A stretch of DNA of 36,128 nucleotides. Source: Thermoleophilia bacterium (GTDB taxonomy: Bacteria > Actinomycetota > Thermoleophilia > Miltoncostaeales > Miltoncostaeaceae). The stretch is taken from contig JALOLS010000017.1 in NCBI GenBank assembly GCA_025455865.1, forward strand, positions 1 through 36,128, in the 5' to 3' direction. Within the stretch, counting starts at the first letter, position 1, and the number at the start of each line of letters is the position of its first letter. The position numbers and the translations under genes are program-made. This document shows positions 1 to 36,128 of this stretch, one piece after another. The notes below the pieces were generated by a model. That model was not told the DNA's origin. It was given only the letters and a program-made list of their open reading frames with translations, and ran no database searches.

Positions 1-4
1 GCGA

Positions 5-388
5 TCAGAAGAACCGCCACGCGGTGCGGCTGGTCCAGAAGCCGTGGCCGGTGACGAGGCTGCGGCAGGTCATCCCGTCGGTGCGGCTCACGCAGCGGAA
101 CTTGCCCGGGACCGTCCAGGTCGAGCCGTAGCCCAGGATCCGCCCGGGGGTGTAGGAGCCCCCGCGGACCTTGTAGGAGCTGCCGTACAGCGACACCGCC
201 GCGACCCAGTTGTCGTTCAGGGTCCGGCAGGAGACGACCTCGTTGGGGGCGTCGTACTTGCACTGGATGTTGCCGCTGGGGGAGCTGAAGGTGTTGGACT
301 GCCAGGCAGCAGCGGTGCCGGCGCCGGCCAGCGCGGCGGCGGCGACGGTGGCCACGGCGGCGGTCTTCAGTGCGGTGGTGAGCGTCAT
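5..388 (-). CDS. Secreted DUF6636-like protein
   Basis: The 127-residue product begins with a signal peptide (about residues 1-28, ending in an Ala-rich stretch before WQS), so it should be exported. The mature part starts with FSSPSGNIQC and ends with GHGFWTSRTAWRFF, the pattern I associate with DUF6636 proteins, whose function is unknown. Four cysteines (about 43, 54, 99, 108) fit two disulfides in an extracellular fold. The ATG at 386-388 is preceded on the minus strand by GAGGGGGA, a good ribosome binding site. The gene is complete at the left edge, its TGA lying at 5-7. No pathway partner is visible; a strong hairpin at 442-479 separates it from the upstream gene remnant, so it is probably monocistronic. 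The family call is from memory of the motif pattern. Confidence 0.8.
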   Translation of the reverse strand: MTLTTALKTAAVATVAAAALAGAGTAAAWQSNTFSSPSGNIQCKYDAPNEVVSCRTLNDNWVAAVSLYGSSYKVRGGSYTPGRILGYGSTWTVPGKFRCVSRTDGMTCRSLVTGHGFWTSRTAWRFF

Positions 389-441
389 GGCGAGATCCCC
401 CTCGGTGCGTGCGGTCGGCTGATGAGGGCAATCTCCTCCCG

Positions 442-479
442 CCCGCCGGGGGGGTGGAGTGGGCCACCCCGGGGGCGGG
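442..479 (-). terminator. Strong GC hairpin downstream of a decayed gene
   Basis: GGGGTGG (451-457) pairs perfectly with CCACCCC (464-470) around a 6-nt loop, and CCCGCC (442-447) pairs with GGCGGG (474-479) outside a symmetrical 3-nt G/G internal mismatch. It lies 25 bp beyond the stop of the 505-645 fragment, which fits a terminator for minus-strand transcription coming from MarR and that fragment. There is no U-tract. Confidence 0.6.
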
Positions 480-504
480 CCTCCGTGCCCACCCCCGCCG
501 GCGT

Positions 505-645
505 TCAGCGTCCGTGCGTGCAGACCGCGGTGACGACCAGCCGCCAGGGGGCGACCGGCGTGCCGGGCGTCCCGGCCTGGGCCATCCAGGCGGTGTCGCC
601 GTCCGGTGCGCTCGCGGTGATCGCGACGCCCTGCGTGCCGCCCAC
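505..645 (-). pseudogene. 3' remnant of a secreted-protein gene
   Basis: Reading the minus strand from a GTG at 645 to a TGA at 505 gives 46 residues whose composition looks like real protein: it contains the block VAITASAPDGDTAWMAQAG and ends in WRLVVTAVCTHGR. A tail of the type Trp-x-aliphatic-x-x-x-Ala-x-Cys is common at the C-terminus of secreted actinobacterial domains. There is no signal peptide, no ribosome binding site, and upstream the frame runs straight into the 3' end of the MarR gene, so the 5' part is missing. I interpret it as the surviving end of a gene truncated when the MarR/ABC locus was joined here. It could instead be a very short expressed ORF. Confidence 0.5.
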
Positions 646-671
646 GCCCGGTGATCGAAAGCCCCGGGGGC

Positions 672-1169
672 TCAGGTCGCGGGCGGCTCCGGGGCGGGGG
701 CCCCGTCGTTCGCGAGCCCGACGATCGCGAGCACCCGGGGATCGGCGTGCTCGGCCAGGCGCCGGGCGATCCCGATCAGCACCGCGGACTCCTCGGGGGT
801 GAGCCCCTCGAGGCCCGGTGGCGGCGCCAGGAACGTGTCGCGCAGGCGGAGCTGCGCCCGGCGCCCCGCCGGCGTGAGGACGAGCTCCTTCACCCGGCGG
901 TCGCTCGCGCTCACCCGGCGGCGGGCATAGCCCTGCTCCTCCAGCCGGTCGGCGATCGCGGTCACGTAGCTCGCGTCGCAGTGGAGCTGGCGGGCGAGCC
1001 CGCGCAGGCTCGGCGGCTCGTCCGGGTGCAGGCGCATCAGTGCGAAGGCGTGCTGCGGCTGGAGCCCGAACTCGGCGGCGGCGGCGACGATGGCGTCACG
1101 GCGCGAGAAGACGACCGCGCCGATCAGCGCCCAGGCCCGGCGGATGGTGATCTCCGGCGCCTCGTCCAT
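672..1169 (-). CDS. MarR-family transcriptional regulator
   Basis: A 165-residue winged-helix regulator. The DNA-binding part runs from about residue 54 (SLRGLARQLHCDASYVTAIADR) into the wing (RRVSASDRRVKELVLTPAGR, about 84-103) with the Asp-Arg-Arg wing motif typical of MarR proteins. Flanking helices would form the dimer interface. It is divergent from a DrrAB-type exporter, and a near-perfect 12-bp inverted repeat lies between them, so it most likely represses the exporter and is released by the exported compound. A TACCAT box ends 6 nt before the ATG, so its mRNA is probably leaderless. The inducing ligand cannot be read from sequence. Confidence 0.93.
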   Translation of the reverse strand: MDEAPEITIRRAWALIGAVVFSRRDAIVAAAAEFGLQPQHAFALMRLHPDEPPSLRGLARQLHCDASYVTAIADRLEEQGYARRRVSASDRRVKELVLTPAGRRAQLRLRDTFLAPPPGLEGLTPEESAVLIGIARRLAEHADPRVLAIVGLANDGAPAPEPPAT

Positions 1170-1175
1170 GGCCGG

Positions 1176-1181
1176 ATGGTA
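1176..1181 (-). promoter_or_regulatory. -10 box of the MarR gene (leaderless)
   Basis: On the minus strand TACCAT is followed by 6 nt and then the ATG at 1169. This spacing would put the transcription start at or next to the start codon. No convincing -35 is visible. Confidence 0.45.
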
Positions 1182-1216
1182 TCGGCCGGGACCGGGTACT
1201 TGCCATTCGTCAATCG

Positions 1217-1243
1217 TTGACTATTGTCCTTGACAATGGTCAA
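1217..1243. promoter_or_regulatory. MarR operator in the divergent control region
   Basis: TTGACTATTGTC (1217-1228) and GACAATGGTCAA (1232-1243) form an inverted repeat matching at 11 of 12 positions around a 3-bp centre. This is AT-rich against a very GC-rich background. A second perfect repeat, GTCAA-TCG-TTGAC, overlaps its left side (1209-1221). It sits 22 bp before the ABC ATPase start and 48 bp before the MarR start, the expected place for an autoregulating MarR repressor. A candidate exporter promoter (TTGCCA 1200-1205, 16 bp, TATTGT 1222-1227) has its -10 inside the operator. Confidence 0.75.
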
Positions 1244-1264
1244 CGGTATGGAGGCGGTACGTCG

Positions 1265-2221
1265 ATGAGCGAGGCCGGGGCGGTCGAGGTGCGCGCGCTG
1301 GTCAAGACGTTCGGCACCGTGCGGGCCCTGGACGGGGTGGACTTCCGCGTCGAGCGGGGGACGGTGCTCGGGCTGCTCGGGCCCAACGGCGCCGGCAAGA
1401 CCACGGCGGTCCACGTGCTCGCGACCATCATCACCCCCGACGCGGGTGAGGCCCGGGTGCTCGGGGTCGACGTGGTGGGCGACCCCGACGCGGTGCGCCG
1501 GAGCATCGGCCTGGCCGGGCAGTACGCCGCCGTGGACGGGACGCTGACCGGCCGCGAGAACCTGCGCCTCGTCGGCCGGCTCACCCACCTTCCGCGGCGC
1601 GCCGCGGTCGCCCGGGCCGACGAGCTGCTCGAGCGCTTCGGGCTCACCGACGCGGCCGACCGCATGGCGCGGACCTACTCCGGCGGCATGCGCCGCCGCC
1701 TGGACCTCGCCGCCGCCCTCGTCCACCGCCCGCCGGTGGTGTTCCTGGACGAGCCCACCACCGGCCTCGACCCCTCCAGCCGGAACGACCTGTGGGACAC
1801 GGTGCGCGACCTGGTGCGCGACGGGACCACCGTGCTGCTGACCACGCAGTACCTGGAGGAGGCCGATCAGCTCGCCGACCGCATCGTGGTCATCGACCAC
1901 GGCCGGGTGGTCGCCGAGGGCACCCAGGCCGAGCTCAAGTCGCGCATCGGCACGACGGTGATCGAGCTCAGGATGGCCGACGTCGCGTGCGCGGGGGGCG
2001 CCCGTGAGGTGCTGGAGGCCGCCGGCCTCGGCCCGGTCACCGGCGAGGGCGATGCGCTGCGCCTGAGCGCCCCCGACGGCGGTCGCGCCCTGCTGCAGGC
2101 GATGCGGGCGCTGGACGCCCGCGGGCTGGAGCCCGCGAGCGCCGCGGTGCACGAGCCGTCCCTGGACGATGTGTTCCTCGCCCTGACCACGCCGGGCGAG
2201 CCCGGGGCGGTGCCGGCATGA
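1265..2221 (+). CDS. DrrA-type drug-export ABC ATPase
   Basis: A 318-residue ATP-binding subunit of an ABC-2 exporter. Visible motifs are Walker A GPNGAGKTT (39-47), Q-loop near GLAGQY, signature YSGGM (138-142), Walker B with VVFLDEPTTGLD (158-169) and LLTTQYLEEADQLADR, in which the usual switch His is Gln, as is common in the daunorubicin-resistance DrrA group. The start is ATG 1265, with GGAGG at 1250-1254; a longer frame beginning with TTG at 1217 would run through the MarR operator and has no ribosome binding site. Its stop overlaps the permease start as ATGA, so the two are translationally coupled. Substrate unknown; likely a hydrophobic toxic compound sensed by the divergent MarR protein. 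Confidence 0.94.
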   Translation: MSEAGAVEVRALVKTFGTVRALDGVDFRVERGTVLGLLGPNGAGKTTAVHVLATIITPDAGEARVLGVDVVGDPDAVRRSIGLAGQYAAVDGTLTGRENLRLVGRLTHLPRRAAVARADELLERFGLTDAADRMARTYSGGMRRRLDLAAALVHRPPVVFLDEPTTGLDPSSRNDLWDTVRDLVRDGTTVLLTTQYLEEADQLADRIVVIDHGRVVAEGTQAELKSRIGTTVIELRMADVACAGGAREVLEAAGLGPVTGEGDALRLSAPDGGRALLQAMRALDARGLEPASAAVHEPSLDDVFLALTTPGEPGAVPA

Positions 2222-3036
2222 CCACCCTCGGCCCGCCCGACTCCAGCGCGCCGCGCGGGGCGGCCTCCCGGGTCGCCTGGGCCTTCCGGGACGGGATGGC
2301 GATGACCGGGCGCAACCTGATCACGCTGCGGCGCACCCCGCAGCTCCTGGTCTTCGCGACGATCCAGCCGCTGCTGTTCGTCCTGATGTTCCGCTACGTG
2401 TTCGGCGGCTCCATCCAGGTGCCGGGCTTCGACTACGTGAACTACCTGATGCCCGGGATCTTCGCGCAGGTCGTGGCCTTCGGCGCCGTGCAGACCGGGG
2501 TCGGGCTGGCCGAGGACCAGCGCACCGGGTTCATCCAGCGCCTGCGGTCGCTGCCCATGTCCCGGTCGGCCGTGCTGGCGGGCCGCACCACCGCCGACCT
2601 CGCCCGCAACCTGTTCGTGGTCGCCCTCATGGTGGGCGTGGGCTTCGCGGTCGGCTTCTCGGTGCAGACCAACGCGGCGAAGTTCGGGCTGGCGCTGGTG
2701 GTGCTGCTCGCGTTCGGCTTCGCGTTCAGCTGGGTGTTCGCGTTCATCGGCCTCTCGGTGCCGAACGCCGAGAGCGCCCAGGCGGCGAGCTTCCCGATCA
2801 TCCTGGTGATGGTGTTCGTGTCCAGCGCGTTCGTGCTGACCGAGAACATGCCGTCGTGGCTCCAGCCGTTCGCCGAGCACCAGCCGGTGACCGCCACGGT
2901 CGGCGCCGTCCGGGCGCTGAGCCAGGGCGGCCCCTGGGTGGCCGACACGCTGGCCTCGCTGGCCTGGACGGCCGCGATCCTCGCGGTCTTCGTGCCCCTC
3001 GCGGTCTGGCGCTACCGCCGGAGCCAGACGGGCTGA
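2218..3036 (+). CDS. DrrB-type ABC-2 permease
   Basis: A 272-residue integral membrane subunit partnering the ATPase encoded just upstream. After a cytoplasmic N-terminus with the coupling-helix region (MAMTGRNLITLRRTPQLL, about 24-41) come about six hydrophobic segments, the last near residues 245-262, followed by a basic tail (WRYRRSQTG). The central YLMPGIFAQ block is typical of DrrB/ABC-2 permeases. Its ATG overlaps the ATPase stop by 4 nt, implying equal synthesis of the two subunits. A perfect hairpin follows the stop. The pair probably assembles as a two-plus-two exporter in the plasma membrane. Confidence 0.92.
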   Translation: MTTLGPPDSSAPRGAASRVAWAFRDGMAMTGRNLITLRRTPQLLVFATIQPLLFVLMFRYVFGGSIQVPGFDYVNYLMPGIFAQVVAFGAVQTGVGLAEDQRTGFIQRLRSLPMSRSAVLAGRTTADLARNLFVVALMVGVGFAVGFSVQTNAAKFGLALVVLLAFGFAFSWVFAFIGLSVPNAESAQAASFPIILVMVFVSSAFVLTENMPSWLQPFAEHQPVTATVGAVRALSQGGPWVADTLASLAWTAAILAVFVPLAVWRYRRSQTG

Positions 3037-3062
3037 GCGCCGCGGCTACCGCAGCGCGGCGC
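3037..3062. terminator. Bidirectional terminator between convergent genes
   Basis: GCGCCGCG (3037-3044) and CGCGGCGC (3055-3062) form a perfect 8-bp stem with a 10-nt loop directly after the permease stop codon and overlapping the last codons of the convergent serine hydrolase gene. It can serve both strands. No U-tract. Confidence 0.6.
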
Positions 3063-4167
3063 AGACCCCCAGCTCGTACACGCGGCGAAGCTCGGGCATG
3101 AGCGGCGTCCTCTGCAGCTGCTGGTTCACCGACACGGTCACCGAGCGGCGCCCGTCGCGGCTGGCCGCGGCGAACTGGGTGTAGCCGGGGGTGTTGCCGG
3201 TGTGGCCGTACACGACGCCGCAGCGGGTCGTGTAGCGGAACAGGCCCAGGCCCGCGTCGTTCCGTCCGGGGCCCGTCGGCTCGCTCGATCCCGGCCGCCA
3301 GGCCGCCTGCGCCCGCCGGATGGCCGGGCCGAACAGCCGCCCGCCCACGTACGCGCGGAAGAAGGCGCCCATCTCGGCCGGGGTGGAGACGACCCCGCCC
3401 GAGGCGTAGGCGAGGGTGGGGTTGAGCAGGGTGGTCACGTCCTCGGGGGCGCCGTCGTCGCCGCGCGCGTAGCCGCGGATGGCCGGGGGCGGGAGGGCGG
3501 TGGTCGACGGGAGCGAGGTGCGCGTGAGCCCCAGGGGCCGGGCGACCAGGGTGCGCAGCGCCCGGTCGTAGTCGGTGCCGGTCACCTCGGCGGCCATGAG
3601 CCCGACGACCGCGTTGTCGGTGTTGGAGTAGCGGTAGCGCGAGCCGGGGGTGAACTGCGGGTCCTGATCGGCCACGAAGCCGAGGAGCCGCTCCGGAGGC
3701 GCGCTCCGCCCCGGGTCGGCGCCCACGAAGGCCCGGAAGCCCTCGCTCTGGCTGAAGTCGGGCAGGCCGCTGGTGTGCTGCAGCAGCTGGGTCAGCGTGA
3801 TCCGGTGCCACGACGCCGGCAGGTCCGGGAGCACCTCGCCGATCGTCGAGTCCAGGCGCAGGCGCCCCTGCTGCACCAGGCGGAGGGCCACCCCGCCGCT
3901 GAAGGCCTTGGCGACGCTCGCCACCCGCATCCGGTCGCCCTGCCGTGGCCGCGCCCCGGTGCGGGTGTTCCCGACCCCGGCGGTCAGCACGCGCGTGCCG
4001 GCCGGCGTGCGCACCACCGCGATCGCCCCCGGAGGCCCGGCGTCGCGGGCCACCAGGCGGTCCAGGCCGCGCTGGAGGTCCTGGGCGGGGGTCGCGGCCG
4101 CCAGCGCGGGGACCGTGAGCGCGGCCAGGGTGGCGACCGCGGCGGCGGTGACGGACGGCTTCGGCAT
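3046..4167 (-). CDS. Secreted serine hydrolase (beta-lactamase / DD-peptidase fold)
   Basis: A 373-residue exported enzyme of the class C beta-lactamase/DD-carboxypeptidase superfamily. An N-terminal signal peptide (about 1-25) precedes the catalytic SxxK motif S84-V-A-K87, the YxN motif Y180-S-N and the HxG motif near residue 322 (GHTGNTPGY), which replaces the KTG box as usual in this esterase/peptidase group. The ATG at 4165-4167 is preceded by AAGGAG; longer readings of the frame are Arg/Pro-rich and lack a signal peptide. A -10-like TAGAGT lies at 4202-4207 on the same strand. Real substrate (beta-lactam, peptide or ester) cannot be decided. It is not obviously linked to the neighbouring exporter. 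Confidence 0.93.
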   Translation of the reverse strand: MPKPSVTAAAVATLAALTVPALAAATPAQDLQRGLDRLVARDAGPPGAIAVVRTPAGTRVLTAGVGNTRTGARPRQGDRMRVASVAKAFSGGVALRLVQQGRLRLDSTIGEVLPDLPASWHRITLTQLLQHTSGLPDFSQSEGFRAFVGADPGRSAPPERLLGFVADQDPQFTPGSRYRYSNTDNAVVGLMAAEVTGTDYDRALRTLVARPLGLTRTSLPSTTALPPPAIRGYARGDDGAPEDVTTLLNPTLAYASGGVVSTPAEMGAFFRAYVGGRLFGPAIRRAQAAWRPGSSEPTGPGRNDAGLGLFRYTTRCGVVYGHTGNTPGYTQFAAASRDGRRSVTVSVNQQLQRTPLMPELRRVYELGVCAALR

Positions 4168-4201
4168 GGCGGCGAGCTCCTTGCGGGTCGAGGGGCGCGA
4201 G

Positions 4202-4207
4202 ACTCTA
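4202..4207 (-). promoter_or_regulatory. Candidate -10 box for the serine hydrolase gene
   Basis: TAGAGT on the minus strand, 34 nt before the ATG at 4167, in the only non-coding gap (4168-4255). No clear -35. This gene has a leader with an AAGGAG ribosome binding site, unlike the leaderless genes elsewhere in the window. Confidence 0.35.
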
Positions 4208-4255
4208 TCCACGCCCCCGGAGCCCGACGAGCGCCCGGGTTCCGCCCGCCGGCCG

Positions 4256-4675
4256 TCAGGCCTTGAGCACCTCGGCCAGGGCCGGGGACGCGCCCCGGGG
4301 GGCCGTGCCCGGGGCGAGGTCGATCCCGTGGCGGGCGAGGAACCGCGCGGCCTCGCCGTCGGGCGGCTCACCGGCCCGCAGGACCGGGCGCAGCGTCAGC
4401 CCCAGATCGGCGCACCGGCGGCGGGCGAGCAGGGTGGTGCCGGCGACCAGCAGCCAGCAGACCGGCCGCGGGCCGTGGTCGTCGAACTCCAGGCGGAACT
4501 CGCCGGCCCCGCGCCCCGAGGCGGCCGCCACCGCCCGCTCCAGGGCGGCCTCCACCTCGGCCCAGCGCCCGTCCCGGTCATCCGCGCAGACGCGGTCGGC
4601 GCAGCCCCGGGCGCAGCATGCCGCCGGCCGTACCCGGATGCCGGTGACCACCGCCGCGTCGCCACTGCCGTCCAT
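4256..4675 (-). CDS. Conserved-looking protein of unknown function
   Basis: I do not recognise this 139-residue protein. It looks genuinely coding: balanced composition, an N-terminal cluster of four cysteines within about 20 residues (AACCARGCADRVC, about 14-26) that could bind a metal, a helical segment (WAEVEAALERAVAAA), and a short beta-rich centre (EFRLEFDDHGPRPVCWLLVAG). There is no signal peptide or membrane segment, so it should be cytoplasmic. The ATG at 4675 is chosen because GGGGGA precedes it; an upstream extension to 4801 is Arg/Pro-rich and crosses a likely promoter (TAGGGT at 4713-4718). Confidence 0.6.
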   Translation of the reverse strand: MDGSGDAAVVTGIRVRPAACCARGCADRVCADDRDGRWAEVEAALERAVAAASGRGAGEFRLEFDDHGPRPVCWLLVAGTTLLARRRCADLGLTLRPVLRAGEPPDGEAARFLARHGIDLAPGTAPRGASPALAEVLKA

Positions 4676-4712
4676 CGCCGATCCCCCACGGTTCCGCCGG
4701 ATTCCGGATCCG

Positions 4713-4718
4713 ACCCTA
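4713..4718 (-). promoter_or_regulatory. Candidate -10 box for the 4256-4675 gene
   Basis: TAGGGT on the minus strand, 37 nt before the ATG at 4675, in the 113-bp gap after the NTF2-like gene. The same hexamer serves as the -10 of the permease gene at 9734. Confidence 0.35.
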
Positions 4719-4788
4719 CGCGGGGCTCCAGGGCTCGTCATCCGGAGGACCCACATCGCTCGTGCGGGAAACCCGTACCCCGGTCGGC

Positions 4789-5229
4789 TCAGTCGCGGCA
4801 CCCCGCCCGGAGCCGGTCGATCTGGCCCATGAGCCCCCCGCCGGGCGGATTGCGCACGTCGAGCGAGACCACGAGGCCGTCCCGGGCGCGGGCGGTGAAG
4901 GGCTCCGGCGGGAGCGCGATGCGGCAGCCGCTCGCCGGCAGGTCGATCCCGGCCGCCGGGATGACCAGCCGCCCGGTGTGGCGGGCCCGCACGTTGAACA
5001 CCCCGTCGGCCTCATCGCCCCGGTCCCGCAGCCCGGTGATGCCGTGATCGAGGTCCGAGAACGCCGCGAGGAGGCCCGCGTAGGCCGCGAGCCACGCGTC
5101 GGGCCCGAGCGGCTCGGGGTGGACGCGGCTGGTGTGGGCGAAGTCCTCCGCGAGCAGGTGCCGCCCGCCCGCCACGTCGGCGCCGTCGATGCGGCGAAAG
5201 AGCGTGATGACGAGGTCGGCGGCGGTCAT
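4789..5229 (-). CDS. NTF2/SnoaL-like protein, last gene of the oxidase operon
   Basis: A 146-residue cytoplasmic protein with the size and layout of the NTF2-like/SnoaL fold: an N-terminal helix pair (TAADLVITLFRRIDGADVAGGRHLLAEDFAHTSR), a helix around LGPDAWLAAYAGLLAAFSDLDH, then alternating strands (VFNVRARHTGRLVI, CRIALPPEPFTARARDGLVVSLDV). Members act as polyketide cyclases, isomerases, hydrolases or binding proteins; specific catalytic residues cannot be assigned here. Its ATG overlaps the MFS stop as ATGA, so it is translated with the upstream oxidase, ATP-grasp and exporter genes and probably handles the same small molecule. A longer reading of the frame up to 5727 is the antisense-free shadow of the MFS gene and was not used. 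Confidence 0.75.
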   Translation of the reverse strand: MTAADLVITLFRRIDGADVAGGRHLLAEDFAHTSRVHPEPLGPDAWLAAYAGLLAAFSDLDHGITGLRDRGDEADGVFNVRARHTGRLVIPAAGIDLPASGCRIALPPEPFTARARDGLVVSLDVRNPPGGGLMGQIDRLRAGCRD

Positions 5230-6809
5230 GCGGGGGCCTCCTGGGGACGGGGGACGGCGTCGGCGCGGGGCAGGCGCCGCGTGAGCGCCGCCCCGGCCAG
5301 GGCGAGCGCGGCGGCCAGGGCGAGCGCCCAGCGGGCGCCGGACAGCAGGCGGTCGTCGACCGCCGTGACGAGTGGCGCGGTGGCCGGGTCGTCCCGCAGG
5401 GCGGCCAGCGTGTCCTGGCGGCGGCCCGAGGAGTCGGCGCCGGGGCCGGTCGAGAAGTGCAGGGCCTGCTCGACCACCTGCCGCTGGGCGGGGTCGAGGT
5501 CGTAGCGGTCCAGCAGCCCGTCGCCGCCGCCGCTCGACACGGTGACCAGCAGGCCGACCATGAGCGCGGTCGCCATCGCGCCGGCGGCCAGCCGCAGGGT
5601 CGACGCCACCCCGCCCGAGAGCGAGGCGAGGTCGGCGGGGACGTCGGCGAACGTGAGGTTGGTGAGCGCCGAGAACGACGCGCCGTAGGCCGCCCCGTAG
5701 GGCACGAGCACCGGGACCAGGGGCCACGGCGATCCGGTCGCCCCGAGCAGCGGGATCGTCGCGGCGAGCAGGATCGGCTGGGCCGCGAGGCCCCAGGTCG
5801 CCACCCGCCGCCGCCCGAGCCGGTCGATGACCGGGCTCGCCCCCAGGCCCCCGACGAGCATCCCGGTGCCGAGCGCCATCAGGGTGAGGCCCGCCTCCAG
5901 CGCGCTCCCGCCGAGGACGAACTGCACGACGATCGGGAGGGTGAGCAGCACGCCGTAGAGCGCCATGCTCATCAGCGCGCTGGCCGCGACGGCCGTGCGG
6001 AAGCTGCGCACGCCGGCCAGGCGCGCGTCGACCAGCACCGGGGCGCCCCGGCGGGTGCGGCGCGCCTCGACCGGGCCGAAGGCGGCGAGGGCGGCCACCC
6101 CGAGCAGGAGCATCACGGCGATCGCGGGCGTGGTCCAGCCCCGGCCCGGGCCCTCCTGCAGCCCGAACACCACGCCGCCGATGCCCAGCCCGGCGAGCGC
6201 GGCCCCGGGCCAGTCGATGCCCCCCCGCGCGCCCCGCGACTCGGGCAGCAGGCGCGTGACGCCGGCGGCCGCGGCCAGGCAGAGGGGGATGTTCACGAAG
6301 AAGGCGACCCGCCAGGACGCGGCGTCGGCGAGCAGGCCGCCGAGGAACGGCCCGATCGCCACCCCCGAGCCGGACACCGTCGCCCAGAGCGAGAACACCA
6401 CCGTGCGCTCCCGGCCCGCCGGGAACATGCTGTTGAGCATCCCGACCGTGGCCGGGGCGATGGTCGCGAGCACCAGGCCCTGGATCGCGCGGCCGGCGAG
6501 CAGCGTGGGCATGCCCGTCGCCAGTCCGGTCAGCAGGCTGCCGGCCGCGAACACCACCAGGGCGCTCGCGCAGGTGCGCCGACGGCCCCAGGCGTCGGCC
6601 AGCCGCCCCATCGGGACGAAGGCCACGGCCGCCACGACCGTGAACACGGTGATGGTCAGCGAGGCCTCGTCGACCCCCACGCCCAGGTCGCGCACGATGT
6701 CCGGGAGCACCACCGCGGTGATGGTCTGGTCCATCACCACCACCAGCATCCCCAGGAGCAGGAACGCGACCCCGGGCCCGCGGCCGCGCCCCCGCCCCGG
6801 GTCAGTCAT
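5226..6809 (-). CDS. MFS drug/metabolite exporter, DHA2 (EmrB/QacA) type
   Basis: A 527-residue membrane transporter with about 14 hydrophobic segments, the topology of the DHA2 family of proton-driven exporters. The first helix holds LLLGMLVVVMDQTITAVVLPDI, the family's typical TM1 with a membrane Asp, and the TM2-3 loop has the MFS motif A (GRLADAWGRRRT, about 68-79). The extended C-terminal periplasmic loop and last helix pair are also typical. Its ATG lies inside the last codons of the ATP-grasp gene (overlap ATGACTGA) and its stop overlaps the NTF2-like start. In this operon it most likely exports the product, or an intermediate, of the oxidase and ligase. Confidence 0.9.
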   Translation of the reverse strand: MTDPGRGRGRGPGVAFLLLGMLVVVMDQTITAVVLPDIVRDLGVGVDEASLTITVFTVVAAVAFVPMGRLADAWGRRRTCASALVVFAAGSLLTGLATGMPTLLAGRAIQGLVLATIAPATVGMLNSMFPAGRERTVVFSLWATVSGSGVAIGPFLGGLLADAASWRVAFFVNIPLCLAAAAGVTRLLPESRGARGGIDWPGAALAGLGIGGVVFGLQEGPGRGWTTPAIAVMLLLGVAALAAFGPVEARRTRRGAPVLVDARLAGVRSFRTAVAASALMSMALYGVLLTLPIVVQFVLGGSALEAGLTLMALGTGMLVGGLGASPVIDRLGRRRVATWGLAAQPILLAATIPLLGATGSPWPLVPVLVPYGAAYGASFSALTNLTFADVPADLASLSGGVASTLRLAAGAMATALMVGLLVTVSSGGGDGLLDRYDLDPAQRQVVEQALHFSTGPGADSSGRRQDTLAALRDDPATAPLVTAVDDRLLSGARWALALAAALALAGAALTRRLPRADAVPRPQEAPA

Positions 6810-8112
6810 CGACGATGAACGCCGGCGTGGCCGTGGCCCCCGAGGTCACGTTGGCCACCCCGCCGGCCGAGAGCCGGGTCAGGACGCCGCCGAGCTCCCC
6901 GAGGAACAGGTAGGGATCGGTGCTCTCGTGGTAGTCGCGCCGCTCGGCCGGGTCCTCCAGGCCGGGGTAGGCGACCGGGGGCGGCAGGGGCACCGCCTCC
7001 TGGGCGACCCACTCACCCTCCAGGGCCTCATCGAGCGCGCGGTCCCACTCATGAGCGGAGAGCTCCCAGCCCAGGTGGACGCCCCGCCCCCCGTAGTCGT
7101 GGTTCGGCTTGAGCACGAGGTGCTCGCGCCCCGAGCGCAGGTGGGCGAGCAGGTCCACCCGGCCACCGTCGGGAGCGGTGGCCGTCCCCTCACGCACCAG
7201 GCGCGTCCAGGGCACCGAGCGGCGGACGGCCGCGCGTGCCGGGGGCGACAGCCCGAGGTCGCGCGCCGGGTCGGTGAGCAGGGCGAAGATGGCCTTGCGG
7301 TCCAGCAGGGAGTTGCGGATGGGATCCAGCACGGCCACCGCCCCCGCGGCGGCGGCCTGCACGAGCGTGCGGCACTCGTCGGGCCGGGCGACCATGTCGG
7401 CGGTGGTCAGCCGCCGGTAGACCAGGTCGATCCGGCGGCCGCGGTGGGACAGGACCCCGTCGGCCAGGTCCAGGTCACGCGGATCGGCGATGAACGCCTC
7501 GATCCCCTCGGCCTCGAGCCAGGCGGCGAGGATCTCGAACTCGGTCTGCAGGCCCTCGCCGGCCCAGTCCACCACGGCGACCACCGGGTCGCCGATCCCG
7601 CCGGAGCTCGTCCACGCCGCGCGCAGCGAGCGCACCACCTGCCCGCGCAGGTCGAAGCGGCGAAGGCCCATGGTGCGGAGCACCTCGGCGTGCATGGGGG
7701 TGGCGGCGAACGCCTCGGCGCTCTCGTGGATGAGCTCCACCCCGCCGGGGACCGCGCCGTTCAGCTCGAAGAACCGGACCCGCCCGCCCGAGAACGAGGC
7801 GTCCAGGCGCACCGACACATCAGCCCGGCGCAGCCGCGGGGTGATCTCGAGCAGCTCCTGCTCGAACGGCGTGAAGGTGCCGACCTCCTCGAGCAGGGAC
7901 CGGTCCTCCAGCACCATCCGCTCGGCCCGGGCGAGGGCCGACATGACCAGCACGCTCACCGCCCCGAGCTGGGCGATCCCGGACGCGCTCAGGAAGCGGG
8001 GGCGGGCGACCGAGAAGAACGGGCGCCCGCCGTAGGTGAGCCCGCGGGCCGCGAGCTCGTCGCCGAGCGCCCGGGCCGCCTGCGGGGTGATCGCCGCGTC
8101 CCACGCCCGCAC
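6802..8112 (-). CDS. Circularly permuted ATP-grasp ligase-like protein
   Basis: About 436 residues from the GTG at 8112. The C-terminal third contains the ATP-binding block VLKPNHDYGGRGVHLGWE and a glycine/acid-rich end; upstream are FFELNGAVPGGVELIHES and VYRRLTTADMVARPDEC followed by NSLLDRKAIFALLTDP and PWTRLV, an arrangement I recognise from uncharacterised permuted ATP-grasp proteins related to glutathionylspermidine synthase. Such enzymes activate a carboxylate as acyl phosphate and join it to an amine or thiol. The frame is open further upstream, and a CTG at 8142 overlapping the oxidase stop (CTGA) with GAGGTGG before it is an alternative start. Lying between an amino acid oxidase and an exporter, it probably forms an amide of an amino-acid-derived acid. 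Substrates unknown. Confidence 0.8.
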   Translation of the reverse strand: MRAWDAAITPQAARALGDELAARGLTYGGRPFFSVARPRFLSASGIAQLGAVSVLVMSALARAERMVLEDRSLLEEVGTFTPFEQELLEITPRLRRADVSVRLDASFSGGRVRFFELNGAVPGGVELIHESAEAFAATPMHAEVLRTMGLRRFDLRGQVVRSLRAAWTSSGGIGDPVVAVVDWAGEGLQTEFEILAAWLEAEGIEAFIADPRDLDLADGVLSHRGRRIDLVYRRLTTADMVARPDECRTLVQAAAAGAVAVLDPIRNSLLDRKAIFALLTDPARDLGLSPPARAAVRRSVPWTRLVREGTATAPDGGRVDLLAHLRSGREHLVLKPNHDYGGRGVHLGWELSAHEWDRALDEALEGEWVAQEAVPLPPPVAYPGLEDPAERRDYHESTDPYLFLGELGGVLTRLSAGGVANVTSGATATPAFIVDD

Positions 8113-8138
8113 CGCGGCCGCGACGACGGGGTCGGGGT

Positions 8139-9674
8139 TCAGGGGTCCACCTCGGCGCCGGGCGGCGCCCAGGCCGGCGGCGGCTGGGCGAGCTGGTCCT
8201 GCAGCACCCGCTCGGCGGAGGAGAGCGCCCCCAGGATCCAGCCCTGGTGGGCGCTGAAGGCCTCGCCGCAGACCGCCACGTTCACCCCGGGCGCGGGCCG
8301 GCGCACCCGGGGCATGACGTCCACCGAGAGGTGGCCGGTGCGCCAGTAGTGCCAGCCGCCCCCGAACGGCGGCTCGGTCCAGTCCCGGAAGGCCGCCCAC
8401 CCGGGCTCCGGCACGTCGACCCCGTGCAGCTCGGCGAGCTGACGGCGGGCGTCGGCGACCATGCCGGTGGGGGCGGGCAGGGCGGGGTCGGCGGCGGGCC
8501 AGGCCGGGCCGCCCGCGTCGCGCAGTGCCTGCCAGTACCCGGTCGCCCGGTCGTCGGTGTAGGTGGCGGCGAGCAGCGCGCTGCGGTTGCCGGCCTCGCC
8601 GCCGGCCGCCTCGTCCTCGACGCCGAAGTACAGGCACTGGCGCATGGGCAGGTCGGTCACCGACTTCCCGGTCATGATGCCGAGCCGCTCCCACCAGGGC
8701 TCGGGGAAGCCCAGGTAGAGCTTGGCCGCCGGCACCGCGAGCACCGCGTCCAGGTCGGCCGCGAGCGTGCTCCCGGCCAGCGGCCCGGTGGACAGGTCGA
8801 GCGCGGCGAGCGCGGCCCGGGGGAGCGCGAGCACCACGTGACGGGCGACGACCGGGTCCGCCCCGTCCGTCGCCACCCGGAGCAGGCCGTCGGGGCCGTG
8901 GTCCACGGCCAGGGCCCGCACCCCGCGCCGGATCTCGGCCCCGGCCTCGGCGGCGGCCGCGGCGAGGGCGTCCGGCAGGGCCTGCATCCCGTCGGTGAGG
9001 GTGCGCGGGCGCCCGACCGAGTAGTCGGTGTGCAGGACGTTGACCGCGCCCACCTCGGGGTCGCGGCCCACGGTGTAGCCGAGGCCGTCCATGACGTACT
9101 CGAAGCCCTCGGGGGAGAGCACCTGCCGGGCCACCTCGACCATCGCGACGTCGCGCACCGGGCGGCCGCCGAACACCAGGTCGCGCTCACGGGCCCGGCG
9201 GGCGGCCGCGTCGATGGTGGCGATGTCGGGGACCAGCGCGCGCACCACCGTCCCCATGAGCTCCTGGGGGGTGTGGCCCCGCTCGGCCGGGGCGAGGTCG
9301 TAGGGCACCGCGGCGCCGGCGCGCAGGTCGGCCACCGTGAACCGCGAGCCGCGCAGCAGGTGCAGGTCGTGGTCGTCCAGCATCGTGAAGTCGCGGTGGG
9401 CCAGGCCGAGCGCGGCGATGAGCGCCACCACCAGGCGCTGGCTGTCCAGGTAGCGCATCCCGCCGATCTCGGCGCGCAGGTGGGGCGCCCCGGGGGGCCG
9501 GACGGTGTGCAGCCGCCCGCCGGTGCGCCCGTCGGACTCGAGGACCACCACCGACGGGGCCCCGGCGGCGCCCGGCACGGCCGCGCGCCGGGTCCGGAGC
9601 GACCAGGCGAGGTAGAGGCCGGCGACGCCGCCGCCCACCACGGCCACGTCCACGGGGTCGGTCACGGGGTCCAC
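8139..9674 (-). CDS. FAD-dependent L-amino-acid-oxidase-like amine oxidase
   Basis: A 511-residue flavoenzyme. The N-terminus carries the dinucleotide-binding motif DVAVVGGGVAGLYLAW (G14-G19), followed by the FAD-contact VLESDGRTGGRLHTVR and EIGGMRYL, whose Gly-Gly-Met-Arg-Tyr resembles the active-site arginine block of L-amino acid oxidases. The C-terminal FAD motif is GEAFSAHQGWILGALSSAERVL. It should oxidise an amino acid or amine to an imine/keto acid with release of ammonia and peroxide. No signal peptide, so cytoplasmic. The start at GTG 9674 is supported by a TAGTCT box 7 nt upstream, making the mRNA leaderless. First gene of the operon with ATP-grasp, MFS and NTF2-like genes, and divergent from an amino acid permease that could supply the substrate. 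Confidence 0.87.
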   Translation of the reverse strand: MDPVTDPVDVAVVGGGVAGLYLAWSLRTRRAAVPGAAGAPSVVVLESDGRTGGRLHTVRPPGAPHLRAEIGGMRYLDSQRLVVALIAALGLAHRDFTMLDDHDLHLLRGSRFTVADLRAGAAVPYDLAPAERGHTPQELMGTVVRALVPDIATIDAAARRARERDLVFGGRPVRDVAMVEVARQVLSPEGFEYVMDGLGYTVGRDPEVGAVNVLHTDYSVGRPRTLTDGMQALPDALAAAAAEAGAEIRRGVRALAVDHGPDGLLRVATDGADPVVARHVVLALPRAALAALDLSTGPLAGSTLAADLDAVLAVPAAKLYLGFPEPWWERLGIMTGKSVTDLPMRQCLYFGVEDEAAGGEAGNRSALLAATYTDDRATGYWQALRDAGGPAWPAADPALPAPTGMVADARRQLAELHGVDVPEPGWAAFRDWTEPPFGGGWHYWRTGHLSVDVMPRVRRPAPGVNVAVCGEAFSAHQGWILGALSSAERVLQDQLAQPPPAWAPPGAEVDP

Positions 9675-9681
9675 GGCGCGC

Positions 9682-9727
9682 AGACTACCGAGTCGCGGTT
9701 TCGGGTCGGGACGCCCCTCTGTAGGGT
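9682..9727. promoter_or_regulatory. Back-to-back leaderless promoters of the oxidase operon and permease
   Basis: Minus strand: TAGTCT (9687-9682) is followed by 7 nt and the oxidase GTG at 9674. Plus strand: TAGGGT (9722-9727) is followed by 6 nt and the permease ATG at 9734. Both imply transcripts that begin at or beside the start codon. The 59-bp gap has no obvious palindrome, so the control protein, if any, is not visible here. Confidence 0.55.
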
Positions 9728-9733
9728 GCCGCG

Positions 9734-11197
9734 ATGCCGGGGGACCCAGCATTCGAGCGCCGCCTGGGGCACGCGCTCGGCGGGGAGGAGCTCACCCGGA
9801 CGCTCGGCCCCCTGGCGCTCACCGGCATCGGGGTGGCGACCATCGTCGGCACCGGGGTGTTCGTCCTGACCGGCGAGGCGGCCGCCGAGGACGCCGGCCC
9901 GGCCGTGGCGGTCAGCTTCGCCCTCGCCGGCCTCGCCGCCCTGTTCGTGGCCCTCTGCTACGCGGAGCTCGCCTCGACGGTGCCCGCGGCCGGGGGCACC
10001 TACTCGCTCGCCTACGTGGTCTTCGGCCCCGGCATCGGCTGGATCGTCGGCTGGTGCCTGCTGTTCGAGTACCTGCTCGGGGCGGCCCTCATCGCGGTGG
10101 GCTGGGGCGGGTACGCCGAGAGCGCCCTGTCGCGGGCGGGCATCGACCTGCCGGACGCCGTCAGCTCATCCGCGTTCGCCGGCGACGGCGGGGTGGCCGA
10201 CGTGCCGGCCGCGCTGGTGATCGCGGCGATGGCGGGCCTGGTGGCCCTCGGCGCGCGGGAGTCGACCCGGGTGAACCTGGTCATGACCGCGGCCAAGGTG
10301 ATCGCGCTCGCGCTGTTCGCCGCGGTCGGGGCGACGGCGATCACCCGGGCCAACTACGACCCGTTCGTCCCCGCCGCGGAGGGCTTCGGGGAGTTCGGCC
10401 TGAGCGGCATCCTGCGCGCGACCGGCCTGGTGTTCCTGGCCTACATCGGCTTCGACGTGATCGCCACCGGCGCGCGGGAGGCCCGCCGGCCCGGGCGCGA
10501 CGTGCCGGTGGCGGTGCTCAGCGCCCTCGGGATCGCGACCCTGCTCTACGTGGCGGTGGCGCTCGTGCTGGTCGGGCTCGTGGACTACCGCGAGCTCGGG
10601 GTCCCGGACCCCCTCTCCGCCGCGCTCGCCGTCCACCCGTCGCTGGGGTGGCTGGAGACGCTGGTGAACCTCGCCGCCGTCGCCGGCCTCGCCGCGGGCG
10701 TGCTGTCGCTCATGTACGGGATGAGCCGGATCTTCATGCAGATGGCCGACGACGCGATGCTCCCGCCGGCCCTCGGCGCGGTCGACCCCCGCCACCGCGC
10801 CCCGCGCCGCGCGATCGGGATGGCCGCATCCATCTCGATCGTCCTCGCCCTGTTCGCCCCGCTGGATGTCCTGGCCGACCTCATCTCGGCCGGGACGCTG
10901 CTGGCCTTCATGACCGTCTGCGCCGGGGTCGTGGTGCTCCGCCGCCGCCGGCCCGGGCTGGAGCGGCCCTTCCGGGTGCCGCTCGGCCCGGTGGTGCCGG
11001 CGCTCGGGATCGTCGCCAGCCTGGTCGTGTTCGTGACCCTCCCCGGCCAGACGCTGCTGCGCCTGGCCGGGTGGATCCTGATCGGCCTCGTGATCTACCT
11101 GACCTACTCACGCCGGCGGGCCGCCGCGCGCCTCGCCGCCGGCGAGGAGGATGCGGTCGCGGGGGAGGCGACGCCGCGCCCTGGTCGCCGTCCGTAG
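9734..11197 (+). CDS. APC-superfamily amino acid permease
   Basis: A 487-residue transporter with about 12 hydrophobic segments. The first helix shows LTGIGVATIVGTGVFVLTGEAA, the unwound Gly-rich substrate-binding helix characteristic of the cationic amino acid transporter branch of the APC superfamily, and the helix 2-3 region has ALCYAELASTVPAAGGTYSLAY. Basic residues at the C-terminus are cytoplasmic. ATG 9734 is 6 nt after TAGGGT, consistent with a leaderless mRNA. Family members import amino acids by proton symport or exchange. Divergent transcription from the amino acid oxidase operon suggests that it takes up the oxidase's substrate; which amino acid cannot be told. Confidence 0.93.
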   Translation: MPGDPAFERRLGHALGGEELTRTLGPLALTGIGVATIVGTGVFVLTGEAAAEDAGPAVAVSFALAGLAALFVALCYAELASTVPAAGGTYSLAYVVFGPGIGWIVGWCLLFEYLLGAALIAVGWGGYAESALSRAGIDLPDAVSSSAFAGDGGVADVPAALVIAAMAGLVALGARESTRVNLVMTAAKVIALALFAAVGATAITRANYDPFVPAAEGFGEFGLSGILRATGLVFLAYIGFDVIATGAREARRPGRDVPVAVLSALGIATLLYVAVALVLVGLVDYRELGVPDPLSAALAVHPSLGWLETLVNLAAVAGLAAGVLSLMYGMSRIFMQMADDAMLPPALGAVDPRHRAPRRAIGMAASISIVLALFAPLDVLADLISAGTLLAFMTVCAGVVVLRRRRPGLERPFRVPLGPVVPALGIVASLVVFVTLPGQTLLRLAGWILIGLVIYLTYSRRRAAARLAAGEEDAVAGEATPRPGRRP

Positions 11198-11220
11198 CGC
11201 GCCGCGCTTCGGTCGACCCC

Positions 11221-11553
11221 ATGCCCTCCTCGCCGCTCAGCCTGCGCCTGCCCGAGTCCACGATCGGCCGGCTCGGTGACGTCGCCCGCCGCCGCCAGAC
11301 GCCTCCCCGCACGCTTGCCCAGCGGTACGTCGAGGAGGGACTTCGCATGGATGAGCATCCGCTCGTCCGTTTCGCGGACGGCCCGGCCGGGCGACGCGCG
11401 ACCCTCGTCGCCGGGCCGGACGTCTGGGAGGTCGTCGGGATCGTGCGTGACAACGACGGGGACCTCGACGAGGCCGTGGCGTACCTCGAGATCGGGATCG
11501 CGCGCGCGGAGGCGGCGTGGCGGGCGGGTCAGGCGGCGCTTCGCCGCGGGTGA
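11221..11553 (+). CDS. Antitoxin: RHH-like N-terminus plus DUF433-like domain
   Basis: A 110-residue protein in two parts. Residues about 4-45 (LSLRLPESTIGRLGDVARRR...AQRYVEEGLRMDEHP) resemble a ribbon-helix-helix DNA-binding domain. Residues about 46-95 (LVRFADGPAGRRATLVAGPDVWEVVGIVRDNDGDLDEAVAYLEI) match the DUF433 type antitoxin helix-turn-helix. It overlaps the next gene as GTGA, the usual coupling of antitoxin and toxin, and the partner encodes a DUF5615 PIN-like protein. It would bind and inhibit the toxin and repress its own promoter. The gene itself looks intact although its toxin appears broken. It follows the permease stop by 23 bp without a clear promoter. Confidence 0.75.
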   Translation: MPSSPLSLRLPESTIGRLGDVARRRQTPPRTLAQRYVEEGLRMDEHPLVRFADGPAGRRATLVAGPDVWEVVGIVRDNDGDLDEAVAYLEIGIARAEAAWRAGQAALRRG

Positions 11554-11975
11554 GGCTGCTGCTCGACGAGATGCTCGCTCCCGCCATCGCCCGGGGCCTC
11601 CGTGATCGCGGCCATGACGTCCAGGCCGTCCGGGAACGGCCGGATCTGCGGGGCGCGAGCGACCGGCAGGTCTTCGGCATCGCCCAGGTCGAGCGACGAG
11701 CGGTGGTGACGTCGAACGTGCGCGACCTCCGCCCGTTCCAGCACGAGGCGCTCGGGCCCGGTGGGAGCGGTCACCCCGGGGCTCGTGTTCATCCCGGGAC
11801 GGGACCGAGGTGTGGCTCGCCTGACCGGCGCCGGCCCGGGTGGGGTGCCGACGCCGGCCGGTGCCGGAACGCCCTCCGCAGGCGCCGGGATGATACCCGG
11901 CGGCCCGTCCTCGGAGCTCAGGAGCGCGCGGCGAGCGCCCGGCCCAGGTCGTCGGTGCAGGCGAGCTGGACGTAG
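11550..11975 (+). pseudogene. DUF5615 PIN-like toxin, frameshifted
   Basis: From GTG 11550 (overlapping the antitoxin TGA) the frame gives VRLLLDEMLAPAIARGLRDR, then DVQAVRERPDLRGASDRQVF and AVVTSNVRDLRPF, the conserved order of DUF5615 proteins, which have a PIN-like nuclease fold with acidic residues (Asp-Glu near residues 6-7, Asp in NVRD). Normal proteins continue with HPGLVFIPGR-like sequence. Here that stretch is readable only in the frame reached by removing one G from the run at 11778-11781 (CACCCCGGGGCTC). Without the correction the frame continues as Arg/Gly-rich nonsense and runs into the convergent gene at 11918. Either a decayed toxin or a homopolymer sequencing error; beyond about 11830 neither frame looks like the family. 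Confidence 0.65.
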
Positions 11976-12334
11976 ACCGTCCGGGCGGTGTCGCCGCCGT
12001 TGACGACGGAGCCGCCGCCGATCCCGGTCACCGCGCGCACGCCGGCGCCGGCGTCCTCCATCATGAAGCGGCCCGGGGTCCCGAACACCGTGACGCCGTC
12101 GACCCCCACCAGGCTGTAGCCGTGGCCCGAGAGGCCGGTGCCGTCGAGCAGGTACGGGGTCGCGACCGGGCACTGGGCGGTGGGGAGGGGGATCTGACGC
12201 TTGGCGGGGATGGTCACGTCCACCGTGCGGAAGGACGACTCGGCGGCGGCGGCCGGGGCGGCGGCGCCCGCGAGGGCGGCGGGCAGGAGCAGGGCACCGA
12301 CGAGGGTGCGGCGGAGGGCGGCGGTGCGGGTCAT
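11918..12334 (-). CDS. Small secreted protein, member of a three-gene co-regulated family
   Basis: A 138-residue exported protein of unknown function. The signal peptide covers about 1-31 (MTRTAALRRTLVGALLLPAA...). The mature part has CPVATPYLLDGTGLSGHGYS and, near the end, VYVQLACTDDLG. This ordering (Cys-Pro-x-x-x-Pro-Tyr-Leu, then a C-terminal xxxxCT block) is shared with the two secreted proteins encoded at 24196 and 24874, of which it is a distant relative; the two conserved cysteines may form a disulfide. ATG 12334 follows AGAGGA. Upstream lies the same palindrome-42 bp-GGGACGCT promoter architecture as in the two relatives. It is directly downstream of a NarL-type two-component system, which may control it. 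Confidence 0.8.
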   Translation of the reverse strand: MTRTAALRRTLVGALLLPAALAGAAAPAAAAESSFRTVDVTIPAKRQIPLPTAQCPVATPYLLDGTGLSGHGYSLVGVDGVTVFGTPGRFMMEDAGAGVRAVTGIGGGSVVNGGDTARTVYVQLACTDDLGRALAARS

Positions 12335-12370
12335 GGCGGGGTCCTCTCGGGTGGTGTGCGATGCACCCGA

Positions 12371-12437
12371 AGCGTCCCGCGGCACGGCCCCGGCGCCGAT
12401 GGCGGCTCCGCCACACCCGAGGTGGTGCCAGGACCAC
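12371..12437 (-). promoter_or_regulatory. Shared operator-promoter module, copy 1
   Basis: On the plus strand: AGCGTCCC (12371-12378), 42 bp, then GGTGGTG with the palindrome GTGGTGC-CA-GGACCAC (12422-12437, one mismatch between arms). Read in the direction of the gene, the 7-2-7 palindrome is upstream, GGGACGCT comes 42 bp later and the ATG 36 bp after that. The same order and the same 42-bp gap occur at 24750-24816 and 25403-25469. This copy lies between the response-regulator gene and the secreted-protein gene. Confidence 0.75.
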
Positions 12438-12455
12438 ACGGGCCCCGGCGGGCGG

Positions 12456-13118
12456 TCAGCGCCCGGCGCCCTCGTCCCGGCCCAGGTACATGAGCACGGC
12501 CTTCACCCGGCGGTGGTCCTCGGGGGCCGGGGGCAGCCGCAGGGTCCCGAAGATCGCCGCGATGTGGCGGGCCACGGCCTTCTCGGTCACGAACAGGCGG
12601 CCGGCGATGGCCGCGTTGCTCATGCCCTCGGCCATGAGGGAGAGCACCTCGCGCTGGCGGGGGGTGAGGTGGTCCACCGGGTCGTCGCGCCGCCGCCGGC
12701 CGACCATCACCGCGACGACCTCCGGGTCGATGGCCGACCCGCCCGCCGCCACCCGGTCGAGGGCGTCCATGAAGGCGTCCACGTCCATCACCCGCTGCTT
12801 GAGCAGGTAGCCCACCCGCTCCGCCCCCCCGGCCAGGAGCTCCAGGGCGCCCTCCTCGTCGACGTGCTGGGAGAGGACGACGATGGCCGTCTCCGGCCGC
12901 CGGGCGCGGATCTCGAGCGCCCCGCGCAGGCCCTCGTCGGTGTGGGTCGGGGGCATCCGGATGTCGGTGATGACCAGGTCCGGCGCGTGGTCGCGCGCCC
13001 GGCGCACGAGCTCCGGGCCGTCGGACGCCGTGGCCACCACCTCGTGGCCCTCGTCGGTGATCAGCCGAACCAGGCCCTCGCGCAGCAGCGTCTCGTCCTC
13101 GGCGATCAGGACGCGCAC
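12456..13118 (-). CDS. NarL/FixJ-family response regulator
   Basis: A 220-residue two-component regulator. The receiver domain has the acidic pair near residues 7-8 (IAEDE), the phospho-acceptor D52 in VITDIRMP, the conserved Ser at 83 (VVLSQ) and K107 (GYLLKQ). The C-terminal LuxR-type helix-turn-helix spans about 150-207 (LTPRQREVLSLMAEGMSNAAIA...). GTG 13118 lies inside the last codons of the kinase gene (13-nt overlap), so the pair is co-translated. Family members bind 7-2-7 inverted repeats as dimers; a 7-2-7 palindrome lies just beyond its stop codon in front of the secreted-protein gene, a likely target. What signal it answers to is unknown. Confidence 0.94.
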   Translation of the reverse strand: MRVLIAEDETLLREGLVRLITDEGHEVVATASDGPELVRRARDHAPDLVITDIRMPPTHTDEGLRGALEIRARRPETAIVVLSQHVDEEGALELLAGGAERVGYLLKQRVMDVDAFMDALDRVAAGGSAIDPEVVAVMVGRRRRDDPVDHLTPRQREVLSLMAEGMSNAAIAGRLFVTEKAVARHIAAIFGTLRLPPAPEDHRRVKAVLMYLGRDEGAGR

Positions 13119-14776
13119 GGGATCCTCGCCTCCACCGTCGTGCCGGCGCCGGGCGGGGAGTCCACCCGCAGCGTCCCGCCGAGCGCCTCCACCCGGTCGG
13201 CCAGGCCCCGCAGGCCGCTGCCCTGCGCCGGGTCGGCGCCGCCCTCGCCGTCGTCGCTCACCCGCACCACCAGGTCGCCGTCCTCCGCCGACAGACGGAC
13301 GTCCGCCGCGGTCGCGCGAGCGTACTTGACGGTGTTGGCGAGCGACTCGGCCATCACGAAGTAGGCGGTCGCCTCGACCTCCGGGGCGGGCCGGGCGCCC
13401 AGGCCCTCGGCGGCCACCGCGACCGGGATGGGCGTGCGGCCGGCGAGCCACCGGGCCGCCCCCTCGGCCCCGCGCTCCACCAGGGGCGCCGGCATGATCC
13501 CGTGGACCAGGGCCCGCAGCTCGTCGAGGACGTCGGCGAGGCCGCGGGTGAGGTCGCCGGCCGCGACCCGCACCCGCTCCGGATCCTCGGCCCGCCGGGC
13601 GATCCGCTGGGCGTCCAGGCCCAGGGCGACGATGCGCTGCTGGGCGCCGTCGTGCAGGTCGCGGGCGATTCGCCGGCGCTCCTCGTCGCCGGCCACCACG
13701 ATCCGCCGGCGCGACCGGGCGAGCTCGGCGAGCGCGGCGCGCAGCTCGGCGGTCAGGCGCCGCCGGGCGATCGCGAGCCCGGCCACCCGGGCGACCTCGT
13801 CGACCAGGGCCTCGTCGGCGATCAGGCCGGCGTCGTAGACGATCGCTCCCACCACCCGGTCGCGGTCGCGCACCTCGGCCGCCCGCCGGCCCTCGCCCCA
13901 GGGCGGCCCGGCCGGCCGGCCGGCCTCGTCGACCAGCGCCGTGCCGTCGTCCCGGGCGAACAGGACGCGGGCCCCGTCGTCGCCGAGCGCGCCGGCGATG
14001 GCCGTGCGCAGGGCGTCCGGCCCCTCGTCGTCGATGCGGGCCACCAGCTCGCCGAGCTCGCCGGCCCGGGCGAAGCCACCGGACGAGAGGGCGATCAGGA
14101 ACGCGAGCGGAAGGCCCATGAGGACCGGCGTCTGGACCACGCCGACCTCGTCGGCCAGCCCGGTGTCGGCCGCCAGCGCGGCGGCCAGCGTGACGAGCAG
14201 GGCGAGCAGCCCGTAGGCGTCGAGCAGCCGCAGCGTGCGGCGCTCCCGCGCCGGCGCCCGGGCGATCCGCCGGGCCAGCAGCACGATCGCCCCCGCGAGC
14301 GCCCCGAGGCCGACCGCGGCCTGCACGGCGAAGAGCGCGTCGGCCGCCCCCGGCGCGTCGGCCGCCTGGAGCACGCTGTCGCCGGCCAGCAGCCACTGCG
14401 GCACCTGCAGCACGACCGAGGCCGTGTACCCGGCGGCCACCACCGCCCGGGGCGCGCGGCCGTCCACCCGGCCGCTCGGAAACGCCATCAGCAGGTGGAG
14501 GGTCATCGCGAGCGGCAGCGTGTCGAGCACCAGCCCGGCGGCCCGGGGGCCCGGAAGCGCCGCCTCCGAGAGGCCGGAGGCGAGGAACGCCATGCCCGTC
14601 GCCACCATCAGCAGGCCGAAGCGGTTGTGCGGCCGCCGCCAGGCCGCGACCAGGCCGCCGGCGGTGAACACGGCGGCGACCAGCGGCGGGATCACCACCT
14701 CGGCGGGGGTGGCCTCGGGGTTGTCGGCCACCACCGCGGCGGCCAGCAGGATGAGCGCCCCGGCCAGGGCGCCCAC
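13106..14776 (-). CDS. Membrane sensor histidine kinase, NarL-type (HisKA_3)
   Basis: A 556-residue kinase with roughly eight hydrophobic segments in the first 240 residues and no large extracellular loop, so it probably senses something in or at the membrane. A GAF-like linker follows (about 240-330). The catalytic part has the HisKA_3 phospho-acceptor (RDLHDGAQQRIVALG), the N box (ESLANTVKYA), G1 (VSDDGEGG) and G2 (GSGLRGLADRVEALGG). It overlaps the response-regulator gene and is its evident partner. GTG 14776 is the conservative start; a CTG at 14839 overlapping the hydrolase stop, with GGAG before it, would add an Arg-rich cytoplasmic N-terminus that fits the positive-inside rule better. 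Confidence 0.93.
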   Translation of the reverse strand: MGALAGALILLAAAVVADNPEATPAEVVIPPLVAAVFTAGGLVAAWRRPHNRFGLLMVATGMAFLASGLSEAALPGPRAAGLVLDTLPLAMTLHLLMAFPSGRVDGRAPRAVVAAGYTASVVLQVPQWLLAGDSVLQAADAPGAADALFAVQAAVGLGALAGAIVLLARRIARAPARERRTLRLLDAYGLLALLVTLAAALAADTGLADEVGVVQTPVLMGLPLAFLIALSSGGFARAGELGELVARIDDEGPDALRTAIAGALGDDGARVLFARDDGTALVDEAGRPAGPPWGEGRRAAEVRDRDRVVGAIVYDAGLIADEALVDEVARVAGLAIARRRLTAELRAALAELARSRRRIVVAGDEERRRIARDLHDGAQQRIVALGLDAQRIARRAEDPERVRVAAGDLTRGLADVLDELRALVHGIMPAPLVERGAEGAARWLAGRTPIPVAVAAEGLGARPAPEVEATAYFVMAESLANTVKYARATAADVRLSAEDGDLVVRVSDDGEGGADPAQGSGLRGLADRVEALGGTLRVDSPPGAGTTVEARIPCAS

Positions 14777-14835
14777 GGCGGCCAGGGCGGCGCCGGGCGC
14801 ACCCCGTCCCTCGGGGCCGGGGCGGCGGCCGGGGG

Positions 14836-15465
14836 TCAGCGTCGCTCCGGTGCGAGGGTGGCGAGCCAGTCGCGCACGGCCGGGCCGACGTCCGCGATGC
14901 CGGCCGCGAGGGAGTGGGTGCCGGGCACCCGGACCACGCGGCGACCGGGACCGGGCTCCGGCATCCCGAACGGGTCGCTCAGCCCCTGGACCACGAGCAC
15001 CGGGACCGCCACGGCGTCGAGCTCTCCCTGCCGGCTCGGGCCGGGCTCACGGCCCCGGCGCGCCGGCGGGCGCAGGGGGAAGGCCAGGCACAGCACCGCG
15101 TCGGCCCCGGTGTCCGCCGCCGTGCGGCAGGCCACCCGGGCGCCCGAGGACCGCCCGCCGGTCACCAGCGGCCCGCCGGCGAGCGGCCCGGCCCGGAGCT
15201 CGGCCACGACCGCACGCCACGCGGCGTCGAGCTGCCGCGCGGGGGCGGGCCCGCGCCGGCCGGCGACGCGGTAGGGCTGCTCCACGAGCGCCACCGCCAG
15301 CCCGAGGCCGAGCGCCGCGTCGCCGGCCGCGACCAGGTCGGCGGCCTCCACGCCGCCCCCGGCGCCGTGCCCGAGCACCAGCGCCCCCCGGATCCCGCCC
15401 CCGGGGCGGGTCAGGTGGGCGCGGGCGGGGCCGTGGGGGGTGGGGACTTCCAGCGCCTCGGGCAT
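14836..15465 (-). CDS. Alpha/beta hydrolase (dienelactone hydrolase / KANL3-Tex30 type)
   Basis: A 209-residue cytoplasmic hydrolase. The oxyanion region is LVLGHGAGGG (about 29-38), the nucleophile elbow is GGRSSGARVA with the second Ser of G-x-S-x-G as catalytic residue, the acid probably lies in VQGLSDPFG and the His in PGTHSLAAG. The length and motif spellings fit the KANL3/Tex30-like branch of alpha/beta hydrolases, whose bacterial substrates are unknown. It is first in an operon with the histidine kinase and regulator: its stop (14836) is close to or overlaps the kinase start. A TAGCGT box ends 8 nt before the ATG, suggesting a nearly leaderless operon mRNA. Confidence 0.87.
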   Translation of the reverse strand: MPEALEVPTPHGPARAHLTRPGGGIRGALVLGHGAGGGVEAADLVAAGDAALGLGLAVALVEQPYRVAGRRGPAPARQLDAAWRAVVAELRAGPLAGGPLVTGGRSSGARVACRTAADTGADAVLCLAFPLRPPARRGREPGPSRQGELDAVAVPVLVVQGLSDPFGMPEPGPGRRVVRVPGTHSLAAGIADVGPAVRDWLATLAPERR

Positions 15466-15473
15466 CGGCCGCG

Positions 15474-15479
15474 ACGCTA
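15474..15479 (-). promoter_or_regulatory. -10 box of the hydrolase-kinase-regulator operon
   Basis: TAGCGT on the minus strand followed by 8 nt and the ATG at 15465. Its first base is the outermost base of the terminator hairpin of the upstream gene. Confidence 0.45.
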
Positions 15480-15516
15480 CCGCCTCCCCGGGGGATGGGG
15501 GCCCCGGGGAGGCGGT
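15479..15516 (-). terminator. Perfect 15-bp terminator hairpin after the chemoreceptor
   Basis: ACCGCCTCCCCGGGG (15479-15493) pairs perfectly with CCCCGGGGAGGCGGT (15502-15516) around an 8-nt loop. It begins 3 nt after the TAG of the chemoreceptor gene (15520-15522), the standard position for an intrinsic terminator, although no U-tract follows. Confidence 0.8.
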
Positions 15517-15519
15517 GAC

Positions 15520-17214
15520 CTACACCCGGAAGCCGGCGACCAGGGCCTCGAGCGTCGCGGCGCGCTCGGCCAGGTGGCGGGTCTGGGCGGCGAGCTCGGC
15601 CACGGTCGCGGTGGTCTCCTCGCTGGCGGCGGCCACCTCCTGGGCGGCGGCGGCGTTCTCCTCGCTGACCGCGGCCACCGAGGCGATGCCCTCCTCGGCC
15701 TCGTGGGCGCCGGCCTCGAGCTCCTGGGCGGCGGCGGCCACCTGCTGCACCTGGCCGGCCACCCGGCCGACCTCGGCCCGGATGCGGGCGAACGCCTCGG
15801 CGGCGGCCTGGACGCGGGCGGTGCCGTCCTCGACCTCGCGCTCGCCGCGGACCATGGCCGCGACGGCCCGGTCGGTCCCCTCCTGGATCTCGCCGACGAT
15901 GCCCGCGATGGACGCGGCCGCGGTCTGGGCCGACTCGGCGAGCTTGCGCACCTCGTCGGCGACCACCGCGAAGCCCCGGCCCTGCTCGCCGGCCCGGGCG
16001 GCCTCGATGGCGGCGTTCAGGGCGAGGAGGTTGGTCTGGTCGGCGATCTCCCCGATGGTCCCGACGATCTGGCCGATGGCCTGACCCTTGCCGCCCAGGT
16101 CGCCCACCACGGCGGCGACCTGGCCCACCGAGTCGCGGATGCGCGCCATGGCGTCCCCCGCCTGGTCGACGGCGTCGGCGCCGCCGCCCGCGGCCTGGTC
16201 GGCGTCGGCCGCCGCACCCGCGGCCTCCTGGCCGGCGGCGGCGACCTGGTGGACGCGGCGGCCCATCTCGCCGATGGCCCCGCTCACGCCCTCGGTGGCG
16301 GTCGCCTGCTCGCCCGAGCCGCGGGCGACGCCGTCCACGGTGGCGGCGATCTGCGCCACGGCCTGCCCGGCCTGCTCCGACCCCGCGGCCATGTCCGCGG
16401 AGCTGGTGGCCACGTCGCGGGCGCTCTCGGCCACCCGGGCGACCACCTCGCGGGTACGGCCGATCATCTGCGCGACGCCGCGGCTGAGCCGCCCGACCTC
16501 GTCGGGGCTCGCGTCGTCGGGGGTGACGGTGAGGTCGCCCTCGGCCGCCGCCGCCGCCGCGACCTCGAGCCGCCCGATGGGGCGGAGCACCGACCGGGCG
16601 ATGAGCCACGCGAACAGCACGCCGATTCCGAGCGCGCCGGCGAGCAGCACGAGCAGCATGAGCTGGGCCCGTCCGGCGGCGCCGGCCGCGGCCTGCTCAC
16701 CGGCGGCAAGCGCCTGCCGGGACTCGTCGATCAGGGCCACGAGGTCCTTCATCAGCGCCATGCGCGATTCGGCCGCCGGGGGGACGGCGGCGTCGACCTC
16801 GGCCTTCGGCGCCCCGCGGCGCAGCAGGTCGACCAGCCCGTCGTACAGGGGGGCGGTACGGCGCCAGCCGGCGCTGATCCGGGCCGCGGCGGCCCGGTCG
16901 GCGGATCCCGCCGAGGCGTCGGCGACCCGGCGGACGTCCCGGTCCATCGCCGCCCGGGCGGCGTCGTAGCCGTTGAGCTGGGTCCGGTCGCCCGAGGCGA
17001 TGAACGTCCGGATGGCGAGGGCCTGGTCGGCCAGGGAGAGACGGGCGTCCTGGCCCGCCATCGCCGCCGTCGCCTCGTGGGCGATGACCCGGTCGTAGCC
17101 GGAGACCGCCGAGCGGAGCTGGAGGATGCCCATGACCCCGAGGGCGAGGGCGAGGGCGAGGACGGCGCCGAACCCCAGGGCGAGGCGCGGACCGAGTCGG
17201 AGGCGTCTGAGCAT
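15520..17214 (-). CDS. Methyl-accepting chemotaxis protein
   Basis: A 564-residue transmembrane chemoreceptor. TM1 is near residues 12-32; a short four-helix-bundle sensor domain (about 35-185) is followed by TM2 ([20 protein letters not shown], about 191-212), a HAMP domain ([20 protein letters not shown]...) and a long Ala-rich helical signalling domain. The hairpin tip carries the hallmark [20 protein letters not shown] and [14 protein letters not shown], the site that binds the kinase CheA and coupling protein CheW. The C-terminus (EALVAGFRV) has no receptor pentapeptide for methylation enzymes. The ATG at 17214 follows CGGAG. No other chemotaxis gene is in the window, so the ligand and output are open. 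A 170-nt leader precedes it. Confidence 0.95.
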
Positions 17215-17362
17215 GGCAGGGCTCCGTGCGGTTCAGGCGGTGGCCCAGGGGGCGTGGGGGCACCGCGGTTCCCTCCGGGGGTCGGCCGCGGACGCCGCGT
17301 CTTTCGAGGCGCGCCGGGCTCTGAGGGTGGATCGCCATCAGATCGACATGGAGCTGATAGCC

Positions 17363-17386
17363 GACGCCCATCGGCGCCGGGGCATC
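17363..17386 (-). terminator. Hairpin at the end of the 17385-18422 gene
   Basis: GACGCCC (17363-17369) and GGGCATC (17380-17386) form a 7-bp stem containing one G-U pair with a 10-nt loop, overlapping the TGA stop at 17385-17387. It would end transcription of that gene before the chemoreceptor leader. No U-tract. Confidence 0.4.
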
Positions 17387-18422
17387 AGTTCGGCCAGCGC
17401 ACCGCCGTACGGGTCTCCACGTTGGCCGAGCCCCGGCCGGTCCCGGGCCGGAGCGGGCCGGCGCCGGGGCGCGGGAGCGTGAACACCACGCCGTTGCCGC
17501 AGCAGGCCTCCCGCTCGTCGACCGCCACGCCGGCGCGCACCCACTGGCGCACCGCCCGCCCGGGCCCCGGCGCCGGGCGCGCCCCGCGTCCCCGGGGGTC
17601 GGTGTAGACGACGGCCGGGCCCCGGGGGGTGATGTGCCAGCGCGGGTGGATGACCGCGCGCTTGTCCCCCTTGCAGTGGCTCGCCCACCCGGCCGGGTCG
17701 CCGGGCCCGCAGGCCGCGCGGTTGAACACCAGCCGCCCGGGGTCGGAGAAGTCCACCCGGGTGGTCGCGTTGTCCACGTCGAACGCGATGCCCCGGGCGC
17801 CGAAGCGGCCCACCCGCAGATCGGTGTTCCAGCTCTCATAGACGCTCTCGCAGCCGGCGGCGGGGAGCAGCCGCATGCTCAGCCGCACCCGGGCGCCGGG
17901 GCAGTTCGGCACCGCAGGCCCGAAGTCGGCCATCGCGCGCACCCGGGCGAGCGGCGTGCGTCCGGTCCGGCGCGCCATCCAGACCTCCAGCGTGTGGTGG
18001 CGCACCGACGCCCGGCGCGCCGATCCGGTCCCCTGGTGCAGCAGGACCATCCAGGCCTTGCCCAGGCGGTCGTCGGCCACCACGAACACCTTGAAGCCGG
18101 CGTGGGGCTCCTCGGCCCCGCCGGCCGCCGCCAGCTCGCCGAACGCGGGCATCCCCGCCCAGCGCGCGGCCGGGAACCCGCGCGGGTCGGCGCCGTGCTC
18201 GTGGCCGAAGGCGCAGCGGTGGACCGGGTCCACCGGCGGGTGCCAGGTCGGCCACCTGCGGCCGTCGGCGCCGGTGGTCGCGTACCGGTCGTGCACCGCC
18301 GGCGGGCAGACCGGGAGGCCGTCCGGGGTGCGCTCGGGGGCGGGCCCGGCCACCGCGGCGGCCACGGTCAGCCCGAGGGCGCCGAGCGCCGCGGCGGGCA
18401 GCAGGAGGGCGGGAGCGCGCAC
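17385..18422 (-). CDS. Secreted protein of unknown function with HEHG motif
   Basis: A 345-residue exported protein. The signal peptide (about 1-25, MRAPALLLPAAALGALGLTVA) precedes a mature part rich in His, Trp and Cys: LPVCPPAVHDRYATTG, WPTWHPPVDPVHRCAFGHEHGADPRGF, HHTLEVWMARRTGRT, CESVYESWNTDLRVG and HCKGDKRAVIHPRWHITPRG. I have seen this type as a conserved hypothetical in actinobacteria but know of no function; the clustered His (RCAFGHEHGADP) could bind a metal. GTG 18422 is preceded by TAGCCT with a 6-nt gap, a leaderless arrangement, which supports this start. It is monocistronic, with a hairpin at its end. Cysteines in pairs suggest disulfides outside the cell. Confidence 0.75.
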   Translation of the reverse strand: MRAPALLLPAAALGALGLTVAAAVAGPAPERTPDGLPVCPPAVHDRYATTGADGRRWPTWHPPVDPVHRCAFGHEHGADPRGFPAARWAGMPAFGELAAAGGAEEPHAGFKVFVVADDRLGKAWMVLLHQGTGSARRASVRHHTLEVWMARRTGRTPLARVRAMADFGPAVPNCPGARVRLSMRLLPAAGCESVYESWNTDLRVGRFGARGIAFDVDNATTRVDFSDPGRLVFNRAACGPGDPAGWASHCKGDKRAVIHPRWHITPRGPAVVYTDPRGRGARPAPGPGRAVRQWVRAGVAVDEREACCGNGVVFTLPRPGAGPLRPGTGRGSANVETRTAVRWPN

Positions 18423-18428
18423 CGGGTC

Positions 18429-18434
18429 AGGCTA
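18429..18434 (-). promoter_or_regulatory. -10 box, leaderless, for the 17385-18422 gene
   Basis: TAGCCT on the minus strand followed by 6 nt and the GTG at 18422. Confidence 0.45.
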
Positions 18435-18595
18435 GGACCGGTGACCGGGCCGCGGCCGGGACGGGCCGCGGATGATGGAGGGTTCGGGCGGTTCGGTGCG
18501 TCGGCGCCGCCGCCCGGGCGGTCGGGACCCCGTGCATCCGGCCCATCCCCGTACCCTCGGCGGCGGGAGACGGCGACCGAGGAGGGACGACCCCG

Positions 18596-19063
18596 ATGAC
18601 CGCCCGTGCGGATTTCACCGACCAGGAGTGGGAGACGCTCCGCGAGGGGCCGGCGAGCGCCGGCATGCTCGTCATCCTGGCCCACCGCGGGGGGAGTGTC
18701 CGCGAGACGATCTCGATGGCCAAGGCCTACGCCGACGCCCAGCGCATGCACGGCCGCGTCGACCTGCTGGGCCTGATCGTGGCCGACAAGCCCGAGGTGG
18801 ACCGCCCGCCCGCGCACTCCACCGACGAGGTGCGCGCCGCGCTGGCGCAGAACGTGCGCGATGCGGTGGCGGTGGCCGAGGCGAAGGCCGACGCACAGGA
18901 GGCCGCCGCCTACCGCGCGTTCGTGCTCGAGGTCGCGCTCAGGGTGGCGAACGCCCGTCGGGAGGGCTTCCTGGGCCTGCACGGCGAGCGGGTCGGCCCG
19001 GAGGAGCGCGCCGCCCTGGAGCAGGTGGCGCAGGCCGTCGACCTGCCGTTGCCCGAGGGGTAG
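18596..19063 (+). CDS. Conserved cytoplasmic protein of unknown function
   Basis: A 155-residue, mostly helical protein beginning ADFTDQEWETLREGPASAGMLVIL and continuing GGSVRETISMAKAYADAQ. I recognise this layout from actinobacterial hypothetical proteins that resemble the helical TerB-like fold, but no function is established. Long amphipathic helices occupy about 78-130 (VRAALAQNVRDAVAVAEAKA...). It ends with ALEQVAQAVDLPLPEG. There is no signal peptide or membrane segment. ATG 18596 follows GGAGGG with suitable spacing, and a TACCCT -10-like box lies at 18550-18555, about 40 nt upstream. It is followed by the peptidase gene after 86 bp, in the same direction, but that gene appears to have its own promoter. 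Confidence 0.8.
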   Translation: MTARADFTDQEWETLREGPASAGMLVILAHRGGSVRETISMAKAYADAQRMHGRVDLLGLIVADKPEVDRPPAHSTDEVRAALAQNVRDAVAVAEAKADAQEAAAYRAFVLEVALRVANARREGFLGLHGERVGPEERAALEQVAQAVDLPLPEG

Positions 19064-19134
19064 GGCCGCCGCAACGCGAGAACCGGCGGGGGCGATCCGC
19101 AACGCCGATTGCGCCCCCTGCCGGGGGGCACGGC

Positions 19135-19140
19135 TACGCT
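19135..19140 (+). promoter_or_regulatory. -10 box of the M23-type peptidase gene
   Basis: TACGCT followed by 9 nt and GTG 19150. The same hexamer forms the two -10 boxes of the TetR/MFS divergent promoter at 23498-23539. Confidence 0.4.
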
Positions 19141-19149
19141 CGGCGGCCG

Positions 19150-20325
19150 GTGCCCTCCCGCCGTCGCCACCGGCGACCGCGCCGCCTGGTCCTCGCCGCC
19201 GTCGCGGCCGGGACGCTCGCGGCCGCGGCGCCGGCCCTCGCCGAGCCCGCCGCCATCCGCGAGCAGCGGGCCGAGGTCGCGCGCCTGTCCGAGCGCCTGG
19301 GGGCGCTCGACGCCCGCCTGGCCGACGCCACCGCGCGCCTCCAGGCCTCACAGGGGCGCCTGCGGGCGGTCGTGGAGCGGATGCGCCGCAACCGCGTGGT
19401 GCTGATCCGGGTGACCCAGGAGCTCGACCGCTCGCGCGGGGTGCTGGCCGGGCGCCTGGTCGACCTCTACACCCGCCCCGACCCCACGTTGGCCGACCTG
19501 CTGGTGGGGACCGAGAGCGTCACCGGGATCGTCTCCGAGCTCGGCGCCATCGAGCGGGCCGGGCGCCAGGACGGCGTGGTCGTCGGCCGCATCCGGGGCA
19601 CCCGGGTCGCGGTGGTCGCCCTGCGCCGGGAGCTCGCCCGTGACCGGGTGCTGCTGCGGCGGGAGACCGCCCAGGCCGAGGCCCGGCAGGCCGAGGTGGG
19701 CGGGCTGGTGGAGCGCCAGCGGGACGTGCTGGCCGGGGCAGAGGGGGAGCTCCGGCGCCTGGTGGCCGCCGAGCGGGAGCGCCAGCGCCGTGAGGCCGAG
19801 CGGCGGCGGCGCGAGCGCGAGGAGCAGCGCCGGCGGGAGGCCGAGGCGCGCCGGCAGGCCGAGATCGCGCGTGAGCAGGCCGAGGCCTCCTCGGGCGGCT
19901 GGAGCCCGACCACCCCCACGTGGACCGCTCCGGCGCCCTCGGGCGGCGGCCTGGCCTACCCCCTCGGGGTGCGCGGCGACGTGGTCGGCACCCCGTACTC
20001 GGGCACCCACACCCTGGGCAACTGGCAGTCGGACCGCGCGCTCGACATCGTCATCCCCGTCGGCACGCCGGTCTACGCGGTGGACTCGGGCACGATCGGG
20101 AGCATCGGCGGCGGCGGGAGCGGACGCTTCGCGGGCATGAACCTGCACCTGAACACCGCCTCCGACTCCTTCTTCTACGCCCACCTGTCGTCGGTGGCGG
20201 TGTCCTCGGGCCAGTCGGTGAGCCGGGGCCAGGTCATCGCGTGGTCCGGATCGGCCAACGGCGTGCCGCACCTGCACATCGGGGTGCAGAACGGCGACCC
20301 CTACTCGGTGGCCGGCGGAGGCTGA
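19150..20325 (+). CDS. Secreted M23-type peptidase with coiled coil (LytM-like)
   Basis: A 391-residue exported protein with a basic signal peptide (about 1-31). Two long coiled-coil regions follow: about 38-120 (REQRAEVARLSERLGALDARL...) and an Arg/Glu-rich helix to about 250, the layout of EnvC/RipA-type cell-wall hydrolases or their activators. The C-terminal LytM/M23 domain (about 277-391) has FFYAHLSS and HLHIGVQNGD, giving the H-x-H zinc ligands (374, 376). The other zinc motif, usually H-x-x-x-D, reads SDRALDIV, without the His at the normal place; a His 11 residues before the Asp (THTLGNWQSDRALD) may substitute, or the domain is inactive and regulatory. GTG 19150 gives a proper signal peptide. 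Confidence 0.85.
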   Translation: MPSRRRHRRPRRLVLAAVAAGTLAAAAPALAEPAAIREQRAEVARLSERLGALDARLADATARLQASQGRLRAVVERMRRNRVVLIRVTQELDRSRGVLAGRLVDLYTRPDPTLADLLVGTESVTGIVSELGAIERAGRQDGVVVGRIRGTRVAVVALRRELARDRVLLRRETAQAEARQAEVGGLVERQRDVLAGAEGELRRLVAAERERQRREAERRRREREEQRRREAEARRQAEIAREQAEASSGGWSPTTPTWTAPAPSGGGLAYPLGVRGDVVGTPYSGTHTLGNWQSDRALDIVIPVGTPVYAVDSGTIGSIGGGGSGRFAGMNLHLNTASDSFFYAHLSSVAVSSGQSVSRGQVIAWSGSANGVPHLHIGVQNGDPYSVAGGG

Positions 20326-20339
20326 GCCGGGCTCCGGCT
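20325..20339. terminator. Short bidirectional hairpin between convergent genes
   Basis: AGCCGG (20325-20330) and CCGGCT (20334-20339) form a perfect 6-bp stem with a 3-nt loop exactly across the 12-bp gap between the stops of the peptidase and the serine hydrolase genes. Confidence 0.4.
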
Positions 20340-21507
20340 ACGGCTGCAGGGCGGCGGCGAGCGCCTTGAAGATGGCCGGCGCCGGCGGGCCCTGGTCGGT
20401 CGGGATGTCGGAGTTGGCCAGCACGACGATCGAGGTGTCGGTGGCCGGGTCGTAGGCGATCTGGCTCGTGAAGCCGGGAAGCCGGCCGCTGTGGGCGAGC
20501 CAGCCGTCCTCCTCGCCGAGGCCGAAGAGATAGGCCCGTCCGTTGCCGACCGAGGCGGGATTGGGCCTCAGCCGTTCGCGCTGGGCCTCGGGGGAGATGA
20601 GCGACCCGGTGCCCACCGACCGCGTCCAGGTGCGGGTGTCGGCCAGGGTCGAGACGATGTCGCCGGCCGGGCCGGCGAAGGTCGGGCTCCAGGCCGTCGC
20701 GTTCACCGGCCTGCCGTCCTCGCTGAACTGCGTGGTGAAGCCCTGCCAGTGCGGGTCGGGGATCGCGGTGACGGTGGGGGCGCTCGACTGCCTCATGTCG
20801 AGCCGGTCGAAGACCCGCTCCTGCAGGGCCTCGGCGTAGGGCTTCCCGGTCTCGGCCTCGACGATCCTCCCGAGCATGACGAAGTTGGTGTTGGAGTACA
20901 GGAAGCCCTCGCCGGGCGGGAACCTGCGGGGGAGGGAGGTCCCCGCCGCGATGAGCTCATCGTTGGTGAACGTGCGCTCGGGATCGGCGCTGTACTCCTT
21001 CTGCACGGTGGGGTCGAGCGAGTAGGAGTCGATCCCGCTGCTCATGTTCCCGAGCATCCGCACGGTGATCTCGTCGCCGTCGGGCAGGTCGGGGAACCAC
21101 CGGGCGATCGGGTCGTCGAGGGCGAGCTTCCCCTCGTCCACCAGCTGCAGCACCATCGTCGCGGTGAAGGTCTTGGTGACCGAGGCGATGCGGGTGTACA
21201 GGTCGTCCTGGACCGGGGCGCGGGTGGCCGGATCGGCCGTGCCGCGGACGGCGGTCCACGGGGTCCCGTCGCCGCGGGACACGCTCACCATGACCCCCGG
21301 GGCCCTGGCGGCGCGGAAGGACGTGTCGAGGGCGCGCGTCAGCCGGGCCCGGGTGGCGGCGTCGATGGGGGCCGCGGCGGGGGCGGTGGTCGCCGCCGGC
21401 ACGGTGCCCGCGGTCGTGCCGGCCTCGTCGCCGCCTCCGCAGGCGGCCACGCCCAGGGCGAGCAGGGCGGACGCGCCCAGCGCGGCCAGCGTCCGGTTCA
21501 TGGTCAT
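20338..21507 (-). CDS. Lipoprotein serine hydrolase (beta-lactamase / DD-peptidase fold)
   Basis: A 389-residue lipoprotein of the class C beta-lactamase superfamily. The N-terminus has a signal peptide with lipobox LGVAAC, so the mature enzyme is tethered to the outer face of the membrane by its Cys; a Thr/Ala/Pro-rich linker follows. Catalytic motifs are SVTK (about 107-110, after YTRIA), Y-S-N in EGFLYSNTNFVMLG and H-S-G in WLAHSGRLPGF. ATG 21507 is chosen because GGAG lies 5 nt before it. It shares the fold but little obvious sequence with the enzyme at 3046-4167. Likely a peptidase or esterase acting at the cell wall; substrate not evident. Confidence 0.93.
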   Translation of the reverse strand: MTMNRTLAALGASALLALGVAACGGGDEAGTTAGTVPAATTAPAAAPIDAATRARLTRALDTSFRAARAPGVMVSVSRGDGTPWTAVRGTADPATRAPVQDDLYTRIASVTKTFTATMVLQLVDEGKLALDDPIARWFPDLPDGDEITVRMLGNMSSGIDSYSLDPTVQKEYSADPERTFTNDELIAAGTSLPRRFPPGEGFLYSNTNFVMLGRIVEAETGKPYAEALQERVFDRLDMRQSSAPTVTAIPDPHWQGFTTQFSEDGRPVNATAWSPTFAGPAGDIVSTLADTRTWTRSVGTGSLISPEAQRERLRPNPASVGNGRAYLFGLGEEDGWLAHSGRLPGFTSQIAYDPATDTSIVVLANSDIPTDQGPPAPAIFKALAAALQP

Positions 21508-21600
21508 CGGCACTCCGGCGGGTCGAGGAAACCGCCGGAACCGTATCGACCGCCCCCGCAGGCCGCGCGGGAACCGCGAGCCCGGGAGGGCGGCCTCCGG

Positions 21601-21786
21601 CTACGCCGGCTGGAGCATCGACCGCACGGCCTCCCGGATCACCTCGTCCGAGTCGGTGTGGCCGTGCTTGGAGCGCGCGTGCTCCACGGCGGCGTCGAGG
21701 ACGTCATCCTCGGGCCCCTCGATGACCAGCGTGCAGTTGCTCTCGCTGGGCATCTGACCGCAGTCGACCCGCACCCGATTCTCCAT
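21601..21786 (-). CDS. DUF1059 small protein
   Basis: A 61-residue protein with the DUF1059 pattern: VDCGQMPSESNCTLVIEGPEDDVLDAAVEHARSKHG followed by DSDEVIREAVRSML. The family is small and cytoplasmic, with a Cys-Gly near the N-terminus and an A-x-x-H-A-x-x-x-H-G motif; its function is not known. ATG 21786 is preceded by AAAGGGGG. The preceding gene (DUF2892) in its present form reads into the first 83 nt of this gene in another frame, which looks abnormal. Confidence 0.88.
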   Translation of the reverse strand: MENRVRVDCGQMPSESNCTLVIEGPEDDVLDAAVEHARSKHGHTDSDEVIREAVRSMLQPA

Positions 21787-22204
21787 GCGGTTCCCCCTTT
21801 CCCGTAGGACGGTGCCCGGGGACCGTCCCACTCCCGGCGCCCGGGGTCAAGGCCGGGTCTCGCCCACGCCGGCCCCGCGTGGGCCGCCGGGCGGAGCGCG
21901 ACCCGATGTGGGCCGTCTCCGCCCGGCGGCGCCGAGCCGGCGTCACCGCTCCCGGGCGGCCGTGCTCATGGAAGGGTCCACAGACCGGCTGCGCGGTCTT
22001 GGCGCGCGAGCAGGTGTTGACCTTGACGAGCGGGTAGAGGGGGCAGAAGCCGACGGCGGAGGTCAGGAGCATGACGCCGGCGACGACGAACAGGATGATG
22101 CCGCCGATCGAGCCCGGGCCGATCAGGATCGCGGCGATGATCGCGGCCGGCGCGACCACGAAGGCGCGCAGCAGGCGGTCGGCGGTCCCCATGTTGCGGG
22201 TCAT
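21704..22204 (-). CDS. DUF2892 membrane protein with run-on C-terminus
   Basis: Residues 1-66 match DUF2892 proteins: MTRNMGTADRLLRAFV, then two hydrophobic helices (AIIAAILIGPGSIGGIILFV, AGVMLLTSAVGFC) and PLYPLVKVNTC. Such proteins normally stop a few residues later at about 65-75. Here the frame continues for 100 Arg/Gly/Pro-rich residues to a TGA at 21704, overlapping the DUF1059 gene. This points to a lost stop codon or frameshift near 22000-22010; the extension is probably not functional sequence. ATG 22204 has an excellent ribosome binding site (GGAGGGAA). The conserved part is a small two-helix membrane protein of unknown function, sometimes found with sulfur-transfer domains. Confidence 0.75.
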   Translation of the reverse strand: MTRNMGTADRLLRAFVVAPAAIIAAILIGPGSIGGIILFVVAGVMLLTSAVGFCPLYPLVKVNTCSRAKTAQPVCGPFHEHGRPGAVTPARRRRAETAHIGSRSARRPTRGRRGRDPALTPGAGSGTVPGHRPTGKGEPHGESGAGRLRSDAQREQLHAGHRGARG

Positions 22205-22284
22205 GTTCTTCCCTCCGGTGGGAGCGGTGTGGTCGGTTGCGCACCACTGACGCACGAGGGCCCCGGAGGGATACATCGCCCGGC

Positions 22285-23490
22285 TCACGCGGTCGCGGGC
22301 GCCCCCCGGGGCACGGCGGGCACCGGCGAGGCCACCGCCCGGGCGGCGAGCGGGGCCGCCGCCGCGGCCGCGGCCAGCACCCCGACGGCGACCGCGAGCG
22401 ATGCCTGCCCGCCGCCGGCGCTCACCACCATGCCGCCGGCCGCCTCCCCGCCGGCCAGGCCGACCGCAGTGAGCGAGGTCGACCACGCGAAGGCCTCGGT
22501 GGCGAGCCCGGCGGGCGCGGTCTCGGCGATGGCCTCGGCCTGCACGGCGATGGCCGGGGCCACGGTCACGCCCTGCAGCACGAGCAGCAGGCCGAGGCTC
22601 CACGCCGCGCCCGCGCCGATCGCAAGCGGCGCCGCGGCGAGCGCGGAGAGCCCGAGCAGGAGCACCAGGCGCTGGGAGACCGGCCGCCGGGAGGGATGCA
22701 GGGCCACCCAGGTGCCGCCGGCGAGGCTCCCCGCCGCCCACAGGGCGTGGAACACGCCGGCGAGCCACGGCGCGCCGAGCTCGTCGCCGCGGGCGATGAG
22801 GGAGATGTTCACCAGCCCGAAGAAGGCGCCCGCGAGCAGGGCCAGGAACGCCAGGCGCCGCACCGCGGGGGAGGCGAGCGCCGAGCCGCGTCGGCCGGCC
22901 GGGGCGGGGGCGCGGCCCCGCGTGAGGGGGGCCAGGAGCAGGGCGCCCGTGCCGGCGGCCATCACCAGTGCGGCCAGGCCCACCGCCGCGCGGGGCGAGA
23001 CCAGGGTGGCCACCAGCACGTGCAGCACCGGGCCGACGATGAAGACCACCTCCTGGGCCGTCGCGTCGACGGTGAGCAGGCGTTGGCGGGCGTCGCCGGT
23101 CGCGGTGCGGGCGACGATCGCGCGCACGCTCGCCTCGAGCGGGGGCGAGGCCAGGCCCGCCGCGCCGGCCAGGGCGACGAGCACCGGGGCCGGGAGCCAG
23201 GGCGCGGTGAGCGCGATCAGGATGAGCAGCCCGGCAGAGGCCGCCGCGGCGACGCCCAGCACCGGGCGGTAGCCCAGCCGGTCGGCCAGCCGGCCGAGCA
23301 CCGGGGTGGCCGCCGCCGCGCCGGCCACCAGCGTCCCGGACGCCAGGCCGGCCCAGGCGTATGAGCCGGTCGCGGCGAGCACCAGCAGCACCATGGGGAT
23401 CCCGATGGTGAGGTCGGGCAGGCGCGCCACCAGCGAGCTTCCGATGAGGTACGCCGGGCGCGCGACGAGCCGGTGGGTGCGCGGGGACAT
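22285..23490 (-). CDS. MFS transporter under TetR control
   Basis: A 401-residue transporter with about 12 hydrophobic segments. The motif A loop between helices 2 and 3 is LGRLADRLGYRPVLG (about 63-77), and a large cytoplasmic loop with LTRGRAPAPAGRRGS separates the two six-helix halves. Start ATG 23490 is supported by TACGCT 7 nt upstream, giving a leaderless mRNA; an upstream extension would cross the operator. It is divergent from a TetR gene across a perfect palindrome, the normal design of a substrate-induced efflux pump. The sequence most resembles the small-molecule efflux branch of the MFS; the substrate is unknown. Confidence 0.9.
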   Translation of the reverse strand: MSPRTHRLVARPAYLIGSSLVARLPDLTIGIPMVLLVLAATGSYAWAGLASGTLVAGAAAATPVLGRLADRLGYRPVLGVAAAASAGLLILIALTAPWLPAPVLVALAGAAGLASPPLEASVRAIVARTATGDARQRLLTVDATAQEVVFIVGPVLHVLVATLVSPRAAVGLAALVMAAGTGALLLAPLTRGRAPAPAGRRGSALASPAVRRLAFLALLAGAFFGLVNISLIARGDELGAPWLAGVFHALWAAGSLAGGTWVALHPSRRPVSQRLVLLLGLSALAAAPLAIGAGAAWSLGLLLVLQGVTVAPAIAVQAEAIAETAPAGLATEAFAWSTSLTAVGLAGGEAAGGMVVSAGGGQASLAVAVGVLAAAAAAAPLAARAVASPVPAVPRGAPATA

Positions 23491-23497
23491 GGGATCG

Positions 23498-23539
23498 AGC
23501 GTAGTGAATGGCGGTTCATTCAGCAAGCCGCGGTACGCT
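23498..23539. promoter_or_regulatory. TetR operator between two facing leaderless promoters
   Basis: The perfect inverted repeat TGAATG-GCGGTT-CATTCA occupies 23505-23522. It is flanked by two copies of the same -10 box: TACGCT on the minus strand (23503-23498), 7 nt before the MFS ATG, and TACGCT on the plus strand (23534-23539), 7 nt before the TetR GTG. For the MFS promoter a -35 TTGCTG (23526-23521) sits 17 bp from the -10, overlapping the operator edge. A bound TetR dimer would block both promoters. Confidence 0.8.
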
Positions 23540-23546
23540 TCGCCGC

Positions 23547-24206
23547 GTGCCGCGCCGCCGCCCCGACGATCGCCGTGCCGAGCTCCTGGACGCCCTGGCG
23601 GAGGTCGTCGCCGAGCGGGGCTTCGCCCGCACCCGGGTCGCCGACGTGGCGGCCCGCGCGGGGGTGAGCGTGGGCCTGCTGCACCGGTACTTCCCCTCGC
23701 TCGACGAGGCCCTGGCCGAGGCGTTCGCCCACGTGGCCGAGCGCGACCTGGCCGCCACCCGGGAGCGGCTGGCCGCCCGCCCGCCCCCGGAGCGGCTCTC
23801 GGCGCTGCTGGACGAGTGCCTGCCCGAGGCGGCCCACTCCTGGCGGGTGTGGATCGACGCCTGGGGCGAGGCCCTGCACCGTCCCGCGCTCCGGCGCACC
23901 GCGGAGGACTTCACCGCCCGCTGGCGCCAGGAGATCGCCGCGGCCCTGCGCGACGGCGAGGCCGGGGGCTGGTGGCGCTGCCCCGACCCCGACGGCCTCG
24001 CCGCCAAGGCCCTCGCCTGCCTGGACGGCATCGCCCTGCACGTCGCGCTCCACCCGCCGCCCGGCGGCGTCGAGCAGGCCGCCGGCTGGGTGCGGGAGAT
24101 CGTCGCCGCCGGCCTGGAGGCCCCCGACCCGGCCCCGGGGGCGCCGGAGCCGGGAGGTGGGGACGGGCCCCCGGGGCGAGGTCCGGGCCCGGCCGTCAGG
24201 CGATGA
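23547..24206 (+). CDS. TetR-family transcriptional repressor
   Basis: A 219-residue regulator. The N-terminal helix-turn-helix runs from about residue 8 to 55: DRRAELLDALAEVVAERGFA, then RVADVAARAGVSVGLLHRYFPSLDEALAEAF, the canonical TetR signature with the recognition helix around VSVGLLHRYF. The rest is an all-helical ligand-binding and dimer domain, including WIDAWGEALHRPALRR. The C-terminal 25 residues are Gly/Pro-rich and overlap the convergent secreted-protein gene by 11 nt. GTG 23547 sits 7 nt after TACGCT. It should repress itself and the divergent MFS pump through the palindrome at 23505-23522. Confidence 0.94.
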   Translation: MPRRRPDDRRAELLDALAEVVAERGFARTRVADVAARAGVSVGLLHRYFPSLDEALAEAFAHVAERDLAATRERLAARPPPERLSALLDECLPEAAHSWRVWIDAWGEALHRPALRRTAEDFTARWRQEIAAALRDGEAGGWWRCPDPDGLAAKALACLDGIALHVALHPPPGGVEQAAGWVREIVAAGLEAPDPAPGAPEPGGGDGPPGRGPGPAVRR

Positions 24207-24711
24207 TGGCGGCCAGGTTGGTCACGTCCTTGCCCAGCGCGGGGTTCGACGTGCACTTCATGATGATCTGGTACTGCTGAGACTCGAAGCTCCAGTTCAT
24301 CGCGCTGGAGTTCGGGAAGCCGGGCCGGATGCCGCTCAGGAGCAGGCGGCCGGGCAGGAACGGGTGCGCGACGCCGGCCGGGCCGGTGATCGAGACGTCG
24401 AGGTCCTTCGAGGAGCGGCGGACGAGGATCCCGCGCAGCGCGGAAGTGGGGTTGCCGTCGAACCGCTCGTCGACCAGGTAGGGGTGGGTGACCGGGCAGG
24501 TGAAGGCCGGCACGTACTCGTCGGCCAGGGGCTGCAGGGTGCGGACCGGCTTCTCCACCAGGCGGATGGTCGGGTCGGAGGTGCCGCCCTGGAACCCGCC
24601 CTCGGCCAGGGTGCCGGCCAGGGCGGCGGACGGGCCGGCGAGGGCGCCGAGGGCGACGGGGAGCAGGAGAGCGGTGCGGAGGGCGCGGGTGCGGTTGCGG
24701 CTGCGGGTCAT
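24196..24711 (-). CDS. Small secreted protein, tandem paralog A
   Basis: A 171-residue exported protein of unknown function with a basic signal peptide (MTRSRNRTRALRTALLLPVA..., about 1-32). The mature part shares long blocks almost word for word with paralog B: DPTIRLVEKPVRTLQP, THPYLVDERFDGNP, LDVSITGP, GFPNSSAMNW, MKCTSNP. Two cysteines (in TCPVTHPY and MKCTSNP) are conserved and may form a disulfide. ATG 24711 follows AGGAGG. Its 162-bp upstream gap contains the shared palindrome-42 bp-GGGACGCT module, so it has its own promoter although paralog B lies just upstream in the same direction. Length, secretion and repeats of the same motif set suggest an extracellular binding or structural role. 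Confidence 0.8.
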   Translation of the reverse strand: MTRSRNRTRALRTALLLPVALGALAGPSAALAGTLAEGGFQGGTSDPTIRLVEKPVRTLQPLADEYVPAFTCPVTHPYLVDERFDGNPTSALRGILVRRSSKDLDVSITGPAGVAHPFLPGRLLLSGIRPGFPNSSAMNWSFESQQYQIIMKCTSNPALGKDVTNLAAIIA

Positions 24712-24749
24712 CGGGGGCCTCCTGGGCGGTGGGTGGATCTGACGTCGAG

Positions 24750-24816
24750 AGCGTCCCGCGATCCGGTCCGCCCGCCGACGGCCCCCGCACCAGCCCCGCG
24801 GTGGTGCCTGCACCAC
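24750..24816 (-). promoter_or_regulatory. Shared operator-promoter module, copy 2
   Basis: Plus-strand order: AGCGTCCC (24750-24757), 42 bp, then a perfect 7-2-7 palindrome GTGGTGC-CT-GCACCAC (24801-24816). In gene direction the palindrome is distal, GGGACGCT lies 42 bp later and the ATG (24711) follows after 38 bp. Identical architecture to copies 1 and 3. Confidence 0.8.
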
Positions 24817-24873
24817 TTCGCGCCCGGGGGGCCATGGCCCGCGCACGGGCCGGCCCCCCGGGGCGCCATGGCC

Positions 24874-25365
24874 TCAGCCGATGATCCCCGCGGTGTCCGT
24901 CACGTCCAGGCCGAGGGACGGGTTCGAGGTGCACTTCATGACGATCTGATAGGTGTTCGGGACGAAGTCCCAGTTCATGGCGCTCGAGTTGGGGAAGCCG
25001 GCCTTGATGCCGTGCAGGAGCTGGCTGCCGGCGCGGAAGGGGTGCTCGATGCCCTGCGGGCCGGTGATCGAGACGTCCAGGTTGGCCGACGAGCGCCGCA
25101 CGATGATGCCGCGGAGCGCCGAGGCCGGGTTGCCGTCGAACCGCTCGTCCACCAGATAGGGGTGGGTGTCCGGGCAGGTGGAGGCGGGCACGAACTCGTC
25201 GGCGAAGGGCTGCAGGGTGCGGACCGGCTTCTCGACCAGGCGGATCGTCGGGTCGGGCCCGCCGACCTGGTACCCGTCGTCGGCGAGGGCCAGTGCGGGA
25301 GCGGCCAGGGCCGCGGCGGCGGCCGGGATCATCAGGGCGGCGCGAAGGGCGCGGGAGCGGGTCAT
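24874..25365 (-). CDS. Small secreted protein, tandem paralog B
   Basis: A 163-residue exported protein with signal peptide about 1-28 (MTRSRALRAALMIPAAAAAL...). It is a close copy of the protein encoded just downstream (paralog A) and a distant relative of the one at 11918: shared features are the block ending CP-x-THPYLVD, an internal GPQGIEHPF/GPAGVAHPF segment, PNSSAMNW and a C-terminal YQIVMKCTSNP. Two conserved Cys suggest a disulfide. ATG 25365 is preceded by GAGGAGG. The upstream gap (25366-25481) holds copy 3 of the operator-promoter module. The A/B pair clearly arose by tandem duplication that included the control region. Function unknown. Confidence 0.8.
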   Translation of the reverse strand: MTRSRALRAALMIPAAAAALAAPALALADDGYQVGGPDPTIRLVEKPVRTLQPFADEFVPASTCPDTHPYLVDERFDGNPASALRGIIVRRSSANLDVSITGPQGIEHPFRAGSQLLHGIKAGFPNSSAMNWDFVPNTYQIVMKCTSNPSLGLDVTDTAGIIG

Positions 25366-25402
25366 CGGGGGCCTCCTCGGGAGGGATCGGAGTGACGCGT
25401 CA

Positions 25403-25469
25403 AGCGTCCCGCCCCGCGCGTCCCGGGCCGACGGCCGCCGCACCACCGCGCAGGTGGTGCCCGCACCAC
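25403..25469 (-). promoter_or_regulatory. Shared operator-promoter module, copy 3
   Basis: AGCGTCCC (25403-25410), 42 bp, then the perfect 7-2-7 palindrome GTGGTGC-CC-GCACCAC (25454-25469) on the plus strand. In gene direction GGGACGCT is 37 bp before the ATG (25365). A further GGTGGTGC-type half repeat lies within the 42-bp segment of this copy and of copy 2. Confidence 0.8.
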
Positions 25470-25481
25470 TTCCCGCCCGGC

Positions 25482-26588
25482 TCAGGCCCGGCGCGCGCGG
25501 GGGAGCAGCGGCAGGGCTCCGAGCAGCAGGATGCCGAGGGCGACGAAGGCGGCGGGCCCCTGCCCGGCCTCGAAGGCCAGGCCGATCACGAAGACCACGA
25601 CCACCCCGGCGAGCGTGGCGACGGCGTTGGCGAGCCCCACGGCGGTGCCGGCGGCCTGCGGCACCGCGCGCGCGACGCCCGCGTTGCCCGGGGCGAAGGG
25701 GAAGCCGCCGGCGAGGCCGGCCACCAGGGCGGCGGCGACCCCGGCGACCACGCCGAGGCCCAGCCCGAGGACGATCAGGGCGAGGGAGGCGGCGAGCACC
25801 GAGGCGATCGACACCGGGCGCACCAGCCCGGGCCGGCCCCGGTCGGCCGCGCCCCCGAGCGGGCGGGTGAGCATCCCGCCGAACAGCACCAGCGACCCGG
25901 CGAGCCCGGCCGCCGCCGTGCCGAAGTGCTCGGAGCGCGTGAGCAGCGGGACGACCCAGGCGCCGACCGCGAAGCTCGCGACGAACCCGAAGGTGACCGC
26001 GACCACGTTGCCGGCCACCCCCGGCGTCGCGAGCAGCGTGCGCAGCCCGATCGGGGCGCGGGGCGTGGCGGTCGCGGGATCGCGCGCGCGCCAGACCACC
26101 GGCACCGCGAGCGCGGCGAGCACCAGCTCGGGCACGAAGGGCGCCCGCCAGCCCAGGGGACCGTCCAGAAGGGGGACCACGGCCACGGCCAGTCCGGCGC
26201 CGGCCAGGGCCAGGCCACCGACCAGCCCCTGGCCGGTGGCCCCGGGCCAGAGCAGGAGGGCCGCGGCGAAGGCCAGCGCGAGGCCGGCGCCGACCAGCGC
26301 CCGGGCCCCGATGAGCAGCGCGGGCGCGGGGGTGATGACCGCCAGGGCGTCGGCGACGATGAGGACCCCGAGCCCGGCCAGGGCCACCCGGCGCGGCCCC
26401 ACCCGGTCGATGCGCCGGCCCGCGGGCACCAGGACGAGGGCCTCGGTCAGGAGCAGCACGGTGGTCAGGAGCCCCGCCACGGCGAGGCCGGTGCCCATCG
26501 CCTCGGCGAGCGGGATGGCCGCCGCGCCCACGGCCGTGAAGTTCCATCCCACCACCACCGCGAGCGCCGCCGCGGCCAGGCGGGTCAT
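25482..26588 (-). CDS. MFS transporter
   Basis: A 368-residue, strongly hydrophobic transporter with about 12 membrane segments, beginning MTRLAAAALAVVVGWNFTAVGAAAIPLAEAMG. The loop between helices 2 and 3 (PAGRRIDRVGPRRVALAG) is the MFS motif A region and FGGMLTRPLGGAADRGRPGLV is its equivalent in the second half. It resembles nitrate/drug-type MFS carriers, without diagnostic residues that I can assign. ATG 26588 is 43 bp after the stop of the small upstream gene, probably in one operon with it. Paired with a protein that has a RiPP-leader-like motif, it might export a peptide product, but this is speculation. Confidence 0.85.
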   Translation of the reverse strand: MTRLAAAALAVVVGWNFTAVGAAAIPLAEAMGTGLAVAGLLTTVLLLTEALVLVPAGRRIDRVGPRRVALAGLGVLIVADALAVITPAPALLIGARALVGAGLALAFAAALLLWPGATGQGLVGGLALAGAGLAVAVVPLLDGPLGWRAPFVPELVLAALAVPVVWRARDPATATPRAPIGLRTLLATPGVAGNVVAVTFGFVASFAVGAWVVPLLTRSEHFGTAAAGLAGSLVLFGGMLTRPLGGAADRGRPGLVRPVSIASVLAASLALIVLGLGLGVVAGVAAALVAGLAGGFPFAPGNAGVARAVPQAAGTAVGLANAVATLAGVVVVFVIGLAFEAGQGPAAFVALGILLLGALPLLPRARRA

Positions 26589-26631
26589 CGGCGCCGCGCC
26601 GATCGGCGGGCGCGGTGACGGCCTGGGCCGC

Positions 26632-26895
26632 TCACCCCTCGGGCGGGCCGCCCAGGCGCCCGTCGCGCCCGAGCGTGCCGAACCTGGCCTGTGCCCCGCG
26701 CCAGTGCACCTCCCGCACCAGCCCGAGCACGACCTCCTCACGCTCCTCGGGGTCGAGCGCGTCGAGCCGGCGCACCTGATCCGGCGAGGCGTCCACCTCC
26801 GGCGCGCCGGCCAGCGCGCCGAGCGGGTCGGCGATCAGCGCGGCGCGGAAGACCGGGTCGGCGACGGCGCGGGTCCACAGGGGGACGCGATCCAC
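26632..26895 (-). CDS. Small protein with LADP-type (RiPP-leader-like) motif
   Basis: An 87-residue protein starting VDRVPLWTRAVADPVFRAALIADPLGALAGAP. The pattern DP-x-FR-x-x-L-x-ADP-x-x-AL is the hallmark of leader regions in Nif11/NHLP- and Franean1_4349-type modified peptides, and also occurs in a few non-peptide proteins. It continues with an acidic helix (PDQVRRLDALDPEEREEVVLGLVREVHW) and ends in a Gly/Arg-rich tail (ARFGTLGRDGRLGGPPEG) that has no Cys, Ser and only one Thr. No modifying enzyme is adjacent, only an MFS gene downstream. GTG 26895 is 6 nt after TAGCGT, a leaderless start. It may be a precursor peptide or simply a small helical protein. Confidence 0.65.
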   Translation of the reverse strand: MDRVPLWTRAVADPVFRAALIADPLGALAGAPEVDASPDQVRRLDALDPEEREEVVLGLVREVHWRGAQARFGTLGRDGRLGGPPEG

Positions 26896-26901
26896 CTCGC
26901 C

Positions 26902-26907
26902 ACGCTA
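26902..26907 (-). promoter_or_regulatory. -10 box, leaderless, for the 26632 gene and MFS
   Basis: TAGCGT on the minus strand followed by 6 nt and the GTG at 26895. Confidence 0.45.
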
Positions 26908-26993
26908 CCGCGCCCGGGAATCGGGGGGTGGGGCCGACGCGCGGAGCGGCTACAAGGGGTACGAAGGGATACTGCGTCGCCGCGGAGGGGGCC

Positions 26994-27197
26994 ATGAACC
27001 TCGGCGAGATCGTCGTCAGCCAGACCGTGGAGACCCGGGCGCACGACCCGGAGTGGCCGCTCCGCGCGTACGCCTGCCGCCAGCTCCACCGGGGCCGCCC
27101 GGCCGGGGACGTCGTGGACGACCCGTATCTGGTGAACCGGGCCCCGCGGCGGGTCCGGCTGCGGATCGTCTGCTGGGCGGAGGCCCACCACCGCTGA
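26994..27197 (+). CDS. Small protein of unknown function
   Basis: A 67-residue cytoplasmic protein (MNLGEIVVSQTVETRAHDPE...), with AYACRQLHRG in the middle and a basic strand-like end (APRRVRLRIVCWAEAHHR). I do not recognise it. The ATG follows GGAGGGGG with good spacing and the composition is not that of a shadow frame, so I consider it real. A GATACT box lies at 26968-26973. The inverted-repeat element inserted immediately behind it (TGA repeat at 27203-27205) begins 8 bp after its stop. Confidence 0.6.
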   Translation: MNLGEIVVSQTVETRAHDPEWPLRAYACRQLHRGRPAGDVVDDPYLVNRAPRRVRLRIVCWAEAHHR

Positions 27198-27205
27198 CCG
27201 CCTGA

Positions 27206-27397
27206 GGGGCTGTCCAAGAACGGAGACTGTGCCTCCGGCCTGCGAGTCCCAAGCATGTCGGTGACCAGGGGGCTCGCGAACGGACTCGCCGTTCGCGCAG
27301 GACGTCGGGCGTACTGGTGGTACGTCCGATTCCGAGGGCGCCGACCGGCGCCGGGATGCAGCCGTCGGAGGTGCGGTCGGATTCTTGGACAGGGCCC
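27206..27397. mobile_element. MITE-like 192-bp inverted-repeat element
   Basis: The ends are inverted repeats: GGGGCTGTCCAAGAA (27206-27220) against TTCTTGGACAGGGCC... (27382-27397); 11 bp, CTGTCCAAGAA, match exactly. Both ends are flanked by TGA (27203-27205 and 27398-27400), consistent with a 3-bp target duplication of TNA type as used by the IS1031 branch of the IS5 family. No transposase is inside. The interior folds into successive hairpins: CGCGAACGG/CCGTTCGCG (27275-27297), GGACG..CGTAC/GTACG..CGTCC (27300-27327) and GGCGCC/GGCGCC (27337-27352). I interpret it as a non-autonomous transposable element; the parent insertion sequence is not in the window. Confidence 0.6.
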
Positions 27398-27400
27398 TGA

Positions 27401-27734
27401 CCGGGAGCGGTGGTCAGCGCACGACGGCCGTCACCGCGGCGACCCGGGCCCCGGGCCCCGGCGCCACCCGGGCCACCGGCGCAGCCGCCAGGGCCGCTTC
27501 CCGGCTGCGATCGTGCCGGCGTCCGGCGCACGGACCCCGCCCTCGGGCTGGGTGGGCGTCTCCACGCGGGTCAGCGCCGACCGCCTCGATCAGGATCCGG
27601 CTGGGGGACCCCGCCGCCGGGCGGCCATCCGTGCGCCGTCCGGGTGCGGCCGGGCCGCAGGGCCGGCCCGCAGATTCCCCGGATTGGGGCACGGCCCCCC
27701 CGCGTCACGCTCGGGGCGAAGGGAGGCGACCAGG
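27401..27734. other. Non-coding or decayed stretch after the MITE-like element
   Basis: I see no convincing gene. A minus-strand frame gives segments such as LIEAVGADP and, in a different frame, VETPTQPEGGVRAPDAGTIA, which read like real protein but are split by a frame change near 27565, so a decayed minus-strand gene fragment is possible. The plus-strand frames are Arg/Pro/Gly-rich and look like noise. No tRNA or clear terminator found. Confidence 0.4.
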
Positions 27735-28082
27735 ATGCGTGGCGACCAGGCTCACGCGCACGGGTGGCATGGCCTGCCGCTCGTCCCCACGACCAGGACG
27801 GGCCGGTGGGCGGCGCTGGTCGCGATCCTCAGCGCGATCGGCTGGCTGGTGGCCCTGCCCGCCATCCTCTCCGCCGCCTCGGCCGGCGTCTGGTGGCCCT
27901 GGGGCGTCCTGCTGCTGGTCGGGCTCATCCTGGGCCTCGGCGGCGCGATCGCCGCGTCGGTCCTCGCCGTGCTCGCCGTGGTGCGCCACGGCGAGCGGGC
28001 GGTGGGCGTCGTCCTCGGCCTCGTGCCACTCGCCTGCATCCTGCTGGCGGCGGCGCTCGATGCACTGCTCAGCGGGGGTTGA
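27735..28082 (+). CDS. Small membrane protein of unknown function
   Basis: A 115-residue protein with a His-containing hydrophilic N-terminus (MRGDQAHAHGWHGLPLVP) and three hydrophobic segments: WAALVAILSAIGWLVALPAIL (about 25-47), WWPWGVLLLVGLILGLGGAIAASVLAVLAVV (about 51-82) and VGVVLGLVPLACILLAAAL (about 90-109). It should sit in the plasma membrane. The chosen ATG at 27735 is preceded by GGGAGGCGACCAGG; a longer frame back to 27255 starts inside the MITE-like element and is Arg/Pro-rich. The 3' end overlaps the convergent lipase-like gene by 14 nt. No family recognised. Confidence 0.65.
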   Translation: MRGDQAHAHGWHGLPLVPTTRTGRWAALVAILSAIGWLVALPAILSAASAGVWWPWGVLLLVGLILGLGGAIAASVLAVLAVVRHGERAVGVVLGLVPLACILLAAALDALLSGG

Positions 28083-31020
28083 TCCGGACGAGGACCACGG
28101 CCACGCGGGTCCCCCGCGGGAGCACCGCGCCGGCCGCGGGCCGCTGGGCCCGGACGACCGTCCGTCCGCGGACGGCCTTCGGCCGCACCGGGCCGACCGC
28201 GCAGCGGGCCCGCACGAGCGCCCGGCGGGCGGCCGGGAGCGTGAGCCCGCGCAGGCGCGGGACCCGGCACACCACCCGCGCCCGCGCCGGGGCGCCCGCC
28301 CGGGGCGCGACCACCGGCGTCGGGGCCGGGGCGGCGGCCGGGGGGGTGGCGCCCGGCGCCGGAGCGGGGTCCGGGGCGCCCGGCGGGGCCGGGGCGGGGG
28401 CCGCGGGCGCGACCGGGACACCGTCCACGGTCACCGCGGCGCCGCCGGGTGCGGGGGTCAGGACCACCTCGCCGCTCAGGCCCTCATACACCGCGGCCGG
28501 GCCGGCCTGCTCACCCTCGTGCCGGGTCACCTCCACCCGCACGCGCTCGCCCGGCCCGGCCAGGCGCAGCGGCAGCGCGGTGCGGTCGTCCATGATCGCG
28601 AGCGGGCCGTCGGGAAGCTCCAGGAGCTGGATCCGCCCCGCCTGGGCCGCCTCGTCCAGGCCGACGGCGGCCTGGGGGGCGACGGCGGTCGCGGCGAGCG
28701 CGCCCGCGCCCGGCGTCGAGTCCAGGCGCACGACCTTCACCGAGACGCCGCGGGCGTCGCAGCGGCCCTCCGTCCGCCGGGGCGCCGCCCCGGTCAGCAG
28801 GAACTCCCGGTAGGCGTCGCCCACCCGGGGGTCGCCCGCGAGCGGGATGTGGGCCTGGCCGCAGATGGCCTGCACGTGCACCGGGTCGCCGAGCGGGGTG
28901 CGGGTGCCCACCGGGCCCTGGCTGGCGCTCCGCACCGGCACGGTGCCGTCGCCGTCGCCCAGCCGCACGATGGAGGTGAGCGTGCCGTCGGCCTCGGCCG
29001 CCGGGGCCATGTCGGCGCCCGAGATCGTGAGCAGGCCGGTCGAGATGACCGCGCGCCAGTCGATGGCGCCGCTCACCGTCTCGAACCCGTCGTGGGCCTG
29101 GTGCCAGGTCCGGCCGAGGTCGGCCATCGCCCCGTTGCCGCCGGCCGGGCCGGCGATGAAGGCGCGCACGCCGGCCTGGTCCTGCGGCTGGCCGCCCACC
29201 GAGAGCCAGGGGCCGAAGTTGTCGCTCGGGAGCAGGTGGTGCAGCCCGGCGCCGTTGCGGGAGATGGCCTTGAGGGCGGCGTCGGGCAGGAAGGTGTCCA
29301 GGTCGATGACCCCGGCCATCGGGTTCTCGATGCCGAACGTGATCGGGTAGATGGGCTTGGCCGCGCCCCAGTAGGGGCTGCCCGAGGTGAGCACGCGGGC
29401 GATGCGCTCGGGCCTGCGGGTGATGTACTCCCGCGTCAGCAGGCCGCCGTAGGAGTGCCCGTAGACCACGACCTGGCGAAGGCCCTGGTCCAGCGCGGGC
29501 TCGGTGGCGAGCACCTTCGTGATGAAGGCGTCCAGCCGGTCGATGCTCCGCGAGGGGGCCTTGCGCCAGTCCCACGAGAACCGGAAGCTGCGCTCACCCG
29601 GCGCCATCTGGTCGATCAGGTCCTCCATCGGCCGGTAGATGGGGGCGCCGAGGGCGGTCGAGACCAGGGCGTCGGGGGCGTCGGGGTCCTCGGTGGGGCC
29701 CGCGCCCAGGCACCCGGCCGGGCTCACCCCGTCGTCGGCCAGGCGGAGCGCCATGAGGCTCGCCCCGTTCTCGGCCGGTGAGAACCCGGGCGCCCACCGG
29801 GGGACGCCCTCGCACTTCAGCGTCGACCCGGCGAAGCCCGGGATCACGATGATCGGCAGGCGCTGGGGCTGCACGTCCCACAGCGACCGGCCGGCGCTGG
29901 CGTACCCGAACGAGCCGGTGGGGCCGGCGTAGCGGCTGACGAAGCGGTCCTGGGGCTCCCCGGCCCACTGGTCGGCGCCGGGGTCGGGGATCTGGCGCTC
30001 GAGCAGGCCGTAGCGCGACTCGCCCGGCGTCCCCTGGACCGGCGCGAGCGCGATGCGCAGCGGCCCGTTGCCGGTGGGGCTGAAGCGCAGGCGCCCGTCC
30101 TGGACGTTGGCCAGCAGTCGCTGGGCGCCGCCCTGGGTCGAGGTGGTCCAGATCTGGTGGCCGCTCGGCAGGCCCGGCACCGCGTAGGCCGCGCTCCGCC
30201 CGTCGGGCGCCACGTCGTAGTCGGCGTTCGGCGAGAGCAGCGTGCTCGCGCTGGTGACCAGGTCGGTGGTGACCCCCGAGTGGTGGTCGATCCGCGCCAG
30301 GCGGATCAGGTCGGGGCCCCTGGTCGCGAGCAGGCCCACCAGGCTGCCGCCCAGCGGGTCGGCCGGGTCGCCGCCCCAGGCGAGGCCCATGGTCAGGTCC
30401 TCGGCCGGGAGGTCGGCCAGCCGGGTGCCGGATGCCGACGACGCGCCGGCGGGCACCGTCCAGACGTCGGCCCCGCGCTGGCCGTGCTGCGGGTGGTCCT
30501 GGCCGGCCTGCATGAACCGCACGAAGGCGATCGTCTGCCCGTCGGGGCTCCACACCGGGGCCATGTCGCTGGCGACGAAGGCCAGGTCGGGCCGCTGGGA
30601 GTCCTCGTCCCGCACCCCCGGCGGGGGCTGGGTCACCTGGCGCACGGCGCCCGTGCGGAGGTTCCAGACGAAGATGGCCTGGTGGGTCGCGCCGCCGCCG
30701 AAGCCGGTGTCGGCGATCTGCGCGGCGTACGCCAGCCGGGTCCCGTCGGGCGACCACGACGGGGGGGTGGGCCAGCCCGGGGTCGGGATGCGGCCCTCGC
30801 CGGGGAACGTCCACGTGCGGGCCCGGACGTCCTGGACGGTCCCGCCGTCGGGGTGGCTGGGGTCGGGGTGGAAGACCTGCAGGGGGAAGTACGGGTCGAC
30901 GTCGTCGAGGAACGCGACCTTGCCCGGGCTCCCGGGGTACGCCGCCGGCGCCGCCGGGGCGGCCGCGAGCGCCGCCCCCACCACCAGCCCTGCCGCCACC
31001 CTGCGCGTCCTCGTGCCCAC
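28069..31020 (-). CDS. Secreted fusion: TolB-like propeller, LCAT-type lipase, PASTA
   Basis: A 983-residue exported protein. Signal peptide about 1-27; beta-propeller repeats of PD40/TolB type about 85-380 (PSWSPDGTRLAYAA, PVWSPDGQTIAFVRF, YDVAPDGRSAAYAV, RFSPTGN). Then a lecithin:cholesterol-acyltransferase-like alpha/beta hydrolase: IIVIPGFAGSTLKC (390-403), FSWDWRKAPS (481-490), nucleophile GHSYGG (S523), acid in GDGDGTVPV (about 689-691) and His in QAHIP (724). A Pro/Ala-rich linker leads to a C-terminal PASTA-like domain (about 917-983, VCRVPRLRGLTLPAARRAL...). GTG 31020 is preceded by GGAGG 5 nt away. Predicted to be a cell-surface acyl-hydrolase or acyltransferase; PASTA domains bind cell wall material, which would anchor it. 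The combination is unusual. Confidence 0.88.
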   Translation of the reverse strand: MGTRTRRVAAGLVVGAALAAAPAAPAAYPGSPGKVAFLDDVDPYFPLQVFHPDPSHPDGGTVQDVRARTWTFPGEGRIPTPGWPTPPSWSPDGTRLAYAAQIADTGFGGGATHQAIFVWNLRTGAVRQVTQPPPGVRDEDSQRPDLAFVASDMAPVWSPDGQTIAFVRFMQAGQDHPQHGQRGADVWTVPAGASSASGTRLADLPAEDLTMGLAWGGDPADPLGGSLVGLLATRGPDLIRLARIDHHSGVTTDLVTSASTLLSPNADYDVAPDGRSAAYAVPGLPSGHQIWTTSTQGGAQRLLANVQDGRLRFSPTGNGPLRIALAPVQGTPGESRYGLLERQIPDPGADQWAGEPQDRFVSRYAGPTGSFGYASAGRSLWDVQPQRLPIIVIPGFAGSTLKCEGVPRWAPGFSPAENGASLMALRLADDGVSPAGCLGAGPTEDPDAPDALVSTALGAPIYRPMEDLIDQMAPGERSFRFSWDWRKAPSRSIDRLDAFITKVLATEPALDQGLRQVVVYGHSYGGLLTREYITRRPERIARVLTSGSPYWGAAKPIYPITFGIENPMAGVIDLDTFLPDAALKAISRNGAGLHHLLPSDNFGPWLSVGGQPQDQAGVRAFIAGPAGGNGAMADLGRTWHQAHDGFETVSGAIDWRAVISTGLLTISGADMAPAAEADGTLTSIVRLGDGDGTVPVRSASQGPVGTRTPLGDPVHVQAICGQAHIPLAGDPRVGDAYREFLLTGAAPRRTEGRCDARGVSVKVVRLDSTPGAGALAATAVAPQAAVGLDEAAQAGRIQLLELPDGPLAIMDDRTALPLRLAGPGERVRVEVTRHEGEQAGPAAVYEGLSGEVVLTPAPGGAAVTVDGVPVAPAAPAPAPPGAPDPAPAPGATPPAAAPAPTPVVAPRAGAPARARVVCRVPRLRGLTLPAARRALVRARCAVGPVRPKAVRGRTVVRAQRPAAGAVLPRGTRVAVVLVRINPR

Positions 31021-31232
31021 CTCGTCCTCCGCCGTCCGGGGTCGTCGTCGCCGGGGAGGTTGGCGAGGGGGGAGGGGGGTGGGCATCGGGGGGATCCCCA
31101 ACCCCCGCCCCCAGTCTTTGCCGCGGGGCCGGCTGGGGGCGGGGTCGTCCGGATTGCATCGGAACGTTGTCGAACCTCACCCCGGGACCTGTGGATGAGC
31201 GGCCCATGGTGCGATGGGCGCGACGGCTGGAC

Positions 31233-31238
31233 TAGCGT
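31233..31238 (+). promoter_or_regulatory. Candidate -10 box of the DUF11 surface protein gene
   Basis: TAGCGT, 33 nt before GTG 31272, in the 251-bp gap between the divergent lipase-fusion and surface-protein genes. The rest of that gap is GC-rich without a clear palindrome; a less GC-rich patch (GGATTGCATCGGAACGTTG, about 31150-31168) may hold the minus-strand promoter. Confidence 0.35.
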
Positions 31239-31271
31239 GGGCGCCGGCCCGCATCCGACCTGGTGGAAGAC

Positions 31272-34200
31272 GTGCCCCGACCGTCATCCCCGTCTCCACG
31301 CCGCTCCGGCCTGCTGCCCCCGGTCCTGGCGCTGCTCCTCCTGGCGCTGCCCGCGCTGGTGCCCGGCCACGCGCCGGCCGCCGGCACGCCGGACATCGGC
31401 CTGACCGTCGACGCGCCCGGGGAGGTCCTCTACGGGACGACCATGCCGGTGACGCTCCGGGTGTCGAGCCCGGTCGGCCAGCCCCCGGGCTACAACCTCT
31501 CCGCCCGGGTGGTGCTGCCCGCCGGGGTCTCGTTCGCGGGCGCGACCGCCCCCGCGCCGGCGCCCCGGGTGCTCCAGAACGCGCCGGGGGCCGGGCAGAC
31601 CACGCTGATCTGGGACAACCTGGCCGACCTCTCCCCGGGCTCCTCCTTCGGCGTGGGCTTCCGGGTGGCCCACGACCCGGCGATCTTCGCGCCCGGGGAC
31701 ACGCTCACCCTCGACGCCGGCGTCTTCATCCAGACCGACCCGCGCACCGTCCCGAAGTTCGACGGGAGCGGCGTGCCCATCGGCTCGTCGTTCACCGGCT
31801 CGGCCGTCGGCACCTCCACGACCACGATCACGGCGATCCAGGTGGTCAAGGAGGAGCCGAGCCCCGAGGGGGAGCTCATGCGGGGGGTCCACGACCACCG
31901 GACCATCTTCACGATCCGCGTCCGGAACAACGCGGTGCGGCCGACCACCGGGATCGACCTGGACGACTGGCTGCCGGCGGGCCTGGAGTTCCTGGGCTGC
32001 GGCGTCGGTGACACCACCACCGACGCGCCCACCAATCCCGGATCGCCCCTCGAGTATCCGGGCGCACCGGCCCTGAACGCCGGGGGGGCGCCCGGCGGGC
32101 TCACCGGCTGCCTCAGCCCGGCGCTGGTGGAGGCGGTGGTGACCGACCCGCCCGGGCCGGCGCCGAGCGGGGTCTACACCCGGGTGCGCTGGACCGGGCT
32201 GGGCGACCTCCCGCCGGGCGGCGAGATCGTCGTGCGCTACGTCGCCGGCATCCCGCTCCGGGCGAACACGACCGACTGGACGGGCGCCATCCCGCCGACC
32301 ACCGGCCCGCAGGCGTCCAACCTGGACAACAACTCCGGGCCGTTCACCGTCGATGAGCAGGCGCTCACCAACGTGGCCACGGCGACCGGCCGCTACGACG
32401 GCGCCACGCCGGTGTCCGACACGGAGGACCTCACCCGCACCGCCGAGGACCTGCGGGTGCTCAAGTCGGTCGACACGTCCGCCCTCACGGTGGGTGCCAT
32501 CAGCACCTGGACGCTGCGCATCAGCACCTCGGAGTACCGCTTCGCCACCGGCCTGGTGGTGACCGACACGCTGCCCGACGGCCTGTGCCCGCGCGACACC
32601 GCCGCCTGCGACCCCGGCCAGGGCGCGCCCAGCGTGACCTACACATCCGCGGTCGAGAACGCCGACGGCACCTGGACGCTGGTCTGGAACCGGGGCACCC
32701 AGGCGCCGACGACCGACCAGACCATCACGTTCCAGAGCCGCACGCTCACGAACTACCGCCAGAACGGCGCGGACGCCGGCCCCGTGCTGGCCGGCGACCG
32801 GGTGCAGAACGATGTGCGGGTGGACGCCCAGACCCAGGCCCGCTGCGCGCCGGGCGACCCCACCTGCACCCTCGGCGGCGTGCCCATCGACGATCGCCCG
32901 CCCGGGCCGGACGCCGACGTCTCGTCCGCCGCCCAGGCCGCCGGCGCCCCCTCCATCGACAAGCGGGTCGCGGTCCGGGCCGTCCCCCAGGACTGCGCCG
33001 CCTCGACCTACGTCACCGGCGTGCAGCCCGGGTACGCGCCCGGCGACCGGGTGTGCTGGCGGCTCAGGATCGACTTCCCATCGAGTGTCTCGACCGGGAC
33101 GGTGCGGGTCACCGACTTCCTGCCGCCCGGCTTCACCTACCTCGCAGGGAGCGCGGAGCCGACCCCCGACGACACCGTCCCCGACGGCGACGTGACCTTC
33201 ACCGAGGCGGACCTCACCTGGACCGTCCCCAGCGTCGCCCCGGGCCTGGTCTTCGAGTGGCGGCTCGCCTCCACCATCACCGAGCCCGGGGCCGGCGCGG
33301 ACGCCGACATCCGCGCCAACCTGATGAAGGTCTCCTACGTCGACACCGAGGGCGAGTCGTTCCCGCTGCGCGACGAGGCCGACGTCACCTGGAGCGAGCC
33401 GGTGGTGACCCTCACCAAGGGTGTCGCGCAGATCAACGGCGCGCCGGTCCCGCCGGACCCGGCGAACACCGACAACCGGCCGGTGCAGGGCGGCCAGTCG
33501 GTGACCTGGCGCGTCGACCTCGGCAACCCGGGGACCCAGCCCGCCGAGGCCGTCGAGGTCTGGGATCCGCTCCCGGCGATCATCGCCGGCTGCTCCGCGG
33601 TGAGCGGCATCAGCGACGGCGGCACCTGCGACGACGCCACCCGCCGCATCACCTGGACCGTCCCGTCCCTCGCGGTCGGGGGCGCCGAGACGTTGACGTG
33701 GGACATGCAGGTCCCGCCCGGCATCGCCCCGGGTCAGAACATCGTGAACACCGCCGGCGTCCGGCGGTACGCGGTGGCCAACAACCAGAACGGCACGCCG
33801 GTCGTGCTGATCCCGGCGGACAACATCGACCCGGCGCAGAACCCGGCCGCCAACGCGCCGGCGGCGAAGGACCCGAGCAACGTCTTCACCCCGGGGGTGA
33901 CGCTCGCCAAGGCCCGCACCACCTCGGTCGTCGAGCCGGGGAACACCGCGGTCCAGGCGACGATCGGCGAGACCATCACCTGGACGTTCACCTTCACCGT
34001 GCCCGAGGGCACCACCCTGTACGGCACGCCGGCGGTCACCGATCCGGTCGGCGCGCGGACCACCTTCCTCGGGAACCTCCAGGCCCGCCTGAACGGGGGC
34101 GCCCTGCCCGCCGGGGTGACCGCCACCGAGAGCGGGGGCGTGGTGCGCCTGGACTTCCCGGCCACTTACCAGAACGCCACCGGCTCGGCCGCCGACGTGT

Positions 34201-36128
34201 TCACCGTGAGCTTCGACGTGCGCGTGGATGACGAGTTCCCGGCCAACCAGCGCGGGGGCACCCTGGCCCAGCACGAGCTCCCGAACACCGCCACCGCCGC
34301 CTGGCGGGATCAGGGCGACACGCCGCGATCGCTCACCGCCGCCACGTCGGTCGAGATCGTGGAGCCGGACATCGGCGTGACCAAGACCGTCGACGACCCC
34401 GACCGCCTGGTCGAGCCCGGTCAGGTGGCCACCTTCTCGCTCATGGTCGCGAACCCGGCGGCGGCCCGGGTGTCCGGGGCGAAGGACGTCGTCCTCACCG
34501 ACGTGTTGCCTCCGGGGCTCACGCTGACCGATCCCGGCACCGCGAGCTACGACCCGGCCGCCCGCACGCTCACCTGGGCCGACGTGCCGGACCTCGATCC
34601 GGGCGGGACGGCCACGCGCACCTACCGCGCGCGGGTGGATGCGCCGGCGACCCTGCGCGCGGTCACCAACGGCGCGGTGGTGACCACCACCAGCATGTCC
34701 GGCGCGGCCACGGGCGAGCGCACCGCGACCTCGCCCGGGAACCCGCCCGGCTACCGCGACGCCGACCAGGTGACGCTCAGCCTGGTGTTCCCGGCCCTCG
34801 CGATCACCAAGGCCACCGGCCTGCCCGGGATGCCCGAGGAGGGCCCGGCCGAGGCCGGCCAGCCGTTCCCGTGGCTGGTGGTCGTGCGCAACGCGGGCAC
34901 CGCGCCGGCGTACGCGGTGCAGATCGCCGACACCCTGCCCCCCGGGTGGACCTACCAGGCGGGCTCGGCGGTGCTCGACCCCGGTGGGGCCCAGGAGCCC
35001 GTGGTCACCCCGGCCGCCACCGGCGACCGCCTGGTCTGGACGCTTCCGGGCCCGCTCGCGCCGGACGCCCAGGCCGTGGTGAGCCTCCGGGCCATCCCGG
35101 GCCCGCAGGCGACCGCGATCACCGGCATCGGCCCGGCCAACCCGCACGTGAACACCGCATCGGTGGGCGGCACGGACGCCTCGGGCGCCGACCGCGGCCC
35201 CGACGGCCCGTACACCGCCGGTCCCGACCCGGCGACGGCGATCCTGTCCGCCCCGGTGCTGGTCATCACCAAGACGCCGGACGACCGGCAGGTGACGCCG
35301 GACGAGCGGACCGCCTTCACCGTGCTGGTCCGCAACATCGGCGACCGTGCGGCGACCGGCGTCACGGTGACCGATGTGCTGCCCCCCCAGGTGGCCTACA
35401 CCCCGGACACGGCGTCCAGCGACGACGGCGTCATCACCGAGCGGTCGCTCACCGCCGGGGCGGACGGCGCGACCACGGCGGTCTGGGGGCTCGCCGACCT
35501 CCCCGCCGGGGGTCAGCGGGTCATCACCGTGCCGGTGCGGGTGATCGGGCCGCTCGACGACGGAACCCGGATCACCAACCTGGCCAGGGTCACCAGCCCG
35601 CTCACGCCGCCCTCGGAGGACCCCGGGTCGCTCGTCGTCCGCTCCGGCGCGCGGATCGACCTGGCCAAGAGCGCCGACCGCGAGACGGTCGTGGTGGGCG
35701 ACCTCGTGACCTACGCGCTGCGGGTGAGCGTGACCGGCAACGCCGACGCGCGCGACGTGGTGGTGCGCGACCCGCTCCCGGCCGGCCTCGACTTCGTCTC
35801 GGCCTCCGACGGCGGCGTGCCCGAGGGCCGGGAGGTGGTCTGGCGGCTGGGCCGCCGCGCCCCGGGGTCCACCGTGGCGCTGCAGCTGGTGACCCGGGTC
35901 CGCGCGCTCCCGCCGGCCGGCGGCGAGATCCCGAACACCGCCACCGCGACGGCCACGGACATCCCCCCGGTGAGCGCGACGGCCGTCGTGCGCCCGCCCC
36001 GCCCGCCGGAGCCGCCCCAGCCCCCGCCGCCCGGGCCCCGCCCGCCCGAGCTGGTGCTCGGCATCACCGGCCCGGCCGTGCTGGCGGGCGGTCAGCATGG
36101 CACCTGGACCATCACCGTGCGCAACCGC
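31272..36128 (+). CDS. Giant DUF11-repeat secreted surface protein (3' end outside window)
   Basis: An open frame of 1619 codons from GTG 31272 to the right edge, with no stop. After a signal peptide (VPRPSSPSPRRSGLLPPVLALLLLALPALVPG) come many Ig-like repeats of the DUF11/conserved-repeat type. Typical units read ITKTPDDRQVTPDERTAFTV followed by LVRNIGDRAATGVTVTDVLP, and end in segments such as NTASV/NTATA; such units recur at least eight to ten times (for example near residues 125, 400, 570, 720, 880, 1036, 1180, 1335, 1460). The last part enters a Pro-rich linker (PPRPPEPPQPPPPGPRPP) and a new repeat. Expected to be exported and surface-attached, as an adhesin or structural layer protein; the anchor would lie beyond the window. 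A weak GGTGGAAG precedes the start. Confidence 0.9.
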   Translation, partial: MPRPSSPSPRRSGLLPPVLALLLLALPALVPGHAPAAGTPDIGLTVDAPGEVLYGTTMPVTLRVSSPVGQPPGYNLSARVVLPAGVSFAGATAPAPAPRVLQNAPGAGQTTLIWDNLADLSPGSSFGVGFRVAHDPAIFAPGDTLTLDAGVFIQTDPRTVPKFDGSGVPIGSSFTGSAVGTSTTTITAIQVVKEEPSPEGELMRGVHDHRTIFTIRVRNNAVRPTTGIDLDDWLPAGLEFLGCGVGDTTTDAPTNPGSPLEYPGAPALNAGGAPGGLTGCLSPALVEAVVTDPPGPAPSGVYTRVRWTGLGDLPPGGEIVVRYVAGIPLRANTTDWTGAIPPTTGPQASNLDNNSGPFTVDEQALTNVATATGRYDGATPVSDTEDLTRTAEDLRVLKSVDTSALTVGAISTWTLRISTSEYRFATGLVVTDTLPDGLCPRDTAACDPGQGAPSVTYTSAVENADGTWTLVWNRGTQAPTTDQTITFQSRTLTNYRQNGADAGPVLAGDRVQNDVRVDAQTQARCAPGDPTCTLGGVPIDDRPPGPDADVSSAAQAAGAPSIDKRVAVRAVPQDCAASTYVTGVQPGYAPGDRVCWRLRIDFPSSVSTGTVRVTDFLPPGFTYLAGSAEPTPDDTVPDGDVTFTEADLTWTVPSVAPGLVFEWRLASTITEPGAGADADIRANLMKVSYVDTEGESFPLRDEADVTWSEPVVTLTKGVAQINGAPVPPDPANTDNRPVQGGQSVTWRVDLGNPGTQPAEAVEVWDPLPAIIAGCSAVSGISDGGTCDDATRRITWTVPSLAVGGAETLTWDMQVPPGIAPGQNIVNTAGVRRYAVANNQNGTPVVLIPADNIDPAQNPAANAPAAKDPSNVFTPGVTLAKARTTSVVEPGNTAVQATIGETITWTFTFTVPEGTTLYGTPAVTDPVGARTTFLGNLQARLNGGALPAGVTATESGGVVRLDFPATYQNATGSAADVFTVSFDVRVDDEFPANQRGGTLAQHELPNTATAAWRDQGDTPRSLTAATSVEIVEPDIGVTKTVDDPDRLVEPGQVATFSLMVANPAAARVSGAKDVVLTDVLPPGLTLTDPGTASYDPAARTLTWADVPDLDPGGTATRTYRARVDAPATLRAVTNGAVVTTTSMSGAATGERTATSPGNPPGYRDADQVTLSLVFPALAITKATGLPGMPEEGPAEAGQPFPWLVVVRNAGTAPAYAVQIADTLPPGWTYQAGSAVLDPGGAQEPVVTPAATGDRLVWTLPGPLAPDAQAVVSLRAIPGPQATAITGIGPANPHVNTASVGGTDASGADRGPDGPYTAGPDPATAILSAPVLVITKTPDDRQVTPDERTAFTVLVRNIGDRAATGVTVTDVLPPQVAYTPDTASSDDGVITERSLTAGADGATTAVWGLADLPAGGQRVITVPVRVIGPLDDGTRITNLARVTSPLTPPSEDPGSLVVRSGARIDLAKSADRETVVVGDLVTYALRVSVTGNADARDVVVRDPLPAGLDFVSASDGGVPEGREVVWRLGRRAPGSTVALQLVTRVRALPPAGGEIPNTATATATDIPPVSATAVVRPPRPPEPPQPPPPGPRPPELVLGITGPAVLAGGQHGTWTITVRNR

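Follow-up and report, generated by a model that had tools for sequence, protein, structure and literature searches.

A candidate NRPS-independent biosynthesis-and-export gene cluster with a GspS-like ATP-grasp ligase in an uncultured Thermoleophilia bacterium

Do an amino acid oxidase, an ATP-grasp ligase, an MFS exporter and an NTF2-fold protein, encoded by four overlapping genes, jointly make and export a small molecule? This question is raised by a locus in a 36,128-nucleotide stretch of DNA (hereafter, the window) from an uncultured actinobacterium of the class Thermoleophilia, in which, to our knowledge, few natural products have been characterized. The initial annotation, made from the sequence alone, read the locus as a biosynthesis-and-export operon and knew of no named pathway with this gene set; we likewise found none in the literature searched. 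ATP-grasp ligases that act alone are in demand as biocatalysts for amide formation, and ATP-grasp clusters without an NRPS are easily overlooked by genome-mining tools.

Organization of the locus

All five genes are present and belong to the families originally assigned, judging by profile matches and by a coding-type third-position GC content of 0.96-0.99 in each. Four lie on the minus strand in the overlapping order that had been described: the FAD-dependent L-amino-acid oxidase (8139..9674; 511 aa), the circularly permuted ATP-grasp acid-amine ligase (6802..8142; 446 aa), the drug-type MFS exporter (5226..6809; 527 aa) and the SnoaL-like NTF2-fold protein (4789..5229; 146 aa). The ligase start overlaps the oxidase stop codon TGA as CTGA, the ligase and MFS genes overlap by ATGACTGA, and the MFS and NTF2 genes by ATGA; judging from these overlaps, the four genes are probably co-translated. 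At the oxidase overlap, the ligase gene has no ATG, GTG or TTG; its homologs align from the CTG at 8142-8140, just 5' of which, within the last codons of the oxidase, is the SD sequence GAGGTGG. The ligase thus probably starts at CTG 8142, the alternative being GTG 8112. A search for an intrinsic terminator 3' of the operon yielded none.

The fifth gene, encoding a BcaP-like amino acid permease of the APC family, is on the plus strand (9734..11197), separated from the oxidase gene by a 59-bp divergent promoter region (9675..9733), delineated from the sequence and motif counts. The oxidase start originally placed at ATG 9752 had to be revised: it is unlikely because the resulting ORF would run into the divergent permease ORF (ATG 9734), and the start is probably GTG 9674. 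A TANNNT box, TAGTCT, is located 7 nt upstream of this GTG on the minus strand, and another, TAGGGT, 6 nt upstream of the permease ATG 9734 on the plus strand. The two strands of the 36-kb window together hold only 18 TANNNT motifs, and the motif occurs 4-8 nt before 6 of the 106 candidate in-frame start codons, compared to the approximately 0.1 that we estimate from its frequency. The proximity of the boxes to both starts suggests that the permease and oxidase transcripts are probably leaderless and originate within the 59-bp intergenic region.

The ATP-grasp ligase

The ligase matches PF04174 with 24.8 bits (cut-off 23.1) and PF14403 with 30.1 bits, under the cut-off of 32; PF14403 is matched by 31 of 33 ligase homologs at E 0.01 or better. 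Foldseek searches with the AF2 model (pLDDT 92.6, pTM 0.92) retrieved 3n6x, human glutathione synthetase and the fungal enzyme Cp1B, and VIA-align superimposed the model on YgiC, YjfC and GspS with Z of about 31-32 over 359-372 residues (rmsd 3.0-3.3 A). The top matches with both methods are all of the permuted GSS/GspS/YgiC type and cover residues 3-447; in the model, this fold spans the whole chain. Over most of its chain, the window ligase is structurally closest to GspS and the Escherichia coli acid-amine ligases YgiC and YjfC, but it lacks the amidase domain and is encoded in a different context, next to an oxidase, an MFS protein and a SnoaL-like protein; at 14-16% identity, substrates cannot be transferred from these enzymes.

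Residues R114, D116, E128, N130, K285 and K347 are all present and are retained in 29, 33, 27, 30, 33 and 32 of the 33 homologs, respectively. The first four are conserved as in Cp1B, in which R139/D141/E163/N165 are required for activity (PMC12568646). The acyl-phosphate-forming set and the ATP-binding lysines are therefore intact, amide formation being the predicted reaction. Cp1B, from E-64 biosynthesis (PDB 9cjn, PMC12568646), shares with the window ligase both the permuted GSS/GspS-type fold (Foldseek E 3.6e-14, VIA-align Z 25.6) and the R-x-D...E-x-N catalytic set, although the structural identity is only 17-18%. It is a precedent for a ligase that, acting alone and without an NRPS, forms a pseudodipeptide from an acyl partner that is not an amino acid (PMC12568646). 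Cp1B, however, is partnered by an ANL amide synthetase and an Fe/2OG oxygenase. The window operon encodes neither and, with the ligase, oxidase, MFS and SnoaL genes only, is not an E-64-type (Cp1) cluster.

In a quick tree, the window ligase falls within a Thermoleophilia clade (SH-aLRT 97) that has NTF2-linked and MFS-linked members. Homologs in Gemmatimonadota, Chloroflexota and Acidobacteriota adjoin genes for YbdK-type GCS2 carboxylate-amine ligases, RimK-like ATP-grasps and a C26 gamma-glutamyl hydrolase, and the YbdK-type neighbors indicate that members of the family differ in role. These neighborhoods, together with YgiC, YjfC and GspS being the closest folds, would fit a ligase whose product, like those of these fold relatives, is a conjugate of the glutathione, gamma-glutamyl or polyamine type, a redox or stress metabolite rather than a secreted natural product. 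We regard this as quite unlikely: GCS2, RimK-like and C26 genes are all missing from the window operon, and the window clade is paired with exporters and NTF2 proteins instead. For want of a YbdK-type GCS2 gene, a GCS2/RimK/C26 gamma-glutamyl peptide cluster was rejected as well. Distant plasmid-borne ligase relatives occur in mixed contexts, some of them biosynthetic with MFS or MATE exporters, and were left out of the functional assignment. A tRNA-Gly reported by ARAGORN inside the ligase gene was dismissed as a chance fold of a GC-rich coding strand.

The L-amino-acid oxidase

The oxidase matches PF01593 (E 2.6e-35), and its best PDB match is the L-arginine oxidase PT-AROD (8t8a, E 1.2e-72), followed by HTAncLAAO2 (8jhe, E 4e-61) and AncLLysO (7eih, E 5e-58). 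Alignments show that it retains the FAD-binding motif GGGVAG, the GGMR carboxylate site and the active-site lysine, K318, which is invariant in the oxidase alignment. The GGMR motif and the lysine are shared with PT-AROD, HTAncLAAO2 and the ancestral L-lysine oxidase (PMC11694665, PMC10517122, PMC8405998), members of the same family from which the window oxidase differs at the side-chain positions. The residues that select the side chain in arginine and lysine oxidases, Gln350/Glu383 and Glu493/Ala518 (PMC11694665), align with Val314 and Tyr443 (511-aa numbering), which argues against arginine or lysine as the substrate. A VioA-like tryptophan oxidase was also rejected (51.5 bits against a cut-off of 600).

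The initial annotation expected ligase homologs to keep the company of both the oxidase and the exporter. The exporter half of this expectation stood, with MFS genes recurring next to ligase homologs (see below); the oxidase half did not, given that an L-amino-acid oxidase gene adjoins the ligase in the window alone among all loci examined and is found beside none of the ligase homologs at 80 named loci. A further check recovered both genes together only in the window and its copies, and a plasmid search with the oxidase gave partial matches only, with no reported ligase partner. This consistent pattern implies that the oxidase is, by its genomic distribution, a local recruit.

With the pairing seen in a single genome, the oxidase and the ligase may have no substrate in common. 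The oxidase could merely ride on the transcript, for example, producing ammonium or H2O2 from imported amino acids, while the ligase, NTF2 protein and exporter constitute the pathway. Relatives of the oxidase in the same class and phylum (L138-L141) lack neighboring genes for a ligase, an MFS protein or an NTF2 protein, and the permease, which shares the promoter region, is a natural partner for an oxidase. Yet the CTGA junction is tight, with the SD sequence within the last codons of the oxidase, and a flavin oxidase also follows the ligase-NTF2 pair in Svornostia, a coincidence that is unlikely if oxidation is irrelevant. On balance, we consider an oxidase that does not feed the ligase unlikely.

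The SnoaL-like protein and related clusters in Svornostia

The NTF2 protein scores 30.9 bits against PF07366 (cut-off 28.4), and its AF2 model (pLDDT 90.0) has KstA15, ChaU, IdmH and SnoaL2 as the best Foldseek matches (E ~5e-8); these SnoaL-type neighbors are enzymes of polyketide biosynthesis. The model identifies the protein as SnoaL-like, with the cone-shaped NTF2 fold. Among 34 other genomes searched, matches better than E 0.003 came from three genes only, all in the genus Svornostia (E 2.6e-16 to 2.9e-13) and all adjoining a ligase homolog; a plasmid search produced no matches. Judged by gene neighborhood, the ligase and the NTF2 protein form a conserved pair beyond the window genome.

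In the Svornostia group, the gene order is ligase, NTF2 protein, FMN oxidase, with the genes overlapping or abutting. The FMN enzyme, which occupies the place of the L-amino-acid oxidase, matches PF01070 (E 2.6e-118), the closest models being L-lactate oxidase and MftD; because it scores under every equivalog cut-off, it is assigned to the alpha-hydroxyacid oxidases at the family level only. Svornostia-type clusters of Solirubrobacterales (L040-L042, L058, L070, L121) share with the window the ligase clade, a flavin oxidase in the operon, an MFS exporter close by and, immediately downstream of the ligase gene, an NTF2 gene that looks orthologous. They differ in that the oxidase is of the FMN alpha-hydroxyacid-oxidase family rather than an FAD amino-acid oxidase, the MFS gene is on the opposite strand and the permease is absent. 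We found no published account of the ligase-NTF2-FMN-oxidase cluster in the literature searched.

The exporter and the permease

The MFS protein matches PF07690 (E 2.8e-47) and TIGR00711 (DHA2; E 7e-49), the latter with 166.9 bits, under the 230.2 cut-off, and so is predicted to be of the drug-exporter type, DHA2-like only. An MFS gene adjoins the ligase gene at L002/L007, L037/L062, L060, L064 and L038/L069 and is close to it at L040-L042. MFS genes are common, and orthology between the window and Svornostia cluster proteins is not established: the MFS protein encoded in the cluster outranks all others of its genome as a match to the window MFS in G247, but not in G327 or G259. Also near the operon (672-3036) are genes for a MarR-like protein and a Drr-like ABC exporter.

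The resemblance of the MFS protein to multidrug and antibiotic exporters, with the MarR-like and Drr-like genes close by, would suit a defensive or catabolic module, in which uptake and oxidation by the permease and oxidase use up amino acids and generate H2O2, while the MFS protein exports drugs and the ligase modifies a toxic acid or amine and thereby inactivates it. Nothing ties the genes at 672-3036 to the operon, however. Translation of the MFS protein and the ligase is also probably coupled to that of the SnoaL-like protein, and the solved structures closest to the latter are of biosynthetic enzymes; we deem such a module decidedly improbable.

The permease matches PF13520 (E 2e-52) and is closest to BcaP (NF053761; 432 bits, under the 690 equivalog cut-off). 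It is not conserved next to ligase homologs at the named loci examined. Its family and the promoter region shared with the oxidase suggest that it may bring the amino acid substrate of the oxidase into the cell.

The proposed pathway and known systems

The biosynthesis-and-export reading of the locus is upheld by the intact fold and catalytic residues of the ligase, the conserved ligase-NTF2 pair and the recurrence of MFS genes beside the ligase clade. In the pathway we propose, the flavin oxidase, as its family and active-site motifs suggest, would deaminate an L-amino acid to a 2-imino or 2-oxo acid. The ligase would phosphorylate a carboxylate, plausibly that of this 2-oxo acid, and join the activated acid to an amine, for instance a polyamine or an amino acid. 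The SnoaL-like protein, given its fold and its pairing with the ligase, could act on the labile product of the ligation or steer it, serving as a gatekeeper or a cyclase, and the MFS protein would pump the product out. The conserved kernel would then consist of the ligase, the NTF2 protein and a flavin oxidase of either type; L-amino-acid oxidases and FMN alpha-hydroxyacid oxidases can both yield a 2-oxo acid, making this the preferred acyl substrate. That the four genes constitute a minimal cluster for NRPS-independent biosynthesis and export, the acid building block being made by a flavin oxidase of interchangeable type, appears to us an evenly balanced proposition. More tentative, and rather doubtful in its full detail, is the reading as an undescribed Thermoleophilia mini-cluster in which a GspS-like ligase and a dedicated SnoaL-like gatekeeper join a 2-oxo (or 2-imino) acid, made by interchangeable FAD or FMN oxidases, to an amine, yielding an exported, possibly cyclized 2-oxoacyl amide. 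The families are known; the combination is new.

If the proposed pathway is correct, genomes can be searched for the ligase-NTF2 pair as the mark of a small group of metabolites that Thermoleophilia export, and the swap of flavin oxidases around one kernel offers a clue to the acyl substrate that is direct and can be tested. Should only the ligase-NTF2-exporter core be real, it is still a conserved unit.

A similar logic is apparent in the indolmycin pathway, which Du et al. are said to have described in PNAS in 2015 and which reportedly involves the amino-acid oxidase Ind4, the ATP-dependent ligase Ind3 and the DUF4440 gatekeeper Ind6. The parallel lies in the steps: oxidation of an amino acid, ATP-dependent joining of an acid and an amine, and a helper of the NTF2 fold directing the outcome. 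It is an analogy, with no homology claimed. Ind3 is reportedly phenylacetate-CoA-ligase-like (PaaK-like) and Ind4 PLP-dependent, whereas the window ligase is an ATP-grasp and the oxidase an FAD enzyme, so that an indolmycin-type pathway was rejected. The scleric acid cluster (PMC6335953, PMC13307308), unlike the window operon, requires NRPS, ACP and benzoate genes; the likeness to its coupling enzyme SclG is at the ATP-grasp level. As in the window, the SclG gene has an MFS gene, sclE, next to it.

Operon organization and the divergent permease

The minus strand carries four consecutive genes encoding an FAD amine oxidase (8139–9674), a circularly permuted ATP-grasp protein (6802–8142; hereafter, the ligase), an MFS transporter (5226–6809) and a SnoaL-like protein of the NTF2 fold (4789–5229; the NTF2 protein), opposite a plus-strand gene for an APC amino acid permease (9734–11197). 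The overlaps described in the initial annotation match the junction sequences, ATGACTGA for ligase/MFS and ATGA for MFS/NTF2, and the contact that it placed at the oxidase stop is found as CTGA at the oxidase/ligase junction; inspection of the sequence locates a strong AGGAGG upstream of the ATGA and GAGGTGG upstream of the CTGA. Third-position GC is 0.96–0.99 in all five frames, in a window of 77% GC that comes from a 3.16 Mb assembly of 186 contigs. Records of Thermoleophilia are among the relatives of this genome, by the ligase and by class, and on this basis it probably belongs to that class. The operon is real, compact and apparently functional, and is built from known families joined in a new combination, of which no report was found in the literature searched. 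A tRNA-Gly (CCC) predicted by ARAGORN (7116–7207, minus strand) lies wholly within the ligase gene, on its coding strand, and is probably a false positive of GC-rich coding DNA.

The ATG of the oxidase frame at 9752 falls within the permease frame. TANNNT is very rare in the window (6 occurrences on the plus strand and 12 on the minus strand); two such boxes lie opposite one another in the 59-bp gap between the oxidase GTG at 9674 and the permease ATG at 9734 and, because they lie close before both starts, we infer two leaderless transcripts from this shared region. The arrangement favors, short of proof, co-regulation of the permease with the operon. Window-wide, six TANNNT boxes, these two included, are positioned 4–8 nt ahead of candidate starts, which suggests widespread use of leaderless transcripts in this bacterium.

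Ligase fold and active site

Matches of the ligase to permuted ATP-grasp families are weak yet consistent in sequence-family searches. A high-confidence structure model (pLDDT 92.6), built from a 33-sequence alignment, is most similar to GspS, YgiC, YjfC, glutathione synthetases of eukaryotes and Cp1B, the ligase of fungal E-64 biosynthesis. In Cp1B, replacement of the catalytic residues R139, D141, E163 and N165 abolishes or cuts activity (PMC12568646); their motif counterparts R114, D116, E128 and N130, along with K285 and K347, are kept in 27–33 of the 33 ligase homologs. Given these fold matches and conserved catalytic residues, the gene very probably encodes an active acid-amine ligase. 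Identity to the characterized enzymes is only 14–18%, so that their substrates are not transferable to this protein.

A conserved ligase-NTF2 pair with variable oxidases

In three genomes of the genus Svornostia, from another family of the same class (S. abyssi J379 plus two further assemblies; loci L040–L042, L058, L070 and L121), the ligase gene is directly followed by a SnoaL-like gene and then by an FMN_dh-family flavoenzyme, with an MFS gene on the opposite strand. A genome-wide search with the window NTF2 protein over 34 other genomes produced matches better than E 0.003 only in three Svornostia-genus genes (E 2.6e-16 to 2.9e-13), each of which touches the ligase. Because these are the sole matches, the ligase and the NTF2 protein belong together, a pairing far from chance, and form a conserved core. 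The tie of the MFS transporter to this core is weaker, since G247 is the one genome where the MFS gene of the cluster outranks all others as a match to the window MFS. In the complete J379 genome, the ligase gene (L042/L121; G259:C1:3392700-3394035) is split across two overlapping frames, reflecting a frameshift or a sequencing error, and is intact in the two related assemblies.

The oxidase does not travel with this core. It was found beside the ligase at none of the 80 ligase loci in a pattern-based scan (10-kb flanks) of one genome per species in 84,980 species; among all loci examined, the two genes occur together only in the window and its own copies. Most of the genomes were assembled from metagenomes, and several of the contigs are short. 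Close oxidase relatives are rare (2 of 399 class genomes at E ≤1e-60, window excluded; 2 of 396 genomes in the phylum sample at E ≤1e-50), and none of the four has a ligase, MFS or NTF2 gene beside it. Around the conserved core, the oxidative step thus varies locally, and the amino-acid oxidase is the form that it takes in this window.

Among solved structures, the oxidase lies nearest to PT-AROD, an L-arginine oxidase (8t8a, E 1.2e-72), to HTAncLAAO2 and to an ancestral L-lysine oxidase, and alignments indicate that it retains the substrate-carboxylate motif and the active-site lysine. Side-chain choice is reported to be set by two positions, Gln350 of PT-AROD (Glu383 of AncLLysO) and Glu493 (Ala518) (PMC11694665). 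The window enzyme aligns Val314 and Tyr443 there and so probably acts on neither arginine nor lysine; as a guess, its substrate would be an amino acid with a hydrophobic or aromatic side chain.

The Svornostia-genus FMN enzyme is nearest to L-lactate oxidase and MftD models, below the cut-off for all. Two unrelated flavin oxidases, of the amino-acid type and the 2-hydroxyacid oxidase family, accompany the same pair. Because both families are able to yield a 2-oxo acid, a 2-oxo (or imino) acid would be the simplest substrate in common. In the proposed order of steps, the ligase would activate this acid, or one derived from it, for coupling to an amine. The NTF2 protein, whose structural neighbors in model searches are SnoaL-type biosynthetic enzymes, would then cyclize the product or steer its formation, with export by the MFS transporter as the presumed last step. 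Such logic has a precedent in the indolmycin pathway, where amino-acid oxidation and ATP-dependent ligation are reportedly accompanied by a gatekeeper of the NTF2 fold, although the ligase and oxidase of that pathway come from unrelated families.

Other contexts of the ligase family and of the window

The ligase family occurs in several genomic contexts. In a quick tree, the window ligase falls into a separate Thermoleophilia clade (SH-aLRT 97), apart from a Thermoleophilia subfamily adjoined by a DUF455 (ferritin-like) protein (L043, L045–L049, L172); its long branch (1.33) makes its exact position inside the clade unsure. MFS exporters adjoin ligases of the window clade at L002/L007, L037/L062, L060, L064 and L038/L069. 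In many Acidobacteriota, Gemmatimonadota and Chloroflexota, the ligase homolog sits with a GCS2 ligase of the YbdK type, and in some cases a RimK-like ATP-grasp protein and a C26 gamma-glutamyl hydrolase are also present; these genes, in varying subsets (L059, L061, L074–L077, L088, L093, L099, L166), apparently represent a widespread peptide-like metabolite system.

Directly 3' of the permease, a small protein and, after it, a DUF5615/PIN-like protein (PF18480, E 2.6e-11) are encoded at 11222–11975 on the plus strand, resembling a toxin-antitoxin pair. At 672–3036, a MarR-like regulator adjoins a Drr-like two-gene ABC exporter (families judged by eye), which could be a separate drug-resistance unit.

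What the first reader, a model, noticed from the sequence alone, without database searches (positions are those of the whole stretch)
12371..25469. Three secreted-protein genes share a 7-2-7 palindrome fixed exactly 42 bp from a GGGACGCT box
Seen directly: upstream of the genes starting at 12334, 24711 and 25365 there is GTGGTGC-n2-GCACCAC (one arm mismatch in the first), then exactly 42 bp, then GGGACGCT, then 36-38 bp to the ATG. The intervening 42 bp differ strongly between copy 1 and copies 2/3, so the fixed spacing is not just recent duplication. This fits an activator site at a set distance from a promoter, or an unusual sigma-factor promoter with a bound regulator. The products are related small exported proteins of unknown function, so this is a candidate undescribed regulon.
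Basis: partly seen in the sequence, partly recalled or inferred. Interest (0 to 1): 0.85.

Follow-up and report, generated by a model that had tools for sequence, protein, structure and literature searches.

The report
Eight-promoter regulon for secreted proteins
A little-studied actinobacterium appears to control every copy it has of an unknown secreted-protein family, plus one signalling enzyme, through nearly identical DNA switches set at exactly the same distance from each promoter, perhaps read by a two-component regulator encoded next door.

Summary
The palindrome GTGGTGC-n2-GCACCAC lies upstream of the three genes, though the gap to GGGACGCT is 43 bp, not 42. Genome-wide the exact palindrome occurs 6 times (about 0.04 expected); all 6, and the one-mismatch window copy, start 98-106 bp before the start codon of one secreted-protein family, which has 7 detectable members here (7 of 7 with the site). 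An architecture search finds an eighth site, before a stand-alone class III nucleotidyl cyclase. GGGACGCT is no fixed box: 5 of 8 copies differ there, but A, G and T of a -10-like gAnGnT are kept in 8 of 8; 18 bp before it lies RTCGSY, a weak -35. The palindrome centre falls at about -65.5. In 398 other sampled genomes of the class there are 6 single hits, all with three mismatches. Best reading: a dimeric activator on weak sigma-A-type promoters. The 7-2-7 geometry, the position and a NarL-type response regulator directly upstream of gene 1, with an unusual recognition helix, make it the leading but unproven candidate. The secreted domain matches no Pfam or NCBIfam family and no PDB fold clearly.

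The parts
12422..12437 (-). 7-2-7 palindrome, copy 1 (GTGGTCC-TG-GCACCAC, one arm mismatch)
12395..12400 (-). -35-like element ATCGGC, copy 1
   Evidence: column statistics on 7 copies; 8 copies
   Evidence: transcription start not mapped
11918..12334 (-). secreted-family gene 1 (138 aa, signal-peptide-like start, two Cys); weakest member of the family
12456..13118 (-). NarL/FixJ-type response regulator (receiver + LuxR-type HTH), GTG start at 13118; candidate reader of the palindrome
13106..14776 (-). histidine kinase (HisKA_3 + HATPase_c; hydrophobic N-terminal half by eye), overlaps the regulator gene by 13 bp; likely partner
24801..24816 (-). 7-2-7 palindrome, copy 2 (exact)
24774..24779 (-). 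-35-like element GTCGGC, copy 2
24750..24755 (-). -10-like element GACGCT, copy 2
24196..24711 (-). secreted-family gene 2 (171 aa)
25454..25469 (-). 7-2-7 palindrome, copy 3 (exact)
25427..25432 (-). -35-like element GTCGGC, copy 3
25403..25408 (-). -10-like element GACGCT, copy 3
24874..25365 (-). secreted-family gene 3 (163 aa, P0001)

Best explanation
At least eight promoters on six contigs of this genome form one regulon. Each has a 16-bp palindrome whose centre lies about 65 bp upstream of the inferred start, then a weak -35 (RTCGSY) and a -10 (gAnGnT) at fixed distances. A dimeric activator binds the palindrome and recruits RNA polymerase to the weak promoter from upstream (class I manner). 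Targets: the seven detectable genes of a lineage-specific family of small secreted two-cysteine proteins, and one stand-alone class III nucleotidyl cyclase. The most likely activator is a NarL/FixJ-type response regulator, and among these the one at 12456-13118, worked by the kinase at 13106-14776. Shown: the sites, their spacing, the genes and their one-to-one match. Inferred: promoter start, secretion (from the signal-peptide-like starts), activation rather than repression, identity of the regulator. My odds: real regulon 0.95; activator on a sigma-A-type promoter 0.75; NarL-type regulator 0.55; this very regulator 0.4. The confidence given is for the statement as a whole.
For: Exact palindrome 6 times in 3,163,586 bases against 0.04 expected; all 6 plus window copy 1 begin 98-106 bp before a family start codon. 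Family profile: 7 hits at E <= 1.9e-36, next best 0.05; 7 of 7 have the site. Full architecture at <=3 mismatches: 8 in the genome, reversed control 0; expected 0.0007 at <=2 mismatches and 0.015 at exactly 3. In 398 other sampled class genomes 6 single hits, all with 3 mismatches. The eighth target is not a family member, so the sites are not mere passengers of gene duplication. T39, A63 and T67 stand out in the column statistics of 7 copies; C40, G41 and G65 are also invariant but individually weak in a GC-rich genome; all six hold in 8 of 8, the eighth having been found with a pattern that includes them. Spacer 2 and the 40 bp upstream are at shuffled background. NarL often binds 7-2-7 inverted repeats and can activate from a single 7-2-7 site at -67.5 (PMC7419079, passages). 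A NarL-type regulator and kinase lie directly upstream of gene 1. Its recognition helix reads AVARHIA where 13 of 13 close homologues have E at the third place (EKH in 11).
Against: No start site or binding is known. Only 1 of 8 sites is next to this regulator. The genome has 31 LuxR-type HTH hits (29 over the cut-off, at least one of them a sigma-factor gene), and several relatives without the regulon carry 50-60% identical regulators, so its presence does not track the sites. The heptamer GTGGTGC is not NarL's TACYYMT (consensus recalled). The -10 begins with G in 7 of 8 copies and C in one, never T; the -35 is poor. Spacer 1 and the leader keep more identity than any of 1000 shuffles, a trace of shared ancestry. 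A cyclase target would fit a cyclic-nucleotide receptor as well.
Confidence: 0.5

Rival explanations
1. The palindrome is read by another dimeric regulator (CRP/FNR, GntR or other family) encoded elsewhere; the cyclase in the regulon would then feed a cyclic-nucleotide receptor.
For: Eighth target is a stand-alone class III cyclase. Only 1 of 8 sites lies beside the NarL-type regulator.
Against: CRP sites are TGTGA-n6-TCACA (GTG-n8-CAC, recalled); here GTG-n10-CAC. GntR-type TGGT half-sites sit at other spacings (recalled). 7-2-7 is the documented NarL/NarP geometry. CRP- or GntR-type genes of this genome were not searched.
Confidence: 0.3
2. The conserved elements are one unusual sigma-factor promoter: RTCGSY and gAnGnT are -35 and -10 of an alternative sigma factor, with the palindrome as an added site.
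For: TCG and A-G-T invariant at fixed spacing in 8 of 8; the -10 never begins with T. One target (C106) lies just behind a sigma-70-family gene.
Against: A at -11 and T at -7 with a 17-18 bp spacer match the sigma-A type; no ECF-like GGAAC (recalled). An alternative sigma alone does not need a 16-bp palindrome further upstream.
Confidence: 0.15
3. The sites are passengers of gene duplication: the family spread with its upstream DNA and the conservation is ancestry, not regulation.
For: Seven of eight targets are paralogues; spacer 1 (0.496 against 0.362 shuffled) and leader (0.387 against 0.316) keep some identity, 0 of 1000 shuffles reaching it.
Against: Family proteins are 29-35% identical to P0001 apart from one at 72%, spacer 2 (0.476 against 0.455) and the 40-bp upstream flank (0.345 against 0.345) are at background, yet the palindrome stretch is 89% identical; the cyclase gene is unrelated to the family.
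Confidence: 0.03
4. The palindrome is an RNA hairpin (terminator or leader element) behind the upstream gene.
For: It can fold as a 6-bp stem with a 4-base loop, -8.2 kcal/mol; in several loci it follows an upstream stop codon closely (by eye).
Against: Sequence, not pairing, is conserved: no compensatory change in 8 copies, and the two variant arms break or weaken an inner pair. No T-run follows. Longer folds are no better than shuffles (z 1.34 and -0.60). No Rfam family there (only two tRNAs, elsewhere, in the window and five loci). The C103 site has a tRNA gene facing away on its other side, not a gene ending there.
Confidence: 0.02

Closest known systems
NarL/NarP regulon of Escherichia coli (7-2-7 sites; ogt derivative with one site at -67.5)
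   Same: Two 7-base arms as inverted repeat 2 bp apart; one dimer site upstream of a weak promoter; NarL-type regulator with kinase (PMC7419079, passages; NarP binds only 7-2-7, PMC7380067, passage)
   Different: Heptamer GTGGTGC instead of TACYYMT (recalled); targets are secreted proteins and a cyclase; regulator-site link untested; at ogt the natural sites are at -44.5 and -77.5, here one site at one fixed position in 8 of 8
uhpT promoter with UhpA (NarL/FixJ family)
   Same: Regulator site near -64 (position recalled); PMC5352689 (one passage) says only that a CRP site at -103 lies 30 bp upstream of the UhpA site and that UhpA is essential
   Different: No second activator site recognised here; eight targets instead of one
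Ma1120-type stand-alone class III cyclases
   Same: Closest solved relative of the eighth target (4wp3, E 1.3e-26), single catalytic domain
   Different: His where Ma1120 has Asn in the motif before AAR (alignment); under a shared operator with secreted proteins

Membership tests
NarL/FixJ-type activator regulon | inverted repeat of 7-bp arms separated by 2 bp | tested here: met
   6 exact and 3 one-mismatch copies in the genome; 8 in full architecture
NarL/FixJ-type activator regulon | site upstream of a promoter at an activating position | tested here: inconclusive
   centre at -65.5 if the -10-like element is real; no mapped start
NarL/FixJ-type activator regulon | NarL-type response regulator with kinase present | tested here: met
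   Response_reg 2.2e-19, GerE 2.3e-11; HisKA_3 1.2e-12; VraR and NarL are the best solved relatives
NarL/FixJ-type activator regulon | that regulator binds the sites | not testable with these tools
   only linkage (1 of 8 sites) and a changed recognition helix
NarL itself | heptamer TACYYMT (recalled) | tested here: not met
   arms are GTGGTGC
CRP/FNR-type operator | GTG-n8-CAC spacing of TGTGA-n6-TCACA (recalled) | tested here: not met
   GTG-n10-CAC in all 8 copies
sigma-A-type promoter | -10 with A at second and T at sixth place, 17 +/- 1 bp to the -35 | tested here: met
   8 of 8; hexamers otherwise poor, first -10 base never T
class III nucleotidyl cyclase (PF00211) | curated score cut-off | tested here: met
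   35.2 bits against 21.9 for the protein read across the C174/C150 contig ends; the C150 part alone 20.1, below it
any Pfam or NCBIfam family, for the secreted proteins | curated model match | tested here: not met
   Pfam 0 of 13 at E <= 0.1 (one chance-level 0.18); NCBIfam 0 of 13

The most novel reading that the evidence does not exclude
A previously undescribed signalling circuit: one two-component system with a re-targeted NarL-type regulator switches on, through identically built promoters, a whole lineage-specific family of secreted beta-rich proteins together with a cyclic-nucleotide-making enzyme, so that an outside signal sets both the cell's exported coat or binding proteins and an internal second messenger.
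Probability: 0.35. Interest if true: 0.65.

Novelty: new member of a known kind. Interest (0 to 1): 0.55.

Why it matters
A regulon whose eight operators are almost identical and fixed to the base is rarely so plain from sequence alone, here in a class (Thermoleophilia, inferred) that to my knowledge has little experimental work. It gives a ready assay: one short DNA, one nearby candidate regulator, eight targets. It also ties an unknown secreted domain, found with other partners in Solirubrobacterales and Candidatus Dormiibacter MAGs, to a signal, and links it to a cyclic-nucleotide enzyme.

Tried and rejected
GGGACGCT as a fixed box: rejected, 5 of 8 copies differ there. The strict two-part pattern in 60 relatives: none. 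P0001 alone in 60 relatives: none. Exact palindrome in 41 other genomes of the family: 3 places in 3 genomes, against 13 reversed-control places in 12 genomes by my count, so at chance level; none has the boxes in place. The G008 one stands about 104 bp before an ABC-transporter-like gene with a different promoter and may be chance. Around the G209, AC_9 and Dormiibacter homologues: no full palindrome of this kind.

Regulator by co-occurrence: no help, since similar regulators are in 61 of 61 genomes searched. Profile A2 in viral contigs: no relative. PDB by sequence: nothing better than E 0.17. Structure of P0001 (mean pLDDT 80, pTM 0.69, strands throughout): Foldseek best E 0.09, VIA-align best Z 4.5 (rmsd 3.2, 83 aligned) to part of a phage depolymerase; too weak to name a fold.

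Circularity: profile A1 was built from the seven site-bearing genes. P0001, used blind to the sites, found itself and three others. Leave-one-out profiles recover each of the 7: full length 1.1e-12 or better; without the first 25 residues 2e-5 for gene 1 and 1.9e-15 or better for the other six. A profile of the four blind hits, without the first 25 residues, gives 2.8e-14 (C108), 6.6e-9 (C63) and only 0.0027 for gene 1. The 'best non-family' column is useless because the decoys contained copies of family genes. In the class search only the 8 best candidates per genome were scored, so distant homologues may be missed. In one search two of the 18 loci given (L060, L066) gave no hit, one (L092) is the regulator itself, and two distant ones (L058, L065, with K and R at the place) are not in the 13.
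Full report
What is in the window. On the minus strand three genes (11918-12334, 24196-24711, 24874-25365) are each preceded by GTGGTSC-n2-GCACCAC, 43 bp, GGGACGCT and 36-38 bp to the ATG. In the window three matches at up to two mismatches compare with 0.59 in shuffles, so window statistics alone are modest; the genome decides.

Whole genome. The window is contig C178 of a 3,163,586-base genome in 186 contigs. The exact palindrome occurs six times: twice in C178 and once each in C63, C103, C106 and C108; three more have one mismatch (window copy 1, C56, C174) and twelve have two. Expected exact copies are 0.04 by composition or first-order Markov model. For one mismatch 1.7-1.8 and for two 35-38 are expected, so near-copies are not in excess; exact ones are. 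All six exact sites and window copy 1 begin 98-106 bp before the start codon of a small protein with a signal-peptide-like start and two conserved cysteines. The C56 site does not carry the boxes (absent).

The family. P0001 alone finds itself and three others in the genome: two in C178 and one each in C103 and C106. The seven-row profile finds seven at E <= 1.9e-36 and then nothing better than 0.05. Because that profile was built from site-bearing genes, I ran leave-one-out tests; each member is recovered, gene 1 least well. So, within profile sensitivity, 7 of 7 family genes have the site. Identity to P0001 is 29-35% except one at 72%. In 398 other sampled genomes of the class, homologues appear clearly in one (G209, four domains, best E 6.5e-19) and marginally in two (G166, G190). 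The G166 hit looks unrelated by eye; the G190 one covers only the signal-peptide part (profile 1-44) and was not examined further. Two G209 contigs match in length the Solirubrobacterales MAG records JAFASF010000379 and JAFASF010000462, so I infer that the window's class is Thermoleophilia. AC_9 and Candidatus Dormiibacter MAGs also have the domain. There, and for three of the four G209 domains, it follows RTX-like Gly/Asp-rich stretches; that naming is by eye.

The promoter. Aligning seven copies at the palindrome shows further invariant columns. T39, A63 and T67 stand out (no random column of 20,000 as extreme); C40, G41, G65 and several other G or C columns are invariant too but individually weak (p 0.004-0.006 each, 155 columns tested) in a 77% GC setting. 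A C always follows the palindrome. With the eighth copy the elements read RTCGSY, 18 bp, then gAnGnT: GACGCT three times, GAGGAT twice, GATGCT, CAGGCT and GAGGGT. If the -35 hexamer is written one base to the right, the spacer is 17 bp. I read these as weak sigma-A-type hexamers, since the fixed A and T are the two most important -10 bases (established knowledge). The start would be at the 74th base counted from the first base of the palindrome, and the palindrome's centre at about -65.5. Spacer 2 identity (0.476) is at shuffled level (0.455; 151 of 1000 shuffles reach it) and the 40 bp upstream equal background (0.345 and 0.345; 515 of 1000); spacer 1 (0.496 against 0.362) and the leader (0.387 against 0.316) exceed all 1000 shuffles, which leaves room for shared ancestry there.

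An eighth target. Searching palindrome plus both boxes with up to three mismatches gives eight places and no reversed-control hit. The eighth, C174:189-255, has two mismatches and an ATG 103 bp from the palindrome's first base. The gene runs off C174; C150 begins with the same 34 bases and continues the frame to a stop. The joined 201-residue protein is a class III cyclase (PF00211, 35.2 bits against a cut-off of 21.9; Ma1120 1.3e-26). Expected places at up to two mismatches are 0.0007. The same pattern in 398 other sampled genomes of the class gives six single hits, all with three mismatches, against 13 genomes with a reversed-control hit by my count. The architecture is thus particular to this genome among those searched; no genome of the same genus was listed.

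Who reads it. Directly upstream of gene 1, on the same strand, are a histidine kinase and a NarL/FixJ-type response regulator. Many NarL sites are 7-2-7 inverted repeats, and a promoter derivative with one such site at -67.5 is NarL-dependent (PMC7419079, passages read); NarP binds only 7-2-7 (PMC7380067, passage). In the regulator's recognition helix (AVARHIA) the positions that align with NarL K188, V189 and K192 (alignment; their role as base readers is recalled from Maris 2002, which I did not see) are A, R and A, whereas 13 of 13 close homologues, two of them paralogues in the same genome, have E at the first of these (EKH in 11). In RcsB the base-reading residues are K180 and S184 of the same helix (PMC5829831, section 8 read). 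This fits a changed target sequence but does not prove it. Against it: only one of eight sites is adjacent, the genome has 31 LuxR-type HTH hits (29 over the cut-off, including a sigma-factor gene), and similar regulators are in 61 of 61 genomes searched.

What the targets do. Unknown. No Pfam or NCBIfam family in 13 of 13 sequences. The P0001 model consists of strands, with block confidence above 90 over most of residues 41-150 and 73-84 at 71-90, but resembles nothing clearly: Foldseek best E 0.09, VIA-align best Z 4.5. Secreted binding or coat proteins, perhaps with a disulphide, are a guess. The cyclase suggests that the same signal also changes a cyclic nucleotide level; this is inference.

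Verdict. A real regulon that I found no paper on, by two narrow word searches of an open-access library: the 10 listed of 2,777 and of 929 hits were off topic by title. It works like a NarL-type activator regulon; membership is open because binding could not be tested.

Noticed in passing
L007 (G000:C108) 1601-3016: The C108 family gene's frame stays open for at least 470 codons, far beyond the usual family length, with unlike sequence after about residue 160; possibly an insertion or assembly join downstream.
   Followed up: partly
genome: Two-mismatch palindromes number 12 where composition predicts about 35, while the reversed pattern at up to 2 mismatches gives 185; stray near-sites may be avoided, or codon use explains it.
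   Followed up: no
L050 (G008:C165) 127-142: An exact palindrome about 104 bp before the start of an ABC-transporter-like gene in another genus of the family, with a more ordinary-looking promoter (TTGCGG, TAGGTT) by eye.
   Followed up: partly
window 3046-4371 and 20338-21513: Two genes of the serine beta-lactamase fold (PF00144), three MFS transporters elsewhere in the window, and a chemoreceptor at 15520-17214.
   Followed up: no
L039, L040, L041, L042: In other lineages the secreted domain sits behind RTX-like Gly/Asp-rich stretches, in one protein twice; apparently an undescribed domain family.
   Followed up: partly
L006 (G000:C106) 1525-2223: The C106 family gene directly follows a sigma-70-family gene (Sigma70_r2 3.5e-13); whether this neighbour matters is unknown.
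   Followed up: partly
L005 1570-1642: A tRNA-Arg gene (anticodon cct) starts about 54 bp from the C103 palindrome on the other strand, so the site lies between divergent genes.
   Followed up: partly

Follow-up and report, generated by a model that had tools for sequence, protein, structure and literature searches.

Very probably, the palindrome GTGGTGC-NN-GCACCAC in this Thermoleophilia genome is the docking site of the sensor/regulator pair that adjoins it, a reading drawn from sequence comparison and adopted because in distant bacteria, too, the site lies beside a regulator of this kind. We further propose, at a probability of roughly 0.85, that the NarL-type regulator and its kinase act on tandem 7-2-7 sites as a class II activator of a regulon of eight promoters, three of which lie in the window (the whole stretch of 36,128 nucleotides analysed here). 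In the proposed mechanism, the NarL-type regulator (12456-13118) would be phosphorylated by its membrane-bound partner kinase (13106-14776), the two forming a two-component system, and would bind GTGGTGC-NN-GCACCAC. Each target promoter would accommodate two regulator dimers, one at the strong palindrome, centred near -65.5, and the other at a weaker copy touching the -35-like TCGGC, centred near -42.5, and the regulator would recruit RNA polymerase as a class II activator. The predicted targets are three genes of the window, four members of the same secreted-protein family on other contigs, and one stand-alone cyclase-like gene. The predicted regulon and operator are new; the NarL-type two-component system itself is of an already known kind.

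The genes of the window that enter this proposal are the following:

13106..14776, minus strand: multi-pass HisKA_3 sensor kinase, 556 aa
12456..13118, minus strand: NarL-type response regulator, 220 aa, recognition helix TEKAVARHIAAIF
11918..12334, minus strand: gene 1, secreted-family member, 138 aa
24196..24711, minus strand: gene 2, secreted-family member, 171 aa
24874..25365, minus strand: gene 3, secreted-family member, 163 aa

The preliminary description had placed a NarL-type two-component system beside the first palindrome copy, and the domain content bears this out. The regulator combines Response_reg (PF00072, E 2.1e-19) with GerE (PF00196, E 2.3e-11), both above cut-off, and its partner kinase, whose gene overlaps that of the regulator at 13106-13118, combines HisKA_3 (PF07730, E 1.2e-12) with HATPase_c. 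The multi-pass membrane sensor attributed to the kinase was recovered as six hydrophobic segments in a hydropathy scan. Copy 1 was also correctly located 19 bp past the response-regulator stop, the gene ending at 12456 (minus strand) and the near edge of the palindrome lying at 12437, and in front of the first family member, gene 1, which starts at 12334, 103 nt from the first base of the palindrome.

NarL binds heptamers arranged 7-2-7 as inverted repeats. The palindrome occurs exactly at 24801-24816 and 25454-25469 and with one mismatch at 12422-12437; the 7-2-7 geometry first ascribed to all three copies is therefore exact in copies 2 and 3 (7/7 arm pairs, 2-bp centre) and imperfect in copy 1 (6/7). 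At up to three mismatches, the window holds eight matches versus 5.69 expected from shuffles, and weight is therefore placed only on the near-perfect copies. Across the whole 3.16-Mb genome, the palindrome is found six times in perfect form and nine times at one mismatch or fewer, versus means of 0.0 and 3.0, respectively, in a control of ten first-order simulated genomes. The block [AG]TCG[GC][CT] follows 21 nt after eight of these nine sites, every perfect one included; the exception, a one-mismatch site on contig C56, appears to fall within coding sequence.

Beyond what had been described, the present analysis recognised a second tandem site, -35-like and -10-like elements, and, outside the window, five more promoters of this type. 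The order is palindrome, a weaker second copy 23 bp on, the -35-like TCGGC, 17 bp, and a -10-like hexamer, and the spacing from palindrome to TCGGC is identical in all eight promoters of the genome. With position 0 set at the first base of the palindrome, site 1 occupies 0-15, the second site 23-38, TCGGCN 38-43, and the -10-like hexamer 61-66, leaving a spacer of 17 nt between the last two; bases 62, 64, and 66 (A, G, T) are invariant in 8/8 promoters, and the start codon lies 98-106 nt from the palindrome. The two element types are putative assignments made by position, and the site centres would fall at about -65.5 and -42.5 relative to a predicted start point. Composite promoters at two mismatches or fewer number eight in the genome versus 0.1 expected per genome. 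Among all offsets tested there, 23 gave the best motif match for the second site (8.5/14) but not the best symmetry, which is poor in most of the promoters (mean 2.75/7 arm pairs). In the window, the promoter elements are as follows:

12422..12437, minus strand: operator site 1 of the gene 1 promoter, GTGGTGCCAGGACCAC, one mismatch; predicted centre about -65.5 relative to the start
12399..12414, minus strand: second 7-2-7 site of the gene 1 promoter, GTGGCGGAGCCGCCAT, weaker, 6/7 arm pairs; predicted centre about -42.5
12394..12399, minus strand: putative -35-like element of the gene 1 promoter, TCGGCG, typed by position
12371..12376, minus strand: putative -10-like element of the gene 1 promoter, GACGCT, 17 nt after the -35-like element
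24801..24816, minus strand: operator site 1 of the gene 2 promoter, exact
24778..24793, minus strand: second site of the gene 2 promoter, weak symmetry, 3/7 arm pairs
24773..24778, minus strand: putative -35-like element of the gene 2 promoter, TCGGCG
24750..24755, minus strand: putative -10-like element of the gene 2 promoter, GACGCT
25454..25469, minus strand: operator site 1 of the gene 3 promoter, exact
25431..25446, minus strand: second site of the gene 3 promoter, GTGGTGCGGCGGCCGT, one perfect half-site
25426..25431, minus strand: putative -35-like element of the gene 3 promoter, TCGGCC
25403..25408, minus strand: putative -10-like element of the gene 3 promoter, GACGCT

This anatomy bears on two other explanations. 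Inverted repeats between genes, one of them (copy 1) just past the stop of the regulator, could in principle be RNA hairpins, either terminators or 5' leader elements, instead of protein sites. However, no T-run follows the palindrome on the minus strand, it keeps a set position with respect to the -10-like element and start codon of the gene that follows, and in a further genome described below (G085) it sits between two divergent genes, all of which makes hairpins barely credible. Alternatively, the regulator may bind the site and repress, or act both ways, since the second site touches the -35-like element and could be blocked by a repressor. Set against this, of the two sites it is the upstream one that is stronger, the -35 bears little resemblance to TTGACA, and the spacing is fixed, a combination that is usual in activated promoters. 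NarL also activates from similar positions (PMC7419079). Repression or dual action is thus unlikely, and class II activation is the preferred reading.

Seven of the eight promoters precede members of one divergent secreted-protein family, characterized by a signal peptide, a CPxxxP[YW]L block, and a second invariant Cys; three members sit in the window and four on other contigs. Searching the genome with a family profile recovered these seven proteins and, at E <= 0.001, nothing else; as the seven had themselves been used to build the profile, this shows only that there is no recognisable member without the site. Among 42 genomes of the order, no member was found besides the window's own. A class-wide search (399 genomes) gave clear homologues only in G209 (four matches, E 1e-18 to 1e-13), the other hits outside the window genome matching little beyond the signal-peptide end, and the plasmid and viral collections searched yielded no match. 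In G209 (L046, L062, and L064), the secreted-domain homologues occur partly as repeats inside longer proteins, and the loci show no palindrome at two mismatches or fewer. With respect to neighbouring genes, a sigma-70-family factor gene (L178 5924-6619) ends just upstream of the family member on contig C106, and two small adjacent plus-strand frames at window positions 11222-11800 resemble, by eye, an antitoxin and PIN-like toxin pair, the first without a Pfam match.

The eighth promoter precedes a gene for a stand-alone cyclase-like protein (G000:C174), read across two contig ends (L173 240 down to 1, then L209 3-488). Its match to PF00211 is partial (20.1 of 21.9 bits), no HTH family was found in it, and the gene stops soon after the cyclase-like domain. 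Cyclase-LuxR regulators such as Rv0386 carry a cyclase domain fused to a LuxR HTH, and the eighth target falls outside that group. One of these regulators as the true binder was accordingly ruled out: the eighth target is not the regulator, because it is a stand-alone cyclase-like protein without a DNA-binding domain. The presence of a class III cyclase-like gene under the same promoter hints that the regulon includes nucleotide signalling.

A link between site and regulator comes from other genomes, in which the preliminary description had suggested looking for co-occurrence of palindrome and kinase/regulator pair. An exact scan for the palindrome, N20-22, and RTCGG in the genomes of 84,980 species, from which the window genome's own records may be left out, gave 46 stretches, five of them of Microbacterium type (L078, L089, L095, L096, and L106). 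Found through palindrome and RTCGG alone, all five adjoin an orthologous kinase/regulator pair, which was visible in the initial loci for four of them and, for the fifth, in an extended stretch (L169). The Microbacterium-type kinase shows 44-45% identity to the window kinase in an alignment that starts at residue 32-35 and includes the membrane part. The palindrome lies 130-138 nt before a gene for an unrelated secreted protein; these secreted proteins gave no match to the window family profile and, in the one of the five tested, no Pfam match. Everything past the first site is shifted by one base in these promoters, with the second site at 22 (offset 19 gives a motif match marginally above offset 22, 9.6 vs 9.4) and a -10-like hexamer at 60-65 (TAGCCT in three of five, TAGCGT in two). 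When the sites were scored with a matrix for the second site and -10 that had been derived from the window genome's eight promoters alone, leaving aside the scan bases, the five loci took ranks 1-5 of 46 scored sites, L099 having been dropped as too short; the C174 promoter scored only -0.3 when left out of training. Genomes that keep the palindrome without the two-component system had been named as counter-evidence, and among the 46 scored composites those lacking the system all scored lower for the other promoter elements. In four of the Microbacterium-type genomes, G758 not being one of them and G757 covered in part, the locus holds the only perfect palindrome among the matches listed, and a close regulator was found among 349 genomes of that family only in G758, the source of the query, the next being 54% identical.

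Given their mutual relatedness, the five Microbacterium-type loci amount to roughly one independent case; another is G085, a genome chosen by regulator similarity alone. There, a variant palindrome (GTGGAGCCAGCTCCAC), departing from the consensus at 2 of 14 positions, adjoins the regulator with the same spacing: the second site is at offset 23, a -10-like CATACT is at 61-66, and a divergent secreted gene starts 96 nt on. The G085 promoter score was equalled by one of 5000 shuffles. In Goekera (L105) and Nocardia (L101), an exact palindrome lies about 0.07 and 2.3 kb, respectively, from a homologous regulator and kinase. Both were set aside as further support, having other helices, regulators outside the clade discussed below (the Goekera tree row is L147), and poor scores for the rest of the promoter (-4.7 for L101; L105 is not among the 14 matches listed). 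The exact palindrome of Goekera deserti (L105 4760-4775) stands about 65 bp past the stop of this other-clade regulator, and downstream of it lies what by eye resembles a gene for a CPBP-type membrane protease.

In a 50-row tree, the window regulator and the five Microbacterium-type regulators, which had entered through the DNA site and not the protein, form one group with support 96/90, and the regulator of G085, which entered through the protein alone, falls in the neighbouring group. The site-bearing regulators have in common the recognition helix TEKA[VI]A[RK], most others carrying [GR]AVEKH; regulators with the common helix are without the site. Aligned to NarL without gaps, the HTH of the window regulator has A, R, and A at K188, V189, and K192, which we take to be the three base-contact positions of NarL. 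Of 57 regulator loci, each spanning about 3.6 kb at most (30 from a phylum search and 27 more from a class search; helix unparsed in 5/57), only those of the window and G085 had a palindrome at two mismatches or fewer with at least 6/7 arm pairs. Nor did the two other close paralogues in the window genome (C61 and C97) have a site at two mismatches or fewer within the 9 and 14 kb read. L125 and L138, with A-K at the same helix positions, had no site within 1.5 kb that passed the filter, a two-mismatch match in L138 being removed for symmetry.

A further possibility is that another, unlinked regulator binds the palindrome and that the two-component system is a chance neighbour or a co-regulated bystander. 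Only copy 1 adjoins the system, so that control of the other promoters would be in trans; the stretches around the sites on C63, C103, C106, and C108 held no homologue of the window kinase or regulator. An unlinked binder would fit the seven promoters that are not directly beside the system, as it would the sigma-70-family gene ending just upstream of the C106 site and the second, different NarL-type system a few kb from the site in the Microbacterium loci. Nevertheless, in each of three lineages the site has beside it a regulator of this clade or of the one nearest to it, no other two-component regulator was recognised beside the site in the window-genome and G085 stretches, and the eighth target offers no DNA-binding domain; an unlinked regulator is thus quite improbable. 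The five Microbacterium-type loci, the clade at 96/90, and the G085 variant palindrome with its conserved spacing instead support the original proposal that the adjoining pair would control the palindrome genes.

These findings offer a concrete predicted operator and regulon for a clade of NarL-type regulators, with a close parallel in culturable Microbacterium, of which M. azadirachtae, for one, carries the locus, and the helix changes may determine which operator each of the many look-alike regulators in this family selects. More tentatively, at somewhat less than even odds, the system may represent a portable secretome switch, in which operator and promoter spacing stay with one regulator clade, distinguished by an altered recognition helix, across distant actinobacterial lineages, and the secreted protein under its control is swapped for unrelated ones; here, the target would have been copied with its promoter into a dispersed seven-member family. 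In the titles and abstracts of the open-licence literature, we found no description of this operator with a response regulator, nor of NarL with Microbacterium secreted proteins.

Among known systems, the operators of VraR/LiaR and DevR (DosR) differ in sequence from the window palindrome. VraR (5hev), NarL (1a04), and DevR (3c3w) are the nearest full-length solved structures to the window regulator. The kinase core resembles LiaS, yet the kinase scores only 58.2 of 450 bits for Strep_LiaS. Similarly, MadR of the actinobacterial MadR/MadS system is the best NCBIfam match of the regulator (E 3.1e-29), but at 101.8 bits versus a 300-bit cut-off (NF047785) the regulator is not a member. E. coli NarX/NarL differs in heptamer sequence, sensor domain, and targets, and the regulator, at 95.9 bits, is below the 250-bit cut-off of the NarL equivalog for nitrate response (NF007935). 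The likeness lies in architecture: at E. coli ogt, a receiver and GerE helix-turn-helix protein likewise acts on tandem 7-2-7 inverted repeats, one abutting the -35, with NarL activating from sites at -44.5 and -77.5 and being able to do so from one at -67.5 (PMC7419079).
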